Shown one piece after another: positions 1 to 59,743 of a DNA stretch of 59,743 nt; within the stretch, counting starts at the first letter, position 1, and the number at the start of each line of letters is the position of its first letter. A model generated the notes under the pieces. The model searched no databases, was not told the DNA's origin, and saw only the letters and a program-made list of their open reading frames with translations. The translations under genes were made by a program, and so were the position numbers. This DNA is from a virus: positions 1 through 59,743 of IMG/VR virus record IMGVR_UViG_3300015263_000360. One strand, 5' to 3'.

Positions 1-141
1 AGCTCTGGCGATCCCAACCAAGGCGGGGTGGTCCCTGGCGAGAAGAGAAAGCGGCAGCGTCCTCCGGCCTCCGAGCCTTCGGAGCCTAAGCCACGCCCTG
101 GAAGCAAGAGAGCTAGAGAGCTAGCGCGGGAGAGAGGCTAA
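1..141 (+). CDS. 3' end of the proline/charge-rich protein that begins at 59174 (redundant copy)
   Basis: Base 1 is the first base of a codon in the frame of the gene at 59174-59740. The last 46 codons and the TAA are repeated here. The tail is rich in Pro, Arg, Lys and Glu. The stop shares its final A with the ATG of the next gene (TAATG), so the two genes are translationally coupled across the join. This is not a separate gene. Confidence 0.9.
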   Translation, partial: SSGDPNQGGVVPGEKRKRQRPPASEPSEPKPRPGSKRARELARERG

Positions 142-144
142 TGG
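1..144. repeat. Terminal direct repeat (genome join)
   Basis: These 144 bases are identical to 59600-59743. The simplest reading is the overlap of a circular or circularly permuted assembly, because a reading frame continues unbroken across the join. A short physical terminal repeat is possible but not shown. Confidence 0.95.
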
Positions 145-1265
145 CCGGCTCAGGATTTAACTTCGGCCCGGACATGTTGGCGAGTTTTGGGATCAATAGC
201 AAGCTGAAGAAGCAAAACCCTGCGTGGTCCACTCCAGGTCGGGATATCCAATCCACAGAAGGAAAGACGCTTCCAGCCCCCACTAATGCTGCTATGTCCA
301 ACACGCAGCAGGGTGGTAGCGCTTCTGCGGCAAAGCCGCCTGAGCCAGCGGTTCCTCCTGTTAGCATGGACCCAGTGGATCAAGCCCCCACGCCTCCTCC
401 AGGGATTCTTCCAGGCACACCTGCTTACTCGGCATGGCTGAAGAGTCAGCCGGCTAAGCCTGTGCAGCAGGAGCCAGAGGGTGGTCCCGCTGTGGACGGT
501 CCTCCTGGCACAGACCCACCGCAGGCTGGTAACTACTCTGTCAAGTTTGGGAACATCTCGCGCGAGTATGATAGAGCCAAGGTGGACGCAATCATGGCTG
601 GTCTTCCTGAAGGGCAGAAAGCGGCTCTTCAGCAGCTAATCAACGGCGGTAGCTCCACTGGGCTTATGGACTTGATGCGTGCCGGTATGGACCCAAAACA
701 GCTTTTTGAACTACAGAAGGCTGCCGTGGGCGGACGAGGTAAAGGTGGCATCGGTGGATGGGAAGGCGGACCCAGCAAGATGGGGAACCGGAACTATGAG
801 AATTATCGTCCAAAGTGGATGGATAAGAGAATTGCTAGAAATGAAGAGGCTCGCAGGGCAAAAGAAGAGCTCGTCTACAGACCCATGCCGATAACACCTA
901 TAAAAAAGGCTGACGATCCAGAAGGACGCCAGAGTATGCCATGGGATCAGCCTATATTTATTCACCAGGGGCCATGGGAGATAGGTGGTGGTCCTTCCCC
1001 TAATCCAAAACAAGCTCCAAACGAGATGCCTGCCACGTACCCAAACGAGATGCCTCCAATAGGTCAAAATCCTGGTCCTTTCCCTCCTGGATTTCCTCCT
1101 GGACCACCCAGTAACATGATGTTCCCTCCTCCTTGGATGGGAAATCCTGGAGGATTTAGTACAATGCCATATTTCGACCCAAGGCAGTCACCATACCTAG
1201 GAATGATGTTACACGGAGGTCAAGTTTCCGGACCTCCAATGCAACCACAACAGTGGGGAGGATAA
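141..1265 (+). CDS. Proline-rich, low-complexity virion-region protein
   Basis: This 374-residue protein has no recognised family. It is dominated by Pro, Gly, Met and Gln, with repeated PPG, PNEMP and FPPG segments, especially over residues 250-374. A more ordinary charged region lies at about residues 130-240 and includes an ARRAKEE helix. The composition points to a largely disordered protein. It begins on the TAATG junction with the preceding gene and is followed after three bases by another Pro/Gly-rich gene. Its place directly before the terminase genes suggests a structural or assembly role, but nothing in the sequence fixes one. Confidence 0.75.
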   Translation: MAGSGFNFGPDMLASFGINSKLKKQNPAWSTPGRDIQSTEGKTLPAPTNAAMSNTQQGGSASAAKPPEPAVPPVSMDPVDQAPTPPPGILPGTPAYSAWLKSQPAKPVQQEPEGGPAVDGPPGTDPPQAGNYSVKFGNISREYDRAKVDAIMAGLPEGQKAALQQLINGGSSTGLMDLMRAGMDPKQLFELQKAAVGGRGKGGIGGWEGGPSKMGNRNYENYRPKWMDKRIARNEEARRAKEELVYRPMPITPIKKADDPEGRQSMPWDQPIFIHQGPWEIGGGPSPNPKQAPNEMPATYPNEMPPIGQNPGPFPPGFPPGPPSNMMFPPPWMGNPGGFSTMPYFDPRQSPYLGMMLHGGQVSGPPMQPQQWGG

Positions 1266-1268
1266 GAA

Positions 1269-2138
1269 ATGCCCGGAACATTTGACTACATGAAGAGAAT
1301 TGGTGCTCAACCACAACCTGGACGCTCGTTTAATGACATGGGTGGCACAGGTGGCGTTAAGCCGCCCAAGCGGCCAGGGGGACAACCCTATGTTCAGCCA
1401 CCAATGCCTCCGGGAATGGATGCTAACGGACAGGGGATGCCCCCTGGTGGCGGTATGGGACCGGCACAGGGTAATGGACAAGAAGGTGGCCCAGGTATGC
1501 CCGGTGGTGGACCGAGCGGAACTCCTCCCATGCCACCGCAGCCAGGAGGTCCAGGAGCGCAGAGAGGTGGTCCTGGAATTGGTGGTGCTCGGCCTGGAGG
1601 TGGAAACCTTGGTGGCTTCCAAAACCAAGGCAATGTGACTGGGGCTCTCGGAAAGAGTTCTGTACAAGGGCCTCAAGGGAAAGCATCTCCCACTTACGGG
1701 CCTAACGGAGAAATTGTATACCAGTGGGACGGGAAGATTTATCCTTATGACCCCACAGATCCGGCCAATGCTGACAAGGAAGATCCTTATGGTGGTGGTG
1801 GAAACCAGATGAACCCACTACCTGGTCAGGCTGGCTATCCGCCGCAGATGCAGCCCCTACCTGGACAGGGTGGTGGCTATCCTGGACAAAAGCCTGGTGG
1901 TTTCCCTGGTCAAGGGCCTGGACAATTCTATCCTCCGGGCCAAGGTCCAATCCAATCTCCACCATCGTATCCGTATCCTGGTAACGTGGGAGGAGGCGCA
2001 GGAAACCCTGGAACCGTGTTCCCAGGACCCACGCAGGTTCCTGGCGGTGGACGGTTTGGTGGCTATGCAGCACGTAAGATGCCGCAGATGCCTGGCGGAA
2101 TGATCCAACAACCCGGTTATGACGCACAGCTTTACTAA
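1269..2138 (+). CDS. Gly/Pro-rich low-complexity protein
   Basis: This 289-residue protein has no recognised domain. Glycine, proline, glutamine and methionine make up most of the chain, in imperfect repeats of PGG, PGQ and PGQGP. A short folded-looking island with aromatic and acidic residues lies near residues 140-180 (YQWDGKIYPYDPTDPA). It follows the upstream proline-rich gene by three bases and looks like a compositional relative of it. It may be a flexible virion fibre or an assembly scaffold, which is inference. The biased DNA gives long spurious reading frames on both strands here. Confidence 0.7.
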   Translation: MPGTFDYMKRIGAQPQPGRSFNDMGGTGGVKPPKRPGGQPYVQPPMPPGMDANGQGMPPGGGMGPAQGNGQEGGPGMPGGGPSGTPPMPPQPGGPGAQRGGPGIGGARPGGGNLGGFQNQGNVTGALGKSSVQGPQGKASPTYGPNGEIVYQWDGKIYPYDPTDPANADKEDPYGGGGNQMNPLPGQAGYPPQMQPLPGQGGGYPGQKPGGFPGQGPGQFYPPGQGPIQSPPSYPYPGNVGGGAGNPGTVFPGPTQVPGGGRFGGYAARKMPQMPGGMIQQPGYDAQLY

Positions 2139-2149
2139 GGAGAAATAAA

Positions 2150-2392
2150 ATGAAGAATGTATTTGGCATGGACGGAATCAGAGCAGAAAACACAAAGAAG
2201 TTACAGAAGGATGTAAACTTCACCATGGATGGATCGAGCGGTAAGGTTCCTTCTCCACTAACTTCGCCTTATGACATCAGACCGTCGAGTGACGACAACA
2301 AGCTTGGTGCCGGAACTAAGGGTACTCCCTTTGCTCCTGGCAAGATCAACGACAACACCAAGACTCGGAATCGTTCTAGCTCGATGAAGTGA
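2150..2392 (+). CDS. Small hydrophilic protein of unknown function
   Basis: This is an 80-residue, Ser/Lys/Asp-rich protein with no recognisable family and no membrane segment. The ATG follows a clear AAGGAG site, and the stop lies one base before the GTG of the small terminase. The C-terminal 30 residues look disordered. Its spacing in the late operon supports it as a real gene. Confidence 0.7.
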   Translation: MKNVFGMDGIRAENTKKLQKDVNFTMDGSSGKVPSPLTSPYDIRPSSDDNKLGAGTKGTPFAPGKINDNTKTRNRSSSMK

Positions 2393-2393
2393 T

Positions 2394-3137
2394 GTGTATA
2401 TAGCAGAACCCCGGAATCCAAGGACTGTAAGACATCCCTTATGGTCCTTGGAAACTTTAAAGGACGAGCTAACCCATTCTAGAAGTACCTTAACAGAAAT
2501 ACTTAAACGCTACGCTCCTTCCCCCAATAATTGGAGAGCCCTCTACGCTGATTACAGGCGATGGAGAGAACAGGACGCGGAATTGCAGGAACTATCAGAA
2601 GCGCATAGACTTCGCACTGACTCAAAGAAGCGAACCACAATCAAGGGAGGCAGACCAAAAAAGGATGCAGACCCTGATCACGCTGACTTTCGAGTGGCCT
2701 ACTGTGAAGCACTCCTGAACACTAAGAGCAGAGTCAAGGCGTGTGAAGCCACACCCTATGACTATAACCAGATCTACCAGATGCTCAACGAGAAGTACTC
2801 CTCGTATGACGCTGAGTTTGCAGAGATGGTACACAAGACCGAAGCCCGCTTAGTGGCTTGGGCAGAAGAGACTATCTGGAATGCCCTAGAGGACGAGACT
2901 AAGCCTAAAGACAAGGCTTGGATCGCCAAGGAAATCTTAAAGGTAAGAGACCGCGACCGCTGGGGCGACAAGCTTCAGATGGACGTGCACGCTCAGGTAC
3001 AGCACCGCATGGTACTAGACCGTGGTCGTATGCTAGCTGAGCTTGCAGAGGAGCAGAAGCGCTTCTTTGCTAATGTTCCCACCACTGCTCTTCCAGCAGG
3101 TGAGGAGATTGTTGTGGAGGCCGAGAACAATGAGTAA
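2394..3137 (+). CDS. terS: Terminase small subunit
   Basis: Predicted DNA-recognition subunit of the packaging motor (247 residues, GTG start). The N-terminal 60 residues look helical, and a basic linker (SKKRTTIKGGRPKK, near residues 75-90) precedes an all-helical core resembling small terminases that end in RDRWGDK. The C-terminal tail is acidic. It overlaps the large terminase by 8 bases (ATGAGTAA), the usual small-large terminase order. Assignment rests on position and general character rather than a diagnostic motif. Confidence 0.75.
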   Translation: MYIAEPRNPRTVRHPLWSLETLKDELTHSRSTLTEILKRYAPSPNNWRALYADYRRWREQDAELQELSEAHRLRTDSKKRTTIKGGRPKKDADPDHADFRVAYCEALLNTKSRVKACEATPYDYNQIYQMLNEKYSSYDAEFAEMVHKTEARLVAWAEETIWNALEDETKPKDKAWIAKEILKVRDRDRWGDKLQMDVHAQVQHRMVLDRGRMLAELAEEQKRFFANVPTTALPAGEEIVVEAENNE

Positions 3138-4845
3138 CGGCCTGACCATACCAGACACGCTTGATCAGTACAAAGAACTCCGCGAGTGGGTCCATTCTCT
3201 TAGAGACAGGTCTCTTTCATATTGGGAAGAGGCCATGCGGTGGTACGCTCTAAATGACACGTTCTTTGCTCTCAACTTCGTCTTTCTTACTAGGAACGAG
3301 ACTCATTCCACCTATGGCACACCGTTCTATTTTCATGAGTTCTACCTCAAATACTGTAAGCAGCTAGATTGGCTGATAGAGAACTTTGAAAGTAGCTTTG
3401 ACGGTTCTGCTAGAAGAGGCGGAAAGAGCACTGTTCGTACCCGCCTCACTCCAATTAGGATGGGACTTAAGTATCCCAACATCACGCAGGGCATCTTCTC
3501 TCTTGAGCGCAACTTTGCACGCAAGCACATGCGTGGAATTAAGGAAGAGCTCGAGAACAACGACCTACTGAAGACTCTGTTCCCAGACAGGCTGTGGTCT
3601 GACCCCTATGAGGCGGCGCGCAGAGGGGAGTGCGTGTGGTCGTTGAACGATGGCTTCCAGTTTAAGGGAAGAACTGTGCCTAGGAACAACCAGACCATTG
3701 AGTGCAACACGTTCTTCGGTGGTCCAGTGGGATCAGGTTTCGACTTCATGCACTTTGACGACTGCGAAGACGGCACAGTGGTATCCACACCAGATAACAT
3801 CACTAAACTACACGATGCATTTGACGACGCTGTGCAGCTAGCCACCCCTGTTGCCATTCCTCGTCCAGTAATTTGGGTAACAAACACCTTCTATCACCCA
3901 GAGGGTATCGCTAAGAAGCAGTATGACAAGTACCGCTTAGCAGATGAGCGCAAGATCCGCCTTGAACCAGGCGAAGTGAACATCAGGACAGGCGGTCCAG
4001 GCCCCATGGGGGGCCATGCACAGTATCCCTTCACTCTGGAATTCCTCCAGCAGAAGTACGACGAGTGCAAGGACAAGGACGAGTACGCTATCCAGTACTG
4101 CTGCGACTTCACTCTTGGACAGTCAAGAGCGTTTAAGCCGTCTTGGGTCAACTGGTACGAAGAAAACCCTGATGCTGTCATGCAGGGTAAATACAGTTAT
4201 GTCTGTATTGACGCATCTCGTGGAGTGCACGACCCCATGGGCATCTGGGTGTGGTCGGTGGGGGTGGATAAGCGGCTCTTTTGGACTGGAGGGTCTAGGA
4301 AGAAGCTAGATCCAGCCTCTCCTGCGTTTGCTGACGAGATCTTTAACATCTGCGCTAAGGTGGCCAACCTATCAGAGAAGCTAGTGGAGGTTCGGGTGGA
4401 ACAAATGCACTCCCAGACCTGGGCGGAGCTTATCGGGTCGGAGCTAAGAAAGCGCGGAATGCATGTGCCCGTGATACCTTGTCGCGGGAAGCTGGCCAAC
4501 GACCGGGGCATTAGGAAGTTTGAGACCACAAAGCTCGAGAGAGAGTGGCAGCGGTGGTCCCCACCTTTACAACGCGGTGAAATCTGGTTCCCAAAGCCTC
4601 GCAGAGAACTCGGACCAGGTCTCCCCGTGGTAAACGAGCAAGGCGACCCGTTCGATCTTGTGGAATACTTCATTGACTATGAGTATATGTTGTTTCCCAG
4701 AGCACCACATGACGACATGTTGGATGCTGGGTCTTTAATTTGGGATCCAGAGGTGCCGCCGTACATGGCTCCTGCCCCCACTTACCGAAAAATCAGAAAA
4801 GGCGCTTCGGCTGCAGGTCGTCGTGTGTCTTGGATGAGCGCTTAA
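3130..4845 (+). CDS. terL: Terminase large subunit (packaging ATPase and nuclease)
   Basis: Pumps DNA into the prohead and cuts the concatemer. The 571-residue protein carries a Walker A-type loop SARRGGKST at about residues 93-101 and a Walker B segment FMHFDDCED near 206-214 with its acidic pair. The C-terminal RNase H-like nuclease has candidate catalytic acids in VCIDASRG (near 360), VRVEQ (near 427) and DDMLDA (near 528). The ATG at 3130 is chosen because it overlaps the small-terminase stop as ATGAGTAA; a longer frame upstream is only a shadow of that gene. Length is normal for the family. Confidence 0.95.
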   Translation: MSNGLTIPDTLDQYKELREWVHSLRDRSLSYWEEAMRWYALNDTFFALNFVFLTRNETHSTYGTPFYFHEFYLKYCKQLDWLIENFESSFDGSARRGGKSTVRTRLTPIRMGLKYPNITQGIFSLERNFARKHMRGIKEELENNDLLKTLFPDRLWSDPYEAARRGECVWSLNDGFQFKGRTVPRNNQTIECNTFFGGPVGSGFDFMHFDDCEDGTVVSTPDNITKLHDAFDDAVQLATPVAIPRPVIWVTNTFYHPEGIAKKQYDKYRLADERKIRLEPGEVNIRTGGPGPMGGHAQYPFTLEFLQQKYDECKDKDEYAIQYCCDFTLGQSRAFKPSWVNWYEENPDAVMQGKYSYVCIDASRGVHDPMGIWVWSVGVDKRLFWTGGSRKKLDPASPAFADEIFNICAKVANLSEKLVEVRVEQMHSQTWAELIGSELRKRGMHVPVIPCRGKLANDRGIRKFETTKLEREWQRWSPPLQRGEIWFPKPRRELGPGLPVVNEQGDPFDLVEYFIDYEYMLFPRAPHDDMLDAGSLIWDPEVPPYMAPAPTYRKIRKGASAAGRRVSWMSA

Positions 4846-4855
4846 GGAGAGCGTT

Positions 4856-6991
4856 ATGTCATTTAGAAACCTATACAAGAAGAGCTCGCCAGAGTGGAAG
4901 GTCATTAATGATCTTAACGCTTGGGTTAGAGAGGGTGTGACTCATTGCGAGCCAGAACACAAGCGCTGCGAAGAAAATGCAGGGTTTGAGCGTGGATACC
5001 AGTGGGCAGAGGGTGATATTCAGCGCCAAGCGGAACGCGATAGACCCGCCCTGCCGTTGAACTCTCTACTAAAACTCGTCAACGGTGTGGCTAACAGAGA
5101 GATCATGGACAGAATTGTACCCAAGATCTTGTCGCGTAAGGAAGAGGACAACGCTCTAGCAGAGGCGCTTGATATGGCCTGCCAGTGGCAGCGTGAAAAG
5201 GCTGAAACCGAGCACGAAGAGTCCACTGCTTTCCGGAGATGTGTGATGTCTGGACTAGGAGTGATGCATAAGCACTGGGATCCTCTGGCTTCGGATGGAG
5301 ACGGAATGATTGCCGATGAGGAAGTGCCCATCTGGTACATGCTGTGGGACCCACGCGCGAGGAAGCAGAACCTAGTGGACCGCAAGTGGCATATCTCTGG
5401 TAAATACGTGGACTTTGTGGAGGCCAAAGAAGAGTTTGGAGAACTCTCGAAGGAAGCGAAGAGAGTATTTCAGCGGCTAGCCACCAACGCAGCTTTTGAC
5501 ATTGACCAGGGCTACGATGCCACAAGAGGTGGTTCTCCTGTGGGAGCTTCTGGAACTTGGGGCCAGATCCTAGGAAACCGCTGGTTATCCACCTCAGCAC
5601 AAGAGATCTTTCTGATTGAGGCGGAGTGGAAGGAAGTGGTCAACTACTACAAGGTGGCTTACCCCGTGTTATTTGACCAGGTACTTAGCATGGTTTCTGA
5701 CCAGGAAGGCGTGGTGGACTTAGGACAAGACGAGCAAGGACAGCCAATCCAGTTTACAAACCAGCAGTACATGCAGATGGACCCCCAAGCCCAGCTCGAC
5801 CTATTAATGCAACTTCTAAGCAACACCGAACTCCGTAAGTTTGAGGATAAATCTGAGTTCTCAGACTTTGCTGAGCAGTATGAGAGCTTAATGGGAGTCA
5901 AGTTTGTTGACTTCAAGCGGAGCAAGAGAACGGTATACAAGTATGCCATTGTCACAGATGGCACCATCTTGGATCACGGTGTGCGGCCCATGGGCTTCAC
6001 TTACGAGTTCCTGACAGGCTATGCATATGAGACCCGCGAGAAGATTGAGCACTTTGGCATGATTGATGTGGCCAAAGGACCGCAGGATTTCAAGAATGCG
6101 CTGTTCAGCAACCTCCTGACTATGTACATGACCTCGCCAAAGCAACACTTAATCATCGAGGAAGGGGCACTTAACGATCCTGAGCAGTTTCTTGATGAGT
6201 ATGCCAAAGTGTCTGGCGTCAGCTTTGTGCCTGACGGCTTTGTGGCAAACCAGAGATTTATTCAACTCCAACAGCCACGCTTCCCTGACATGATTGGGCA
6301 ACTCATCGAGATGGCCGACTCTGCCGTGGAGGATATCTGGGGGCTTAGCTCCATTGAGGCTAGCCAGCAGGGAGACCTGAGAAGAGTGTCTGGCACGGTT
6401 GTTACTGCGGCCAAGCAGGCCACTAACACGCTGCTAGCGCTAATCTTTGATGCCCTTCGTAGGTATCGCAAGCGGTGGGGGCTGCTCACTCTCAAGTACC
6501 TCCTTGAGGCTTATGAGCCGGAAGAGCTTGCCCAAATGGTGGGCGAAACTAAGGTCCCTGCGCTAAGCCAAATTTCTTCTTGGCCAGAGGTGTTCACTTT
6601 TGACATCAAGGTTGACGAGGCTCCTACCTCAGTGTCGGAGCAAATGGAGACTATTGATTACCTCACGCGCACCGGCACTCTGGATAACTGGCGCGCCTCT
6701 GGAGATGTGGATTTCCCTGGTATGTTAGATCTTCTGGTAACCATTCCTAAGTCCACCAGAGATAAACTGAGTGAGGCTTGGCGTCAACGTCAGGACACTC
6801 AGCAGCAGATCCAACAATTGCAACAGCAGCTAGAACAGAAGAGTCAGGAGCATGAGCTTCTGAAGAACTTCGTTAGAACGAATCCGGGCGGTAATGCGAT
6901 TATCGCTCAATACGACCTGCTAAACCAGCTAGCTCAACAGCATGCTCAGGCCATGCAGGAACAACAACAGCAGCAAGAACAGCAGCAGTGA
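4856..6991 (+). CDS. Portal protein, P22 type
   Basis: Dodecameric portal at the packaging vertex. The 711 residues are close to the length of P22 gp1 (about 725). P22-portal features include RPALPLNSLLKLVNGV (about residues 62-77) and WDPRARKQNLVDRKW (about 165-179), with the usual alternating helical and beta regions. The last 90 residues form a Gln-rich coiled coil that could be a portal barrel. A strong AAGGAG lies 5 bases before the ATG. It sits between the large terminase and the scaffold, as expected. Confidence 0.93.
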   Translation: MSFRNLYKKSSPEWKVINDLNAWVREGVTHCEPEHKRCEENAGFERGYQWAEGDIQRQAERDRPALPLNSLLKLVNGVANREIMDRIVPKILSRKEEDNALAEALDMACQWQREKAETEHEESTAFRRCVMSGLGVMHKHWDPLASDGDGMIADEEVPIWYMLWDPRARKQNLVDRKWHISGKYVDFVEAKEEFGELSKEAKRVFQRLATNAAFDIDQGYDATRGGSPVGASGTWGQILGNRWLSTSAQEIFLIEAEWKEVVNYYKVAYPVLFDQVLSMVSDQEGVVDLGQDEQGQPIQFTNQQYMQMDPQAQLDLLMQLLSNTELRKFEDKSEFSDFAEQYESLMGVKFVDFKRSKRTVYKYAIVTDGTILDHGVRPMGFTYEFLTGYAYETREKIEHFGMIDVAKGPQDFKNALFSNLLTMYMTSPKQHLIIEEGALNDPEQFLDEYAKVSGVSFVPDGFVANQRFIQLQQPRFPDMIGQLIEMADSAVEDIWGLSSIEASQQGDLRRVSGTVVTAAKQATNTLLALIFDALRRYRKRWGLLTLKYLLEAYEPEELAQMVGETKVPALSQISSWPEVFTFDIKVDEAPTSVSEQMETIDYLTRTGTLDNWRASGDVDFPGMLDLLVTIPKSTRDKLSEAWRQRQDTQQQIQQLQQQLEQKSQEHELLKNFVRTNPGGNAIIAQYDLLNQLAQQHAQAMQEQQQQQEQQQ

Positions 6992-7002
6992 TGGAGTGAC
7001 AG

Positions 7003-8025
7003 ATGAGAAATGAAGATCAGAATGACCTGAATTATCCCGACCCGATCTACACGGATAGTTCAGAGGACTCGCAGGTCGTTGACGACCCGATGGACATGTC
7101 TGATAGCGTGGTACCAGGAGTGCAGGGTGTTGGCAATCTAGAGGACCTAGGAGAGCTACCTGAAGAAGAGTGGGAGGAACCAGCTCCACCTCCACCACCT
7201 AGGCCGCAGCCACAACCACAAGAGGATCAAGACCGCAAATACGGGAATCCCCATGCTCGTGCCAGAATTGCAGAGCGGGATGCGCGCATTGCACAACAGC
7301 GGTTCCAAGCTTTGTGGAACGCAATGCAGCAAGCGGCCCTCCAGCCAGACGAGGAGGAAGTGGAGGAGCAGGCTCCAGATTTTGACTCTGATCCGCTCCA
7401 GTATCTCCGTCACAAGCTAGACGAAACGACCACTAAGCTCCAGCAGCAGCAACTTCGGGAGCAGATGGAGAAGCAGCAACAAGTGCTCTCTCAGAGTCTC
7501 CAGGCCGGAGCTCAGGACATTAGAACCTTTGCGGCCGAGTCTAACGGGGTGTATCCAGAAGCCATGCAGCATATCTCCAATGTAAGAATTGCTGATCTCC
7601 TAAGCCAGAATCCGCAGCTAACATATCAGGAAGCCAACCAGTTGCTGGCTCGGGATGCGGCTCGAAAGATTGTCATGTGGCAGAGTCAGGGACTTAGCCC
7701 GGCAGAGCAGTTTATGGACGAGGCAATTCGCCTAGGCTACGACTTTGAATCAGCCCTAGCCAGACACGGGTTTCTCGAGCAGCAGCAGCAGCGCGTGCCA
7801 CAAACGGCAAAGCAGACCATCCAACGCGAGGTCAAAAGAGAGAACAAGACCCGCACTGTAGGGAACTTAGGCGGCAAGCCCGTCAAGAAGCGCATCACAG
7901 CCAATGACGCGCTGAGCATGGAAGAGGACGATTTTGATGATGTGCTGGACGCGCTAGCCAACGAAAAGGGGAGCGGCATCAAGTCTAACTTAAAGATGTC
8001 TGACTTCTTCAATGTGATGCGCTAA
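7003..8025 (+). CDS. Scaffolding protein
   Basis: Predicted internal scaffold for capsid assembly (340 residues). The N-terminus is very acidic and contains a polyproline patch (PPPPPRPQPQPQ, about residues 63-75). The centre is Gln-rich and coiled-coil-like, and a short basic segment before the C-terminus (QREVKRENKTRTVGN, about 270-285) resembles scaffold capsid-binding regions. Its position between portal and major capsid genes is the standard scaffold slot. No protease domain is seen. Confidence 0.8.
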   Translation: MRNEDQNDLNYPDPIYTDSSEDSQVVDDPMDMSDSVVPGVQGVGNLEDLGELPEEEWEEPAPPPPPRPQPQPQEDQDRKYGNPHARARIAERDARIAQQRFQALWNAMQQAALQPDEEEVEEQAPDFDSDPLQYLRHKLDETTTKLQQQQLREQMEKQQQVLSQSLQAGAQDIRTFAAESNGVYPEAMQHISNVRIADLLSQNPQLTYQEANQLLARDAARKIVMWQSQGLSPAEQFMDEAIRLGYDFESALARHGFLEQQQQRVPQTAKQTIQREVKRENKTRTVGNLGGKPVKKRITANDALSMEEDDFDDVLDALANEKGSGIKSNLKMSDFFNVMR

Positions 8026-8037
8026 CTGACCAGCCTG

Positions 8038-8067
8038 TTGACGTTTAGGGACGCCCTGGGGTACTAT
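8038..8067 (+). promoter_or_regulatory. Sigma70-like promoter for the major capsid gene
   Basis: TTGACG at 8038-8043 and TACTAT at 8062-8067 are separated by 18 bases, a good match to a vegetative bacterial promoter. It lies in the only long non-coding gap (207 bp) of the head operon, directly before the capsid gene. This fits extra transcription of the most abundant virion protein by host RNA polymerase. Confidence 0.65.
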
Positions 8068-8091
8068 ACGCACGTCCAGGGCGCTGTCCCT
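8047..8091. repeat. Inverted repeat enclosing the capsid promoter -10 element
   Basis: The arm AGGGACGCCCTGG (8047-8059) is complementary to 8076-8091, apart from a 3-base insertion in the second arm. The -10 hexamer lies in the loop. The likely start point is near 8074, so the transcript would begin at the second arm. It could be a regulator site or cruciform. No T-tract follows, so it is not a standard terminator. Confidence 0.6.
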
Positions 8092-8232
8092 GCGTTTCCC
8101 GCTTAGGCGGTGAGTCCTTTAGCCCCGGTTCTCGGGAGTGCGGTTCGTGGGCCGCTTTACAAGCACCATAGGCTATCCAAGCTACATTGGATCGTTAGAA
8201 GCGTAAGTTCAACAACAACATGAGGATTGACT

Positions 8233-9393
8233 ATGGCATCTTCAACTGGTTGGTTATCAATCACAGATCCTCGAGTTGTAACTGTTTGGGAACGCCTCCT
8301 AGACCGTGAAGTCCGCGTTAAGGACCCACTGTTTGACACCAAGTATGGATTCGCCTCGAAGGAAAACGGATCGCTTGTTGTCGTAAAGGAGGAGCTCAAG
8401 CAGGGACCTGGAGCTCGCATTCGCAGCAAGCTAAAGTATCAGCTTGAGGGCGAGGGCCGCGCCGGGGATCAGCCGCTAAAGGGCTACGGAGAGTTCTACA
8501 AGACTGCTGTGTTTGATATTTTCATCGACACAATCCGTCACTATGTAGAGACAGCTACCCCCATCATGCAGCAATGGGTCACTGAGGACACCATGGATGA
8601 GGGTCGCGACGGCCTAGCGGACTGGTTCGCAACTCGATTTGGTTTCGCAGCGCACATTCACGCTTGCGGAATCTCCGTTATCACAAAGCCTGTCTACACA
8701 CTTAACAACGATATTCAGGCACTCAATTCGAGCTACATCCTTCGTCCGAACCAAAAGACTGCGGGCAACTTGACATCTAACGATGTGTTCAATGTGGACG
8801 TGGTTAACGAAGCTATCATGAAGCTGAAGCTTCTTAACCCCAAGATTCGTCCTGCGAAGACTCCTCTAGGCGAGCTGTTCGTTTGCTTCATTTCGCCTGA
8901 GCAAGTAAGAGATCTTCGTAAGTCTGACAGCGAGTGGTTCGGCCTGATGAAGGCTTCTCTGCAGGGTGGACGCGTTGACGACAACCCGATCTTCCACAAC
9001 GCTCTGGGCAAGGCCCACGGTGTTCTGTTCATGGAATCGGAACTTGTCCCACCGGGTCTAAACTCTGGCGGAACCAAGCTTAAGGACAAGACTCGTAGAG
9101 CATGGATCGGCGGAGCCAGCGCACTTGCGATGGCATTCGGCCGTGGATATGCTCCTCCGGGATACGACCTTAACAGATTCCGTTGGGATCGTGAGTCTGA
9201 GGACTTTGGTCACCAGCAACAAATTGCTGCGACCACAATCGTTGGGCTTGCAAGACCACAGTACAAGAAGCCGGGTGAGTCGAGTGCACGTGAGGCTGGG
9301 GTATTCGTAATCGAGACCTACGCCGATCACCTTGACACAGGCTCGGATGTTTACGCGCGTTGGATCAACGCCGGCGCGACACTGGAAGCATAA
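8233..9393 (+). CDS. Major capsid protein (N4 gp56/DUF4043-like)
   Basis: Main shell protein, 386 residues. The N-terminal part resembles the N4 gp56/DUF4043 capsid group in order: an I-x-D-P start region, LVVVKEELKQGPGARIRSKL, the glycine-rich LEGEGRAGDQPLKGYGE, then FIDTIRHYVE. The ATG at 8233 is preferred over an in-frame TTG two codons upstream because TGAGGATTGACT gives suitable ribosome-site spacing. The gene has its own promoter upstream and shares a terminator (9959-9985) with the next gene, as expected for the most abundant virion protein. Confidence 0.88.
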   Translation: MASSTGWLSITDPRVVTVWERLLDREVRVKDPLFDTKYGFASKENGSLVVVKEELKQGPGARIRSKLKYQLEGEGRAGDQPLKGYGEFYKTAVFDIFIDTIRHYVETATPIMQQWVTEDTMDEGRDGLADWFATRFGFAAHIHACGISVITKPVYTLNNDIQALNSSYILRPNQKTAGNLTSNDVFNVDVVNEAIMKLKLLNPKIRPAKTPLGELFVCFISPEQVRDLRKSDSEWFGLMKASLQGGRVDDNPIFHNALGKAHGVLFMESELVPPGLNSGGTKLKDKTRRAWIGGASALAMAFGRGYAPPGYDLNRFRWDRESEDFGHQQQIAATTIVGLARPQYKKPGESSAREAGVFVIETYADHLDTGSDVYARWINAGATLEA

Positions 9394-9404
9394 GGAGATA
9401 ACAC

Positions 9405-9926
9405 ATGGCTACTACATATGAAACTCCAAATTTCCGTGACGTAAGCATCTTCGCTGCCAATTTCCCTGGTGTCATTGACCGTACAGTCGAGATTGACCTC
9501 GAGGCTGTGACAGCCGATGCCACCTATGCGTTCATTATCAATGACGTTATTAAGGTCTGCCGTCTCCCGCAAGGAGCTAAGCTTCTTTACGGAAGACTTG
9601 AGTGCGACGACCTAGATGATGACGGTACTCCAACAGTAGAGCTGGACCTCTCGGTTACAGATGGTACTACAACGTACATTCTCGTAAACGGAACCGGCAC
9701 TACTATCGCGGAAGCTGGTGGTGCTCTAGATTCTAGAAGCACCATGGTAACTGACGTGGTAGGATCTGTTCTTGCCAACCCAGACTTCTACCTGCAAGTT
9801 AAGTGCCGCGCAGCGGCCACTGGCGATGCTGGGGCAAGCGCGAAGATCAAGGCGACTGTTGGGTACACCATGGCTGTGGAGTCGAACGAGTACAACAGAG
9901 ACTTCCCTAGCCCAATTCCGACCTAA
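9405..9926 (+). CDS. Capsid-associated structural protein (paralogue of 54736-55263)
   Basis: A 173-residue, acidic, beta-rich protein encoded directly after the major capsid gene, behind AAGGAGATAACAC, and ending just before a strong terminator. It is therefore probably expressed at capsid level. The segment INDVIKVCRLPQGAKLL followed by DDDGTPTVELDLSVTDGTTT aligns with the 175-residue protein at 54736 (TNDVIEGLQFPDNCYLL, NGAPALTIDVILDNGTTTT). Decoration or head-completion protein is the likely role; this is inferred from position. Confidence 0.8.
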   Translation: MATTYETPNFRDVSIFAANFPGVIDRTVEIDLEAVTADATYAFIINDVIKVCRLPQGAKLLYGRLECDDLDDDGTPTVELDLSVTDGTTTYILVNGTGTTIAEAGGALDSRSTMVTDVVGSVLANPDFYLQVKCRAAATGDAGASAKIKATVGYTMAVESNEYNRDFPSPIPT

Positions 9927-9958
9927 TCGGAGCTGGCTACTGATACTCTTTGGGGGGT

Positions 9959-9985
9959 GGGGTGATACTGCCTCACCCCCTTTTT
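9959..9985 (+). terminator. Intrinsic terminator after the capsid genes
   Basis: A perfect stem GGGGTGA (9959-9965) and TCACCCC (9973-9979) with a 7-base loop is followed by C and five T residues. Together with the promoter at 8038 it defines a separate capsid transcription unit inside the late operon. Confidence 0.88.
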
Positions 9986-9999
9986 ACTTGTGAGGCCAC

Positions 10000-10737
10000 A
10001 TGTCCGATCTAAATACGATGGTCAAGCAGCTAATGACCGAGCTGCACTTCGACAATAACACTACAGGAACTCAGGCAGAAACCGATGCTAAAGTTGCTAT
10101 CATTGATTCGATCAATTTTACAAAGCGACAGAAAGCATGGTTCAACGAGCGTAGACATACTATCTACTCCTCTGACGGAGTATTCGGATACCCTTTACCA
10201 AACGATTTCATGGGTCTGGTTGGTAATGTGTATTATACTGCCTCTGATAACGACCCTCTTACGAGAGTGGTCCTTCGATATAGATCTCCTGAATGGTGTG
10301 AGGAACATAAGTCTCGCGGTGAGGAATGGGACACCTCTGTAAACTCAGGTAACCCTGATTTCTATAGCATTGATGCGGGTGCCAATGAGATGTTACTGGT
10401 GCCTATCCCGTATCAAGATGGCGACAAGATTGAGTTTAAGTATGTGGTGGATGATGGAGTGCCCACATATAAGGTAGTCAGTACAACGTGGACTTTCTAC
10501 CTACCTAATTCTTCGGAGACACTACCAGCCACATTTACTAATGTGTGGTTCACATCTGCGTACCGGATGATCTTTGCAAGAGCGGCCTACTATCTTCTCA
10601 CTGGCGCCTATGGAGGCACTGAGGCTGCAATGGTTAAGGGCACTGAGTACATCAAGCAGTGGGCAGAAGAGCTTAACAAGCTAAGAGCAGAAACTAAAAG
10701 CAAGGCAAGCCCCAGAGGCGTGCGGAGACACATTTAA
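10000..10737 (+). CDS. Head-tail adaptor protein
   Basis: 245-residue protein likely to bind under the portal and close the head (role of P22 gp4 and T7 gp11). The helical N-terminal region is followed by YSSDGVFGYPLPNDFMGL (about residues 54-71), a pattern common in podovirus adaptor proteins, and the chain ends in helices and a basic tail. The stop codon TAA and next start form a TAATG junction with the nozzle gene. Family identity is by pattern and order, not by a diagnostic motif. Confidence 0.7.
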   Translation: MSDLNTMVKQLMTELHFDNNTTGTQAETDAKVAIIDSINFTKRQKAWFNERRHTIYSSDGVFGYPLPNDFMGLVGNVYYTASDNDPLTRVVLRYRSPEWCEEHKSRGEEWDTSVNSGNPDFYSIDAGANEMLLVPIPYQDGDKIEFKYVVDDGVPTYKVVSTTWTFYLPNSSETLPATFTNVWFTSAYRMIFARAAYYLLTGAYGGTEAAMVKGTEYIKQWAEELNKLRAETKSKASPRGVRRHI

Positions 10738-12446
10738 TGGCGGAAGGTAGAGTCACTATTCCCTTTGGGAAATGGAAGCCAGATTTTGGTCCCACACCGG
10801 GTCAACATCTTTGGCTGGCTTTCCAGGTTTCCCCAAGCATTACAGGATATGAGCAGTTTCGGCAGATCACATTTTCTGATATTGGGAATAGTACAGAGAC
10901 ATTAAGAGGCGTGGGTGTTTATCGCGGGATTAATCCACGTAATTACATTGCCACTGACACAAAGATTTACGACTATGTTCCGACCACTTTAACGGATAGA
11001 AGCAGAGGAGTGCCGTACAACACAGCCACTGCAGGTGACGGCTTCTTTTTCGCTGAGTTTGGGCCTTACGTGTTTGCCACGAATGGAATTGACAATATTC
11101 AGATCTCAAGCCCTGGACTGGCTGCACCTGTGTATGCTTTTGCTGACATCACTCCAGCCGCCGCTGGTGCCAATCCTGCTGCAAAATACATTATTGCACA
11201 CAAGGGACATGTCATCATTGCGAATATTGATCTTCGAGCTGGGGCTTACGGAGCGATTGCAGCCGACTATCACCCTGACCTAGTGTGGTGGTCTGCCACA
11301 GATAACGGTGTGGCTTTTGGTTCGCCAGCAGATTCTCCGGCCTTGCTCGGCACTGACTACAAGTTCTTGTATGATGGCGATGGTCCAATTACTGGAATGG
11401 TTGCAGCGGCAGATGCATTCTTTGTGTTCAAAGAGCGTGCCGTGTACAGAGTGGATGGACCTCCATTCCAATTCAGTAAGATTAGTTTTGGCTTAGGCAC
11501 GGTGTACCCAAGAAGTATCGTTACCAGAGGGACAAATATCTATTTTATGTCATCTTCTGGGCCTGCAGTGATTGATGCAGTTTCCTCGCAAATGCGGCTG
11601 CTATCCACTGACGGTGGACACCGACACATTGTAGATTCGCTCTTACCAAGAAAAGGTTCGTCTTTGGGCCTAATCCCACAAGGCTTTGGCAACACTTCCC
11701 CTATTCAAAACACTAACGTTGCACTTGACGATTCACTTAATACACCTTTCACTGTAACAGCATTTGCAGATCAAGCACACGACAGGGTCATCTTCACGGC
11801 TTCCAGCTCTCTAACTTTGGTTGAGAACTCTGGCAAACTCTGTTGGATCTATGATGAGAGTTCTGATTCTCTTTCTGTGGCCGGTCTGTATAGTTCCAAC
11901 GGAATTCCTACAATTGTGGGAACAACGGGGAGCATCATGCTAGTTCCGCTTGCTGCATACAGCAAGTATCGCGCACCGTGGCAGGACATGGGCGTGATTT
12001 GTATTAAGGTGGTGGGAGGAGCGGGTGATATCTATCTTGGATTACAGGGAGATGACAACCCCATCAATTCAAATGGACTTGTACAATTCAGATTACCGTT
12101 CACACCATTCACGGATCGTCCAGGTGTCAAGACTAGAATTTTAGCATTCAGGCCAATCTATTCACGCGATGCCCAAAGCGTGCTCCAAGCATTCACCCAT
12201 AAATACGCAATCATCTATTCTGCTGCTCCTGGGTTTGTTTGGGATAAATGTTCGTACGTTTACAATGATTCTCCCATCACGTCTTTTGATGGATGGGTAC
12301 AAACTCCAAACACCGTTTATTCATACATGCACAGTTTGGGGTTTAATTTTACTATGACTTCAGAAGTGGCTGACACCAAGGCATGGTTAGCAAACATCGT
12401 TGGTGTGGAAATTATCTATGACGCCCTAGGGTATAAGGCTGCGTAA
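10737..12446 (+). CDS. Tail nozzle/hub protein (P22 gp10/T7 gp12-like)
   Basis: 569-residue beta-rich protein resembling the propeller-like tail proteins that form the tube end and stabilise packaged DNA. It begins with IPFGKWKPDFG and has a FFFAEFGPYVFATNGIDNIQ segment (about residues 101-120) typical of this group, followed by VVWWSATD-like and VYRVDGPPF-like blades. Start and stop are tightly coupled to neighbours (TAATG at the start, one base before the next ATG). It is longer than P22 gp10 (472). Confidence 0.75.
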   Translation: MAEGRVTIPFGKWKPDFGPTPGQHLWLAFQVSPSITGYEQFRQITFSDIGNSTETLRGVGVYRGINPRNYIATDTKIYDYVPTTLTDRSRGVPYNTATAGDGFFFAEFGPYVFATNGIDNIQISSPGLAAPVYAFADITPAAAGANPAAKYIIAHKGHVIIANIDLRAGAYGAIAADYHPDLVWWSATDNGVAFGSPADSPALLGTDYKFLYDGDGPITGMVAAADAFFVFKERAVYRVDGPPFQFSKISFGLGTVYPRSIVTRGTNIYFMSSSGPAVIDAVSSQMRLLSTDGGHRHIVDSLLPRKGSSLGLIPQGFGNTSPIQNTNVALDDSLNTPFTVTAFADQAHDRVIFTASSSLTLVENSGKLCWIYDESSDSLSVAGLYSSNGIPTIVGTTGSIMLVPLAAYSKYRAPWQDMGVICIKVVGGAGDIYLGLQGDDNPINSNGLVQFRLPFTPFTDRPGVKTRILAFRPIYSRDAQSVLQAFTHKYAIIYSAAPGFVWDKCSYVYNDSPITSFDGWVQTPNTVYSYMHSLGFNFTMTSEVADTKAWLANIVGVEIIYDALGYKAA

Positions 12447-12447
12447 C

Positions 12448-13089
12448 ATGCATGATTTCACAACCAGCGCCGAGCCCTCCAAGTCGCTTCTTCTGGCTAA
12501 CAATCTTGCCATTGAGGAAGCGTGTAACAATGCGAACTACAACATTTGGATTCCAGCCACTGACATGGCGGCAGTCACTGTGAGTGGCGCAGCTCCTACA
12601 TTCTACACGGCTGGCACTAACTACGCTATTGAACCCGCGTACTGGGAGTTTGCTGCCGGAGGCCCCACTCACCGCGTGGCTTGGTATGTTAGAAGACCAC
12701 CAGCGTGGAAAAACGGGATGGTCTATGTGAAGCTGCATATTGGTAGTGATGTAAACGATGGGAATCCATGGGTAATGGGAGCCTCAGCAAACCTGATTGA
12801 AGACAGCGTGGCTCCGGGAACTGGATTTACAGCCGTGGGTCGCCCATCGCCCACTTTAGCGAATTCAATTACCACGGTTACCACTCTTGATGTCACTGTA
12901 TTTACAAATTTGATACCAAATATGACCACTCGCTACATCGGAGAAGTTTATCGTGTGGATAGAAGAAGTTCAAATGTTGCCGACACACATGCTGGAGATC
13001 TTAGATTATACGGCGCTGAAATGATCTACTTTGAGAAGATAAAGCAGACAGGTGAGAAGCATACACCAGAAGTGAGACAGGAGGCATAA
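12448..13089 (+). CDS. Probable tail or virion structural protein
   Basis: 213 residues, no recognised family. The chain looks beta-rich (TVSGAAPTFYTAGTNYAIEPAYWEFAAGG) without signal peptide or membrane segment. It lies between the nozzle gene and the first ejection-protein candidate and ends in a GAGG-containing junction with the next ATG. Structural role is inferred from position only. Confidence 0.65.
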   Translation: MHDFTTSAEPSKSLLLANNLAIEEACNNANYNIWIPATDMAAVTVSGAAPTFYTAGTNYAIEPAYWEFAAGGPTHRVAWYVRRPPAWKNGMVYVKLHIGSDVNDGNPWVMGASANLIEDSVAPGTGFTAVGRPSPTLANSITTVTTLDVTVFTNLIPNMTTRYIGEVYRVDRRSSNVADTHAGDLRLYGAEMIYFEKIKQTGEKHTPEVRQEA

Positions 13090-13090
13090 C

Positions 13091-14254
13091 ATGGGCTGGG
13101 CTGATAGCATTGACTGGGGTAAATGGCTCACTGCTGCCGCTGGTGCCCTTATTCAGGGCAAGGCCGCTAAAGAGGCGGCAAAGGCGAACAAGAAAGAGCA
13201 CGATTACAAGAATGACGAGTTAGCTCGTAGAGCGGCTTTTGAGCAACAAAACATCAGTAGAATACAAAACTCTCCATTTGCAATTCTGTCTAACGCCATG
13301 CTGGACAAAGCGCTGCACGTGTACGGCCAACAGAGCAAGGGACAAGGTGGTTTTGATCTTCCTATTGACGCGCTAAGAGCCATGATGGGATTTGACGATG
13401 GCGATTATCGTCCTGGCACTTACTCGCAGGGATGGGGGAATGTGGATAGCGTGCGTGGTCCTCAAGGTGAGGGGATGCGCCCTGCCACGATGGGAGTGCA
13501 AGCAGACTTTGGCGGTCCAGGCGGGCAGAGATTCCAGCCCACCACTCACGACTCCTTTGGCGGTCCAGGTGAAGGATTCCGTAAGTTTATGGACGGTGAT
13601 GAACAGGCTTATCGCTCCTTTGCTAACGCCACTGGCCCTGCTGGTTATGGTGCTGGCACGGGACGACTGCGACAGATGTGGGACAATAGCCAGACTGCTC
13701 GCGCTGATGCTATCATGGATGACGAGATAAGATTCCAGAGTGGCCTCTTTGTTGGTGGTAACGGTCAGCCCATTTTTGGACCCAGAGAGTTCCGACCAGG
13801 TGCTGGTGGCGATGCTGGCGGTCCTGGTGGGCCTCCTGAGGGGCACTCGCCAGGCAGACTGGCCCAGGCCAGAGATCTTCTTGTTCAAAAGGGTTTTGCA
13901 AACATCCCTGAATGGGCACAGAATGAAGTGTTGTGGGAAGCGGCCCTGGACGATAGACAAACTTGGTGGGGAAGGGGTCTCGGTAACGCAGCTCAAGGTG
14001 GCTTGGACGTGCTAAGGCAACTCTTTACTGGTGGACAGAATCCTGTTACCTCAGCAGTAAATTATGGATATGGCCAAGTGGACAAGAACCCATACAACGT
14101 CCTCTTGCACTACAAAGGTGGCCCAGACGATCTATGGGGCAACGCTCAAAACGCATTTGGACCGGGCGTAGAGGCCAGAAATAATTCGTATAACTTCTTC
14201 GCTAACTACATGAATGGAATTCTGGGCGGCGGTGGATTCCCCACGCTTTACTAA
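13091..14254 (+). CDS. Probable internal virion/ejection protein
   Basis: 387 residues. The N-terminal 35 residues are small and hydrophobic with an Ala-rich helix (WLTAAAGALIQGKAAKEAAKANKK) like the start of podovirus ejection proteins. The rest is Gly-rich and low in hydrophobic core, with repeated FGGPG motifs near residues 135-160. It heads a run of four large genes between tail and lysis genes, the usual place of ejection proteins. AGGAGG precedes the start. Function is inferred. Confidence 0.6.
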   Translation: MGWADSIDWGKWLTAAAGALIQGKAAKEAAKANKKEHDYKNDELARRAAFEQQNISRIQNSPFAILSNAMLDKALHVYGQQSKGQGGFDLPIDALRAMMGFDDGDYRPGTYSQGWGNVDSVRGPQGEGMRPATMGVQADFGGPGGQRFQPTTHDSFGGPGEGFRKFMDGDEQAYRSFANATGPAGYGAGTGRLRQMWDNSQTARADAIMDDEIRFQSGLFVGGNGQPIFGPREFRPGAGGDAGGPGGPPEGHSPGRLAQARDLLVQKGFANIPEWAQNEVLWEAALDDRQTWWGRGLGNAAQGGLDVLRQLFTGGQNPVTSAVNYGYGQVDKNPYNVLLHYKGGPDDLWGNAQNAFGPGVEARNNSYNFFANYMNGILGGGGFPTLY

Positions 14255-14265
14255 GGAGTTAGACC

Positions 14266-15687
14266 ATGGGCAAGAAAAAGAAAGCAGCAGCAGACTCGGG
14301 CGACTCCTACAATAAGAAGGCCGCTCGTAAGGATACAGACACCGTTGCTGGTGGAATGTTGGATTGGAACCAAGACTTCCATAACTGGGCAGGCGGTGCA
14401 ATAGACTACGCTCAAGGCAATCCATACCAGGGTTATGCTGATGCCTACATCGGGAACATGCTCGGCGGTGGCATGGGAGCAAACCCATGGATGAGCAACC
14501 TCTACAACAATGTCGGCCATGTTAACATGGACCCAGCCATGGGCATGTTAGAGGACTTCCTTGGCTATGGCAGTGGCGCTGGAGGCAAGTCGCCTGGTGG
14601 ATCAAACCCAAGACCAGGTCGCCCCACATCTAGTGGTGGAGGGAAGGGCGGCGGTGGAGGTGGATGGGTACCGGCAGGTCAGGGAGGCTTTGGAGGGGGA
14701 GGCGGTGGTGGATACCATGGCGGAGGTGGAGGGGGTAGCATTCCCGATACCTACGACGAGGGCACTAAGTTCGGCCAGCAAGCCAAGTACTTCTTTGATG
14801 AGGCCCGTTTAGATCCAGCGAACGATCCCACTCTGGCACCAATGATTGATGCCATTCAGCGTGAAGCTGAGGAGTCCTACTATAAGTCTCTGCAGAACCT
14901 ACATGCCAACATGGAGGGCGCAGGGCAGTTCGGTGGTGGCCTGTACCGTGCTATGATGGGCTCGGCCAACGAGGAGTACAACGAGGCTATCCAGGGCACG
15001 ATTGCCACGCAGTACGCGCAAGCAAGACAAGCCGCACTAGAGCACAAGCAGAACGCACTGAACATGCTTAACCAGCGCGACATTGCTGGTGGACAGATCG
15101 CTGCTCAGGAAGCCGCTGCTAGTGCAGCCGCAGCCGGCCAGGCCGACGCGATTGCGGCTCAAATGCAGATGCACAATCAAGAGATGCAGCTCCAGGGCAT
15201 TGGGATGATGCTACAAGCTGGTCAGTTTGGCCTTGGTCTGCAAGGAGACATGGCTGGATTGATGCAGCAAGGCCAGTTAGGTGCTCTCCAGGCAGGAATG
15301 GGTTATGGTCAGCTCGGCATGTCGGGGTACGACGCTGCTGCTAACTTTGGTCAGCTCGGTCTAGGAGCCCTTCAAGGCGCTGGTAACATGTACAACCAGT
15401 ACTGGAACACTGCTGCTCAAGACGATGCTGCTAGAAGAGCGGCCGCATTACAGCAGCAACAAATGGACTTCACGAAGCAGCGCTACCAGGATCAACTGCC
15501 CTGGCAACAGATGGGCAGCATGATTGATGTGATGCGCGGACTTGGTGATCTAAGTGGTAACTATCTAACGCCAAGCTACACGCCAGGTATGGCACCGTTC
15601 ACGGGAATGGATCCGACTTCCGCTATGTTGTTAGGAGGGTTCGGAGGATTCATGGGTGGAGCCAATATGGGCGGGAAGATGTTCTAA
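14266..15687 (+). CDS. Glycine-rich internal virion protein candidate
   Basis: 473 residues. A lysine-rich start (MGKKKKAAAD) is followed by a polyglycine zone at about residues 100-165, then a long helical Ala/Gln/Met-rich region (about 190-400) with SAAAAGQADAIAAQMQMH. Helical Ala/Gln-rich stretches are frequent in ejection proteins that cross the cell envelope. AAGGAG lies 8 bases before the start. No enzymatic motif is seen. Placement with neighbouring large genes supports a virion role. Confidence 0.6.
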   Translation: MGKKKKAAADSGDSYNKKAARKDTDTVAGGMLDWNQDFHNWAGGAIDYAQGNPYQGYADAYIGNMLGGGMGANPWMSNLYNNVGHVNMDPAMGMLEDFLGYGSGAGGKSPGGSNPRPGRPTSSGGGKGGGGGGWVPAGQGGFGGGGGGGYHGGGGGGSIPDTYDEGTKFGQQAKYFFDEARLDPANDPTLAPMIDAIQREAEESYYKSLQNLHANMEGAGQFGGGLYRAMMGSANEEYNEAIQGTIATQYAQARQAALEHKQNALNMLNQRDIAGGQIAAQEAAASAAAAGQADAIAAQMQMHNQEMQLQGIGMMLQAGQFGLGLQGDMAGLMQQGQLGALQAGMGYGQLGMSGYDAAANFGQLGLGALQGAGNMYNQYWNTAAQDDAARRAAALQQQQMDFTKQRYQDQLPWQQMGSMIDVMRGLGDLSGNYLTPSYTPGMAPFTGMDPTSAMLLGGFGGFMGGANMGGKMF

Positions 15688-15699
15688 TAGGAGAGCACC

Positions 15700-17103
15700 A
15701 TGCCAGCATCAATAATTGGATTGCTATCTCTTCTACAGGGTCTTAACAGCGAAGACTCTAGTTCTCTCTTATTTGACGACTTCGGTCGCTATGGCATCAC
15801 TCCTACTATGACAAGTGATGCTAGATGGAGTGGTTTAGGGGATCTGGGAATGGCCATGTCTTTGGGGGCCATGTCTGGGGATTGGGGTCAGTTTGGTAGT
15901 GCCTTTGCGAAGGGACTCAACCAGGCTCCCAAGACTTACATGTCTGAGCTAGACGCTTACTCTAAGCGCAATATTGAGAATGCCAAGTTTGAACAAGAGA
16001 CTCGTAGGAATGATATCGAGTCTAAGATGAAAGAGTTCCAGTTCAAGCTCGCAGACGAGAAGTACACTAAAGATAAGAATGCAGACGCCGCCATGGCAGA
16101 GCACTACGACGCAATCATGGGTGAGATCGAAGGAGCTGTTAAAGATCTCCCTGACGCAGAGAAAAATGATGCTATCGGAGCCCTGGCAAGCCTAAAGCAC
16201 GCCATCTCGATTGGTGATGAGGAAAAAGTGGCCAAGCTGTATGGTGACTTAATGAACCTCATGCCAGAAAATAAAGCTCAAAAGCTTATTGATCTGCAGA
16301 GTATTCAAGAGGCCACATCTAAGGGCAAGACTCTTGGAGAGGCAGAAGGAGCCATGGAGGGCTACAACTCGATTCCTGCCGAACAAAGATCAGGATACAA
16401 GTGGTACAACGGTGTGCCGGTGCCGATGCTTCCTAGTGAGCTTGCAAAAGAACAGCGCGAGATCGCTGAGTCCGAAGCCCGCATTAAGCAGATTGAAGCC
16501 TACACTAACCGTGCAGAGAAGGAAGACGCAGACGTACGACGTGCCTTCACTTCACAGCAGATTCTAGCTTATAAAAACGGCATTGATGCGGCCAGGGCTG
16601 AGTGGTCCGCAGCAGATGCCACTGTAAAAATGTACGAGACTAAATTTGCAGGCAGCCCAGGAATGCTCTCAGTTCAAAATGGCTACGAACCAGCACTAAA
16701 AACTCGCGCAGAAGCTGCAGCGAAACTAGCAGGTTATGGATTTGCGAACCCATTAAACATTACAGACGATCTTGTTATGAAAAAAGTACAGGATCAGATC
16801 TCCGTGATCGAGAACCTGTTTGGTGCAAGAGGAGTTCCTGGTAGAGGAGTTCCCGGTGGAGTGGGCTTTGGTCCAACGAATGCACCTAGTGGAGGACTTT
16901 CGCCCGCCGCTGTTCAGGACGTCATTGAAAGGGCTAGACGGTATAAACCAGACATTGCCACAAAATCGCCCACGCAGCAAGTCAATTTGATTTTGCAACA
17001 GTTCCTATCATCTCCACAAGGAGAACCGTACAGAGGAGATGCTCAGAAGCAAGCTGTTCTGAGAGCATCCCTCATGGCACAGCTAGGCGTAACACCACAG
17101 TAA
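15700..17103 (+). CDS. Helical internal virion protein candidate
   Basis: 467 residues. After a small hydrophobic start (SIIGLLSLLQGL) and a glycine-rich patch, residues 80-320 are strongly helical and charged, with heptad-like EQETRRNDIESKMKEFQFKL, suggesting coiled coil. The C-terminal 100 residues include a GRGVPGG linker and a basic helical end. It lies 13 bases before the giant gene and is probably an ejection or assembly partner. No catalytic signature is visible. Confidence 0.6.
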   Translation: MPASIIGLLSLLQGLNSEDSSSLLFDDFGRYGITPTMTSDARWSGLGDLGMAMSLGAMSGDWGQFGSAFAKGLNQAPKTYMSELDAYSKRNIENAKFEQETRRNDIESKMKEFQFKLADEKYTKDKNADAAMAEHYDAIMGEIEGAVKDLPDAEKNDAIGALASLKHAISIGDEEKVAKLYGDLMNLMPENKAQKLIDLQSIQEATSKGKTLGEAEGAMEGYNSIPAEQRSGYKWYNGVPVPMLPSELAKEQREIAESEARIKQIEAYTNRAEKEDADVRRAFTSQQILAYKNGIDAARAEWSAADATVKMYETKFAGSPGMLSVQNGYEPALKTRAEAAAKLAGYGFANPLNITDDLVMKKVQDQISVIENLFGARGVPGRGVPGGVGFGPTNAPSGGLSPAAVQDVIERARRYKPDIATKSPTQQVNLILQQFLSSPQGEPYRGDAQKQAVLRASLMAQLGVTPQ

Positions 17104-17116
17104 CAAGGAAGGCTAA

Positions 17117-20100
17117 ATGCCAAACGACTTCTTAGATCCATTCAAATGGTCTACTGCTGAGTTAGAGTTTAAAGATCCGTTTACCTGGACCGACCCAGAC
17201 CCTTGGGAAGATCGAGGCATCTTTGAGCGCAACACAGACACGGGGGAGATCCGCCTAAAGGCTATTCCTGGTGCGCTCGGCGGTCTTAGCGAAGACTACT
17301 ACAAGCAGCACGAAGAAATTACCAAAGACAAGGACAGTATCCTTTCTGATCTAGACCTTACTAACTGGGGTAAAGAGGATTCTTCTAACCCAGCCTACAA
17401 CCTTGCGCTTGGCGCTGGTGTGGGCTTGTCTAGAATGGGCACCGATATCTATCATGGCGGCTCTTCTGTCTACTGGGATATGATTGGTGCTGGATGGGAC
17501 GCGATTGGCGCTGAGGATTTGGCTGATCAAGCAGAGTCCTACGCTCGTTACCATAAAGAAGTCAAACAAGAGTACCAGGATGCTTATCAAGAGCTTCGTC
17601 CCACCGTTAATCCCAAAGATGATGGTATATTAGACCAATTCATCACTGGAGAAAACGACCCATGGAAGAAGTTTAACGACTTTGCATTCTTCTTTGGAGA
17701 GAACGCTGCTCCGATGTTTGCTGCATCTGGGCTTGGATCTGTGGCTTCACTTGCCACAAGAGGGGCGTTCACTGCTGCCGAAGCTGGTGGCTTTATCACT
17801 CAGGCCCTGTACGGAGCGGACACATTTCAAGACTCTTATCTAGAAACCAGAGAACAGGGTCTAAGCGTGATCCCTGCTGCTGCGGCTGCTGGATCAGCGG
17901 CTATCATCAGCGGGAAGCTTGAGCGATATGGCTTTGAGAACATCATGCGCCCTGGTCAAGGTATCATCAGAAGCACCATCGAGGGTGCTCTTAAAGAAGG
18001 AATAACTGAAGGCACCCAGCAATTAGCCACGGGTACAATTAATGAGGTCATGCCGGTGGCAATGAATGAGGGCATCAAGGGCCTAGTGGATCCTAATCAG
18101 ATCCAATGGGGAGATTTCTTCAAAGAGGTCAGAGAGAACACCCTGGGTGGAGCCTTCATTGGTGGTCCTATCAAGGGCGGAATTACCGGGATCAACCGAC
18201 TGCTGGCCGCTGAACAAAAGAAGCCCCTGGCAGATGTGCGCTTTGACGAGCTAAGCGAGAAGCAAAAGGAGTCTCTCAACAAGGATCTAGCGGTGTTGAA
18301 GACCACCATGTACGGGCGCGGTCTTGGTCAATTAGGATACTCCGATATACACAGACCTTACGTGGAAGCATTCCTTACAAAGTGGGGCCACGTTACAGAC
18401 TTCAAGAATGGGCTAGAAGAAGCCATTCGGCAAGAAGCTGATGCGTTCATGCGGTCGAAGTCGTCCACCCTGAAGTCCCTGTCAGAAACACAGGTACAGG
18501 CTGAGACTCTTGGCAACATGGAGTTCACGGAAAACCCAGCCCCCACAGAGAAGCCTCCTATCGACGTGGACCACGAAGAAGATATCCCTGATTTCTGGGA
18601 AATCCTGCAAAGAGACGTGCCACAGCAACAGGCTCCAAATGACTGGAGAACTGTACAGAAAGATTTCCAGTCACGCTTAAACGCTGCAGAGACCATCATG
18701 GACACCTTTGGTGTGCTAGATGCAGAGACTGTGAGATCTATCGACCTTGGATTCCTCGCCTTTATTGGCGATGGCCGCTCTGGTCTACTCACGCCCGCTC
18801 AGAGAGAGAGAGCGATTAACCTCTACGAGCGCATGGCTCGGGTGGCCACGGACAAGAAAGACATTAGCACCGTGTTTAGCACTCTTGAGCTCTTGCAATC
18901 TGATGCGGACCTACTGCCACAAGCCACAGCGGACCAGCTAGCTCCGTTATTCCAGCAACTAGATCAAGTTCGTAGCATTGACACCGATATCACGGTGAAG
19001 TCGCAGGCTGTTAACGCGGCCATTGCTTCTATTAAAGATCAATTTGGTGGGAACATCACCAGCCAGGCAGAGGATCTACTTGCTGATCTGCAGGCGGATC
19101 TGATTTCTCAAGCAGATGAGATTAGAGCTAGCTCGTCAGAGGCCGATCCTATCGTCCGGAAGCTGAACGCTCTAGCTGCCAATGTAGGCTCGCTCCTGCC
19201 AAGTCGCAAGCAAGCCACACCGAGTACCACACAGGAAGAAGAGTTCCAAGCCATGGACTCCTATGCCACAGACATTCACACAGTGGCAAAGAGCGTGGGT
19301 GATGATGTAGACCTTCTTCGTAGCCTGTTTAACTCTATGGTCACCACTAGAGTTAACATGGGATCCACTCCGGAAACAGGCGTGGGGCTAAGCACACGCG
19401 AAGTGCAGACCATGTCTCGTCAGTTAATGGATGATGTAAATGTCCAGGAGCTGATGAAGCAAATCTTAACGAAGGGCGAACAGGACATCCTCACAGCTGC
19501 GGCAAATGGGATGCCAATACAGAACGCAGAGACAGCCATTGACTGGGCTGCCGTGGAAGAGCGAGTGCTCACCGCACGTGTCGGAGCTATCGACAACAAG
19601 TGGAGAAAGGCCGCTCAGCAAGCCAGTGCTCAGGGCAGAGATAGTCTATTCTTTAAGGTAATGGGTGGTAAGCCACATCAAGATTCAGCTATTAAGTCGG
19701 CCAGAGTATCTGCACAAGCTTCTTCTGATCTCATGTCGCAGATTTGGGAGAAGCGTAAGGAAGTGGATGAACTTCGTAAACTGCTTCGCAAGGCCAAGCG
19801 AATTGGCGTCACTTACGGAGACGACCAGCAAGCTGCGCTTATAGATCTGTACCAAGATAGCTATGACACAGCTTCCGAGTCGCTAGCGCATCACGAAAGA
19901 GAAGTGAGTAACCTCACCAGAGCTCGTAAGCTAGTAGAAGAAGCAGAAGCAGCGCTCTGGGACACTGCCTTTGACACAGACAAGAGTGGCGATATCGACC
20001 TGGCGGTAAAAGACAGCGACAGAAAGCTAGCTGTAGACACCTTAATCTATTCTCTTAAGCGTGAGGTGTTTGCTCACGCCTCTTCTCGAGATCTTAATGA

Positions 20101-23100
20101 TCCTAATGAGAGAACAGCTGTTGTTAAGTCTATTGCAGACGTGCTCACGCGCGCCGGCGTGACGAAGAAGAGAGCCCTCCGTTCGGACAGAGCCCGTGCT
20201 TATCAGGCCCTTATACAAAGCGGCCACGTGCTTCCCTTCAACACCTTTTTAGAGTACGAGAAGGCCGTAAAGACTCAGGCTTTTCCTCCAATTCCTCTGA
20301 TTGAGCATTTCGTTCCTGCTGGAGTGGCTGAAGATATCTATGGATTCCTTGTAGCGCACGAGGAGGCGGCTGGGGATGAGTCTCAGATTCAACCCCCCAC
20401 TGATGCAGAGCGCATTGCGCTTGCCAGAGCCAAGATGTTCCTCCGTAAGTATGCGAATGCCATGGTTCATGGCCTTCCAAGAGAGGATACCACGTCCTGG
20501 GGTCAGCAACGGCTTTGGGGGGCAGTTACCAACAAACTCGACAAGGACTCAGGAAAGCATGCTAATGCAGTTCGATCTGGGATTCTTCTAGAAAGAACAT
20601 ATAAGAAGCTTTCGTTTCTTAGAGCAATTATCCGGCAAGGTGAGCAAGCCATCAAGGAGGCAAAGGGCCTCAAGATGGGTGGTTCTAAGGTTAACCCTGG
20701 GTGGATTCAAAAGCTAGAAACCGAACTAGCTAACCTAAGGCAAGAAGAGAAGAATGTCAGACAATTTCTAGGCAACCTTTCGCCTAAGGGTAGATTCTAT
20801 GGTCCCGCAGGCACGGCCTACTCGTCTGCAAGCTATGGTCTAAAGATCTCTGAATTCTGGAAAGTGCTTCCAGAGCTTCGTCAGGACCTTGAACAGGGCC
20901 TGGTAACTCCTTCCACTGAGCTGAAGGGCGACCCCTTACACAAGACGGTACAGGATAAGTACACTGAGTTCTCGGAAGAAGAGGATCCGTCAAAGCGTGA
21001 GGTGGTTGAAGCTGTCCAAACAGACATGGCCTCATCCACTGGTGTGGATCTTGGAAGACCAAACCGCGTTCGTCAAATCACGGACCTCGAGGTTATGCGT
21101 CTGATGGCGCCAGACATCTACGCTCAAGCCCACGAACGTGCAGATGTCCTGATCAACTTCTATCAAGTGGCCAAGGGACTAGGGTATACATTTCGAGCCG
21201 GTGCTGTAACTGAAGCGGCCCTATCTGAGCCTCTGTTGACGCCAGCTAAAGAACAAGCTCTGAGTTACCTTGAGCGGTTCTATGATGCAGCAGTGGAGGC
21301 AGTGGGGGTGGTAGGAACTCCGGCAAACATCGCAAATATGATGCTGGAAGCAGGTTCTCGTCCAGAATCTATTCGCCTGGGCGTGGCGTTAGTTGCTCGA
21401 CTAGTAGATCGAGCCACGGTGCAATCCGGGATGAGCAGAATTGATGCTGTACGGATGATTGTTCCGCATGTGCTCGCAGTGGAAGAGAACCCAGATGTGG
21501 CCGCAGGGGAAAAAGCTGAAGGTCCTTACGGAGAAATGCGCGGAGGAGCAAACCCAGTCATATTGTTAAACACAGAACCCGTTACCGGATTTGATAGATA
21601 TCATAAGGGCTCCACGTTAATCCACGAAGTGTTGCATGGGCTGCTGGAAAGTGGTGCAATTAGAAAGTTGCTTCCGCCTGAACAGATAGCAAGGCTTGAG
21701 CTATTTCTTGGTGAACAAATTCCAGAGTTCGGAGCAATCCAAAAAAAGAAAAAGATCTCCGTTAGAGGACACGAGCTTTTTGCATCTGGATTAGAGAGAG
21801 TGGCCTCTCTTCACGAGTCAGAAGACCCAGTGCTGAATCGCGCGTTTATTGCGTTACGAGAAGATGCAGTGGATGCATTCACTTCACTGACTAAGGACGG
21901 GGTATTTTCCAATACATCTGGCGTGGCCACTTTTGGCTTTCCCATGATAAACGGAACCGCTGAGGTGTATGCCACGCTTTTCTCTGGCGACAAAGCTCCT
22001 ATGCACATTCTTCCTAGGCTTGCAGTGCCTCGCCAGTTTAGCACAGTAGTGGGAGACAGCGTGGATGGTATTATCATTCACCCAGGGTCCAGAATCGCAA
22101 ATGAAATCCAGTCAATCTCTGGGCTAAACATCTCCTGGGCTATGTTTGATGATATCTTCAAGGCACTGGACGATGCCTCGCTCATTGCAGCAGGGGCTGT
22201 GGAGCGCATTGCTCAAATGAAGCGCACTGCACCAAAGTCCACGCCTGGGCTTACGTACAACGACTTTGTTGAGAACGTGCTTGGCTTAGATCCCAAGAAC
22301 ATCAACGATGAGTATTCTAAGGTGCTCAGGGACGCTCATAAGCTTTCGTTGGATTTTCGTACAGACAAGAAGCGCATCGGCAATAGAGCGAGTATGATAC
22401 AGCAAATTGACCTCACCACTCACAGAGCTTCTGAGGGAGGGGAGATTGCTCTGATGCTTAGGGCCATGCGGGACTTGACTTATCCGCTTCCTTTTGGAGA
22501 CACGGGCACTGCGCAGACTCCGTCGAGCAGACCCACTGCTCTAAGAGAGCAAATTGCACACAGCAGACTAGACAAAGAGGTGGCAGACGCCACGGCCCCG
22601 CTAGCTGGAGTGCAGCTAGACACGGTAGAAAAGGTTATTGACCATTATCTCCGTCTTTCTGCCTCCCCGTTTACCAATCCGGAAGATATTTCCGGTAAAA
22701 GCGCGGTACAAACAGCGTTTCACAAGCTCTGGGCTGTTGTGAAGAACCCTGGGAAGTACTTTGACTCTCGTACTATTGACCTAGAGCGCATTTTACGCAG
22801 TCACGGCTTCACTTCTGAGTACTTCCGCCTCTACAATCAAGCTGGAGTGCTTGCTCAGGCGCGTGAAAACGTGGAACACGATGTGATTGTCTACCAAAAC
22901 GGCAAGTGGGTCAGCATCGGAGAGGGTTTACAGCCTCGTATTGACAGAATTCCTCCTGAAATGCGTGAAGACACGTTCAGATACCTGGCCGCAAGAAGAA
23001 CTCTCGAGCTGGTGGCCAGAAATAAGCGCCTGATGGACAAGTATGAGACCGATTTACTGAAGTGGGAGGCTGGAGAGTACGAAGGTAAGTTCCGTCCGGA

Positions 23101-25762
23101 CAGGCCTAAGACCGTGGAGCTGTCTGCAGACACAATAGCAGCGGCAGTGGTGGCTAAGTACTATCTTGAAGCTCGCTATGGTAAGGAAGGCGGGGAAGTC
23201 GGCAAATTTGCTAAGTCTATCGTGGACTGGGGACACACTGCCATTGTTGACAAGCTTCGTCACTACGGAATGCTCTCGGATAAAGAGGTAAGCGACCTTA
23301 AGGCTAACGGCGAGTGGTGGATTCCTCTTGTTTCTGCCATGGATCACGAGTCCTTCCCCACGGAAAGCATCCCGAATGAGGGAGCTAGAGGCGCTCTGGC
23401 GAATCTACGTGGATTCAGCGGTGAGATCATCCACCCTCTAGAGGAGATGATTGACCGCGCTCAAAAGATCCACATTCTTGTGTCGAATCAGGCTATCCGC
23501 AATGCAGCTCTCGCGGCCATTACTGTGGATCCACGAACTGGGCAGGCTTATTCGGCGGAGCACCTCAAGGCGATTGGGGTGGAGCGTCTGACAGAAAGAG
23601 TGCACCGTCAGATCACGCCACAGGAGTGGCAACAACTCCCTCCGAGCGAAAGAGCGCAGTACACGGTCAAAGGTACCACTAAGTACTACTCCGTGCTAGA
23701 TGAACCTATTGACCGTATGTCGTTCTCGTGGTGGGCAAAGCAGAATTCAGGGAAACTTCCTCACGTGTATTCTCGTTGGATGAATGGGAGGGTTGAGTAC
23801 TATACAATCACCAACAGCGAGATCAAGGAAGCCATAGATTCGATCCCGCCCAAGCAGCTTGGTCCAATGATGAAGCTGCTCTCGGCCACTACACGGTTTG
23901 TTGGTAGCATGATCACCCACGGTCCTATGTTCATTCTGAACATGCCGTTTAAGGACTTCCCGAATGCTATCAACAGAAGCAAGTCTGGTATGAACGTGCT
24001 CACTATCGTCCCTGACTTCATTCGCGGACTAGGAGCAGCTCTGCCGGAGATTTTCCCCACTCTGATGCAGGAGTTTCCTGAGCACTTCGGTCTCTACGCC
24101 AACCGAAGAAAGGGTCTGGCATCACAGACTTCGTTCATGTCCACCTTCAATGAGGCTGTTTCTTCTATTTACTTCCAGAAGGAAGGCTATGAACTCCTTC
24201 CTGACCGCAATGGAGTGAAGCCGCCCAAAACTCTTCGGGCCATGAGAGCAGTCTGGCACGATATAGTGGCGGGCGGTACGAAGGCCGCTGAAGAAACGGT
24301 GGCCATAAAGACTCTAAAGAGACTGCCATCTGTGCTGCGCACTCCACTGCAGCATGTCACTGCTGGTGCCAAGATGGCCTGGGCCGGACTTGGAGCCTTA
24401 TCGTCGTGGACGGATGCCGCGCTCAGAATGCGTGAACGTGAGATGGTAAAGCGGGGCTTGTTTAGTGAACTCGACCGCTTCCGTGATACGCAGAACAGGC
24501 TAAGGAAGGATCAAGAAGCAATTGACGCCATGGCTAAGATTGGTGATGCTATCCCGGATGATTACATAGATGCCCTGGATAGGCAGATCACCCTAGACTT
24601 CAGCAGAAAGGGCGATGTGGTGCAGAAGATCGCAGCGGCCAAGATGTTTGCTGGCCCCATGTTCCAAGACACCACAACCACATTGCAGCGGCTGTTCTCG
24701 CCCAATGGAGCAGAGCGTGCCGCTTTCATTCTACGAGCATTGTCGTCGTACACGATGCCTGCGATTGTCAACTATCTCAGATGGTATGATGACGACGACT
24801 GGAGAAAGCTGTCCGCTTGGGACAAGTATTCCTACTTCCACTTATGGAAGAATGACGACACCTCGTTCAAGAAGGTTCCTAATGGCCTTGGTGTGATGAG
24901 CGTGTTGTTCAAGGACATCCCAATCGGCATTATGGAAATGGTCTCTAATCGTGACCAATACGCCATGGAGAAACTTAAGAATCAAATCGTAGAGCAGACA
25001 CCCCTCATCTTTGTTCCTGTCGTGCAGGACGCCAAGGAGTGGCTTGTCAATGTCATGCCTACAATTCTAGAACCCGTGGCAGAAGTGGGGGTGAACTGGA
25101 ACACGTTCGCCAACGCTCCTGTGGATCCTTATGACAAGTTCACGAGCGCTCCTCGCCCTGAGGATCGCGGACTTGCCAAGTATGGGGTAATTGAGAAGTT
25201 CCTTGCTAATGCCATGGGAACCTCTCCACTCAAGGTGGGGCATGTGCTTCGCAGCACATTCCCTGGAGTGGGACAGATTGCCTACGGAGGGGTCAACGAG
25301 GTTCTAACCTCTGTGTACAGACACATCACAGGGGACAATGAGGTGGGTTCCGAGTACAAGGCTACACCCAAAGAGATCGTGCTCAAGCTTGACACAGGTA
25401 GAACCTGGGGTCCAGCGTCTCAGCCTGTCAATGACCTGTACTTCGCCTATGATAGGGCGGCCAAGGCTCACAAGTCTATGACAAAGGCTTATGAAAGCGG
25501 CTACACGGCTAAGGGTGACGCTATCTGGAAGGGATCTCCTGAGCTAGCCTACTATGATCTTCTGAAATCTGGTTACGGTATGATCACACAACTCAAGATT
25601 AAGAAGGCGCAGTACCTTAAGGCTAGTAACGAACCAGATTCCGTGAAGGAACTTACCTCTACAGAGGTATTTGACAGACAAATGACGATGCTTGCGGATG
25701 AGATCCTAGCAGAGATGCGAAGAGCCTCCTCTCGCACACCAGCACAAGGAATAAAAAAATAA
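17117..25762 (+). CDS. Giant polyvalent virion protein with HEVLH metallopeptidase motif and LPD38-like end
   Basis: 2,881 residues, the largest gene. Residues about 190-270 contain Ala/Gly-rich hydrophobic stretches; 870-960 look coiled-coil. A zinc-peptidase motif HEVLH in STLIHEVLHGLLE lies near residue 1502. From about 2265 onward, ITHGPMFILNMPFKDFPNA and later RQITLDFSRKGD resemble the large-polyvalent-protein domain LPD38. Proteins of this type are carried in the capsid and injected with DNA. N4-like virion RNA polymerase was considered, but I see no RNA polymerase motifs. Injection, peptidoglycan or proteolytic roles are inference. Confidence 0.8.
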   Translation: MPNDFLDPFKWSTAELEFKDPFTWTDPDPWEDRGIFERNTDTGEIRLKAIPGALGGLSEDYYKQHEEITKDKDSILSDLDLTNWGKEDSSNPAYNLALGAGVGLSRMGTDIYHGGSSVYWDMIGAGWDAIGAEDLADQAESYARYHKEVKQEYQDAYQELRPTVNPKDDGILDQFITGENDPWKKFNDFAFFFGENAAPMFAASGLGSVASLATRGAFTAAEAGGFITQALYGADTFQDSYLETREQGLSVIPAAAAAGSAAIISGKLERYGFENIMRPGQGIIRSTIEGALKEGITEGTQQLATGTINEVMPVAMNEGIKGLVDPNQIQWGDFFKEVRENTLGGAFIGGPIKGGITGINRLLAAEQKKPLADVRFDELSEKQKESLNKDLAVLKTTMYGRGLGQLGYSDIHRPYVEAFLTKWGHVTDFKNGLEEAIRQEADAFMRSKSSTLKSLSETQVQAETLGNMEFTENPAPTEKPPIDVDHEEDIPDFWEILQRDVPQQQAPNDWRTVQKDFQSRLNAAETIMDTFGVLDAETVRSIDLGFLAFIGDGRSGLLTPAQRERAINLYERMARVATDKKDISTVFSTLELLQSDADLLPQATADQLAPLFQQLDQVRSIDTDITVKSQAVNAAIASIKDQFGGNITSQAEDLLADLQADLISQADEIRASSSEADPIVRKLNALAANVGSLLPSRKQATPSTTQEEEFQAMDSYATDIHTVAKSVGDDVDLLRSLFNSMVTTRVNMGSTPETGVGLSTREVQTMSRQLMDDVNVQELMKQILTKGEQDILTAAANGMPIQNAETAIDWAAVEERVLTARVGAIDNKWRKAAQQASAQGRDSLFFKVMGGKPHQDSAIKSARVSAQASSDLMSQIWEKRKEVDELRKLLRKAKRIGVTYGDDQQAALIDLYQDSYDTASESLAHHEREVSNLTRARKLVEEAEAALWDTAFDTDKSGDIDLAVKDSDRKLAVDTLIYSLKREVFAHASSRDLNDPNERTAVVKSIADVLTRAGVTKKRALRSDRARAYQALIQSGHVLPFNTFLEYEKAVKTQAFPPIPLIEHFVPAGVAEDIYGFLVAHEEAAGDESQIQPPTDAERIALARAKMFLRKYANAMVHGLPREDTTSWGQQRLWGAVTNKLDKDSGKHANAVRSGILLERTYKKLSFLRAIIRQGEQAIKEAKGLKMGGSKVNPGWIQKLETELANLRQEEKNVRQFLGNLSPKGRFYGPAGTAYSSASYGLKISEFWKVLPELRQDLEQGLVTPSTELKGDPLHKTVQDKYTEFSEEEDPSKREVVEAVQTDMASSTGVDLGRPNRVRQITDLEVMRLMAPDIYAQAHERADVLINFYQVAKGLGYTFRAGAVTEAALSEPLLTPAKEQALSYLERFYDAAVEAVGVVGTPANIANMMLEAGSRPESIRLGVALVARLVDRATVQSGMSRIDAVRMIVPHVLAVEENPDVAAGEKAEGPYGEMRGGANPVILLNTEPVTGFDRYHKGSTLIHEVLHGLLESGAIRKLLPPEQIARLELFLGEQIPEFGAIQKKKKISVRGHELFASGLERVASLHESEDPVLNRAFIALREDAVDAFTSLTKDGVFSNTSGVATFGFPMINGTAEVYATLFSGDKAPMHILPRLAVPRQFSTVVGDSVDGIIIHPGSRIANEIQSISGLNISWAMFDDIFKALDDASLIAAGAVERIAQMKRTAPKSTPGLTYNDFVENVLGLDPKNINDEYSKVLRDAHKLSLDFRTDKKRIGNRASMIQQIDLTTHRASEGGEIALMLRAMRDLTYPLPFGDTGTAQTPSSRPTALREQIAHSRLDKEVADATAPLAGVQLDTVEKVIDHYLRLSASPFTNPEDISGKSAVQTAFHKLWAVVKNPGKYFDSRTIDLERILRSHGFTSEYFRLYNQAGVLAQARENVEHDVIVYQNGKWVSIGEGLQPRIDRIPPEMREDTFRYLAARRTLELVARNKRLMDKYETDLLKWEAGEYEGKFRPDRPKTVELSADTIAAAVVAKYYLEARYGKEGGEVGKFAKSIVDWGHTAIVDKLRHYGMLSDKEVSDLKANGEWWIPLVSAMDHESFPTESIPNEGARGALANLRGFSGEIIHPLEEMIDRAQKIHILVSNQAIRNAALAAITVDPRTGQAYSAEHLKAIGVERLTERVHRQITPQEWQQLPPSERAQYTVKGTTKYYSVLDEPIDRMSFSWWAKQNSGKLPHVYSRWMNGRVEYYTITNSEIKEAIDSIPPKQLGPMMKLLSATTRFVGSMITHGPMFILNMPFKDFPNAINRSKSGMNVLTIVPDFIRGLGAALPEIFPTLMQEFPEHFGLYANRRKGLASQTSFMSTFNEAVSSIYFQKEGYELLPDRNGVKPPKTLRAMRAVWHDIVAGGTKAAEETVAIKTLKRLPSVLRTPLQHVTAGAKMAWAGLGALSSWTDAALRMREREMVKRGLFSELDRFRDTQNRLRKDQEAIDAMAKIGDAIPDDYIDALDRQITLDFSRKGDVVQKIAAAKMFAGPMFQDTTTTLQRLFSPNGAERAAFILRALSSYTMPAIVNYLRWYDDDDWRKLSAWDKYSYFHLWKNDDTSFKKVPNGLGVMSVLFKDIPIGIMEMVSNRDQYAMEKLKNQIVEQTPLIFVPVVQDAKEWLVNVMPTILEPVAEVGVNWNTFANAPVDPYDKFTSAPRPEDRGLAKYGVIEKFLANAMGTSPLKVGHVLRSTFPGVGQIAYGGVNEVLTSVYRHITGDNEVGSEYKATPKEIVLKLDTGRTWGPASQPVNDLYFAYDRAAKAHKSMTKAYESGYTAKGDAIWKGSPELAYYDLLKSGYGMITQLKIKKAQYLKASNEPDSVKELTSTEVFDRQMTMLADEILAEMRRASSRTPAQGIKK

Positions 25763-25773
25763 CAGGAGGGGTT

Positions 25774-26124
25774 ATGTTGATGTTCTTTTTACCAACAATG
25801 CTACTAGGCTTAGCTGAAGGAGCGATCTCGCTTTCTCTCCCTGTGGTTGGGATAACAGTGACTATTGTGCTGGCCCTGATTGGACATGCCCTTGCGCTGT
25901 TTAAATGGGGAAGTAAAATCACTTCAACCGTGGAGTCTATTTCGCCTAAAGTTCAAGATCTGACCTTAGAAGTGGACCGAATTCTTACTAAGCTAGAAGT
26001 TATTGCCAATGGCTTAGCTGTGCAGGCCACTAAGATGGAACAAGTGCAGTCTAACACGCAGCGTATCTACGCCTTAGAGCAAATTGTGTGGGCTCTTAAT
26101 GCAAAAGTAGGTGACAAGAAGTGA
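25774..26124 (+). CDS. Membrane protein with coiled coil, holin/antiholin candidate
   Basis: 116 residues. The N-terminal half is hydrophobic with two probable membrane segments (about residues 2-18 and 24-45). The remainder is a helical coiled coil (about 50-112) lacking cysteines. AGGAGG precedes the start, and the stop overlaps the endolysin start by 4 bases (GTGA). Location first in the lysis cassette favours a holin or lysis regulator; the coiled coil is unusual for a simple holin. Confidence 0.6.
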   Translation: MLMFFLPTMLLGLAEGAISLSLPVVGITVTIVLALIGHALALFKWGSKITSTVESISPKVQDLTLEVDRILTKLEVIANGLAVQATKMEQVQSNTQRIYALEQIVWALNAKVGDKK

Positions 26125-26591
26125 GAGTATCTCTAGCCGCTCTTCGGATTCTAGAACATCTGGAGGGATTTGAGCCAAAGCCTTACAAGGACGGTAGAGG
26201 GTATTCAATTGGGTTTGGTCACCAGATTAGACCAGGAGAAGACCTAACAGAAGTTACCGTGGAGGAGGGGAGGGAACTCCTTCTCAGGGATGTGGGCTAC
26301 ATAGAGGAGCGGCTAGAGAAACTAGTTCAAAGATCGCTGGGACAGCACCAATGGGATGCGCTCGTGCTATTTACTTACAACGTGGGGGTGGACAATCTCA
26401 TAGGCACCAACACTCTTGCTGCTATAAACGAAGAGCGCGATGGCGATGTTCCGGATTGGATCAAGAAGTGGAACAAAACTCGTGATGTCGATGGAAACCT
26501 GGTGAAGAATAACTCGTTAACCCGCAGAAGAGCATTTGAGGCTGAGATATGGCAAGGTCTCTACGATTTAAACTTAACAACCCATATATAA
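26121..26591 (+). CDS. Endolysin, T4-type lysozyme (GH24)
   Basis: 156-residue muramidase predicted to cut peptidoglycan at lysis. The catalytic block is LEGFEPKPYKDGRGYSIGFGH: E15, D24 and, at the usual Thr position, S29, with a loop one residue shorter than in T4. DALVLFTYNVGVDNL (about residues 76-90) and the C-terminal TRRRAFE near residue 137 are GH24 family features. There is no signal peptide, so release depends on a holin. It starts with GTG inside the upstream gene's end. Confidence 0.9.
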   Translation: MRVSLAALRILEHLEGFEPKPYKDGRGYSIGFGHQIRPGEDLTEVTVEEGRELLLRDVGYIEERLEKLVQRSLGQHQWDALVLFTYNVGVDNLIGTNTLAAINEERDGDVPDWIKKWNKTRDVDGNLVKNNSLTRRRAFEAEIWQGLYDLNLTTHI

Positions 26592-26902
26592 TCATATGGC
26601 GAGATCACTACCAACATGCATCAGACAACGCATGGGTGGATAAGACGGAAATAAACGCAGATGCTGCTTACGTTATTACATTAGGTTATGTTACAGCTTC
26701 CTCAAAGAAATCTGTTGCGATCAGCGGAAGCGTGGGCGTGGGGAGTGACACTCAAGTTAGCGCTCCTATGGTTATATTGCGTGAGTGCATTGAGTATTCT
26801 ATTGATCTTAGTCCCATTCAAAAAGAAATAGAGGAGCTCGGTCTTGAGAGGGAAACTTCGGGACAAGCAGAAGGATCGTCCAAAAAAAATAGGACAAAGT
26901 AA
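26549..26902 (+). CDS. Small conserved-looking phage protein of unknown function
   Basis: 117 residues, overlapping the endolysin 3' end by 43 bases. Begins with a beta-strand pattern (IIIWRDHYQH, about 12-21; YVITLGYVT) and ends in a Ser/Lys-rich tail. GAGG lies 7 bases before the ATG. No membrane segment is present, so it is not a holin. Its location between endolysin and a two-helix membrane protein suggests a lysis-linked or small regulatory role, but none is demonstrated. Confidence 0.65.
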   Translation: MARSLRFKLNNPYIIIWRDHYQHASDNAWVDKTEINADAAYVITLGYVTASSKKSVAISGSVGVGSDTQVSAPMVILRECIEYSIDLSPIQKEIEELGLERETSGQAEGSSKKNRTK

Positions 26903-26907
26903 ACGCC

Positions 26908-27177
26908 ATGTCATTGATCGAATCAGAGAAGAGGAACTGGAAAGAGAAAGGGATCCCCGGACCCTGGATGATCTTTCTGGTGACGATTTCAGCCCTGGGG
27001 TCATACTTCCTGGCGGGCTTCAATGTGGGAGTGTTCTATCATCTGATAGTGAATGCCACTGAATTCTGGCCTATGATCTACACAGCGGCCCTTGGTGGTT
27101 TTTATTTCTTAAGAAAGCAAAAGGTGACTCCAGATGTGGTCGAAACAGAGGGTACTCTCAACAGTCAGAAGCCTTAG
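26908..27177 (+). CDS. Probable class II-like holin
   Basis: 89 residues with two predicted membrane helices (about 22-43 and 51-68) separated by a short loop, a positively charged N-terminus and a hydrophilic C-terminus, the layout of a pore-forming holin. It lies in the lysis cassette, and the next gene starts 44 bases before its end. The ribosome site is weak (AGGAC far from the ATG), which would fit low, timed production. A competing frame at 26844-27062 lacks membrane segments and is rejected. Confidence 0.7.
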   Translation: MSLIESEKRNWKEKGIPGPWMIFLVTISALGSYFLAGFNVGVFYHLIVNATEFWPMIYTAALGGFYFLRKQKVTPDVVETEGTLNSQKP

Positions 27178-27802
27178 CTTTGGCGCCCTCGTGATCCTTG
27201 CGATCAGCGGGTGGGGGATGGCTGCATTCTTTAAGGCAAGTATCACGCCCCCAGTAATTCCTGGCGAGCGCGAGCTCGTACAGAAGCAGCTTCCTCTGGA
27301 GCGCGGAGAGGAAAGAGTCGAGATTCCTTGTGTGAAGGTGGCAGCGATCCACAGTAGCAAGTCCCCAGCGCTACAGTCCACGCCCCGCAGCGAAGGCAGC
27401 GGTACTGATACTGGTGACTCCAGTCAACCCAGTGCTCATAGTACCCCGGTTTTCCCTTTACTTCTAGACAGAATTGAAGTGTTGCCGTCTCGGGACCCAC
27501 AGAAGTTTGAAGTGCGTCTGGAGGACTCAGGTCTAACGTCAGTTGTAAGTGTTCACCAGGGCGGATTTGCACGGTTTGGCGGAGAGCGGTATGCATTTAT
27601 TGACCTTCAATCGGAATGGAGTCAACACTTAAACCGTGAATCAGTGACAGTAGGAGTGCATCAGGATCTCGGTCGCTTATGGCGCGTGGAGACGATGCTG
27701 GAAGCTTACGTTGGAGTACAGCGTATTCGTTTAGACAGCGAGCTATCTGGATCCACTGATCCAGTGTTAGGCGCACGCTTACGAGTGGCTCTTCCGTTTT
27801 AA
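27134..27802 (+). CDS. Membrane-anchored periplasmic protein, spanin-like position
   Basis: 222 residues. One N-terminal membrane segment (about residues 14-33, SFGALVILAISGWGMAAFF) is followed by a Pro/Ser-rich linker and a C-terminal beta-rich domain ending in phenylalanine (RVALPF), as in outer-membrane-associated proteins. This would suit a spanin or envelope-fusion role at lysis, but no lipobox or Rz/Rz1 pair is seen. The last 206 bases are also open on the other strand (27597-27812). Function is inference. Confidence 0.6.
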   Translation: MWSKQRVLSTVRSLSFGALVILAISGWGMAAFFKASITPPVIPGERELVQKQLPLERGEERVEIPCVKVAAIHSSKSPALQSTPRSEGSGTDTGDSSQPSAHSTPVFPLLLDRIEVLPSRDPQKFEVRLEDSGLTSVVSVHQGGFARFGGERYAFIDLQSEWSQHLNRESVTVGVHQDLGRLWRVETMLEAYVGVQRIRLDSELSGSTDPVLGARLRVALPF

Positions 27803-27812
27803 CGCTCACCAT
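27597..27812 (-). CDS. Possible antisense gene overlapping the lysis cassette end
   Basis: 71 residues, unknown. The sequence (LTLDQWIQIARCLNEYAVLQRKL, about residues 16-38) looks like a genuine small helical protein, and AGGAAGAA precedes the ATG. The start overlaps the end of the leftward gene at 27799-27981, consistent with extension of that operon. The whole ORF is antisense to the 27134-27802 gene, so one of the two may be spurious. Confidence 0.4.
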   Translation of the reverse strand: MVSVKTEEPLVSVRLTLDQWIQIARCLNEYAVLQRKLPASSPRAISDRDPDALLLSLIHGLSVDSIPIEGQ

Positions 27813-27981
27813 TTCTTCCTACAATCCGCAGACAAGCGGCGATCTTTTCTTTACACTCCTCGTCAGAGAGACCCTCTTCTCCTTCTCTACAATTCACCAC
27901 ATGAAGATTCTGTAGCAGAGGAGACCTAATATCAAGGTTAACACCGCACCATGGGCAGTTAGTACTCTCTGATTTCTGCAT
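27799..27981 (-). CDS. Small zinc-finger-like protein
   Basis: 60 residues. A CPWC pair followed by H-x4-C and a further Cys (HVVNCREGEEGLSDEEC) gives a compact metal-binding pattern. The ATG at 27981 is chosen over an upstream TTG because GAGGGA lies suitably upstream. Its stop abuts that of the rightward lysis gene, so the two operons converge here without a recognisable terminator. Target unknown. Confidence 0.6.
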   Translation of the reverse strand: MQKSESTNCPWCGVNLDIRSPLLQNLHVVNCREGEEGLSDEECKEKIAACLRIVGRNGER

Positions 27982-28156
27982 TTCTTTTTCCCTCAAGTAT
28001 CTTTTCTAGTCTCTTCCACGAATCATCTTTCGGATTAGGGTGGTGAGCTGAGTCTAAAACCTGGGTGCCGTTCACGCCTTTCCAAAAACAGAGAATCTTC
28101 TTCTGTATAATGTACCAGTCCCATGTTGGGTCATATATACATCTATACTTAGTCAT
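27959..28156 (-). CDS. Small basic protein of unknown function
   Basis: 65 residues starting MTKYRCIYDPTWDW, aromatic- and lysine-rich, no known family. The ATG overlaps the stop of the upstream gene as ATGACTAA, indicating coupled translation; the longer frame to 28405 is a shadow. The end overlaps the next gene's start. Member of the promoter-distal end of the leftward operon. Confidence 0.6.
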   Translation of the reverse strand: MTKYRCIYDPTWDWYIIQKKILCFWKGVNGTQVLDSAHHPNPKDDSWKRLEKILEGKRNAEIREY

Positions 28157-28553
28157 CGAACAATGTCCCTTCCAGAGACAACTCTGTCTTAAGAGCAATG
28201 TCCACATCTCCGGTGGGCTTGCCCTTCTTGCGGTAGCCGCCTTTCGCTCCAGGGCCAAATGTTTTACCCCATCCTTCCTTCTTAGCCAGCTCCACCACCT
28301 CCTTGTATCCTTCTTCCTCCCAGCCTCTTGACAGTCCAAGGGCTTGCTCGCAACGGGATTGCAATTCAACCCATTGCTGGGGAGATAAATTGACAAGCTG
28401 GCCATGAATCATTAGACCCATGGCCTGAGCTTGTTCAAGTATTATATCACCAGTTAGTCCTGGCATCAAGTAGAACCATAGCTTCGAGGCTCTAAGTGGT
28501 GGGGTGTGATCAGGTAGTGGCACTTTCGAGTTGACCCCAGATATGTGAGTCAT
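28149..28553 (-). CDS. Hypothetical protein
   Basis: 134 residues, unrecognised. Central helical segment (LVNLSPQQWVELQSRCEQAL, about residues 53-72) and a Gly/Lys-rich turn (FGPGAKGGYRKKGKPTGD) before an acidic C-terminus. Overlaps the HAD gene end by 44 bases if the first ATG is used; no good ribosome site precedes that ATG, so a later GTG near residue 11 is possible. Linked by overlap to both neighbours. Confidence 0.55.
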   Translation of the reverse strand: MTHISGVNSKVPLPDHTPPLRASKLWFYLMPGLTGDIILEQAQAMGLMIHGQLVNLSPQQWVELQSRCEQALGLSRGWEEEGYKEVVELAKKEGWGKTFGPGAKGGYRKKGKPTGDVDIALKTELSLEGTLFDD

Positions 28554-28911
28554 AGAATTGCTCGCAAAGGGTACCTTCGTCTCTGGAAATTCTCACAGCT
28601 CTATCGTCCCACAGCTCTAGCATGTACGGATCTTTAGAAGCAGTGACTTCTAATGGACGCCCTATGTGCTTCTCACACCAATCTTGAATCAGAATTGTCT
28701 GCTTCTCTATGCGTTCAGGAGTTTCCGTGGGACCCACTCTAGCGGTGCAGATCTTCACGTGAAGTCCTCTATCAATGGCTCGCTTAACCATCTCAACCAT
28801 GCGGTGGACAGGCGCATTAACTCCTTCTCCATCCCAGCCTTCTGGGTGGTTAGTGTCCCACCACTCTGCCAGCGTGCCATCTAGGTCCACTCCTACCCAG
28901 TTCTTATGCAT
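28510..28911 (-). CDS. HAD-family phosphatase
   Basis: 133 residues from the ATG at 28911. The HAD motif I appears as VGVDLDGTLAEW (nucleophile Asp and acid Asp), motif II as the Thr in KICTARVG, and a late motif as ELWDDRAV. Small phage HAD proteins act on nucleotides or polynucleotide ends. It overlaps the preceding gene as ATGCATAA and sits beside a NTP pyrophosphohydrolase-like gene, so nucleotide metabolism is the likely role. The start is set by this overlap; the longer ORF runs back into the neighbour. Confidence 0.75.
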   Translation of the reverse strand: MHKNWVGVDLDGTLAEWWDTNHPEGWDGEGVNAPVHRMVEMVKRAIDRGLHVKICTARVGPTETPERIEKQTILIQDWCEKHIGRPLEVTASKDPYMLELWDDRAVRISRDEGTLCEQFYDSHIWGQLESATT

Positions 28912-29158
28912 TGGCGTTAGACTTGTCCTTTCCTTGCTTAATCTCAAGTCTCGAGAAATCCACATCAACAAGCTTGGCTGCTTCTAGCCACTTGTCATCT
29001 CCGTTCACGTAGTCGAAGTAATCTCTGCCGTGCTGCTCCCACCACCAGATACAGCGGTCACGGAGCATCTCTTCCACGTTAAAGAGGGCCTCTTCTAAGC
29101 GGTCAATCCTTCTCTCATAGCGATCCATCACTTCACCTAGGTCATATAGGTTGACCAT
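28904..29158 (-). CDS. Small helical protein of unknown function
   Basis: 84 residues. Helical, acidic N-terminal part (VMDRYERRIDRLEEALFNVEEML) followed by a Trp-rich segment (CIWWWEQHGRDYFDYV). ATG at 29158 is preferred to an upstream TTG because GGAG lies 7 bases before it. Coupled by overlap to the HAD gene. No family recognised. Confidence 0.6.
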   Translation of the reverse strand: MVNLYDLGEVMDRYERRIDRLEEALFNVEEMLRDRCIWWWEQHGRDYFDYVNGDDKWLEAAKLVDVDFSRLEIKQGKDKSNANA

Positions 29159-29693
29159 AGTCGTGCTCCATTTCAAACACTGGCCTGTCGTCAGTGTCTA
29201 TTCCTTTTTGTTGTAGCTCGAGAAGAAATAGTAAATTAGTAGCAGCATGAGCCAGATGGTTGAGATTGCTATCACCAGTGGTATCCTCTCTCTCGTAGTA
29301 CCACGCTTTCATGTGTCTCATGGCTGCATCAAAGTATGCTGACCACGCAACCGGCCTTACCCAGTTGAATCGTTCGTACTTCTCATTGCCATGTTCACAG
29401 ACCTTGACCACTTCTTCTAGCGCGTTGTAAGGCAGCAAGTTCCACTGCCTCTTACCCTCAATCACCTTATGATTTGAACCGCTCAAGGATGTTGACAACC
29501 TTTCTGGCTCCCGTGGTACCGGCGGTAGCCCGTGCAATGCTCTGTACGTGGGGGAGTACTTCTCCCACAGCGCTACTATTTCCGGTGGAGTCGGTTCGAA
29601 GCACGCTTGAAGGGCAGAAGTAAGCCGCTCTCTTGCCTCCATGCGTTGCTTTATATTTCTCAAGCATGGCATCTTTTCCCAGAATCCACCCAT
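29142..29693 (-). CDS. dATP/dGTP diphosphohydrolase-like protein (all-alpha NTP pyrophosphatase)
   Basis: 183 residues if the first ATG is used. The C-terminal half matches the phage dATP/dGTP-diphosphohydrolase (MazG-like) pattern: GKRQWNLLPYNALEEVVKV, EHGNEKYERFNW and HLAHAATNLLFLLEL, with acidic residues that would bind metal. It would trim nucleotide pools to monophosphates. The first 76 codons overlap the 3' end of the upstream gene in another frame; a GTG at 29465, right after that gene's stop (TAAGGTG), is an alternative start. No PurZ gene accompanies it. Confidence 0.65.
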   Translation of the reverse strand: MGGFWEKMPCLRNIKQRMEARERLTSALQACFEPTPPEIVALWEKYSPTYRALHGLPPVPREPERLSTSLSGSNHKVIEGKRQWNLLPYNALEEVVKVCEHGNEKYERFNWVRPVAWSAYFDAAMRHMKAWYYEREDTTGDSNLNHLAHAATNLLFLLELQQKGIDTDDRPVFEMEHDYGQPI

Positions 29694-30045
29694 GAATTTT
29701 CACCTCAGGTCCTTCTCCAGTGGTGAGCCAATACACCCTCTCCGGGTCGTCTCCTGGTCTAATGATAAGATCCCAGTCGTCTCTTGATCTATGGCGCACC
29801 TCATGGCAAGGGGGTATATCAGGCTCGCGCTTGAATTTGTCAATGTGAGCAGGCCATGTAATCTTTAGAAACTTAGACAGAGCCAGCTCTCCTAGACACC
29901 CCCAAAGGTGAATAAGAAATCCCTGAGTAAAGGACTTATCGTTCACGCTGTCCTTTCTGTTAGCCAGCTCTGAGTATAACCACCGTTTCTCGGCTATGTT
30001 GATAGCCAGTGAGTACTCTTCGGGACTGAGCTTAACGACTTGCAT
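29467..30045 (-). CDS. Hypothetical protein, possibly nuclease-like fold
   Basis: 192 residues from ATG 30045, chosen because GGAG lies 8 bases upstream; an ATG seven codons earlier is weaker. The middle contains HEVRHRSRDDWDLIIRPGD, then PEVKIHGWILGKDAM, a D...E-x-K-like arrangement seen in PD-(D/E)XK-fold proteins, but no firm family match. The last 75 residues are Ser/Thr/Ala-rich, lie over another open frame and read less convincingly than the rest. Confidence 0.55.
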   Translation of the reverse strand: MQVVKLSPEEYSLAINIAEKRWLYSELANRKDSVNDKSFTQGFLIHLWGCLGELALSKFLKITWPAHIDKFKREPDIPPCHEVRHRSRDDWDLIIRPGDDPERVYWLTTGEGPEVKIHGWILGKDAMLEKYKATHGGKRAAYFCPSSVLRTDSTGNSSAVGEVLPHVQSIARATAGTTGARKVVNILERFKS

Positions 30046-30058
30046 ACCTTGATCTCCC

Positions 30059-31240
30059 TCAACCATACATATAGAAGAGTTCTCCCAGCCAATCTAGAAC
30101 CTTCTTCCACCATGGTCGGTACACTTTTCTTGGACCACCACCAGAAACTATTACCTCTGGAGATCCATCCAACTCCGGAGGATTCGGTGAAGGGACAGTC
30201 TTTTTATTCAAGATCTCCTCCATTCCGTCGTAGCTGATATTCCAAATACGGGCTGGAAGCTCAAGTCGTAACACTGTGGTATTGCCTCCGGCCACTTCCT
30301 TGTCATACAATGGGTTGTCCACTTTAAACACAACCATGTCTTTTTCAATGGACCACGAAAGCTTTGCCTTGGATGGTCGCTGTCGTATACGTGTCATGTA
30401 GTTGGTGGGACTGATCTCGATGATATGCTTTAAGCTAGAGTGACCAAAATTTTCTGAGCGCGCAGAAGGTCTGCTTAAGTAAGAAGAATCAATGGCGCCC
30501 ATGATAGCCGGGGTATTCCCGTTTATGTCCTCTTTTAAAAGCACGGCGCTTACATAGTAATCCATGTATCGCCCACGTACAAAATAGGTGGGAACCTTTA
30601 AAGGCCAGATGTAAGAATCACGAAAGCTCATCCACTCAAAGGCATCCTTGAAGAAGCTATACAGCGCTCCATCCTTTTTACAGGCTGCATGCATGAAACC
30701 ATAGCCAGAGATATCTTTCCAGTATTTCTTGTAACCCTTTACCTTCTTCCAGTCTCCTCTTCCTTCCGAGAAGAATCTATACAGAAAGTCTAGCTCGTCG
30801 GACGTGGCTGATCCATGACCAGTGCCACGCATGCCAACCAGGTGGATCTTCTTCTCTGGGCCAAGTCGCATCTCTTTCGCATACCAAAAGAAGCTACCCA
30901 CGCTCTCTTTGCAGAGGTCATATAGTTCTTGGTTACCTGCCTGAGCAATACATGCTAGTCCCACCACGTGGTAGGGCCAGTAGATAGGTGACATCTGCTC
31001 ACTATTCCAGTTGCCATTCTCTTTTTCGTTCTTCAGCACGGCAATAATTTCATCCGTGTTACGGAGCTTCCCGTCCACGATGGTTTTCAGGCCATGCTCA
31101 ATCTTCCACAAATTCTGGCTTCCCTGTGGGTTGGTAGTGGGAGGATGAACATAGTATTTATTTAGAGATCGATCAGGGTAGATCCCTGAACCAACCAGCC
31201 GCCTATTTAATTCAGGCCATACGTTGTCTTCTGTGCCCAT
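30059..31240 (-). CDS. Large protein of unknown function
   Basis: 393 residues, no family recognised. Rich in Trp, Tyr and Lys, with alternating helical segments (IYWPYHVVGLACIAQAGNQE, SVGSFFWYAKEMRLG) and an HLVGMRGTGHGSATSDELD loop. The C-terminal region is Pro-rich followed by a Trp/Leu-rich tail. The pattern could suit an alpha-toroid enzyme, but no catalytic residues can be assigned. Unusually large for an unassigned early gene, and only weakly preceded by a ribosome site. It overlaps the next gene only if that gene uses its first ATG. Confidence 0.65.
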   Translation of the reverse strand: MGTEDNVWPELNRRLVGSGIYPDRSLNKYYVHPPTTNPQGSQNLWKIEHGLKTIVDGKLRNTDEIIAVLKNEKENGNWNSEQMSPIYWPYHVVGLACIAQAGNQELYDLCKESVGSFFWYAKEMRLGPEKKIHLVGMRGTGHGSATSDELDFLYRFFSEGRGDWKKVKGYKKYWKDISGYGFMHAACKKDGALYSFFKDAFEWMSFRDSYIWPLKVPTYFVRGRYMDYYVSAVLLKEDINGNTPAIMGAIDSSYLSRPSARSENFGHSSLKHIIEISPTNYMTRIRQRPSKAKLSWSIEKDMVVFKVDNPLYDKEVAGGNTTVLRLELPARIWNISYDGMEEILNKKTVPSPNPPELDGSPEVIVSGGGPRKVYRPWWKKVLDWLGELFYMYG

Positions 31241-31242
31241 GA

Positions 31243-31443
31243 TTAGTATTCGGCTTCTACGATAAGGATTCCGTCCACACCTTCCACTGCCTTTTCTAGC
31301 AGATCGCTAATGTACTCGGCCAGTGCGGGACCATGGCTTGCATCTGTGGCCACCACTGGGTGTCCATCATTGTCCAGAATTGCATAGATATCTTCCACTC
31401 TTCTCACTTCAAAGGGACCCGAAAAACAAAGGATCTTCTCCAT
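31243..31443 (-). CDS. Small acidic protein
   Basis: 66 residues beginning MEKILCFSGPFEVRRVED. Acidic, with alternating strand and helix (PVVATDASHGPALAEYISDLLEKA). ATG at 31443 lies one base after the RusA stop, preceded by GGGAG; the longer frame is a shadow of rusA. Function unknown. Confidence 0.65.
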   Translation of the reverse strand: MEKILCFSGPFEVRRVEDIYAILDNDGHPVVATDASHGPALAEYISDLLEKAVEGVDGILIVEAEY

Positions 31444-31444
31444 C

Positions 31445-31843
31445 TCAATCTCCCATTCTATGGATTTCCACAGCAGTGAAATCCTCTCCAGTACCAAAGG
31501 ACACCCTGGAACCATCCAGGCTCTGCACCCATGTATCATTGCTGATCACGTTTGCCTTTTGTAGCAAGTCTAACGCGGCTGTTATCAAGTTGTCTAAGTC
31601 CATTCTTCTGTTGTTCGCCACACTAAAATCAAACTTACACCACAACAAACAATCAGAAGAACCCAGTCTTTTCTTGCTTTTCCATTGCTTAGCAATCTGA
31701 GGAAGCTGCTCAGCTAAGGCTCTCTTGTACACCTTGGAAGGCACGATCATTGCTCGAGGTTTAGCACCACGATATACAATGCTCTGACTGTTTTTCTTAG
31801 TGGGAGGTCTCCCTGTCCACTTTAATGATGCTAGCTTTTTCAT
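31445..31843 (-). CDS. rusA: RusA-family Holliday junction resolvase
   Basis: 132 residues, normal RusA length (about 120). Conserved features are GRPPTKKNSQ near residues 11-20 and the metal site MDLDNLITAALDLL (D-x-D-N, about 80-93) followed by ISNDTWV. RusA cuts four-way junctions made during replication and recombination, so it likely clears branched concatemers before packaging. Starts inside the upstream stop (ATGA). Confidence 0.9.
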   Translation of the reverse strand: MKKLASLKWTGRPPTKKNSQSIVYRGAKPRAMIVPSKVYKRALAEQLPQIAKQWKSKKRLGSSDCLLWCKFDFSVANNRRMDLDNLITAALDLLQKANVISNDTWVQSLDGSRVSFGTGEDFTAVEIHRMGD

Positions 31844-32208
31844 TGCACAGGTTCTAACCAGTAGAGATACTCACCTCTCTCGAGCCAACCTCGCTCATGA
31901 AGAGGGAAGCTGTCCTCTTTCTGGTATTCCTTTCTTTGTAAGATATCTAGCATTAACTTGCGGTTGCTTGGTTCGGTGGCATCGTAACGTGCCAACGTGT
32001 ACTTAATGCCCCTTCCTGTCGATGCCAAGAAGTAATAACCAGATGCATGCTCAGGGAATTCCCGACCAAGCAAAGCGGTGGGTGCCACATATGATAGCTC
32101 AGGCATGATGTCTTGCAGCGTGCTGAACAGTCGCGCTCTGCCTCTTACGGGCAAGAACCGTTCCCCGGCTTCTCTTACCCTTTCGCCGGATATATACCAA
32201 GCGGTCAT
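31840..32208 (-). CDS. Hypothetical protein between helicase and resolvase genes
   Basis: 122 residues, Arg/Glu/Tyr-rich, with no known domain. It overlaps the primase-helicase stop as ATGA and the rusA start as ATGA, so all three are translated together. This suggests a replication or recombination role, which the sequence itself does not show. Confidence 0.65.
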   Translation of the reverse strand: MTAWYISGERVREAGERFLPVRGRARLFSTLQDIMPELSYVAPTALLGREFPEHASGYYFLASTGRGIKYTLARYDATEPSNRKLMLDILQRKEYQKEDSFPLHERGWLERGEYLYWLEPVQ

Positions 32209-33698
32209 TCGTCTGAGATGGTTGTCTGGCTGGACTGTCTGGTCTCCCAGATGAAACCATCTTCCCTCACGTTAAACATCAATAAGCGATCCTTCACATT
32301 CTTGCCTGTGATACGAACCACGCCTGATGTGGAATCCCTATCTCTAGACAGGGACCAGATCACATCAGAAGCTGCGGTCATTCCCATGCTACCTGAAGCG
32401 TGGGCAAGGAAGTCACGGCCATCTTGTTTTGACCTGTGGTGTACACCCACGATAGCAATGTTATGATGCTTGGCAAGAGCTGACAGCTTGGCTAATACAT
32501 AAACATCTTTCTGATATGCGTCCTTTCCTGGAACCTCACCAGCAGGCCAGAACCTAGCCAGGATGTCAATCACAATCAGACCAGTGTGTGGGTTCACTTC
32601 AATATAATCTTCCAGATCCTTGAAGCCGCCTTGATCCATGCGGTCCCATTCAAATGTCACGTCCAGGTTGTCATCGGGCTGTCTACCTTGAAGGATTCTA
32701 TTCCATCGCAGGCGAGCGAAGTGTTCTCCCTGTTCTAAGTCTAGGTATAATACACCAGACTTTTTGGTACGGAACTGATTGAAGGCGTAGTCACCCTCAC
32801 TAACCGCGCGTGCCATATTGGCACACAACATACTCTTCCCTAGCTTAGCGTCGGCATAGAGCAGAGTGAATCCCTGTGGTAGAATATCTTGCACATACCA
32901 TGTAGGTTCCGGGATGTTAGCAGACATCAAGTCCTTAAGCTTCCAGATCTTCTTCTTGTGCTGAACCTTAGGTTCTGCTGGGTAGCGCTTCCAGACTCGG
33001 TCCACGAGCTCTTCCATGGGGCGCTCCACGTAAGGCGGCGAGGCATTCATTGCAGCGGTCTTCAGTACAATAAGAGCCTCCTCTTTAGAGAGATCTAATC
33101 TCCGAAGCCGGGCCGCTAATTTAAATAGCGCTGTCTGTCTCCCACCCTCTTGGACCCCTGAGATGATTTTAACTGGATCAATTCGAGAAGCCGTCTCCTC
33201 TTCCACGGTGTGCACCAAGGGCACAATCCAGTCAGGACAATCCTCAATGTAACTATCCAGCAGACTACGTTCCCAGTAATAGGCTTCCCCTGTATCTGGG
33301 TGGATGGAAGGTGGTGCCATCACGTAGGACCCAAAGGCTCTAACGTCAACCCCCTTCACGATTCCCGTGCTTGGTCTCACGTGAGTGCCTGCTGGGATTC
33401 TGTACCAGAAATGGTACCCCCCTGTGGCCCTAGGCGTGCGGCAAGTCACCGTGGGTGGCAGTTTCCCCAGGTCAATTGCCCCCTCGCCATCCACGAGATC
33501 CACGTCCAGCACAAGCACGTCTTCAGGAATTGCAATACCGATATTGTAATTGGGGTTCTTGGTCCACCACTCTATGATGCGCTCACGGTCCACTGTCGCA
33601 TCTTTAAAACCATTAACGGTGGCCGGACGTTTCGACTTGTACCCACAAGGAAACACCTTGAGCCCCAGCTCTGCATACGCTAACGCCTGCTTCAGCAT
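32205..33698 (-). CDS. Bifunctional primase-polymerase and RecA-like helicase
   Basis: 497 residues from the ATG at 33698, set by GGAGGTGGA just upstream. The N-terminal primase-polymerase domain has VLDVDL (D65, D67), GGYHFWYR (H96) and GVDVRAFG (D118). The C-terminal RecA/DnaB-type ATPase has an atypical Walker A ADAKLGKS (282-289, Ala where Gly is usual) and Walker B LIVIDIL (D378). It would prime and unwind DNA at the phage fork. With no phage DNA polymerase in view, the host replicase probably extends its primers. Confidence 0.92.
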   Translation of the reverse strand: MLKQALAYAELGLKVFPCGYKSKRPATVNGFKDATVDRERIIEWWTKNPNYNIGIAIPEDVLVLDVDLVDGEGAIDLGKLPPTVTCRTPRATGGYHFWYRIPAGTHVRPSTGIVKGVDVRAFGSYVMAPPSIHPDTGEAYYWERSLLDSYIEDCPDWIVPLVHTVEEETASRIDPVKIISGVQEGGRQTALFKLAARLRRLDLSKEEALIVLKTAAMNASPPYVERPMEELVDRVWKRYPAEPKVQHKKKIWKLKDLMSANIPEPTWYVQDILPQGFTLLYADAKLGKSMLCANMARAVSEGDYAFNQFRTKKSGVLYLDLEQGEHFARLRWNRILQGRQPDDNLDVTFEWDRMDQGGFKDLEDYIEVNPHTGLIVIDILARFWPAGEVPGKDAYQKDVYVLAKLSALAKHHNIAIVGVHHRSKQDGRDFLAHASGSMGMTAASDVIWSLSRDRDSTSGVVRITGKNVKDRLLMFNVREDGFIWETRQSSQTTISDE

Positions 33699-33714
33699 TC
33701 CACCTCCACGACAC

Positions 33715-34053
33715 TCACGGTTCACTGCGTGCGCGCAAGATTTCTTCTGCGTGCCGTCTAAGTGCCATTGCAACTGTTCTTGTCCACCATTCCACCAAAG
33801 TCTCGTTCCCCTCAGGACCCACAAATTCCCATGGATCCCCCCCGCACTCTTCGCACACGTACCGCAGGTCAGGCTCCCATGCCTGGCTAGGACCTCCACC
33901 TAATGAATGCGGTATCCATACTTGATGTCCGCATTGCCTGCATGACACGCGACCAAGCACCTGCCCACGCACGCGAACAAGCGAGTCATTCCAATGAAAA
34001 AGCTCAGCTCCTTCTGGCGGTGGTAGGTCTACCCAGTCATCATTGCGTCCCAT
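33715..34053 (-). CDS. Zinc-ribbon protein
   Basis: 112 residues, start set by TAGGAGATAGC before the ATG. CRQCGH (about residues 37-42) and CEECGG (about 66-71) make a four-cysteine zinc ribbon. The C-terminal 35 residues form a helical Arg-rich tail. The gene is bounded by two copies of a 17-base repeat. DNA or RNA binding is plausible. Confidence 0.7.
   Translation of the reverse strand: MGRNDDWVDLPPPEGAELFHWNDSLVRVRGQVLGRVSCRQCGHQVWIPHSLGGGPSQAWEPDLRYVCEECGGDPWEFVGPEGNETLVEWWTRTVAMALRRHAEEILRARSEP
33716..33732. repeat. 17 bp direct repeat, copy 1
   Basis: CACGGTTCACTGCGTGC occurs here, over the last codons of the Zn-ribbon gene, and again exactly at 34071-34087, just upstream of the same gene. 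The copies are 355 bp apart and in the same orientation. Confidence 0.85.
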
Positions 34054-34070
34054 GCTATCTCCTACTAGCC

Positions 34071-34087
34071 CACGGTTCACTGCGTGC
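34071..34087. repeat. 17 bp direct repeat, copy 2
   Basis: Exact copy of 33716-33732. It lies between the start of the Zn-ribbon gene (34053) and the stop of the next gene upstream (34090). With copy 1 it frames the whole 339 bp gene. Confidence 0.85.
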
Positions 34088-34089
34088 AT

Positions 34090-34257
34090 TTATAGCGCGT
34101 CACACCAATCGTACACTTGTTCGTAATGATGACGTTTCTCTGGATCTTTTGGTTTCTTCGTGTAACGACGCTCTTTGTAGGAAGAGCTTCGTCCACACAC
34201 TGGGCACTCTATCCAGAAGAACTCATACCAGTATCCCTTCTTGGATTGCTTGCTCAC
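34090..34257 (-). CDS. Small zinc-binding protein (GTG start)
   Basis: 55 residues starting MSKQSKKGYWYEFFWIECP. It is too short for many gene callers and uses GTG. CPVCG near residue 19 and a later Cys in the C-terminal DWCDAL could bind metal. GGAGAGGAC precedes the start, which overlaps the upstream stop as GTGA. Basic middle region (YKERRYTKKPKDPEKR) suggests nucleic-acid contact. Confidence 0.65.
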   Translation of the reverse strand: MSKQSKKGYWYEFFWIECPVCGRSSSYKERRYTKKPKDPEKRHHYEQVYDWCDAL

Positions 34258-34451
34258 GTCCTCTCCTGATCGTATTGTATTTGAATCTTAAACCAGTCTG
34301 TCAGTTCTTTTATTCCATCTGGTTTTTTTGGTACGCGCGCAGGCGGAGCCACAGACTCTCGATAACATTGGCGGCATAGCGTGGCCTTGTATCTCTTGCG
34401 AGGTCCGCCACAATGTGCACATGTGCGTGGTGATTGTTTATGCCCTGGCAT
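34254..34451 (-). CDS. Small zinc-ribbon protein
   Basis: 65 residues from ATG 34451. CAHCGG and CRQCYR, 13 residues apart, form a short zinc ribbon; the rest is basic and Pro-rich (SVAPPARVPKKPDG) with a helical C-terminus. The start overlaps the end of the upstream gene by 14 bases. Upstream frame extension is a shadow. Role unknown, probably nucleic-acid binding. Confidence 0.65.
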   Translation of the reverse strand: MPGHKQSPRTCAHCGGPRKRYKATLCRQCYRESVAPPARVPKKPDGIKELTDWFKIQIQYDQERT

Positions 34452-34623
34452 CAGTGCGAGTAAACTTTGTGATGCGGTAACGAATGTCTGTCCAAACTTG
34501 CGACAGCACACGTTTTTGTTCTCGAGCGTGTTCCCTAGTTCGGTTGATGTCCAAGAGAAGAGGATACCACACGTTTGATCCAGGGAATTGTCTTTCAACT
34601 ACCCACAAGTTCTTTAGCTTCAT
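34438..34623 (-). CDS. Small basic protein
   Basis: 61 residues. Begins with beta-like MKLKNLWVVERQFPGSNVWYPLL and continues as an Arg-rich helix (NRTREHAREQKRVLSQVW). No family known. Three bases downstream of the 205-residue gene, in the same tightly packed operon. Confidence 0.65.
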   Translation of the reverse strand: MKLKNLWVVERQFPGSNVWYPLLLDINRTREHAREQKRVLSQVWTDIRYRITKFTRTDARA

Positions 34624-34626
34624 GGC

Positions 34627-35244
34627 TCACGCCGCCCTTCTAGCCCTCACTGCAGGTTTCTTTTTCACGGGCTCATACGGCTTCTTATCGTAGACGAGCT
34701 GCACGACTGGGTAATTCCCATGGTTTGATTTGTACTCCCAAACCTTCTTCCAACCCAGTTCAAGAAGCTCATCCAAGGATTTGTACAGCTTTTGCGTGGG
34801 GATAAGAGTCATGACTATTGCCGCGTCAGACGAATTGGATTCAGCCACAAGAGTGGTAATTCCAGGCGAGGCATTCCACATCCCAGCCAGTACAAGCAAT
34901 CGACAGCAAGAGGGAAAAGCCTGAACTTTACCACCAAAGATTCTTAAACGCCCAAGAGTCCTAATCAGGCTTGCTCTTGTCTTAGCCTTTTTAATCTTCT
35001 CTATAATCATTTGTTTAGTGATCAGTCGTCTGTATCCCCAGTAATCGAATTGCCACTTTTCCCTTGCTTTTCTTTGAAGATCTACCCGTGCTTGAACGGT
35101 CATCTCGTAGAAGTAGTTGTCTTTGAGAGTTAGTTTGGGATGTGATTGCCTAGACGAAAACACCTTTTCAATCTCAACAATAGCAGCCTCTCTCAATCTA
35201 CTAGTAATAGATTGTTCTTTCTTGGTGCTCTTCTTTGCAGTCAT
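34627..35244 (-). CDS. Basic protein of unknown function
   Basis: 205 residues, strongly basic (Lys-rich start MTAKKSTKKEQ and KKKPAVRARR end), with helical middle (ITKQMIIEKIKKAKTRASLI). No recognised domain. AAGGATTAG before the ATG overlaps the rtcB end. Adjacent to RNA-ligase and tRNA genes, so RNA binding is a reasonable guess only. Confidence 0.65.
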   Translation of the reverse strand: MTAKKSTKKEQSITSRLREAAIVEIEKVFSSRQSHPKLTLKDNYFYEMTVQARVDLQRKAREKWQFDYWGYRRLITKQMIIEKIKKAKTRASLIRTLGRLRIFGGKVQAFPSCCRLLVLAGMWNASPGITTLVAESNSSDAAIVMTLIPTQKLYKSLDELLELGWKKVWEYKSNHGNYPVVQLVYDKKPYEPVKKKPAVRARRAA

Positions 35245-35246
35245 AA

Positions 35247-36590
35247 CTAATCCTTGTATGGATCGAATGTACTACTTGGTGCCATGAGAACCACTCGGGG
35301 CTTCAAAGTGTGAAGCACATCAATTGTGCTAGCGTGTAACTTCATCACGTCTTCCATCTTCCTGTAGCACACGGGAGCTTCATCCACTCCGCCTCCTCTA
35401 AGAATCACGTTGGCATCTCTAACCGATTTGGTTAGATCTGATATCCCCACTTGAGGTGGTGCGATAGTGGTGAAAGAATAATCCATCTTCAGGTCTTTCT
35501 TACAGACAGGGCACTTAGGATAGTCTTCTTTAAAGACCGCGCTCGGAGAGAACCTCTCATTCACTCTTGTGCATCCAACGGTACGGCAGTACCAAGTTTT
35601 TGATGTACGAAACTTTCCACGCGCTTGGGTTCTGCTCATCAGTCTACCCGTGCCGTGCACGGTGGAAGAGAGCAGCGCCTTCTGAAGAATTCGAGCCTCA
35701 CTATTCTCTTCAAGTAGAACCTTTCCCATTACAATATGGGCAGGCCCTGTCATGCTGCTTCCGATGAATGAGATCTGTCCCGCATGGGCAGGTGTGGCTC
35801 CCTTACGGTGCACCCACACAGTGCCGATATCTGGATGAGTTTCTTTCCAGATGAAGTTGTGATGATTGTGCACAGCGTAGATTGTTTTGGCACCAAGCAC
35901 CTTAAGCGCTTGATCAATTACCCAGGCTCTTCCTATCTTGGCATAGTCACCGGCAAGATGCATGGCCGTAAGATAATGCTGTGCCTTATCAGACGTGTCC
36001 ACTAGAGTCGACTTGCTGAGGTCGGTTCTATTAGAGAAGGAATGCTCACTACCCCAGGAGTTAAACCCATTGCAAATGTTCCAGCCTAGTCCCCTAGAAC
36101 CGAAGTGTACTGCCACCCACACAGCATTAGTGGATGGTTCTATATAAAGGTTTACAAAATGATTCCCGGAACCTATGGTTCCTAGTTGGTTTCGACCCAG
36201 CTTCTTTAAGCGATCCACTTCTAGCTTTGGGATAGCCTCCCATCTCTCGTCTTCAAAGATCTCGTGGTCGGTTGGAGAGGAACTAGAGGTATTACTTTTT
36301 CCAATCCCAAACGTGAGTGTCTTTTCGAGTTCATCGGCTATCTTGTACCACTCTGAGGGAAGTAAGTCAGACGCCGAGACATTGGTTTTCACGGCCATGT
36401 TCCCGCACCCGATGTCATAGCCAGCACCTGCTATGAGGATACGGTTCTTGAAAGCTAGCACCCCTCCCACCGGAACCACGTGTCCTAAATGCCCATCTGC
36501 CAGAAGCGCACTACGTTCTGCTAGCTTACTACAATCGCGCATTTGTGTTAAGGTATTGGTATCGTGGGAACCGATGATTGTTAGTGTCAT
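35247..36590 (-). CDS. rtcB: RtcB RNA ligase with zinc-ribbon insertion
   Basis: 447 residues. RtcB joins 2',3'-cyclic phosphate and 5'-OH RNA ends using GTP and Mn2+. Metal and catalytic signatures present are GYDIGCG (D59, C62), SGNHF (H144), VHFGSRGLG (H162), HNHHN (241-245) and VHGTGRLMSR, with H312 the expected guanylylated His. An insertion at about 333-365 contains C335, C340, C360 and C363, a zinc-ribbon pattern I do not know from standard RtcB. The neighbouring tRNA array suggests repair of cleaved tRNAs. Confidence 0.92.
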   Translation of the reverse strand: MTLTIIGSHDTNTLTQMRDCSKLAERSALLADGHLGHVVPVGGVLAFKNRILIAGAGYDIGCGNMAVKTNVSASDLLPSEWYKIADELEKTLTFGIGKSNTSSSSPTDHEIFEDERWEAIPKLEVDRLKKLGRNQLGTIGSGNHFVNLYIEPSTNAVWVAVHFGSRGLGWNICNGFNSWGSEHSFSNRTDLSKSTLVDTSDKAQHYLTAMHLAGDYAKIGRAWVIDQALKVLGAKTIYAVHNHHNFIWKETHPDIGTVWVHRKGATPAHAGQISFIGSSMTGPAHIVMGKVLLEENSEARILQKALLSSTVHGTGRLMSRTQARGKFRTSKTWYCRTVGCTRVNERFSPSAVFKEDYPKCPVCKKDLKMDYSFTTIAPPQVGISDLTKSVRDANVILRGGGVDEAPVCYRKMEDVMKLHASTIDVLHTLKPRVVLMAPSSTFDPYKD

Positions 36591-36604
36591 CTATTACCGC
36601 CTTG

Positions 36605-37417
36605 TTATACAGGGGGGAGCTCTAGCTTCCACGTGTCTACAAAATCTCGGGCTATCTTCGTGACTACATCCTCGCTTACCCAGGCGAAAGACGCGGCAAG
36701 CCCTGCTTGTTGATCCCAACGTGACTGGTTCCTGGGCTTGTTCGCTTCCTTCACTGCTTCGTTTGTTTTGTTGTAGACCCATTCAACTAGAGCATCATTA
36801 AAGATCCACGTGTTAGGCAGCGTGCGATACTCCAAGCCATAAGGCTTGGGACGAAATGCTCCTATGTTCCCATAGAGTTTCTTTCTATGGTAGTCAGGAG
36901 CAGCTACAAAGAAAGGGATCCCTAGATATGTATCAAGCAAGCTTACTATATCTCTCACGGTTTTGAAGGTCATCTTCTTTAAGGGCTCTAGCCCTAGGTG
37001 TAGATGTCCTCCTGCACTCCGCATGTTCTTGTTAGAGCTGTGCGCAGGCTGAGTCAAAGCACCGCTGTATGCATCGAAGTCTGGGTCACACCCAAAGGTG
37101 CGTGCTTGTGGAGTGGCGAGTTGTTTTTTGCTGAACTCCGCTGATGCACTTTTCAAAAGCCCACAACTGTGAGCTTCAGCAATTGTATTTACAATGGACA
37201 ATCCTTCTTTGATCTTACTTGCGAAGTTACGCAGATCCGCAGATGGACTGATGGTAAACTCAGCGGCCACGTTGTCTTCAAGGATACAAATGTTATCACT
37301 AACCGGGAGGGGCTCGTGCTTCTCTCCGCCCACCTTACCCTCTGCAGACTCTGCTTCATCCCCTCTGCTAAAGAAAACTTCCGGGTCAGCACCGATCGTC
37401 ACTAGCCGAATGTCCAT
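36605..37417 (-). CDS. phiEco32-type COOH-NH2 ligase (amidoligase)
   Basis: 270 residues, start set by TTGGAGACAGT before ATG 37417. Predicted glutamine-synthetase-fold ligase that uses ATP to form an amide between a carboxyl and an amine. Family features are ADPEVFF (near residue 11), EDNVAAEFTISPS, GCDPDFDAYSG, GGHLHLGLE and YGLEYRTLPNTWI. Such proteins were predicted by Iyer and Aravind in phiEco32-like phages. It is next to rtcB and downstream of the tRNA array, about 7 kb from a second amidoligase. The peptide or protein substrate is unknown. Confidence 0.88.
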   Translation of the reverse strand: MDIRLVTIGADPEVFFSRGDEAESAEGKVGGEKHEPLPVSDNICILEDNVAAEFTISPSADLRNFASKIKEGLSIVNTIAEAHSCGLLKSASAEFSKKQLATPQARTFGCDPDFDAYSGALTQPAHSSNKNMRSAGGHLHLGLEPLKKMTFKTVRDIVSLLDTYLGIPFFVAAPDYHRKKLYGNIGAFRPKPYGLEYRTLPNTWIFNDALVEWVYNKTNEAVKEANKPRNQSRWDQQAGLAASFAWVSEDVVTKIARDFVDTWKLELPPV

Positions 37418-37837
37418 ACTGTCTCCAAGAGAAAGAACAACTCGGACGCTCTCAAGTCTGGTGAGTCTGTCCATCGAGCCGCATTTCCGTAACCATTAAC
37501 GTAGGTTCGAATGCTCCAGCCGGGTATGCCAACCAGCTCACCACGTAATCGACAAGAGCTGACCGTCGAAACGGAATCACTATATGTCTATTTAGCAGGT
37601 GACGCTATTTCGAAACCACTTCAGTGGTCTCTTGGCTCGTAGACGTGAGCTACTCGCTTGTATTTAAGGGATACAAGACCCCTGTACAGTGTTAGAAGTG
37701 AGGCCCAACTGTGCTCGGAGAGCTATGGACCGTTGCGCCACTGCCTCGTCCACTCAATAATTATCCATCTCATGATAACTACCACTAGTATTATCGTAAG
37801 TAACCAACCGATAACACCTTTCAATGCCACTCCTATC
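37418..37837. other. Non-coding region between ligase gene and tRNA array
   Basis: About 420 bases with no convincing gene or complete tRNA on either strand. It contains a perfect inverted repeat ACCACT-tc-AGTGGT (37615-37628) and a 7-bp stem CTTGTAT/ATACAAG with a 7-base loop (37657-37677). These could act as RNA structures on the leftward transcript. A plus-strand stretch near 37500 resembles a T-arm but lacks a matching acceptor arm. Confidence 0.5.
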
Positions 37838-37914
37838 TGGTACCCACGGAGGGACTCGAACCCCCAACGCTCGGATTTTAAGTCCGACGACTCTGCCAAT
37901 TGGTCTACGCGGGC
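37838..37914 (-). tRNA. tRNA with UAA anticodon (Leu, short variable loop)
   Basis: Seven-base acceptor stem GCCCGCG/CGTGGGT, A73 and encoded CCA. Anticodon stem TCGGA/TCCGA with loop CTTAAAA gives anticodon UAA, which reads UUA (Leu). The variable loop is only GCGTT, so this is a class I fold, unlike bacterial tRNA-Leu. It resembles the UAG tRNA at 39673. Confidence 0.85.
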
Positions 37915-37943
37915 TCCTAATCATTTCCCCACTCCTTTTATGC

Positions 37944-38020
37944 TGGTGCTCTCGGGAGGACTTGAACCTCCAACCAACAGCTTAGAAGGCTGCCGCTCTA
38001 TCCTGTTGAGCTACAAGAGC
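37944..38020 (-). tRNA. tRNA-Arg (UCU)
   Basis: Acceptor GCTCTTG/CGAGAGC, A73, encoded CCA. Anticodon loop CTTCTAA gives UCU, reading AGA. Normal class I fold. AGA codons are frequent in the phage genes, so this tRNA likely supports their translation. Confidence 0.93.
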
Positions 38021-38430
38021 TATGTGGAGTCAGGCTCCCACCACTGCCTTTGACCCCGTGTGCACCCCCAACAGCTCATGACGAACCCTTGGTGCACTGC
38101 CCTAACGTCTTGAGCTTGGAGGAGGTACTAGCTCCTGTCACCCCAAACCAAGACGGTAAAAGTTGGAGGATAGAGAGATCTGCCTTTGGTCGGAGAACCT
38201 TCCATTACCAGATAGCAAGTCTATGAGGCACAGTGGCCTTGACTTGGCTCTCATGAGAGCGCTGTCTGACTAGTTATCTTCGCCTACGCTAGCTCAGCGA
38301 CATCACATACCAGACTGTTTAGCGTGATACTAAAGAGCTGCTCTCTCGGATTTAGCAGGGTCCGGTTCCTGGGTGTTTCCAATTCGGGAGCCGACATGAC
38401 TCCGTCGTGAGGCACACCTGGCCAGAACTT
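38021..38430. other. 410 bp non-coding stretch inside the tRNA array
   Basis: No tRNA, protein gene or terminator is recognisable. It contains a perfect 14-base palindrome GCTCTCATGAGAGC at 38247-38260. It might be a decayed tRNA region or an unannotated small RNA. Confidence 0.5.
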
Positions 38431-38508
38431 TGGTCGGGACGAGAGGATTTGAACCTCCGACCCCTCGCTCCCAAAGCGAGTGCTCTACGCAACCTGAGCT
38501 ACGTCCCG
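38431..38508 (-). tRNA. tRNA-Pro (UGG)
   Basis: Acceptor CGGGACG/CGTCCCG with encoded CCA. Stem CTCGC/GCGAG and loop TTTGGGA give anticodon UGG, reading CCA. The 5' part (38485-38508) also encodes the end and stop of the gene at 38485-38901. Confidence 0.93.
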
Positions 38509-38901
38509 TGTATTTTCTTTCCATGTTGTGACACTCAGCAACTTCTCGCGCGGGATGAACCAGTATGCTACCAACCCAGTTACCTCGTTCCCAGGGTAGC
38601 GTCCCGCTTCGTTTCCTAACAACGCCCTCAGTTCATCCACCAGAACAGGTTGAGAGGATGTGTTTGCTGCCACGATCAGCATCTTCAAGCTAACCCAATT
38701 TCTTAGCTCGATATAATCTCGAATGGCTTGTAGCTTGTTTAGTACTTCAGGCGTGGGTCCAGTACCAAAACCACCGAAGGAATAACAACCGCAGTTGTTC
38801 TTGTCTCCTGACAGGTTCCCATATACCCATCCGTTTTGTTGATCACGGATTTCATACTGTCGGTATTGATCTAGTAGCTTGTACAAATAGAAGGTTGTCA
38901 C
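38485..38901 (-). CDS. Hypothetical protein ending inside tRNA-Pro
   Basis: 138 residues, GTG start chosen because AGGAG lies 7 bases upstream; the longer ORF is a tRNA-Gln shadow. Tyr-rich N-terminus (FYLYKLLDQYRQYEIRD), Cys/Gly-rich centre (NNCGCYSFGGFGTGP) and helical LNKLQAIRDYIEL. No family recognised. The last codons (RDVAQVA) and the TAG stop are formed by the 5' end of tRNA-Pro, an overlap of 24 bases. Expression and tRNA maturation from one transcript could therefore compete. Confidence 0.65.
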   Translation of the reverse strand: MTTFYLYKLLDQYRQYEIRDQQNGWVYGNLSGDKNNCGCYSFGGFGTGPTPEVLNKLQAIRDYIELRNWVSLKMLIVAANTSSQPVLVDELRALLGNEAGRYPGNEVTGLVAYWFIPREKLLSVTTWKENTRDVAQVA

Positions 38902-38926
38902 TTGGTATCTCCTGGAAGATTTAGAT

Positions 38927-39003
38927 TGGCACGAGAGGTAGGACTTGAACCTACAACCTCTGGGTTCAAAGCCCAGCGCTCTAACCAATTGAGCTACTCT
39001 CGA
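38927..39003 (-). tRNA. tRNA-Gln (UUG)
   Basis: Stem CTGGG/CCCAG with loop CTTTGAA gives UUG, reading CAA. G73 and an unpaired 1-72 position (U-U) match the weak first pair and discriminator typical of bacterial tRNA-Gln. CCA is encoded. Confidence 0.92.
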
Positions 39004-39006
39004 TCA

Positions 39007-39082
39007 TGGTGGACCGCAAGAGATTCGAACTCTCACTCCCCTGCGTGCAAGGCAGGTGCTTTCCCAGTTAAGCTAGCGGCCC
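39007..39082 (-). tRNA. tRNA-Ala (UGC)
   Basis: Acceptor GGGCCGC/GCGGTCC with A73 and CCA. Anticodon loop CTTGCAC between CCTGC and GCAGG gives UGC, reading GCA. I do not see the usual G3-U70 pair: position 3 is G and position 70 is C in this alignment. Confidence 0.88.
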
Positions 39083-39084
39083 TC

Positions 39085-39161
39085 TGGTACCGGAGAGCGG
39101 ACTCGAACCACTGACATTCTGCTTGTAAGACAGATGCTCTAACCACCTGAGCTACTCCGGT
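39085..39161 (-). tRNA. tRNA-Val (UAC)
   Basis: Acceptor ACCGGAG/CTCCGGT, A73, CCA encoded. Stem TCTGT/GCAGA with loop CTTACAA gives UAC, reading GUA. Normal class I structure, two bases from tRNA-Ala. Confidence 0.93.
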
Positions 39162-39212
39162 ATATCGTGTTGCGAGTATGCTGGTTGTGTTTACACCACT
39201 GCTAAAGGAACT

Positions 39213-39288
39213 TGGCTCTAGAGACTGGGATCGAACCAGTGTCCTTCCGGTTAACAGCCGGCTGCTCGTCCAACCGAGCTCCTCTAGA
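39213..39288 (-). tRNA. tRNA-Asn (GUU)
   Basis: Acceptor TCTAGAG/CTCTAGA with G73 and CCA, as in bacterial tRNA-Asn. Loop CTGTTAA gives anticodon GUU. The outermost anticodon-stem pair is a G-A mismatch. One of the three array members not using a U34 wobble base. Confidence 0.9.
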
Positions 39289-39298
39289 ATATCAAGAG

Positions 39299-39349
39299 CC
39301 GCCAGAGGTCGGAGGTCCGGCCCCTAATTTATCGGCGTAGCCGGGCGGC
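39299..39349 (-). ncRNA. Structured non-tRNA element in the tRNA array
   Basis: Between tRNA-Asn and tRNA-Ser, GCCGCC and GGCGGC close a 51-base element that also contains a small hairpin CGGC-TAC-GCCG and GC-rich pairing segments. It has no T-arm or anticodon arm and no T-tract, so it is neither a tRNA nor a typical terminator. It may be a processing signal or small RNA. Confidence 0.35.
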
Positions 39350-39358
39350 ATATTTACT

Positions 39359-39450
39359 TGGCTGAGGCAGTAGGATTTGAACCTACGGGACCGCAATGTG
39401 TCCAGTGTGTTAGCAACACACCGCATTAAGCCAGACTCTGCCATGCCTCA
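39359..39450 (-). tRNA. tRNA-Ser (GCU)
   Basis: 92 bases with the long class II variable arm expected for serine. Acceptor TGAGGCA/TGCCTCA, G73, CCA. Stem GTGTG/CACAC and loop TTGCTAA give anticodon GCU, reading AGC/AGU. It shows that class II folding is kept for Ser in this genome but not for the Leu-anticodon tRNAs. Confidence 0.92.
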
Positions 39451-39451
39451 G

Positions 39452-39529
39452 TGGGGTGACCGATGGGACTTGCACCCACAACCACCGGGTCCACAACCCA
39501 GCGCTCTATCTAATTGAGCTACGGTCAAC
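39452..39529 (-). tRNA. tRNA-His (GUG)
   Basis: Anticodon loop TTGTGGA between CTGGG and CCCGG gives GUG. A 5' extra G(-1) can pair with C73, the histidine identity element, and CCA is encoded. Position 1-72 is a U-C mismatch. Confidence 0.9.
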
Positions 39530-39672
39530 ACGGGATGAAACCCCTAAGTGATACCATTGACTGGGAGGTTCGTCAACGGGTTGGAGCCTGTACATCCAGG
39601 TCTCTACCCAGCCTAGCATCCATCTTGGGTACCAATGGTTTTCCATCAAGCGGTCCCAAGCACATGTAAGTA

Positions 39673-39749
39673 TGGTGCTCATGAGAGGATTCGAACCTCC
39701 AACATCTAGATTCTAAGTCTAGCGACTCTACCAATTGGCCTACATGAGC
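39673..39749 (-). tRNA. tRNA with UAG anticodon (Leu, short variable loop)
   Basis: Acceptor GCTCATG/CATGAGC, A73, CCA. Stem CTAGA/TCTAG and loop CTTAGAA give anticodon UAG, reading CUA (Leu). Variable loop is only ATGTT, a class I fold. D-arm and general sequence resemble the UAA tRNA at 37838, suggesting a shared origin. CUA is frequent in phage genes. The anticodon is not complementary to a stop codon. Confidence 0.85.
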
Positions 39750-39782
39750 TATAGGGAAGGAGGTAAATTATTAAAATTTTCC

Positions 39783-39799
39783 TTGCTCGGGCGGAGCAA
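39783..39799 (-). terminator. Possible terminator after the gene at 39814
   Basis: Read leftward, TTGCTC-CGCCC-GAGCAA forms a 6-bp hairpin followed by GGAAAATTTT. It lies 15 bases past the 39814 stop, before tRNA-Leu(UAG). The T run is short and offset, so activity is uncertain. Confidence 0.45.
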
Positions 39800-39813
39800 T
39801 GGTTCCTTCCCCT

Positions 39814-40266
39814 TTAAATTGCTTCTAGCCAGGTGTCTATCTCATGTTCTGGTTTGAGATAATACGAACTGTGTTCCAAGTCTTTAACCGCATGGTTAAA
39901 CACCGGGTTCTTTCGCATTATCTCCTGTATGTAGCACAGCGTGTCCCGTTTAGGAGTGAAGTGCCAATAACTAAGAGGTGTCTCTCTTTCGTATTTACTT
40001 TTACCCAGATGAAAAATCTTGAAAGGTTCAGGCACCTCAGGGAGATGGAGGTTAGAGCCCTGTATTATAGTGGCTTCTTTAGCAGCCATCCAGAAAAGCC
40101 ATGGGAGCACCATCTTTTCATTAGGGTACACGCTTGCCACGTACCCTCCACAGTTGGCCGGCAGGGGAAAGAAAGGAGGGTAGTGGTAAAATCCCCCATC
40201 TTTATAAGTCGCTCCATGAAGGTTCCAGGCGCTAACGTTGTCTAACCACTCTTGCAGCTTGTACAT
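39814..40266 (-). CDS. Hypothetical protein within the tRNA array
   Basis: 150 residues, aromatic and Pro-rich (GGFYHYPPFFPLPANCGGYV, about residues 24-43), with a central hydrophobic stretch (KMVLPWLFWMAAKEA) that could be buried or membrane-near. No family recognised. AGGACGG precedes the ATG. Flanked by tRNA-Gly upstream and tRNA-Leu downstream, so it shares their transcript. Confidence 0.65.
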   Translation of the reverse strand: MYKLQEWLDNVSAWNLHGATYKDGGFYHYPPFFPLPANCGGYVASVYPNEKMVLPWLFWMAAKEATIIQGSNLHLPEVPEPFKIFHLGKSKYERETPLSYWHFTPKRDTLCYIQEIMRKNPVFNHAVKDLEHSSYYLKPEHEIDTWLEAI

Positions 40267-40282
40267 GTTCCGTCCTATATGT

Positions 40283-40356
40283 TGGAGCGAGTAATCGGAC
40301 TCGAACCGATCTCTCTAGCTTGGAAGGCTAGGGCACAACCTCTATACCACACTCGC
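40283..40356 (-). tRNA. tRNA-Gly (UCC)
   Basis: 74 bases, acceptor GCGAGTG/TACTCGC with one G-U pair, U73 as in bacterial tRNA-Gly, CCA encoded. Stem CTAGC/GCTAG with loop CTTCCAA gives UCC, reading GGA. A terminator-like hairpin ends three bases upstream. Confidence 0.93.
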
Positions 40357-40358
40357 AT

Positions 40359-40388
40359 AAAAAGGTGGCCAGATCCGGCTTGGCCACC
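40359..40388 (-). terminator. Intrinsic terminator upstream of tRNA-Gly
   Basis: Read leftward: GGTGGCCA (40388-40381), loop, TGGCCACC (40371-40364), then TTTTT. Perfect 8-bp stem. It follows the 40416 gene by 27 bases and lies 3 bases before the tRNA-Gly 5' end, so readthrough would set the level of the downstream tRNAs. Confidence 0.8.
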
Positions 40389-40415
40389 AAGGACAACATG
40401 AACAGTGTTGACAGC

Positions 40416-40649
40416 TTAGCCAGCGGTCAGTTCGATTCGGCCCGACTGCATGGTGCGGGTACCGAACGACTTCTCCGGCACACCGTACTCAGCGAGGGCA
40501 CCCTCGAGGTCATTGCGCAGCCCAAAGAGTCCAGTCTTCAGACTCTTCGGGAAGCGAAACTTCCCGAGAACAGCGGCGAGTGCAGCAGCCGTGTCCTCCG
40601 ACACTGTGATGTTGATGACGACCTTTTCCTTAACGGAAACTCCCATCAT
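40416..40649 (-). CDS. Small protein of unknown function
   Basis: 77 residues from ATG 40649 (the adjacent ATG at 40646 is possible); ACAGGAGATGC gives a strong site. Starts MMGVSVKEKVVINITVSED, then Ala-rich helix (TAAALAAVLGKFRFP). The GC-rich codon use resembles the 48-49 kb module more than its neighbours. No known family. Followed by a strong terminator, so it may be expressed as a monocistronic peak. Confidence 0.65.
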   Translation of the reverse strand: MMGVSVKEKVVINITVSEDTAAALAAVLGKFRFPKSLKTGLFGLRNDLEGALAEYGVPEKSFGTRTMQSGRIELTAG

Positions 40650-40737
40650 GCATCTCCTGTGTGTAACCCGTTTGTAAAGAACCATCACGGTGGGTTAGTC
40701 GTGAGCTGGCTCGCGCGAGATTATTCTTAGATGGCGC

Positions 40738-40812
40738 TGGAGCCCTTTCCAGGAATCGAACCCGGCTCTGAGGTTTACAAAACCCCGGCATCGCCAACAA
40801 TGCTTAAAGGGC
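40738..40812 (-). tRNA. tRNA-Thr (UGU)
   Basis: Acceptor GCCCTTT/AAAGGGC with U73 and CCA. Stem GGGGT/ACCTC (one G-U) and loop TTTGTAA give UGU, reading ACA. Begins three bases after the stop of the 40815 gene. Confidence 0.9.
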
Positions 40813-40814
40813 AA

Positions 40815-41267
40815 TTAGTAGAAGTAGGGTTCTCCATGGATATGCATGTAGTATGCATCCATGCAGTTCTTGATGCCGTCCACCGTGGCTCTTTTGAACG
40901 CAATAGGCACGCCCACGTAGGGACTAGCTGTGTCAATTGGATTCTTCCAAGCCACTCCTAAGCCCTTGTCCATGTAGACCACATCTCCAATTCGAAGTTC
41001 CAGATCTGCAATCACCACGGTGTATCTACCCACCGTATGCCACGCATACTGAATGACAACCGGCTTAGCTTTACCGAAAGCCTTACGGAACCTGTGACTA
41101 CGATTCAGCGTGCGCTTGATTCGTCTCCAGGCTCTTTGCAAAAGGGCCTCTGCCACCTCAGGAGTTAGTGGCGGCTTCGGCGGAGGCGTGTCAGTAGTGG
41201 CTGGCTCAACCAGACGCAACGCTGGCTTCTCTGGCTCTAGCTCTGAGTCCACCAATTCAGTGTTCAT
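40815..41267 (-). CDS. Hypothetical protein downstream of the nuclease
   Basis: 150 residues. Pro/Glu-rich first 45 residues, then a basic helix (AWRRIKRTLNRSHRFRKAFGKAKP) and a beta-rich end (YTVVIADLELRIGDVVYMD). ATG 41267 overlaps the nuclease stop as ATGA and has AAGGA upstream. No domain recognised; association with recombination genes is by coupling only. Confidence 0.65.
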   Translation of the reverse strand: MNTELVDSELEPEKPALRLVEPATTDTPPPKPPLTPEVAEALLQRAWRRIKRTLNRSHRFRKAFGKAKPVVIQYAWHTVGRYTVVIADLELRIGDVVYMDKGLGVAWKNPIDTASPYVGVPIAFKRATVDGIKNCMDAYYMHIHGEPYFY

Positions 41268-42310
41268 TGTTTTTCCTTTCGCCCTAGGGTGCAGAAGTTT
41301 GCCACGTCGCAGTAGAGTTGACATCTTGTGTTTACTCCTGGTCTGTGCTCCACGTACAGTACTTCTTTGGGCTTCTGGTTCTTGTTGATCCAGGCGTGTG
41401 CTTCTCCAGGAGAATCGCAGCGAATAATCGCCGTTGCTCTACCCTTCTTCATTACAGCCCAGTGCTCTTCCTTAGTCCAACGCTCTTCCGGTGTGCAGAG
41501 AGGAATGTTTTCATCCGACATTTCCTCTGCCTCGATGTGTGCTTCAATTCTTTTGATCATGTCTTCTAGGGTTTGATCCAAAGACCACAACGGAATCTCC
41601 ATCTGATCCGTTTGCTGTTTTGGATAACCCCTTTCGAACATGGCCTTACGCTTTACCCAATCTCGAGCGATGGGGTGGAAGATTACACGATCTGTCTCGA
41701 GTCCATTGACATGCAGAAGGTAGCGGTACCTATTGCCTTGTGCCACCCACTCATCCTTCAGACTTTTCATTGCGAAAACAGAGCAGACCTTGTAGTCATT
41801 GAGCACTCTGTCTGGAGTGATTAATCCAGATCTATCGTATAAGTCCACCTGTCCCGACACTTTCTTCGTGCCGTACTTTGTGGGAATGTCTGCAAAAAAC
41901 CTCTTTTCAAAGAGAAGTCCATGGTGATCCCAGACATATTCCTTATTTGACTCGAGCACTGCAAGTGCGATGGCTTCGTGAAGGGAATCAGAGGCCACGT
42001 CTCCTGAAGCGAAGGAGTATAGCACCTCTTCGATGGCTGTCCATCGGCCGGTCACATTCTTCTCAGCCAGAATCTTAACTGCGTTCTCAAGAATCTGGTG
42101 AACAATCTTACCAAAGAGCATATAGATTCTTTCTGATGCTTCCTTGGTAACCTGATCTCCATAGCGAGTGTTCAATGCCCGGACCAATACCGGAATTGAT
42201 AGCTCAGTTACTGAGAAGTCCGCCCCCTCCTTTGAGTAATTGTCCTCCCCTAGCACAGCAAGGAGAGGGAGCGGTAGGTTGAAAGAATCTACTAGCTTTT
42301 GGTCACTCAT
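41264..42310 (-). CDS. PD-(D/E)XK nuclease, RecB/Cas4-like
   Basis: 348 residues. Conserved H71 (GKIVHQI), D156 (GQVDLYD) and D172-x-K174 (NDYKV) form the exonuclease core, with E135 before it. Three C-terminal cysteines (TRCQLYCDVANFC) could belong to an iron-sulphur cluster as in AddB/Cas4 nucleases. It probably degrades or resects DNA for recombination. Starts at the end of the SSB-like gene (TAATG), forming a recombination operon. Confidence 0.85.
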   Translation of the reverse strand: MSDQKLVDSFNLPLPLLAVLGEDNYSKEGADFSVTELSIPVLVRALNTRYGDQVTKEASERIYMLFGKIVHQILENAVKILAEKNVTGRWTAIEEVLYSFASGDVASDSLHEAIALAVLESNKEYVWDHHGLLFEKRFFADIPTKYGTKKVSGQVDLYDRSGLITPDRVLNDYKVCSVFAMKSLKDEWVAQGNRYRYLLHVNGLETDRVIFHPIARDWVKRKAMFERGYPKQQTDQMEIPLWSLDQTLEDMIKRIEAHIEAEEMSDENIPLCTPEERWTKEEHWAVMKKGRATAIIRCDSPGEAHAWINKNQKPKEVLYVEHRPGVNTRCQLYCDVANFCTLGRKEKQ

Positions 42311-42786
42311 TAGAAGGGTGCTGCTTCCGCTCTGGGTGCCACGTCCTCAATTCCAAGTAGCTCGTTCACGAAGATCTTGGTGTAGCGCTTGGTTTGCTGG
42401 GCTCCATTCATGTCAGTGTATGTGCGCTGGTTAGTAACCAAACGGACCATGGCCACTGATCCCACCACTGCTGCACATGCATCATGAATAACTTGAGGGG
42501 AGTCCGGCTCCTGCTCGGGAAGCTCTTGACCGAGAGCCGCCAGTGTTCCTCTCAGCGATGCCAGGCCGGGTAAGCTGGCCTCCCCGTCACGATTCATCAA
42601 GTTAACAGGCACTGAAATCTCTTGCCCGTTATAGGCAGGAAACGAGTAACGAAACCACACAGTGGCATGCTCTTCGTCGAAGTTCGAGGATACCACCTGC
42701 GCCTTGTGCACCCCATCTGGGATGAGAGTGATGCGCGGTCTTGGTGCGGAGTCTCCCCATGCTGCTTTTAGTAGATCGAAATTCAT
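42310..42786 (-). CDS. Single-strand DNA-binding-like protein
   Basis: 158 residues from ATG 42786 (GAGG 8 bases upstream). N-terminal MNFDLLKAAWGDS followed by beta-strand pattern (IPDGVHKAQVVSSNFDEEHATVWFRYSF) resembles phage OB-fold or DUF669-type proteins that accompany RecA-like ATPases and exonucleases. C-terminus lacks the acidic tip of bacterial SSB. The role is inferred from pattern and gene order. Confidence 0.65.
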   Translation of the reverse strand: MNFDLLKAAWGDSAPRPRITLIPDGVHKAQVVSSNFDEEHATVWFRYSFPAYNGQEISVPVNLMNRDGEASLPGLASLRGTLAALGQELPEQEPDSPQVIHDACAAVVGSVAMVRLVTNQRTYTDMNGAQQTKRYTKIFVNELLGIEDVAPRAEAAPF

Positions 42787-42788
42787 AA

Positions 42789-43691
42789 TTATACCTCGAT
42801 GACCTGGGACATGAGGTCCTTCCATTCATCAGGAATGAAATCCTCAAGCCGCTCTTTCTTGTACTTCTTCTTGAGACTCACAATCTTTTCAGTGAGTTCC
42901 TTCTGCTTTTCTGGTGACTGTGCGGCCACTAACTCTCGTAGTTGCAACACGTTAACAGGATTGATCCCCTTGTCCTTGGGTGCTACCCCAATCTTAGTCT
43001 CGATCTCAGATACGATCACTCCAAGATCTGGTTCACACAGAGAGGTGAGTACTCCCGATCTGTCTCCACAAATGTAGTTAGGATCGGACTCCATGTTAGC
43101 TTGTATTGCACGAACAGGTCTACCTTCGAACTCCACCCAGCGCATGCACAGAATCAAGTCGAACCAACCGAGAATTCCCTTGTTGATTTCCTGTCCTGGC
43201 ATGCTGGGTTTGTAGACAATGCGGCCCTTGTCGTCCTTGTCTTCCATGATGTGAGTGATAAACACCTTTCTCACGCCAGGAATATCCCGCATCCTCTTGA
43301 TCCAACTCTCCATGATCTTATTCATTTCGCCATAGGCTTTAAGATCATTTCGATTGTTCTCGATACGTTCGGCAAGAACCGCTTTTGCAATGTCATCAAG
43401 CCCGTCCACTACCAGCCACTCCATATCTTTACTCCATTTAAGACAGTAAAGATACAAGTCTTGTAGGAACTGCACCGTGATGACTCCATTGGCTGGCTTC
43501 AGTGTCTTAAACTTGCGGGATTGAAGCGCCAATTCTCCAGGATCAGCCCCGATGTAGACAAGCTTAGAGTCATCTGTCAACGGTAGGGTACGAAGAAGAC
43601 TGGTCTTCCCGATTTTTGGAGTACCTGTGACAAGGATGTCCAGCTTGTCTAGTCCAGACTGATACGTGGTTCCTTCAACAATCTTACTCAT
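42789..43691 (-). CDS. RecA-like ATPase, phage AAA_24/Sak4 type
   Basis: 300 residues from ATG 43691 (overlap ATGAGTAA with the gene upstream). Walker A is GTPKIGKTS at about residues 22-30; Walker B is WLVVDGLDD near 90-98. The set of ATPase, SSB-like protein and PD-(D/E)XK nuclease is typical of phage strand-annealing recombination with Sak4-type proteins. Basic C-terminal part (LKKKYKKER) may touch DNA. Distinction from other AAA_24 proteins needs alignment. Confidence 0.85.
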   Translation of the reverse strand: MSKIVEGTTYQSGLDKLDILVTGTPKIGKTSLLRTLPLTDDSKLVYIGADPGELALQSRKFKTLKPANGVITVQFLQDLYLYCLKWSKDMEWLVVDGLDDIAKAVLAERIENNRNDLKAYGEMNKIMESWIKRMRDIPGVRKVFITHIMEDKDDKGRIVYKPSMPGQEINKGILGWFDLILCMRWVEFEGRPVRAIQANMESDPNYICGDRSGVLTSLCEPDLGVIVSEIETKIGVAPKDKGINPVNVLQLRELVAAQSPEKQKELTEKIVSLKKKYKKERLEDFIPDEWKDLMSQVIEV

Positions 43692-43953
43692 CAAAACTCC
43701 AGTCCGCGTCTAGATCTTCTCCAATAAGAGACAGATTATCCTCTGTCTCCTCAAGGATTTGGTTAAAGCGGCCACGGAGTTCTCTTATGTAGTCGATCTC
43801 TGCTGGTTTGGGTAGGGTGCCTCCGCGAATTTTGTCTAGGAGATCCTTCAACTCAGCGATGAGAGTCCCGGTCACTCCAAAAAGTTCCTCGAGACGCTCC
43901 ACTGTCGTTGTAATCCCGTAGATTTCTTCCTCTAATTCTTCTTGGTCCATCAT
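43684..43953 (-). CDS. Small coiled-coil protein
   Basis: 89 residues, acidic, almost entirely helical (EELEEEIYGITTTVERLEELFGV, then RIRELRGRFNQILEE-like repeats). GAGGAAAGCC precedes two adjacent ATGs. Overlaps the RecA-like gene by 8 bases, suggesting a partner of the recombination module. Confidence 0.7.
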   Translation of the reverse strand: MMDQEELEEEIYGITTTVERLEELFGVTGTLIAELKDLLDKIRGGTLPKPAEIDYIRELRGRFNQILEETEDNLSLIGEDLDADWSFDE

Positions 43954-44029
43954 TGGCTTTCCTCAAGAGAGGACCTAGCGCCATGGACAATGCTGCAAAC
44001 AACACCACCAGTACTAGGATCTCTATCAT
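43853..44029 (-). CDS. Possible small membrane protein overlapping two genes
   Basis: 58 residues starting MIEILVLVVLFAALSMALG, a clear single membrane segment, followed by an Arg/Asp-rich tail. The ATG overlaps the amidotransferase stop as ATGA. However the last 34 codons run over the start of the 43684-43953 gene in another frame, so the C-terminal part may be accidental. Confidence 0.35.
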   Translation of the reverse strand: MIEILVLVVLFAALSMALGPLLRKANDGPRRIRGRNLRDYNDSGASRGTFWSDRDSHR

Positions 44030-44883
44030 GCTGCAATCAGTCCTTCCATTAACGCCTTAGATGCGCAACTGTAGCACAAGCGAACCTGTTTGTCAATGTA
44101 ACAAGAGTCGTTCTCTAGAAATTCCTCTTGGCATTGGTCGCACGTGGCACCCGCGTCTATCCAATCCCACCCATTGGTTCTTAGCTCTGTTACCCTGATC
44201 CTGGGGAGACCATAGTTCGGAGTCGTATCCACCACGGTTGGGGTATGGGCGAATTTTCCTTTACTCCCACCCCCACCACTCTCTGTCTGGGAAGTAAGCT
44301 GGTACTGCTGGTAGTGACTTTTTTTTTCGTAGTCTTTCCAGCCCTCGTTTGAGTAGTGAACCCCAGTGGTTTCATCCTTAGACCAGGACTTGGGTTGTGT
44401 AATCGCCAATCTCCCCAGGTTGTCCAGGAAAACCAGTCTGCTACTCCCCGCCTTGTCTGCCACGAGGTTAAGAATAGCCTGATTCGTGTGGAAGTTACGT
44501 GGTAACTTCTGCAGCACATCATGCATGTATTGCTTGGTGTCCGAGTTGTTATCTTTCAGGTTTTTATTATAGTAACCCGGAATTACTCCATTGTGGAAGA
44601 GGAGGAGATTCTTGTTAACCCAGAACGGATGTACATTCTGCACGCTCACTGTACCGTGGGTGCGTATCCTGAAATGCAGAACGAATTGACTGTTCTTGTG
44701 TTCGTCCCAATGCTTGCGGTATAACTTCCACAATCGCTTCTTACTGTTGAGTTCTTTAACCACAGACAGGCGGCCGTTGTGCGCATAAGCAAACCCCCCA
44801 CCATCTGAGTTCCGTTCCCACAATCTATAGAACTGACCCTTCGATAGAGCCACTTTCCTGGGGCAGATTGCAATAATGCACAT
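44026..44883 (-). CDS. Class II glutamine amidotransferase with zinc-finger C-terminus
   Basis: 285 residues. The N-terminal nucleophile C2 (MCIIAICPRK), NSDGGG (25-30), HFRIRTHG (70-77) and HNGVI (97-101) match class II amidotransferases, which release ammonia from glutamine. A Gly/Ser linker near 205-215 leads to a C-terminal four-cysteine ribbon (CDQCQ near 248, then LCYSCA near 270). Start overlaps the amidoligase stop, so the two likely work together, the first supplying ammonia or acting in amide exchange. Confidence 0.88.
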   Translation of the reverse strand: MCIIAICPRKVALSKGQFYRLWERNSDGGGFAYAHNGRLSVVKELNSKKRLWKLYRKHWDEHKNSQFVLHFRIRTHGTVSVQNVHPFWVNKNLLLFHNGVIPGYYNKNLKDNNSDTKQYMHDVLQKLPRNFHTNQAILNLVADKAGSSRLVFLDNLGRLAITQPKSWSKDETTGVHYSNEGWKDYEKKSHYQQYQLTSQTESGGGGSKGKFAHTPTVVDTTPNYGLPRIRVTELRTNGWDWIDAGATCDQCQEEFLENDSCYIDKQVRLCYSCASKALMEGLIAA

Positions 44884-46583
44884 TACGCTACACTCCTATA
44901 GCCCTTAGTCAAGGGTCGATGTATCACCTTGATATTACGAATCAAAGGACTCTTGTTCCTTTTCGTGTCAGTCAACAGCTTGACATCTAACCAGCTAAGC
45001 GTGGCTTTGTGATACTTCTGTAGCTGTTCCACTGGAAACACCACGCGAGTACCGTGTTGAGCAGTCCAGATTTCCACATCGGATATCTCGATGCGCTCAA
45101 GGTCGAGTCCCATATAGTAACAGGACCATCGCAGCATTGGCTGCCGATTTGGCTCTCCTGCGTCCCGTCCGGCCGTTAGCGTGGCCCTGCCTACCATCTC
45201 GTTGGTTTCTGAATCCCTTATGTAAAATGTTACAGAGGCAGGAGACGATTCTAAATCTGACTGATGATCAAACCAATGATGTGCGGGATTAAGATGGTTC
45301 AGTGTCAGCCTAGGGTTACCCGAGATAAAGATTGCTGATGATTCCACCTCATGGTACTTTGCAGCGAGCATTGCTTCACGGCACATAGAAAGAGCTTGCC
45401 TCTCATTCCAGCATGGCCCCTGTAAAATGAAGTAAGCCATGGGTATCGCTTCTCCGTCTGGTGTGGTGTGCTGAAAGTTTACCACGGCTGTGCTTGTCAA
45501 AGGCCCGATGGCTCCCACACGAGAGTTACGCTCAGCAATCTTTCCCTCAAGAGAAGAGGGCTTTAAAGCAGCATTGCCCACGGTAATCTTTGAGATCTTG
45601 GGTGACTTGATATTGGCGGCCTTGTTGATGCACTTCTGGGTCTTAGCTGCAGCATAAGGGAGTTCCTTCTTATGCTTTAAGAGCCACTCCACAAATCCCG
45701 GTATGCTCATCTGCTGAAAAGAGATGGCCGCTGTATACCTCCTCACGGCTTCCACGAGTTCCACGTTTGCCATGATCGAGTCAGGATTTAAAGTGCCCCG
45801 AAATACTCTGATCTCCACGGTATGAGCGGTGCTGTTTACCACCGAATGATGGTCGTCATGTGTTCCCGCAAGCAGTGCTGGATTAATACCATGGGTAAAC
45901 GCATATCTTGCCGGGTCCGTTTCATACGGTAGGAGATAAGTGGTGCATGCTCTCCTAACAAATGCCTTCGGATCCTTGTGAAACCATGCAAACCGTAAGA
46001 CCTTCTTCAAATCAGTGCGATTGCTGTAAGCCAAGAAGAATGCCGGATTCCGGTGCACAAATGCCTGGAACCTGAGCTGGTGTAGATCTCCCCAAAAGGC
46101 TGATTTTGAAATGTGCACGTGCATACCGCAAGTGTTCCCTTTGTATGAAGTGAACCCTGCAGTTTGCAAGTCTTTGCACAATTTCTTCCAAAGAGGATAG
46201 CTCTCGTGCCAGAAGTTCAGCGTCCAAGGATGACTGACAAGCTCCACGCCATCCTCAAGAGAAGCGTCTTGCTTCACATAGAGCTGCAGCTTTCTTATCA
46301 TGGGCTCCACGTCTTGGATAGCCGCGTAGGACCACTGTGTTCTACCATGATAGGTGTTAGGCTCTCCTCTATTCCAAAGCCACACTTCAGAAGGCGTGTC
46401 CTGATTGACCGTGGTAGTCCTTTGTCTTACTCCTCTCCACCAGCTCTCTAACTTCTCTCGTGCAGGAGGTAGGAGTTCTGTTTCGAGTTCCACGCCAAAG
46501 AAAACATGGGCGTTCTCATTTTCTTTTTTTGTCCAGGAGAAACGTGGTGTGGGTTTGTGTCCCCATGCGTTTACTTCGATCAT
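44883..46583 (-). CDS. Amidoligase_2-type ATP-dependent ligase
   Basis: 566 residues. Glutamine-synthetase-like amidoligase features are FGVELETE (29-36), DGVELVSHP (111-119), CGMHVHIS (152-159) and TVEIRVFRGTL (255-265). Known members are predicted to make isopeptide or amide bonds. A C-terminal extension of roughly 200 residues (from about 365) has no recognised family and may select the substrate. Directly followed by a coupled amidotransferase gene. A weaker GAGGAC site lies 8 bases before the ATG. Confidence 0.88.
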   Translation of the reverse strand: MIEVNAWGHKPTPRFSWTKKENENAHVFFGVELETELLPPAREKLESWWRGVRQRTTTVNQDTPSEVWLWNRGEPNTYHGRTQWSYAAIQDVEPMIRKLQLYVKQDASLEDGVELVSHPWTLNFWHESYPLWKKLCKDLQTAGFTSYKGNTCGMHVHISKSAFWGDLHQLRFQAFVHRNPAFFLAYSNRTDLKKVLRFAWFHKDPKAFVRRACTTYLLPYETDPARYAFTHGINPALLAGTHDDHHSVVNSTAHTVEIRVFRGTLNPDSIMANVELVEAVRRYTAAISFQQMSIPGFVEWLLKHKKELPYAAAKTQKCINKAANIKSPKISKITVGNAALKPSSLEGKIAERNSRVGAIGPLTSTAVVNFQHTTPDGEAIPMAYFILQGPCWNERQALSMCREAMLAAKYHEVESSAIFISGNPRLTLNHLNPAHHWFDHQSDLESSPASVTFYIRDSETNEMVGRATLTAGRDAGEPNRQPMLRWSCYYMGLDLERIEISDVEIWTAQHGTRVVFPVEQLQKYHKATLSWLDVKLLTDTKRNKSPLIRNIKVIHRPLTKGYRSVA

Positions 46584-46595
46584 AACATGTCCTCG

Positions 46596-46675
46596 TGGTG
46601 GAGCGGGTGGGAGTTGAACCCACTTATTGACAGAGGTTATAAGCCTCTCGCTTTATACCGATCAGCCACCGCTCG
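46596..46675 (-). tRNA. tRNA-Ile (UAU)
   Basis: Stem AGAGG/CCTCT and loop CTTATAA give anticodon UAU, reading AUA. T-arm GTGGG/CCCAC and CCA are present. Position 1-72 is C-C, so only six acceptor pairs form in this alignment. The variable loop is slightly enlarged. It is 6 kb from the main array, and its anticodon loop supplies the stop codon of the 46637 gene. Confidence 0.87.
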
Positions 46676-46867
46676 TTCTTCAAGAGCTTCGAGTCGGTCT
46701 TCGAGTTGCTCTATTTCTTCCCACTTTTGATTGAGTGCCATGCTCCAAACAAAGCTACAAACTGTGAACCAAAGCAGCCCTAAGCCCCATAAGAATGTGA
46801 TGTCACGGGCTAATCCTCCCGCAATCAGAAGGAGGCCCACTGCTTTGCCCAGTTGATAGTTGTCCAT
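46637..46867 (-). CDS. Small membrane protein ending inside tRNA-Ile
   Basis: 76 residues. N-terminal hydrophobic region with two possible membrane spans (about 8-20 and 24-43), then a charged coiled-coil helix (QKWEEIEQLEDRLEALEERAV). GGGAG precedes the ATG. The last 12 codons and the TAA stop lie within tRNA-Ile; the TAA is in the anticodon loop. Function unknown. Confidence 0.7.
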   Translation of the reverse strand: MDNYQLGKAVGLLLIAGGLARDITFLWGLGLLWFTVCSFVWSMALNQKWEEIEQLEDRLEALEERAVADRYKARGL

Positions 46868-46870
46868 GGT

Positions 46871-46990
46871 TTACTCCCACCAATCCTCTTCTCCATCACG
46901 GAAGTGGGGTGTGTCCCACCAACGGTGGACCACGTACATGATCCCAGTGATTAGAAGACACACCGTAATAAATCCGAGTACGATTTTCAT
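46871..46990 (-). CDS. Very small membrane protein
   Basis: 39 residues starting MKIVLGFITVCLLITGIMYV, one membrane helix, then HRWWDTPHF and an acidic Trp-rich end. GGAGGAGAA is immediately before the ATG, and the start overlaps the upstream stop as ATGA. Too short for many gene callers but well supported by these signals. Confidence 0.7.
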   Translation of the reverse strand: MKIVLGFITVCLLITGIMYVVHRWWDTPHFRDGEEDWWE

Positions 46991-47277
46991 TTCTCCTCCA
47001 GTTCCGTGAGGCGGGCGCGAAGGTGTGCCGCCACTTTCAGAATGTCGTCAACAGGAACGATGCGCTCGCGTGCTGGATTAGCAAAGTCTTTGTATGGAGT
47101 CGGCCACGTTTCCTCCCATCTGATGACATCCTCTAGCGCATTGACCTGCGCCTTGAGAGCGGTGCGCTCGATCAGGCGGCGGACCGGTTCAATGGTGTAG
47201 TGCCAATCGGCCTCCGTGTCGAGAAAGGCCCTTTCAATCTCCTCGTCGCTCGGCATCCAACTCGGTCGGTCACTCAC
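46987..47277 (-). CDS. Hypothetical helical protein
   Basis: 96 residues, acidic and helical (SDEEIERAFLDTEADW, then LRARLTELEEK). No family recognised. Overlaps both neighbours by a few bases, within a compact leftward operon with GC-rich codons. Confidence 0.65.
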   Translation of the reverse strand: MSDRPSWMPSDEEIERAFLDTEADWHYTIEPVRRLIERTALKAQVNALEDVIRWEETWPTPYKDFANPARERIVPVDDILKVAAHLRARLTELEEK

Positions 47278-47524
47278 GGTTGCGCCCCTTCTCCCGCTCG
47301 GCGGCTTCCAGGTGGTCGAATAAATCAGTGACCAATGCAGCGAGTTGCCACCTTTGATCCACCCTTCCGGCTTGTGTTGATCTCTCTTGGTAGAGAATAT
47401 CTGTTGATCGAATTACCATCCGTTCCGCCAGCGCCCGAATGCGCGCGGCGCGGTCGGGATATCCCCCCGTGATCTTCAAGCCGTGAGACATGATGGTTGT
47501 CTCTGCGTCTTCCCATTGAACCAT
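47270..47524 (-). CDS. Hypothetical helical protein
   Basis: 84 residues from ATG 47524, set by GGGAGGGGAGTG. Helical, Arg-rich (YPDRAARIRALAERMVIRST), with LAALVTDLFDHLEAAER at the end. No known domain. The longer frame upstream overlaps the next gene. Confidence 0.65.
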   Translation of the reverse strand: MVQWEDAETTIMSHGLKITGGYPDRAARIRALAERMVIRSTDILYQERSTQAGRVDQRWQLAALVTDLFDHLEAAEREKGRNRE

Positions 47525-47537
47525 CACTCCCCTCCCT

Positions 47538-47867
47538 TCACGGTCTGATGTCCAGGTGGTTCTCTTGGAGACAGAGTTCCACGAGTTTTTCCACTGAGAA
47601 ATGCGGCCCAAACACGGCTGTTCCCCTGTAAGTGAAAAGTTCCCTAGCCTCATGCTCTTCTGCTGTGAGAGCTGCCTTGAAGACCGTTTGTACTAGTTCG
47701 CTCACGGTCATATGCTTGCTCAGTAGCCAGTTTCTGCTGTGCCATGTCTTGTCTTCCACTGTGAATGTCCAGCGGAAGTAGAAGAACGTGCCATGGTCCA
47801 CCACTTCAGGGCTCCAGTCTTTGTATTCGACCCTGGAGAGGATTTGAACTGCTTGGAGTGCATCCAT
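47538..47867 (-). CDS. Hypothetical protein
   Basis: 109 residues. Mixed alpha/beta with aromatic segment (HGTFFYFRWTFTVEDKTWH, about residues 25-43) and helical end. Unrecognised. Probably the first gene after the terminator at 47919-47963; may have its own promoter in the 47868-47990 gap, though none is clear. Confidence 0.65.
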   Translation of the reverse strand: MDALQAVQILSRVEYKDWSPEVVDHGTFFYFRWTFTVEDKTWHSRNWLLSKHMTVSELVQTVFKAALTAEEHEARELFTYRGTAVFGPHFSVEKLVELCLQENHLDIRP

Positions 47868-47918
47868 GTGAACCTCCGATGCTCACGGTTCGTTGCTTAC
47901 TGCCACCCCCGACCCGGC

Positions 47919-47963
47919 AAAAAAGGGGAGGGAGCCGGGGAGCGCAAAGGCGCTTCTACCCGG
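47919..47963 (-). terminator. Probable terminator of the GC-rich module
   Basis: Read leftward, CCGGG pairs with CCCGG and, inside, AGCGC with GCGCT around a CTTT loop; ten bases later comes TTTTTT. It lies just after the stop at 47992, where a strongly expressed two-gene unit would end. The distance from stem to T-tract is longer than ideal. Confidence 0.45.
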
Positions 47964-47991
47964 CCCCCTCGTGGGGAACTTCTGTGGGCGA

Positions 47992-48174
47992 CTAGGCCGC
48001 CTTGGTCTCGAGGAGGACCGCCTCCTCCAGCTTGGCCTCCGCTTCGGCGTGGTCGCCACGCGCTTCGGCCTTGAGGGCGGCGATGAACTTCGCCTTGACG
48101 GCGAGCTTGAGTCCGTCGATGCCCGGCAGGCTGGAAGCCTCCTTCAGCGGGGTGTTCTCGTGGAACAAGTTCAT
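47992..48174 (-). CDS. Small Ala/Glu-rich protein, GC-rich codons
   Basis: 60 residues, mostly one long amphipathic helix (FIAALKAEARGDHAEAEAKLEEAVLLE). Codons end almost only in G or C, unlike most phage genes. One base separates it from the 348-residue gene upstream. No family recognised; likely the second gene of a high-expression unit. Confidence 0.65.
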   Translation of the reverse strand: MNLFHENTPLKEASSLPGIDGLKLAVKAKFIAALKAEARGDHAEAEAKLEEAVLLETKAA

Positions 48175-48175
48175 G

Positions 48176-49222
48176 TCACTCTCCGATCTGGGACTGCGTG
48201 ATGGTGGGGGAATCCGGGGCCGGACCGTGGGACGGTTCCAGATCCACCGGGACGATGTTGTCCTTCCGGTACAGCTCTCCGGCGTGGGCCACCACGATCT
48301 CGAAGGGCGAGGGACAGGAGACCTGGAACCGGATGTTGTTCTCGAGGCTCAGCGAACTGAGCTTCTCGAGGAAGTTCTGCTGGGCCTTCTCGGCCTCTGA
48401 CTCCCGCTCGAAGGGCACCCGGAGAGTCTTCACGTCACCGGGCTTCATCTGCAGGAGACGGCCGATCTGCGTCACGTCCGACTTGCGCGTCTTCTCGTGC
48501 ATCTTCAGCACGTTAGGTACACGCTCCATCATCTTGACCTGGATCATGTACCGCTCGTCGTTGGGGTCCTTGATCCACTGTAGCGAGTAGGGCTCCGAGT
48601 AGTCCCCGTTCTCGACCACCCAGTAGTCGAACTTGATCGTGGTCGGCTCCGTCCACACGGTCTCTCCGGTGAACAGCGCCTGACGCTGCTGGTGGTCCGA
48701 CGTGGCGTTGATCTGCATCCTGACCTTCTGCTGCTCCAGCCCGAAGTTCAGGTGGCGCACCCCACGCATGATGGCGCGCATGAACTCCCACGAGGTCAGC
48801 TCGTCGTGGTTCGGCCACTCCGGCACCTGGGGCGGCTGCTCCTGCTCCGCGCTCGGCTTGAAGAAGCGCGTGATCTTCGCCTGCGCCTCCTTGCGGAAGA
48901 ACTCGCGGTTCTCCGGGTTTCCGAACTGCTCCTTGAGCCAGGCCAGGTTCACCGTGAACGAGTCCTGCTGCCGGGACTTGTACGACGCCAGGAGGCGGTT
49001 CCTCACCGAGCGAGCCAGCCACGCCTTGACGTAGGGGAGGATGGCGTTGGTCCGAGCCTGCGACTTCTCCTTCTCCGTGGGCTCGTTCTCGTCGGCAACT
49101 CCGAAGAGGAGCCTCGAGTCCTCTGCGTTCAGCGTGAGTTCCTCGAACAGCGCCTGAACCTCGTTCTCCTTCTCCTGCGACTCCACGATCTGACCCACGG
49201 TGGACAGCGGCTTCGTGTTCAT
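48176..49222 (-). CDS. Unknown protein with host-like, high-expression codon use
   Basis: 348 residues, no recognised domain. Helical N-terminal 130 residues (EKENEVQALFEELTLN, AWLARSVRNRLLASYKSRQQ) and a beta-rich C-terminal half (MIQVKMMERVPNVLKMH, LRVPFERESEAEKAQ). In the first 100 codons leucine uses CTG/CTC and arginine CGG/CGC/AGG, whereas other phage genes favour CTA and AGA. Two perfect hairpins precede the start. Candidate abundant early protein; long frames on both strands here are composition shadows. Confidence 0.7.
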   Translation of the reverse strand: MNTKPLSTVGQIVESQEKENEVQALFEELTLNAEDSRLLFGVADENEPTEKEKSQARTNAILPYVKAWLARSVRNRLLASYKSRQQDSFTVNLAWLKEQFGNPENREFFRKEAQAKITRFFKPSAEQEQPPQVPEWPNHDELTSWEFMRAIMRGVRHLNFGLEQQKVRMQINATSDHQQRQALFTGETVWTEPTTIKFDYWVVENGDYSEPYSLQWIKDPNDERYMIQVKMMERVPNVLKMHEKTRKSDVTQIGRLLQMKPGDVKTLRVPFERESEAEKAQQNFLEKLSSLSLENNIRFQVSCPSPFEIVVAHAGELYRKDNIVPVDLEPSHGPAPDSPTITQSQIGE

Positions 49223-49253
49223 TTGTCACTCCGTGCCCGAATAGGGCTAAGTC

Positions 49254-49291
49254 TGGGCAAGATTGCCCAACTACAAGTGCGATCAGCACTT
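49254..49291 (-). promoter_or_regulatory. Two perfect hairpins in the leader of the 48176 gene
   Basis: TGGGCAA-ga-TTGCCCA (49254-49269) and AAGTGC-gatca-GCACTT (49275-49291) lie 32-69 bases upstream of the ATG. Neither is followed by T residues. They may be protein-binding operators or RNA structures that stabilise or regulate the transcript. Confidence 0.5.
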
Positions 49292-49339
49292 AGGTTCGTT
49301 TTCCTAGGCTCATGCACACGCACGAGCACGAGGAAATTT

Positions 49340-49534
49340 TCAGCAGAAGCGAAGTGCAGCGCGGATCTTCTGCTCTGCGTGCTTCCCCTTCAGCCGGCCC
49401 TCGAGCACTTCCTTGCAGCGCTCTCGGTCGTTGAACTGCAACCCCTTGCAGGAGTGGTCTAGCACGTCCCCCACGTTGGACTTCTGTCGGAAGGTGAGGG
49501 CGAGTCTGGCGTGCAGGGCTGCGCGTCTGCTCAT
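49340..49534 (-). CDS. Small basic protein
   Basis: 64 residues, Arg/Lys-rich (MSRRAALHARLALTFRQKSN; DRERCKEVLEGRLKGKH). GGAG lies 7 bases before the ATG. No family recognised. Upstream member of the leftward operon; a possible hairpin over 49300-49335 follows it. Confidence 0.6.
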   Translation of the reverse strand: MSRRAALHARLALTFRQKSNVGDVLDHSCKGLQFNDRERCKEVLEGRLKGKHAEQKIRAALRFC

Positions 49535-49543
49535 GATCGTCTC

Positions 49544-49741
49544 CTAGTGAGTGTCGATGCGAGCGGCATCGAGGGTTTGCTTCATCTCTCGGGCCAATTC
49601 CCGAGTGAGTTCCAAGCGTTCCGGGTTGATCACTTCATCCAGGATCGACACCAGATCCTCGAACTCTTCCGAAGTGAGAGTCACTGTCACTGAATCCAAT
49701 CGAGTGACTTCCACCCGAGTTCCCTGCTTCTTGACCTGCAT
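49544..49741 (-). CDS. Small acidic protein
   Basis: 65 residues: a beta-like start (GTRVEVTRLDSVTVTLTSEEF) and acidic helix (DLVSILDEVINPERLELTREL). AAGGAGG lies upstream of the ATG at good spacing. Unknown function. Confidence 0.65.
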   Translation of the reverse strand: MQVKKQGTRVEVTRLDSVTVTLTSEEFEDLVSILDEVINPERLELTRELAREMKQTLDAARIDTH

Positions 49742-49788
49742 CTCATGACCTCCTTGTACCGATTACTCTGTCTTTCCCTGTGCTGCAT

Positions 49789-49808
49789 ACACTTAAGACC
49801 CAAAGTGT
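49789..49808. promoter_or_regulatory. Inverted repeat in a 105 bp gap
   Basis: ACACTT (49789-49794) and AAGTGT (49803-49808) are perfect complements around an 8-base loop, in the gap between the genes at 49741 and 49847. Possibly an operator for the downstream leftward genes; no confident -35/-10 pair is seen. Confidence 0.4.
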
Positions 49809-49846
49809 AACACAGGATCACACTCACTGACAGAGCGGCCATCATG

Positions 49847-50038
49847 TTAGCTCATCGCTTCCACGTCGAAGTAGCCCACGTGATCGGTGTGCTCAGCCTG
49901 CTCGATGGCCTCAGCTTCGGAGCTGAAGGGGCCGAGAGTGGAAAGGCCGTCTCGAAGGAAGTAGGTGTTCTCATCCTCGAAGTCCAGCGCACGGAAGAGA
50001 GTCCAGCCTGCCCAAACTCCGATCTCCACTTCACGCAT
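49847..50038 (-). CDS. Small acidic protein
   Basis: 63 residues (MREVEIGVWAGWTLFRALDF; SSEAEAIEQAEHTDHVGYF). The pattern of short strands plus a helix is compact and soluble. Starts eight bases inside the upstream gene's end. No family recognised. Confidence 0.65.
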   Translation of the reverse strand: MREVEIGVWAGWTLFRALDFEDENTYFLRDGLSTLGPFSSEAEAIEQAEHTDHVGYFDVEAMS

Positions 50039-50276
50039 GGTGCCACTCCTTCCAACCTAAGGCCACCACTCCAACCATGGAGCTGAGGCCAGTGAGTTGG
50101 TTCCAGAGAGAGATGTGCTTGTCCATCTCACGCTTGTAGATACTCCCAATAGCGCCGTAGACCTCTGCAATCTCGATCTCTCCAGAGGTGCGAGCCCTTT
50201 CTTCAGCCGCGTCTGCCACGTGCATCCTTCGCCAAGCTAACACCGCTTGGTTCCAGTGCCACAGCGCGTCACTCAT
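50031..50276 (-). CDS. Small helical protein with C-terminal hydrophobic segment
   Basis: 81 residues. Helical charged N-terminus (WRRMHVADAAEERARTSGEIEIAEV) and a weakly hydrophobic C-terminal stretch (LWNQLTGLSSMVGVVALGW, about residues 57-75) that may be a membrane tail. Starts in the SLOG gene's stop (ATGA). Confidence 0.6.
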   Translation of the reverse strand: MSDALWHWNQAVLAWRRMHVADAAEERARTSGEIEIAEVYGAIGSIYKREMDKHISLWNQLTGLSSMVGVVALGWKEWHHA

Positions 50277-50725
50277 CGCTTCTCCTTTCCAAGGTTGACC
50301 ACCTTGATCCCCCGAGCCTTGGCAGCACGCAAAGCCTGCCCAGTGCCTCCCACCACCTCACCACCAGGAGTCCAGCAGATCACCAGATCCACCGGAGAGT
50401 TCAAGTCGTGCCCCAGAAGAATCATTATGTTGCGGCCATGAAGCTTACGGACATAGTCAGCGCATGCCCGCCAGTTCGGGTGGTACTTCGAAGCCAGCTC
50501 GATTGCCTGCGGCGTGGCATCAGAAGCGCGGTAAACCTCGATGAACCCCCAATACAGGCCATCACCACCAGCAGACCGCGCTCCCTCCTGGAAGGCAGCA
50601 TCAGCACCACGAGCGCCTCCGGTTCGAAGGGTGTGCCCAGCTTCAGCTCCCCTCCGCCCGATGTCTCGCATCTTGGCCAACACGCTCTCCGGCGTGCTAC
50701 GAGCGCCAATGCCAGCGTAGATCAC
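50273..50725 (-). CDS. SLOG-superfamily (DprA/lysine-decarboxylase-like fold) nucleotide-binding protein
   Basis: 150 residues from GTG 50725, which overlaps the upstream stop as GTGA and follows GGAGGTGG. Rossmann-like signature: IYAGIGARSTPESVL at the start, LRTGGARGADAAFQEGA (about 34-50), then DLVICWTPGGEVVGGTGQAL (about 111-130). SLOG proteins bind nucleotides or NAD/ADP-ribose derivatives and often sit in conflict systems. Coupled to a NADAR-like gene, implying joint handling of an ADP-ribose-type compound; substrate is inference. Confidence 0.82.
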   Translation of the reverse strand: MIYAGIGARSTPESVLAKMRDIGRRGAEAGHTLRTGGARGADAAFQEGARSAGGDGLYWGFIEVYRASDATPQAIELASKYHPNWRACADYVRKLHGRNIMILLGHDLNSPVDLVICWTPGGEVVGGTGQALRAAKARGIKVVNLGKEKR

Positions 50726-51246
50726 CACTCCACCTCCTCTTCTTGCCACTCCTCAAGTTCCCGCTCCAACTGCACGTCCAGCTCCTCCTCAATGGCCCGC
50801 TGCATCTCAGTGCGCGTGCCCATCCACCACTCCACCAGCCAACGGAAGCCAGCATCGCGAACCACCCCATCAAACACATAGTAATGTTCGAAGGGCAGGT
50901 GGGAGTTACGAAACCTCTCGCACATGGCCGGGTGCGCCTTCAGCTTCGCCTCCAAGGCCCGAATGATCTCTTCCTTGAACTCCTCCTCAGGGAGATTCAC
51001 CACCCGCTTCAACATGCGGCCCAGCTTCTTCGCCTCAAACCCACTCAAACGGCGAAGACGGTCGTCGCGAGTACCGAGCCAGTACCAAAAGCCTTCCACG
51101 CTCTCGAAAGAACCATGCTCGGGAAGCACCATCGGCTGTCGCGCGAAGTTGGACATCCACCTCCCAAGCACAGTGCGCCCCCGAGAGTAGATATTCACAT
51201 GCTCCACGCCATCCAAGGCCGGAATCAACTTACGACCCACGCTCAT
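50722..51246 (-). CDS. NADAR/YbiA-like protein
   Basis: 174 residues from ATG 51246 (GGAGGAG upstream). NADAR-type order: LGRWMSNFARQPMVLPEHGSFESVEGFWYWL (about 28-58), KKLGRMLKRV, LEAKLKAHPAMCERFRNS (about 98-115), and VVRDAGFRWLVEWWMG near 128-143. NADAR proteins cleave N-glycosidic bonds of ADP-ribose compounds; some remove ADP-ribose from guanine in DNA. Acidic C-terminal extension. Followed by the SLOG gene through a GTGA overlap. Assignment by pattern needs profile confirmation. Confidence 0.72.
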   Translation of the reverse strand: MSVGRKLIPALDGVEHVNIYSRGRTVLGRWMSNFARQPMVLPEHGSFESVEGFWYWLGTRDDRLRRLSGFEAKKLGRMLKRVVNLPEEEFKEEIIRALEAKLKAHPAMCERFRNSHLPFEHYYVFDGVVRDAGFRWLVEWWMGTRTEMQRAIEEELDVQLERELEEWQEEEVEW

Positions 51247-51248
51247 GG

Positions 51249-51431
51249 TTAGTCTCCTCCCCCACAACGTGCGCAGTTGCACCCCACGTGCTCCTGCTCA
51301 GCCTCAGCCATCAAGTCCTGCCTCCACTGCTCGAGGGCCTCGTCCAAAAGCTCGGCCTCATAAGCAGTTAGCTCGGAGCCTTTCATATCCTCGCCCCACT
51401 CCCGCCAGAGTTCTTTAACGGTCTCAGGCAT
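51249..51431 (-). CDS. Small acidic protein with C-terminal Cys cluster
   Basis: 60 residues, helical and acidic, ending CNCARCGGGD, a possible metal-binding CxCxxC tail. Starts behind TGAGG. No known family. Confidence 0.6.
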   Translation of the reverse strand: MPETVKELWREWGEDMKGSELTAYEAELLDEALEQWRQDLMAEAEQEHVGCNCARCGGGD

Positions 51432-51439
51432 GACACACC

Positions 51440-51868
51440 TCAGATGGGGAAATACTGCGGAGCGTTGACTTCCTCACGCCACGCCGCTTCTTGCTCAGGA
51501 GAGTAGCCACACTCAGCAGCGAGCACCTCAGCAAGTGCCACCTTATGCGCTTCCTCCACGGTGAGGGCGCGAGGGCCAGCGTAATTCTCATCGAGGTCTT
51601 CCACTGCCTCAGCGGCCCAATCCTCCGCATCCTCGCGAGCCCACCTCTCTTCGTCAAGCATGCGCTCCAAGGCAGCCTGCTCATCACACCAACGATCGAA
51701 ATCCTCGTCGATAGCCTCATCGTACAAGGAGTCACCCAGCGCCAGCATCTCCTCCTCCCGCTTGCGCTCGGTCACCAGCACGAAGAGCAAGACCACGAGA
51801 TTGGGAAGCACAATGGCCAACATCACGGGCACCACGAAGTTCTCAAACAGCATCGCAGCGTTAAACAT
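51440..51868 (-). CDS. Membrane-anchored acidic protein
   Basis: 142 residues from ATG 51868 (CGAGGAG upstream). One N-terminal membrane helix (about residues 11-32, FVVPVMLAIVLPNLVVLLFVLV), then a strongly acidic cytoplasmic helix-rich domain (about 35-142). No family. It is the first gene of this leftward operon after the 630 bp non-coding region. A role at the host membrane early in infection is possible. Confidence 0.65.
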   Translation of the reverse strand: MFNAAMLFENFVVPVMLAIVLPNLVVLLFVLVTERKREEEMLALGDSLYDEAIDEDFDRWCDEQAALERMLDEERWAREDAEDWAAEAVEDLDENYAGPRALTVEEAHKVALAEVLAAECGYSPEQEAAWREEVNAPQYFPI

Positions 51869-52501
51869 AAACCACTCCTCGAGAGGACGCATACACCTCC
51901 ACAGATCTATTTCTGCGGATGGGCTCCTCTTCACCAAGGAACGACTGAGAGGAGCACAGTAGCAGGAGAGGAATTAACTGGGCCTGTGTCCGAGATACTC
52001 TGGATCTCAGCGATAGATACCCCGGCTAAACTACAGCCCGCGAGCGAGCAGCAAGGCACCTTTAGCACGCCTTAAAGCTTCTTCTAATAAGACCGTGCTG
52101 CTTCTTCTGATAAAAACCCCTGTGCCTGCGTTCAACACTAATGGAGCCCACATGCCGCCAACGAGAGAACAGTGACAAGCCGAGCAACAGCAGCGTTGCA
52201 CTGAACAGTGAAGATAAGAAGGATCAGCACAACACTGAATAGAAACTGGATTCACTTACAATCTATATCGCGAGGGTTATGTAGTGCAGTAATTCAGTCA
52301 GTCATCTAGCCTTCTCATGCTGGTAGTGAATGATGGACGTGATGGATGGGGTAAAGCATAGGGGGGACCATAGCCCATTCCAGCCGCCGAATCCCGACAT
52401 ACGAGGTCACGCACATCTTAGGGATCGCGCATGCGGGGCCATCGGGGTAAAATGGGCCACAATCCTGTGGGATTGGTGGGATTATGGCCCGATTGGGTGT
52501 A
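51869..52501. other. 630 bp non-coding region at the head of an early operon
   Basis: No credible gene on either strand. Contains a near-perfect inverted repeat at 52454-52490 and related G-rich motifs (GGGGTAAA near 52346 and 52444). No promoter pair with good spacing is evident. Candidate for replication origin, leader RNA or regulatory zone. Confidence 0.5.
52454..52490. repeat. Inverted repeat GGGCCACAATCC / GGATTATGGCCC
   Basis: Twelve-base arms at 52454-52465 and 52479-52490 pair with one mismatch around a 13-base G-rich loop. No T-tract follows on either strand. It lies about 10 bases past the stop of the 52502 gene, so it may be an RNA 3'-end structure or a binding site. Confidence 0.6.
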
Positions 52502-52777
52502 TTAGGAGGGTTTTAGTTCAAGGTCTCTGGGGGTGAGGAGTGTTCTCACGGGTTCGTACCAGGAGAAGGACTGAGTTACCCGTTTCACTTCTTGGACTAG
52601 GATCATCTTCTCGTGTTTGTCGAAGATTACTGCGAAGTAGCGGTCTAGTCCTTTTTGGTCTTTTGGATTTTCCTTATGTGTGTAGATAGTGGTTTCTCCG
52701 TCTTTAGTTAGCACGCCTATCACGCGGTCAGCTTCTGTGATGTGTAGGGCTTGTGAGTTCATTGGCCATGTCACCAT
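52502..52777 (-). CDS. Hypothetical protein
   Basis: 91 residues; beta-rich N-terminal half (DRVIGVLTKDGETTIYTHKEN) and FDKHEKMILVQEVKRVTQSF. No known domain. Two starts are possible, ATG 52777 or ATG 52762; neither has a strong ribosome site. Overlap-free spacing to the next upstream gene (stop 52780). Confidence 0.6.
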   Translation of the reverse strand: MVTWPMNSQALHITEADRVIGVLTKDGETTIYTHKENPKDQKGLDRYFAVIFDKHEKMILVQEVKRVTQSFSWYEPVRTLLTPRDLELKPS

Positions 52778-52779
52778 AA

Positions 52780-53085
52780 TTAGACCCCCACAGTGTTGTC
52801 ATTGTTTGCAATGACTGGGAAGGAGCTTGTAGCTCCTGTATAGGTGGGGGTCTGGGTGTAAACGATCCAGGGGTAAGTGGGGTAGGGAGTTTCGGGCCAG
52901 CGGTATTGGTCTACAATGCCTCCGCAGTGGGGGCATCTCCTACAATAGCAGCGGTGGGGGTTATACGGGATGAACGAGGTGGTTCCAGAGCCTTGTCTCG
53001 GGATATTATCTTCCCACGCGTTTAAATGCGTTTTAAAGCCTTCACTGCCTCCAGGCATACCTGGGGTAGGGTCACTGCTGTTCAT
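52780..53085 (-). CDS. Small Cys- and Pro-rich protein
   Basis: 101 residues. CYCRRCPHCGG (about residues 46-56) is a compact zinc-binding cluster; the flanks are Pro/Tyr/Thr-rich and probably flexible (WPETPYPTYPWIVYTQTPTY). It overlaps the end of the upstream gene by 14 bases. No family recognised. Confidence 0.6.
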   Translation of the reverse strand: MNSSDPTPGMPGGSEGFKTHLNAWEDNIPRQGSGTTSFIPYNPHRCYCRRCPHCGGIVDQYRWPETPYPTYPWIVYTQTPTYTGATSSFPVIANNDNTVGV

Positions 53086-53260
53086 GAGCTTCTAGGCCCC
53101 TTTCTGCCCCAGCACGGGGCATTCTAGTTTCAGTGTCCAGCTCTATATTTCCATCTCCAGGAGAGGTGGGGGATTCTCCACGAGCTTTGTCTAGGGCTGC
53201 GAGGATTACTTTCTTTAGGGCTTCCACTCGTGCAGGGTCCACCCTCGAGGGTAACGTCAT
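53072..53260 (-). CDS. Small helical protein
   Basis: 62 residues from ATG 53260 with GGAGACCTTT upstream. Helix RVEALKKVILAALDKARGES, then an acidic tail (ELDTETRMPRAGAERG). No family. Starts within the longer Zn-ribbon frame at 53130-53345. Confidence 0.6.
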   Translation of the reverse strand: MTLPSRVDPARVEALKKVILAALDKARGESPTSPGDGNIELDTETRMPRAGAERGLEAHEQQ

Positions 53261-53345
53261 AAAGGTCTCCTTTACATGCGGGGCAGGTTCCCCGGTTTGC
53301 TGTAAGCACGGCCCCACAATTGAGACATCGTTTACTTACGATCAT
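53130..53345 (-). CDS. Possible zinc-ribbon protein overlapping the next gene
   Basis: 71 residues. The first 30 (CLNCGAV and CPACKGD separated by 9 residues) form a convincing zinc ribbon, but the Ser/Arg-rich remainder overlaps 53072-53260 in another frame and may be accidental. No ribosome site precedes the ATG. If real, it is the first gene of the leftward block. Confidence 0.4.
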   Translation of the reverse strand: MIVSKRCLNCGAVLTANRGTCPACKGDLYDVTLEGGPCTSGSPKESNPRSPRQSSWRIPHLSWRWKYRAGH

Positions 53346-53461
53346 GTTGGGTACAACACTAGTGAGTACAGAGTTATTCCCACTGGAGTACTATAGAGAA
53401 TGTGGGAATTACCATACAGTTATGTTTAGTGGAATTACTATCTAGAACTACATAGGTTAAG
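53346..53461. promoter_or_regulatory. Divergent control region with TACTAT promoter-like motifs
   Basis: Transcription diverges here. Two TACTAT hexamers (53389-53394, 53436-53441) have weak -35 matches ending in ACA at 17-18 base spacing. The first lies in GGAGTACTATA, nearly identical to GGGGTACTATA at the capsid promoter. An inverted repeat TGTTG/CAACA sits at 53345-53358 by the leftward start. Confidence 0.4.
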
Positions 53462-53538
53462 TCCCTTCCATCCCTCCCTCATCTATCCCCCCTATAGTCC
53501 CCCCTTTCTTCTCCCTCCCTTCCTCCCCTTTAAAGGAG
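53462..53538. other. Pyrimidine-rich tract upstream of the first rightward gene
   Basis: About 77 bases that are almost entirely C and T on the + strand, with only a few purines, ending just before a CTTTAAAGGAG sequence. Such strand asymmetry may form unusual structure, bind a protein, or act as an unstructured C-rich transcript leader. Confidence 0.75.
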
Positions 53539-53597
53539 TTATGGGAATATCCTGGAGGGGTGTTTGGTTATCCCTGTGCAGAAAGGAGATTCCTACC

Positions 53598-53792
53598 ATG
53601 GCTAGAGGTAGACCTAAGAAGGTGGTTGTGGTGGAGGAGCCCAAGGTGGATTTAGATTTAGTGAAGAATGTCAGCACAGAGATGGTTCTTCATTTCGTGT
53701 CCACTCGGGGAGTGACCCCCACAGAGCAGCATGTGACAGATATAGTTAGTATTGCCAAGCACTTAGCAAAGGAGATCGCTCGTGTCGGATAA
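53598..53792 (+). CDS. Small basic protein, first rightward gene
   Basis: 64 residues from ATG 53598 with AAAGGAG upstream; the frame from 53541 runs through non-coding sequence. Starts MARGRPKKVVVVEEPK, an AT-hook-like GRPKK, followed by helical SIAKHLAKEIARVG. DNA binding is possible. Confidence 0.65.
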   Translation: MARGRPKKVVVVEEPKVDLDLVKNVSTEMVLHFVSTRGVTPTEQHVTDIVSIAKHLAKEIARVG

Positions 53793-54057
53793 AGATGTGA
53801 CCTCAGGAAAGTTATTGTTTCATCCCGCAGCCAAGAAGGTGTCGGACCAGGATGAGGAGTTGAAGGAGAAGGCTTTGGTTTTGCTGGATGCCACGAAGGA
53901 GGCGGTGATAGAAAATCCTGGAACTAAGGTGGCTGTCTTTGCTTTCGACAGGGACGATTCCGTGATTGATGTGAGTTTTGTTGGGTTATCGCCTGCAGTG
54001 TTGTTTATTGGCATGTGTGATACCATGTCTCAATATTTCAAGGGAGTGACAAGATGA
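53782..54057 (+). CDS. Hypothetical protein
   Basis: 91 residues, GTG start overlapping the preceding stop. Helical acidic first half (KVSDQDEELKEKALVLLDATKEAV) and beta-rich second half (VAVFAFDRDDSVIDVSFVG). Unknown family. Overlaps the next ATG by 4 bases (ATGA). Confidence 0.65.
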   Translation: MSDKDVTSGKLLFHPAAKKVSDQDEELKEKALVLLDATKEAVIENPGTKVAVFAFDRDDSVIDVSFVGLSPAVLFIGMCDTMSQYFKGVTR

Positions 54058-54392
54058 CCGCTTTTATTGAGGTTACCCCTCTTAATGCGTTTGGGCTTCT
54101 GACCGTGCCTGTGGATACAGTGACAGGGGTTACAGCGGTGACAGACGAGGTCTTGTTTGATTCGGATGGTCAGGCAGAGATGAAGAAGCGGTGCATCATC
54201 ACTTTGAAGAATGCGAATCCTCAGGGAGCGGGCTATGGAATTCAGCCTGTGGCGGAGTCCTATGATGAGGTGCTTGGTCTTCTCCGTGAGGCTGGAGCCA
54301 ATGTGGTTCGTACCACGTTCGTGCCTGAGAAGAAAGAGGAGCAGCGCATTGTGCTAGCCAAGGCAGGCGCGGTTCCTGACGCGCATGTCTAA
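54054..54392 (+). CDS. Hypothetical protein
   Basis: 112 residues. Begins with a beta-rich pattern (FIEVTPLNAFGLLTVPVDTVTGV), then KRCIITLKN and helical YDEVLGLLREAG. No family. The start overlaps the preceding stop (ATGA) and the end overlaps the next gene by 8 bases. Confidence 0.65.
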   Translation: MTAFIEVTPLNAFGLLTVPVDTVTGVTAVTDEVLFDSDGQAEMKKRCIITLKNANPQGAGYGIQPVAESYDEVLGLLREAGANVVRTTFVPEKKEEQRIVLAKAGAVPDAHV

Positions 54393-54657
54393 CAGGCCCA
54401 CAAACAAGTCGGAGTGCATCACAGCTCTCACGAAAGCTTTGAATTCTGAAGAGGGGCTTTCTGAGCTAGAGGTGCTGCCGCTCCTCCCATTGGTTATCGA
54501 CACCGCTCGGAGGAACCGTAAGCACTTTCCTTATGTGAAGTTTGCGGTGCCTGAGGAGTGGATCAAGGACATCAGGGGTGGCTTTGCTTTAGCCGATGAC
54601 TATCTGGTGGTAAGATTGCCCGTGGCGCGAGCAACCAGCGCATTGACAACCACTTAG
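54385..54657 (+). CDS. Hypothetical helical protein
   Basis: 90 residues, mostly helical (TNKSECITALTKALNSEEGLSELEVLPLLPLVIDTARRN). No known domain. Last gene before a 78-base gap with a weak terminator-like hairpin, so it ends the first rightward gene group. Confidence 0.65.
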   Translation: MSNRPTNKSECITALTKALNSEEGLSELEVLPLLPLVIDTARRNRKHFPYVKFAVPEEWIKDIRGGFALADDYLVVRLPVARATSALTTT

Positions 54658-54680
54658 CGAAGGTTTATCATCTCTGACAG

Positions 54681-54711
54681 CGAGTTCCCTGGGTGGGAGT
54701 TCGCCTTTTGA
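54681..54711 (+). terminator. Weak terminator-like hairpin
   Basis: GCGAGTTCCC and GGGAGTTCGC pair with two mismatches around a short loop and are followed by CTTTTG. It separates the small rightward genes from the structural gene at 54736. Confidence 0.35.
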
Positions 54712-54735
54712 AATGCAGTTATAGGAGGATTAACC

Positions 54736-55263
54736 ATGGCGACACTCAGCACCACTCGGCTTTATCGGTCAGTTTATTCGTTTCTCCAGAAGGTTCGGAG
54801 AAAGGAGATTGACAATTTCTCTAGACCGCAGGGCCTCTACATTCTAGACACTGGAAACATCTCTGTCACAGATGCCCTGTATAACACCACAAATGACGTG
54901 ATTGAGGGGCTTCAATTCCCTGACAACTGCTACCTGCTTGGTGCTACAATCACACACACTGACTGGGACACCAACGGAGCGCCAGCGCTTACCATCGATG
55001 TCATCCTTGACAATGGCACCACTACAACAGTGCTCATCAACGAGTCCACTGATTTCCAGAGCACCACACCAGAGATCGTGGACCAAAGCGTGCTGGCCAC
55101 TGCCACGGTGGATACGAACCATGGAGCGTGGCCGTTTGTAGATGTCAGCCAGTACAAGCTGAATCTGAGAGTGGGCGCTGTAGTCGCGGCCACTCCTGGA
55201 ACATCAAGAACCTTCCGGGTAAGAGCTCTGGTTTACCAAGGCTCTGTAGGTACCCTAGCATAA
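54736..55263 (+). CDS. Capsid-associated structural protein (paralogue of 9405-9926)
   Basis: 175 residues, beta-rich, similar in length and in the central region to the 173-residue protein encoded after the major capsid gene (NDVI...LL and DNGTTTTVLIN segments). TAGGAGGATTAACC gives a strong ribosome site. A terminator-like hairpin follows at 55360. Likely a second decoration or vertex protein; this is inferred from the resemblance. Confidence 0.75.
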   Translation: MATLSTTRLYRSVYSFLQKVRRKEIDNFSRPQGLYILDTGNISVTDALYNTTNDVIEGLQFPDNCYLLGATITHTDWDTNGAPALTIDVILDNGTTTTVLINESTDFQSTTPEIVDQSVLATATVDTNHGAWPFVDVSQYKLNLRVGAVVAATPGTSRTFRVRALVYQGSVGTLA

Positions 55264-55359
55264 CAACGAGGAGCGGGCATAACTTGAATCCCTCCTTCCC
55301 GCCACTCGTGGGTCCCATTGGATGTCCCTCCCGCCAGTGGTTTGACCTGAATATCACTG

Positions 55360-55383
55360 CCTGGGGTTCTTCGGAGCCCCAGG
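55360..55383 (+). terminator. Stem-loop after the 54736 gene
   Basis: A perfect 7-bp stem CCTGGGG (55360-55366) and CCCCAGG (55377-55383) with a 10-base loop lies in the 144-base gap after the gene and is followed by TCTCTCCTCT. Possible terminator or transcript-stabilising structure. Confidence 0.5.
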
Positions 55384-55407
55384 TCTCTCCTCTCGTGGAG
55401 GTATAAC

Positions 55408-55749
55408 ATGGCCACAGCCACCACAGCGCAATCGCTACCTGACAAGGTATGGGCTGGCACCACCCCGCTTGGTAAGTGGGTAGATGTAATCATTTTGAAT
55501 GCAGTCAACTCCTACACAGCTTCTTATACAGCACCTGATAATGCAAAGTTTGCAGTGATCGCCGCAAACAACCCGGTATATGTAAAGAGCGGAGGCACCG
55601 CTGCTGTGCCGGTCGCGGCGATTGTTGACGGAAGTGGATCGCAGTATGTTTCTGTTGGACTCCAGGTTCGTTTAGAGTCTAGTAGCACTGTGGGATTTAT
55701 TGCTGCCTCGTCCACTGACACTATCGTTACAATCACGGTCTATCGTTAA
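55408..55749 (+). CDS. Small virion structural protein candidate
   Basis: 113 residues, Ala/Thr/Val-rich and beta-like throughout (YTAPDNAKFAVIAANNPVYVKSG; SSSTVGFIAASSTDTIVTITVYR), as in head-decoration or fibre-attachment proteins. GTGGAGGTATAAC precedes the ATG. Ends on TAATG shared with the next gene. Confidence 0.65.
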   Translation: MATATTAQSLPDKVWAGTTPLGKWVDVIILNAVNSYTASYTAPDNAKFAVIAANNPVYVKSGGTAAVPVAAIVDGSGSQYVSVGLQVRLESSSTVGFIAASSTDTIVTITVYR

Positions 55750-56843
55750 TGCTCCCATTGCCTGGAGATGTACTAGCCCCAGGAGGGGGAGGTGGCGGAG
55801 GGGCTGGCGATATTGTCGGTCCCGCCTCTAGCACCGACAATGCCATCGTTCGCTATGATGGAACCACTGGGAAGCTGTTACAGAACAGCGACGTTACGAT
55901 CGCGGAACCATCAGCGGGTGCCGTCGTCATTGGCACTACGGGCTCAGCTTACAAGATCAACATTGGTTATCCAGGGCTGGGAATAGATGGAGCGAATGGA
56001 TCCTTCTATCCCGCTTCTGGCCAGTTTCGTTTCGACGGCAACATTGGATTCAACGGTACAATCTGGCTCGGATCGTCTAATGACGTTGCCATTGAGCGCT
56101 CCGCCGCGAACGTCCTGAAGGTCACGGATGGGAGCACTGGGTACGGAAATCTCTTAGTAGACAACATTAACTTCAATGATGGCGGCACATGGACTGCGGC
56201 TAACCCGTACTTCAACGTGGATGGTAGTACTCCAGGGAATCTTCAACTAAAAACGAATGGCGGCGTCTATGGCTCCCGCCTGGATATTTTTTCTGGAGGC
56301 AACACCCAATCCATTCGCGTAGACGGGAACGCCAACATGATTGGCATGGTTCCGACCGCTAAAATCTATTGGAGTGATACTGCGGGTAACCCAGACTACA
56401 ACTCGCTTGGGTCATTGGCGTTGAAGCGGCTTGGTGACGGTCAGCTTGCTATTACTGGGGCAACAAAACTGAACGAGCCGTCCACTAATATCAAAATGGC
56501 AATGACCACCGTCAATCTCACGGGTGCCTCCACCACCGCAACGGGCCTGTTCCCGGCCAAGTCGTACCATCTTGGAGTTACAGCCAGAATCACCACTGGA
56601 GTCACGAGCGGCGATGGTGGAACAAGCATCGACGTGGGAGACGGGACGGACGTGGATAGGTACGCAGCCGCTCTAGGATTCACCGTCAACGGGACCGTTG
56701 ATATGTCCCTTGCCACCGCCGATCCCACTGGGTGGCTTTCTGGTGCAGGGGACGTTGTGTTCACATGCAACGCAGGCACCTTCTCAGGCGGCGTGGTTAG
56801 AGTGGTTGCTCACTATATAGATCTGTCCCCACCAACATCGTAA
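55749..56843 (+). CDS. Tail fibre/appendage protein
   Basis: 364 residues. A Gly-rich start leads into a GDIVGPASSTDNAIVRYDGTTGKLLQNS segment (about residues 20-47), a phrase common in phage tail-fibre proteins. The rest is beta-rich and low in charge. A C-terminal domain from about 250 (VTARITTGVTSGDGGTSIDVG) may be the tip. Probably contacts the host surface. Confidence 0.75.
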   Translation: MLPLPGDVLAPGGGGGGGAGDIVGPASSTDNAIVRYDGTTGKLLQNSDVTIAEPSAGAVVIGTTGSAYKINIGYPGLGIDGANGSFYPASGQFRFDGNIGFNGTIWLGSSNDVAIERSAANVLKVTDGSTGYGNLLVDNINFNDGGTWTAANPYFNVDGSTPGNLQLKTNGGVYGSRLDIFSGGNTQSIRVDGNANMIGMVPTAKIYWSDTAGNPDYNSLGSLALKRLGDGQLAITGATKLNEPSTNIKMAMTTVNLTGASTTATGLFPAKSYHLGVTARITTGVTSGDGGTSIDVGDGTDVDRYAAALGFTVNGTVDMSLATADPTGWLSGAGDVVFTCNAGTFSGGVVRVVAHYIDLSPPTS

Positions 56844-56853
56844 GGAGAAACAA

Positions 56854-57135
56854 ATGTCTAGAGTGGTTCCAAGTTATACAGTGTTAGATCCCACAATTTC
56901 TGATATCTCCCAAGTGGTGATTCGTAAGGAAGTTGTGGATGATGAACAGGGAGGCACCACAAATGAGCTTCGCTTGTCTGTGTATTACACTCTGCAAGCA
57001 GATGCACCAGATGTGGATGTGGATCAGAAGTTTGAATCCTATTCCGTCCAGCTAGCCGGTGCTGCGAAGACATCGCTAGTGAACTTCATTAACAGCAACG
57101 CAATTCCTGGAATCAAGGCTCAGGAAGGTCTGTGA
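56854..57135 (+). CDS. Hypothetical protein near fibre genes
   Basis: 93 residues, acidic; SDISQVVIRKEVVDDEQGGTTNELRLSVYYTLQ suggests beta strands. AAGGAG precedes the ATG. Last codons overlap the next gene's GTG (GTGA). Small virion or chaperone protein is possible. Confidence 0.65.
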   Translation: MSRVVPSYTVLDPTISDISQVVIRKEVVDDEQGGTTNELRLSVYYTLQADAPDVDVDQKFESYSVQLAGAAKTSLVNFINSNAIPGIKAQEGL

Positions 57136-57407
57136 TTGTATTTGCTCTTGCTGCATTGGCTGACATTCTTACAACACATGTTGTTGGAAAGAGTGGTGGC
57201 GTGGAGGGCCACCCCTTGCTACGCAAGGTTCCGTCCAAGCTGCGCTGGGTGGTCCAGGTTGCAGCGTATGCAGCGATAGCGCTAATGATTTACGACATGC
57301 CCGAATGGGTGGCCTTACTCGTGGCACTCCTTCCGGCAAGCACTGCAACAAATAACGCGGTACGATACTGGAGGCATCATGTTAAATCCGTTTCTTCAAG
57401 AACTTAA
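57132..57407 (+). CDS. Small membrane protein (DUF5658-like)
   Basis: 91 residues, GTG start overlapping the preceding stop. Three hydrophobic stretches (residues about 2-14, 39-50, 55-69) and ADILTTHVVGKSGGVEGHPLLRK, a pattern of small DUF5658-like membrane proteins. Unusual among structural genes; it may act in lysis or host-membrane change. The last 29 bases overlap the next gene. Confidence 0.6.
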   Translation: MIVFALAALADILTTHVVGKSGGVEGHPLLRKVPSKLRWVVQVAAYAAIALMIYDMPEWVALLVALLPASTATNNAVRYWRHHVKSVSSRT

Positions 57408-57798
57408 GCGAAGAGGACTTCTAGATCCCGCAGAGTATCCTCCTCAGAAGGTTTCTAGGCCATCCGTGGTGAAGAGAAGCCAGGAGAATCAGCTAGCAGG
57501 TCTTAAGGCCCTCCTTGATGCGGAAGGTAACTTTGTATGGACAAAGACCCCGGAAGCTGACCCGCGTGGTCGTGGGCTATACCCCACCCTTACCTGGGTC
57601 ATGGCTTGGTACGATGGCGCTCTAGGGTTTGGATATCAGCCAGAGGACATTGGTTTCTACCCGCATGATCTGTATGAAGCATGGCATGACTTTGTAGAGG
57701 AGCATTGGCCAGGAGATAAGCGTAATAACTTCCTTCTGGAGAATGTAACCTTTGAGCACAGAATGCCTTTTGATGCAGACTTCGTTTTTCCAGGCTAA
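57379..57798 (+). CDS. Hypothetical protein
   Basis: 139 residues. Charged start (LNPFLQELKRRGLLDPAEYPP), then TWVMAWYDGALGFGYQPEDIGFYP and an aromatic acidic end. No family recognised. GGAGG lies upstream of the ATG. The role is unclear; it sits between membrane and receptor-binding genes. Confidence 0.65.
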   Translation: MLNPFLQELKRRGLLDPAEYPPQKVSRPSVVKRSQENQLAGLKALLDAEGNFVWTKTPEADPRGRGLYPTLTWVMAWYDGALGFGYQPEDIGFYPHDLYEAWHDFVEEHWPGDKRNNFLLENVTFEHRMPFDADFVFPG

Positions 57799-57801
57799 CG
57801 C

Positions 57802-58674
57802 ATGACCCTAATAGCTACCAACGCGCTGTCGTTTATTGCGACCACATATGGTGAGTTGCCCACCACGGGTGCCGCGCCTGTTGGTAGCATGGGGTATGTA
57901 ACTGGCACGGGGAAGGTATACTACAGCACAAATGGAACCTGGGTGGAGCTCACCTCTGGAGGAGGCCCTGGCTTCCCATCTTACAACACGCCACCCACCT
58001 CTCCATCTGCTTATGACGATGAGTTCATTGGCGGTTCTCTGGACGGGAAATGGAGTGCAGTGTCGGTTGGCACTACAAATCCGATAGCTTCTGGCACTGT
58101 AAACCCACTAAGCTCTTTGACCACGCCGATCTACGATCTCACTTCTCAGAACAGTTGGATTCTGTTCCAGTCGGACAACTCCACAGTGCAAACATTTGGT
58201 TTGCAGCAGTCAATCACTCCAGACACCTCTGCCACTCTTCATTTCAAGTTCTCGATTGATGCACGATCGGTTTCTGGCGCTGGAGAGGGCGGAATGTATT
58301 TTAACCTCATCAACACGGGGGACTCTAACGAGGGCGCTGGCGTGTACATGCAGAGCACCGGCACTGGATACAGAGGTAGATTGCGAGTGAGCAATAACGG
58401 TGCCGTTAGCGAAAGCACCACTGTAACTATGTCCGAAGCCTCGTTTGTTCCGGAGTTCCACTTAGTCCTTTGGAAAAGCAGCAACACTTATTACATGGGC
58501 TACACTTCTGGTGACGGTCTTCCTGGTGTGCTCGGGCCGGTTACGAAAACAGGCGTGACCACGTTTGATGCTGTGGAGGTGGGTTGCTACACGGCAAATG
58601 AGACTCCGAGCATTATCTATGGACTCGACTTTTTTAGGTACTACAATTCAATTAAGATGGGATTGATGAACTGA
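57802..58674 (+). CDS. Receptor-binding/lectin-like tail protein
   Basis: 290 residues. N-terminal YVTGTGKVYYSTNGTWVELTSGG (about 33-55) is a fibre-type module; from about 73, DEFIGGSLDGKWSAVSVG opens a beta-sandwich region of concanavalin/laminin-G-like character that continues to the end (EFHLVLWKSSNTYYMGYTSGDG). It probably binds cell-surface sugar. No depolymerase residues are evident. Confidence 0.65.
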   Translation: MTLIATNALSFIATTYGELPTTGAAPVGSMGYVTGTGKVYYSTNGTWVELTSGGGPGFPSYNTPPTSPSAYDDEFIGGSLDGKWSAVSVGTTNPIASGTVNPLSSLTTPIYDLTSQNSWILFQSDNSTVQTFGLQQSITPDTSATLHFKFSIDARSVSGAGEGGMYFNLINTGDSNEGAGVYMQSTGTGYRGRLRVSNNGAVSESTTVTMSEASFVPEFHLVLWKSSNTYYMGYTSGDGLPGVLGPVTKTGVTTFDAVEVGCYTANETPSIIYGLDFFRYYNSIKMGLMN

Positions 58675-58681
58675 GGTAAGC

Positions 58682-59143
58682 ATGGCACAGGCTAACGTGT
58701 ACTTCTATGTGGTTGTAGATGAGGGTGCTGGAGAGAACAATGTGGTGGCTGGTAGCCGCAACACTCCTTATGCGGTTTCTTTAACTGGGCCATCAGTTTA
58801 TACAAAGAGATTCGAGGCTGTGGACACTTCCACGACACCGGCAACACTTCTTACCTTGGGTGCAAGTGGGAATTTGGCCGCAGCCTCACTGGTTTTAATT
58901 CGTGCCTCTGTTGCTGGCGTGCTTACCTGGGTTGGAACAGACGACTCGGGCACGTACAAGGACACGAGTGCGCTAGGGATTCCTGCGAATTGTTGGCAGC
59001 CAATCTTCACAGACGACACGGCGGAGCACGACGACGACACAGGTATTAACAGAGCCTTAAACACGGTTCAAAACATTACCGCCTTCTACTTTAAGGCCAA
59101 CACTGGCACTTCAGTGGACATCGAGGTAAAGGCATATGCGTAA
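58682..59143 (+). CDS. Virion structural protein candidate
   Basis: 153 residues, beta-rich and acidic (VYFYVVVDEGAGENNVVAGS; FYFKANTGTSVDIEVKAYA). Eight bases after the receptor-binding gene, behind TGAGGTAAGC. No family recognised. Fibre- or capsid-associated role inferred from position. Confidence 0.6.
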   Translation: MAQANVYFYVVVDEGAGENNVVAGSRNTPYAVSLTGPSVYTKRFEAVDTSTTPATLLTLGASGNLAAASLVLIRASVAGVLTWVGTDDSGTYKDTSALGIPANCWQPIFTDDTAEHDDDTGINRALNTVQNITAFYFKANTGTSVDIEVKAYA

Positions 59144-59173
59144 CGGTATCATTATAGACACGGAGGTTTAACC

Positions 59174-59740
59174 ATGCCTAGATTAACAGATCCTGAAGTG
59201 GGTACGTCGTGGTCCGGATATGTCCGGAAAAGAAAGGGTGGCATGCAACCCACTCTGCCGCCAGAGCCTCTCCAGGCTGAAGCCGCTCCTAATCCAAGTC
59301 CTTGGAACATGGAACCAGGAGTGGTGAATCAGATGCGAGACTTCTTGCGCTCTCGAGGTCTCGGTAAGAAAAATGTGAGAAACGCCATGCAGAACTTCTT
59401 GCAGGGTAACGGACTAGGAGCTGCTGCTGGGTTCCTTGGCGGGGACCTTGGAGGTCTGTATGATGCGGCTCCTGGTATTCTGAAGGGTTACGAGCCTCAA
59501 CAGCTTCTGGACCGCGCTCGTGAGGAGTATGCCAATCAGACAGGTCTGCGCCCCACGATTATGGAGGACAGAGTTTCTCCTGCCACGCGCGAAGCTGCCA
59601 GCTCTGGCGATCCCAACCAAGGCGGGGTGGTCCCTGGCGAGAAGAGAAAGCGGCAGCGTCCTCCGGCCTCCGAGCCTTCGGAGCCTAAGCCACGCCCTGG
59701 AAGCAAGAGAGCTAGAGAGCTAGCGCGGGAGAGAGGCTAA
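59174..59740 (+). CDS. Basic, Pro-rich protein running across the genome join
   Basis: 188 residues. GlyAla-rich middle (GLGAAAGFLGGDLGGLYDAAPG, about 80-101) between helical segments and a highly basic, Pro/Glu-rich tail (EKRKRQRPPASEP). GGAGG precedes the ATG. Its final 47 codons, counting the stop, are repeated at 1-141. It is coupled (TAATG) to the next proline-rich gene. Function unknown, probably virion-linked. Confidence 0.7.
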   Translation: MPRLTDPEVGTSWSGYVRKRKGGMQPTLPPEPLQAEAAPNPSPWNMEPGVVNQMRDFLRSRGLGKKNVRNAMQNFLQGNGLGAAAGFLGGDLGGLYDAAPGILKGYEPQQLLDRAREEYANQTGLRPTIMEDRVSPATREAASSGDPNQGGVVPGEKRKRQRPPASEPSEPKPRPGSKRARELARERG

Positions 59741-59743
59741 TGG
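59600..59743. repeat. Terminal direct repeat, second copy
   Basis: Exact copy of bases 1-144. The open reading frames continue correctly when the ends are joined. Confidence 0.95.

What the first reader, a model, noticed from the sequence alone, without database searches (positions are those of the whole stretch)
44026..46583. Coupled amidoligase plus glutamine amidotransferase, with a third ligase at 36605
Seen: overlapping genes for an Amidoligase_2 enzyme (motifs at residues 29, 111, 152, 255) and a class II amidotransferase with intact C2 nucleophile and an added zinc ribbon, plus a phiEco32-type COOH-NH2 ligase at 36605-37417. Known: Iyer and colleagues predicted that such enzymes make amide or isopeptide bonds. 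Inference: the phage modifies a host or phage peptide, protein or cell-wall component. The unassigned 200-residue end of the amidoligase may define the target. The substrate is unknown, so this is the best candidate for an undescribed system.
Basis: partly seen in the sequence, partly recalled or inferred. Interest (0 to 1): 0.75.

Follow-up and report, generated by a model that had tools for sequence, protein, structure and literature searches.

The report
Phage amidoligase–glutaminase gene pair
This phage carries a widespread but biochemically untested gene pair, an ATP-using amide-forming enzyme and a glutamine-splitting partner, that probably adds ammonia to an acid group on an unknown target; the pair has been described before in other phages, and what it modifies is still open.

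Summary
44883-46583(-) encodes an Amidoligase_2 protein (AL2, PF12224) and 44026-44883(-) a class II glutamine amidotransferase (GATase); the two overlap by TAATG. 36605-37474(-) is a phiEco32/LUZ24-type COOH-NH2 ligase (PF14395). All catalytic-type residues are kept. The AL2 model has the glutamine-synthetase-like fold; the GATase model resembles the GlmS glutaminase.

The coupling is not chance. Of 79 other viral loci chosen on the GATase alone, 74 have AL2 directly upstream, always in that order, and no third gene recurs. It is not undescribed: OM43 phages, mycobacteriophage Marvin and PaP3/phiEco32 cassettes carry the pair.

The third ligase is probably separate. Among 36 records it occurs with this pair only here. 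In other phages it sits in a COOH ligase-AL2-GATase-ATP-grasp cassette built from a different AL2/GATase subfamily. Here it stands alone beside rtcB, and no ATP-grasp or cyclotransferase homologue was found.

Best explanation: a two-subunit, glutamine-dependent, ATP-driven amidating enzyme; the substrate is unknown, with a cell-wall or protein carboxylate most likely. Unusual points are an orphan 257-residue C-terminus in place of the usual N-terminal accessory region, and a zinc ribbon on the GATase. New member of a known kind.

The parts
44883..46583 (-). Amidoligase_2 (AL2), 566 aa, GS-like fold; catalytic core residues ~1-320
   Evidence: PF12224 29.5 bits; catalytic residues invariant in 71 proteins; model core mostly pLDDT >90, Foldseek to YbdK, glutamine synthetase, Dop, glutamate-cysteine ligase
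44883..45656 (-). Orphan C-terminal region of the AL2 (residues ~310-566), in place of the N-terminal accessory region of relatives
   Evidence: no relative in viral contigs or phages; pLDDT mostly 30-60 with predicted strands; relatives mostly have 140-350 residues before the GxExE motif and 7-83 after the core
44026..44883 (-). Class II glutamine amidotransferase (GATase), 285 aa, N-terminal nucleophile Cys2, start overlaps the AL2 stop (TAATG)
   Evidence: GATase_4 29.2 bits; C2, R72, N98, G99, D115 invariant; model closest to GlmS glutaminase; overlap read directly
44065..44142 (-). Zinc ribbon at the C-terminus of the GATase, residues 248-273 (CxxC...CxxC)
   Evidence: read from the translation; CxxC pairs in AL2 N-terminus and/or GATase C-terminus in 56 of 71 pairs
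36605..37474 (-). phiEco32/LUZ24-type COOH-NH2 ligase (likely start 37417); probably a separate element
   Evidence: PF14395 46.6 bits, PHROG 3815 E=3.7e-65; catalytic-type residues kept, four positions conserved in 81-82 of 84 relatives changed here: T74, T141, A192, P220

Best explanation
The AL2 and the GATase are the two subunits of one glutamine-dependent amidating enzyme. The GATase hydrolyses glutamine with its N-terminal cysteine and passes ammonia to the AL2. The AL2, a GS-fold enzyme, activates a carboxylate with ATP, most likely as an acyl phosphate, and forms a primary amide. Accessory parts (zinc ribbons, and here the orphan C-terminus) probably bind the target. Shown by sequence and comparison: both domains, intact catalytic residues, near-obligate adjacency. 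Inferred: physical complex, ammonia transfer, product. The target is not determined; my first guess is a free carboxylate of the host cell wall or of a protein, changed to the phage's advantage, for example against superinfecting phages.
For: Adjacency: 74 of 79 other viral loci picked on the GATase alone have AL2 directly upstream, 28 of 32 dereplicated groups, with 3 AL2 elsewhere among 1266 called genes. All 7 stand-alone GATase loci in cellular genomes also have AL2 upstream. TAATG stop-start overlap. Active sites conserved throughout. GS-like fold for AL2; GlmS-like glutaminase for the GATase, ahead of EgtC. CxxC zinc-ribbon pairs occur on AL2 only (29), GATase only (9) or both (18) of 71 pairs, as expected if the two proteins share one complex. 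No third gene recurs with the pair beyond generic replication genes in 7 of 37 groups, so the acceptor is probably something always present in the cell. Precedents: MurT-GatD amidates peptidoglycan (PMC3267633, abstract) and AsnB/LtsA class II enzymes amidate diaminopimelate (own knowledge).
Against: No biochemical work on any phage AL2 was found in the held library. No AL2-GATase fusion was seen. Four records of one phage group hold the GATase without a detectable AL2, so the GATase may sometimes act alone or with another enzyme. An ATP-grasp-like gene occurs near the pair in 4 of 37 groups, so a larger pathway is possible in some phages. Nothing in the sequence names the substrate.
Confidence: 0.6

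Rival explanations
1. Ligase plus gamma-glutamyl hydrolase, as in EgtA-EgtC: AL2 joins an amino acid or amine to a carboxylate and the class II domain later removes a glutamyl group rather than supplying ammonia.
For: EgtC is a structural neighbour of the GATase model (E about 6e-5) and EgtA is a GS-like ligase (own knowledge); weak EgtC profile hit (E 0.07).
Against: GlmS-type glutaminases score far better in fold (1.2e-8) and sequence. The residues aligned to the GlmS glutamine site are invariant.
Confidence: 0.15
2. Part of the phiEco32/LUZ24 'peptidoglycan modification' cassette: the COOH-NH2 ligase, AL2 and GATase act in one pathway that is merely split into two places in this genome.
For: In 77 of 80 loci chosen on the COOH-NH2 ligase, AL2 and/or GATase genes lie in the same cluster, usually with an ATP-grasp gene (PaP3). 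All three enzyme types are in this window.
Against: The window's AL2 and GATase belong to the other subfamily (GATase tree), which lacks the COOH-NH2 ligase in 35 of 35 other records. No ATP-grasp or cyclotransferase homologue was found here. The ligase has four otherwise conserved positions changed and lies next to rtcB.
Confidence: 0.2
3. DNA hypermodification: the pair amidates a carboxylate on a modified base, like the glutaminase-bearing relatives of CmoY.
For: Phage amide ligases acting on 5-carboxymethylcytosine exist, and one cluster of them carries a glutaminase domain (PMC12783734).
Against: No CmoA over cut-off in any of 36 records and no C5-methyltransferase in the window (2 of 36 records). 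CmoY is an asparagine-synthetase type, not AL2.
Confidence: 0.05

Closest known systems
AL2-GATase pair of Methylophilales (OM43) phages MEP401/MEP402 (PMC10580990)
   Same: Same two families, same order, overlapping genes; MEP401 GATase 37.8% identical to the window's over 66% of it
   Different: MEP401 AL2 carries a ~330-residue N-terminal region with CxxC motifs and no C-terminal extension; its GATase lacks the zinc ribbon
Mycobacteriophage Marvin/Tesla (cluster S) AL2-GATase pair
   Same: Adjacent AL2 and GATase, zinc-ribbon cysteines, a C-terminal extension of 158 aa on AL2
   Different: Low identity (25-29%), zinc-ribbon cysteines also at the AL2 N-terminus, 81-base gap between genes
phiEco32/LUZ24/PaP3/RIO-1 cassette (COOH-NH2 ligase, AL2, GATase, ATP-grasp, gamma-glutamyl cyclotransferase)
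   Same: The COOH-NH2 ligase family and the AL2 and GATase families are all present in the window
   Different: Other AL2/GATase subfamily, not clustered, no ATP-grasp or cyclotransferase homologue found in the window
MurT-GatD peptidoglycan amidation (S. aureus)
   Same: Two-gene, glutamine-dependent amidation of a carboxylate (PMC3267633, abstract)
   Different: Mur-ligase fold and a class I-type GATase (own knowledge); unrelated proteins

Membership tests
Amidoligase_2 (PF12224) | Profile score over the curated cut-off | tested here: met
   29.5 bits against 22
Amidoligase_2 (PF12224) | GS-like fold with conserved acidic, His and Arg active-site residues | tested here: met
   Foldseek to YbdK/GS/Dop/GCL; residues invariant in 71 proteins
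Amidoligase_2 (PF12224) | ATP-dependent amide formation | not testable with these tools
   needs enzymology
Class II glutamine amidotransferase | Cys directly after the start Met, plus Arg, Asn-Gly and Asp of the glutamine site | tested here: met
   C2, R72, N98-G99, D115 invariant, aligned to GlmS
Class II glutamine amidotransferase | Ntn glutaminase fold | tested here: met
   1xff E=1.2e-8
Class II glutamine amidotransferase | Glutaminase activity coupled to a synthase | not testable with these tools
   needs enzymology
Phage AL2-GATase two-gene module | AL2 directly upstream of the GATase on the same strand | tested here: met
   TAATG overlap; 74 of 79 viral relatives alike
phiEco32/LUZ24 cassette | COOH-NH2 ligase present | tested here: met
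   PF14395 46.6 bits
phiEco32/LUZ24 cassette | Ligase clustered with AL2, GATase and ATP-grasp genes | tested here: not met
   7.4 kb apart; no ATP-grasp or cyclotransferase homologue in the window; record may be incomplete
CmoA/CmoX/CmoY DNA hypermodification | CmoA and C5-carboxymethyltransferase present | tested here: not met
   neither in the window
EgtA-EgtC type ligase-hydrolase pair | Class II domain acts as gamma-glutamyl hydrolase | tested here: inconclusive
   EgtC is a weaker structural match than GlmS; activity not testable here

The most novel reading that the evidence does not exclude
A self-contained two-gene enzyme, widespread in phages, in which a GS-fold ligase is fed ammonia by a separate class II glutaminase and is aimed at its target by exchangeable accessory domains. 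To my knowledge no GS-fold ligase fed by a class II glutaminase has been shown biochemically. The window's member would carry a new targeting domain (orphan C-terminus) in place of the usual N-terminal one.
Probability: 0.35. Interest if true: 0.6.

Novelty: new member of a known kind. Interest (0 to 1): 0.4.

Why it matters
Phage amide-forming enzymes have been predicted since Iyer and colleagues (2009), and I found no report in the held library of what any phage AL2 does. The comparison here narrows the question: for this subfamily the working unit is two proteins, with no obligatory third gene, so expression of two genes in a laboratory strain should be enough to look for a product. It also separates this pair from the better-known COOH-NH2 ligase cassette, with which it could easily be lumped.

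Tried and rejected
1. Chance neighbourhood: rejected.
2. DNA carboxymethyl-base amidation: no CmoA over cut-off in any of 36 records, C5-methyltransferase in 2 of 36 and not in the window.
3. Known defence system: no PADLOC match for the three enzymes.
4. Window AL2 C-terminus as the relocated N-terminal region of relatives: no match of the N-terminal profile to any window ORF.
5. Relatives of the C-terminus: none in phages or in two viral-contig scans apart from a contig identical over this region.
6. Substrate-making neighbour: no recurrent partner.
7. AL2-GATase fusion as proof of a complex: none in three ORF sets.
8. AL2 elsewhere in the four GATase-only records: none found.
9. An AL2 profile scan from alignment A1 could not run, the alignment being too diverse.
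10. Iyer 2009 and Mageeney 2012 are not held; I rely on papers that cite them.

Full report
What was checked. The window is a 59,743-base virus record. On the minus strand, 44883-46583 encodes a 566-residue Amidoligase_2 protein (29.5 bits, cut-off 22) and 44026-44883 a 285-residue class II glutamine amidotransferase (GATase_4, 29.2 bits, cut-off 23); 36605-37474 encodes a COOH-NH2 ligase (46.6 bits, cut-off 25; PHROG 3815, E = 3.7e-65). The first two genes overlap in TAATG, the second start sharing a base with the first stop.

Active sites. In an alignment of 88 GATases, Cys2, Arg72, His97-Asn98-Gly99 and Asp115 are identical in all 87 sequences that cover them; they correspond to the glutamine site of GlmS. 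In 71 AL2 proteins, Glu32, Glu34, Gly112, Glu114, His155, Arg189, Glu257 and Arg259 never change. Both proteins therefore look catalytically intact. The AL2 model is confident (mostly pLDDT above 90) up to about residue 320 and matches YbdK, glutamine synthetase, Dop and plant glutamate-cysteine ligase in the PDB. The GATase model is closest to the GlmS glutaminase domain (1.2e-8), with PurF and EgtC weaker.

Is the pairing real? I scanned viral contigs with the GATase alignment alone and then searched the 80 kept loci for AL2 with a profile of my own. One kept locus (L009) is a contig identical to the window over this region. Of the other 79 loci, 74 have AL2 directly upstream on the same strand: 38 overlap, 26 lie within 25 bases, 9 within 65 and 1 further. 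After dereplication, 28 of 32 groups have the pair. Only 3 further AL2 genes occur among 1266 called genes. Of the five exceptions, one is cut by the contig end and four belong to one phage group; no AL2 was found anywhere in those four records. In 84,980 cellular genomes the GATase pattern found 12 loci: five are roughly 600-residue proteins of GlmS size, and all seven stand-alone GATases also have AL2 upstream. No third gene family recurs beyond generic replication genes in 7 of 37 groups; an ATP-grasp-like gene occurs in 4 groups (the ATP-grasp label is my reading of its sequence).

Domain architecture. Relatives carry 80-356 residues ahead of the first catalytic motif (most 140-350), often with CxxC pairs, and usually little after the core. 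The window protein has only 29 residues in front and about 257 behind. That C-terminal region has no relative in phages or viral contigs except in a contig identical over this region, and its model is poor. CxxC pairs occur in the AL2 N-terminus only (29 pairs), the GATase C-terminus only (9, including the window), both (18) or neither (15). A module that can sit on either partner is what one expects if both serve one complex; this is suggestive, not proof, and CxxC counting is crude.

The third ligase. In 80 viral loci chosen on this ligase, the usual arrangement is COOH-NH2 ligase, one gene, AL2, GATase, ATP-grasp, or a reordered version, often with a gamma-glutamyl cyclotransferase; 77 of 80 have AL2 and/or GATase beside it (PaP3, Alcaligenes phage). 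Those AL2 and GATase proteins form another subfamily: the window pair scores 323 and 364 bits with its own subfamily's profiles, which included it, but 25.6 and 39.8 bits with the others, and in a tree the window GATase sits within a clade made only of window-type pairs (support 0.95). Conversely, none of 35 other records with a window-type GATase has the COOH-NH2 ligase. In the window it stands alone next to rtcB, no ATP-grasp or cyclotransferase homologue was found, and four positions conserved in 81-82 of 84 relatives are changed (T74, T141, A192, P220) while the catalytic-type residues remain. I therefore treat it as a separate acquisition that may have a changed role. Contigs can be fragments, so absence is weak evidence.

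How it most likely works. A glutaminase without a synthase partner would only waste glutamine; its fixed partner here is a GS-fold ligase, and glutamine synthetase itself joins ammonia to an activated carboxylate. The simplest reading is a split amidotransferase: the GATase makes ammonia, and AL2 uses ATP to put it on a carboxylate. The families, residues and adjacency are shown; complex formation, ammonia transfer and the primary-amide product are inferred. The target is unknown. A cell-wall carboxylate is an attractive guess because cellular two-component amidation of peptidoglycan exists (MurT-GatD, PMC3267633, abstract) and because authors have proposed wall modification against superinfection for phiEco32-like phages (PMC10580990; PMC5498523). 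No experiment supports it, and I give the wall about one chance in three. A DNA-base target was considered because of the recent CmoA-CmoX-CmoY system (PMC12783734), but the required partner genes are absent.

Novelty. The pair is already in the literature: MEP401, MEP402 and over 30 related metagenomic genomes, with pointers to phiEco32 (Iyer et al. 2009) and Marvin (Mageeney et al. 2012). What this study adds is the strength of the pairing, its independence from the COOH-NH2 ligase cassette, and the odd architecture of the window's AL2. It is a new member of a known, biochemically uncharacterised kind.

Noticed in passing
35247-36590 (-), 37838-40812 (-), 46596-46675 (-): An rtcB RNA ligase directly downstream of the COOH-NH2 ligase, beside a run of 12 tRNA genes plus a thirteenth (tRNA-Ile) immediately upstream of the AL2 gene; possible tRNA repair/replacement set.
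   Followed up: partly
17117-25762 (+): A single 2881-residue ORF with an LPD38 'large polyvalent protein' domain near its C-terminus; possibly a protein injected with the DNA.
   Followed up: no
50273-51282 (-): A DprA/SLOG-like protein (PHROG 768) overlapping a PHROG 652 protein; the second resembles NADAR/YbiA-type proteins by eye, but Pfam gave no match.
   Followed up: partly
L095:4799-8856: A Nocardia genome carries two tandem AL2-GATase pairs.
   Followed up: no
L046, L051, L062, L069: A group of large phage contigs keeps the GATase with an intact active site but without a detectable AL2; three of them have a thymidylate-synthase-like gene upstream. What the GATase feeds there is unexplained.
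   Followed up: partly
L105:3995 (COOH-NH2 ligase): The closest relative found of the window's COOH-NH2 ligase (43% identity) also stands alone; its 39-kb record shows no AL2 or GATase match with the profiles used.
   Followed up: partly
L002/L009 (IMGVR_UViG_3300015263_000358): A 12.6-kb contig carries the AL2-GATase region with 100% identical proteins, apparently the same or a near-identical phage.
   Followed up: no
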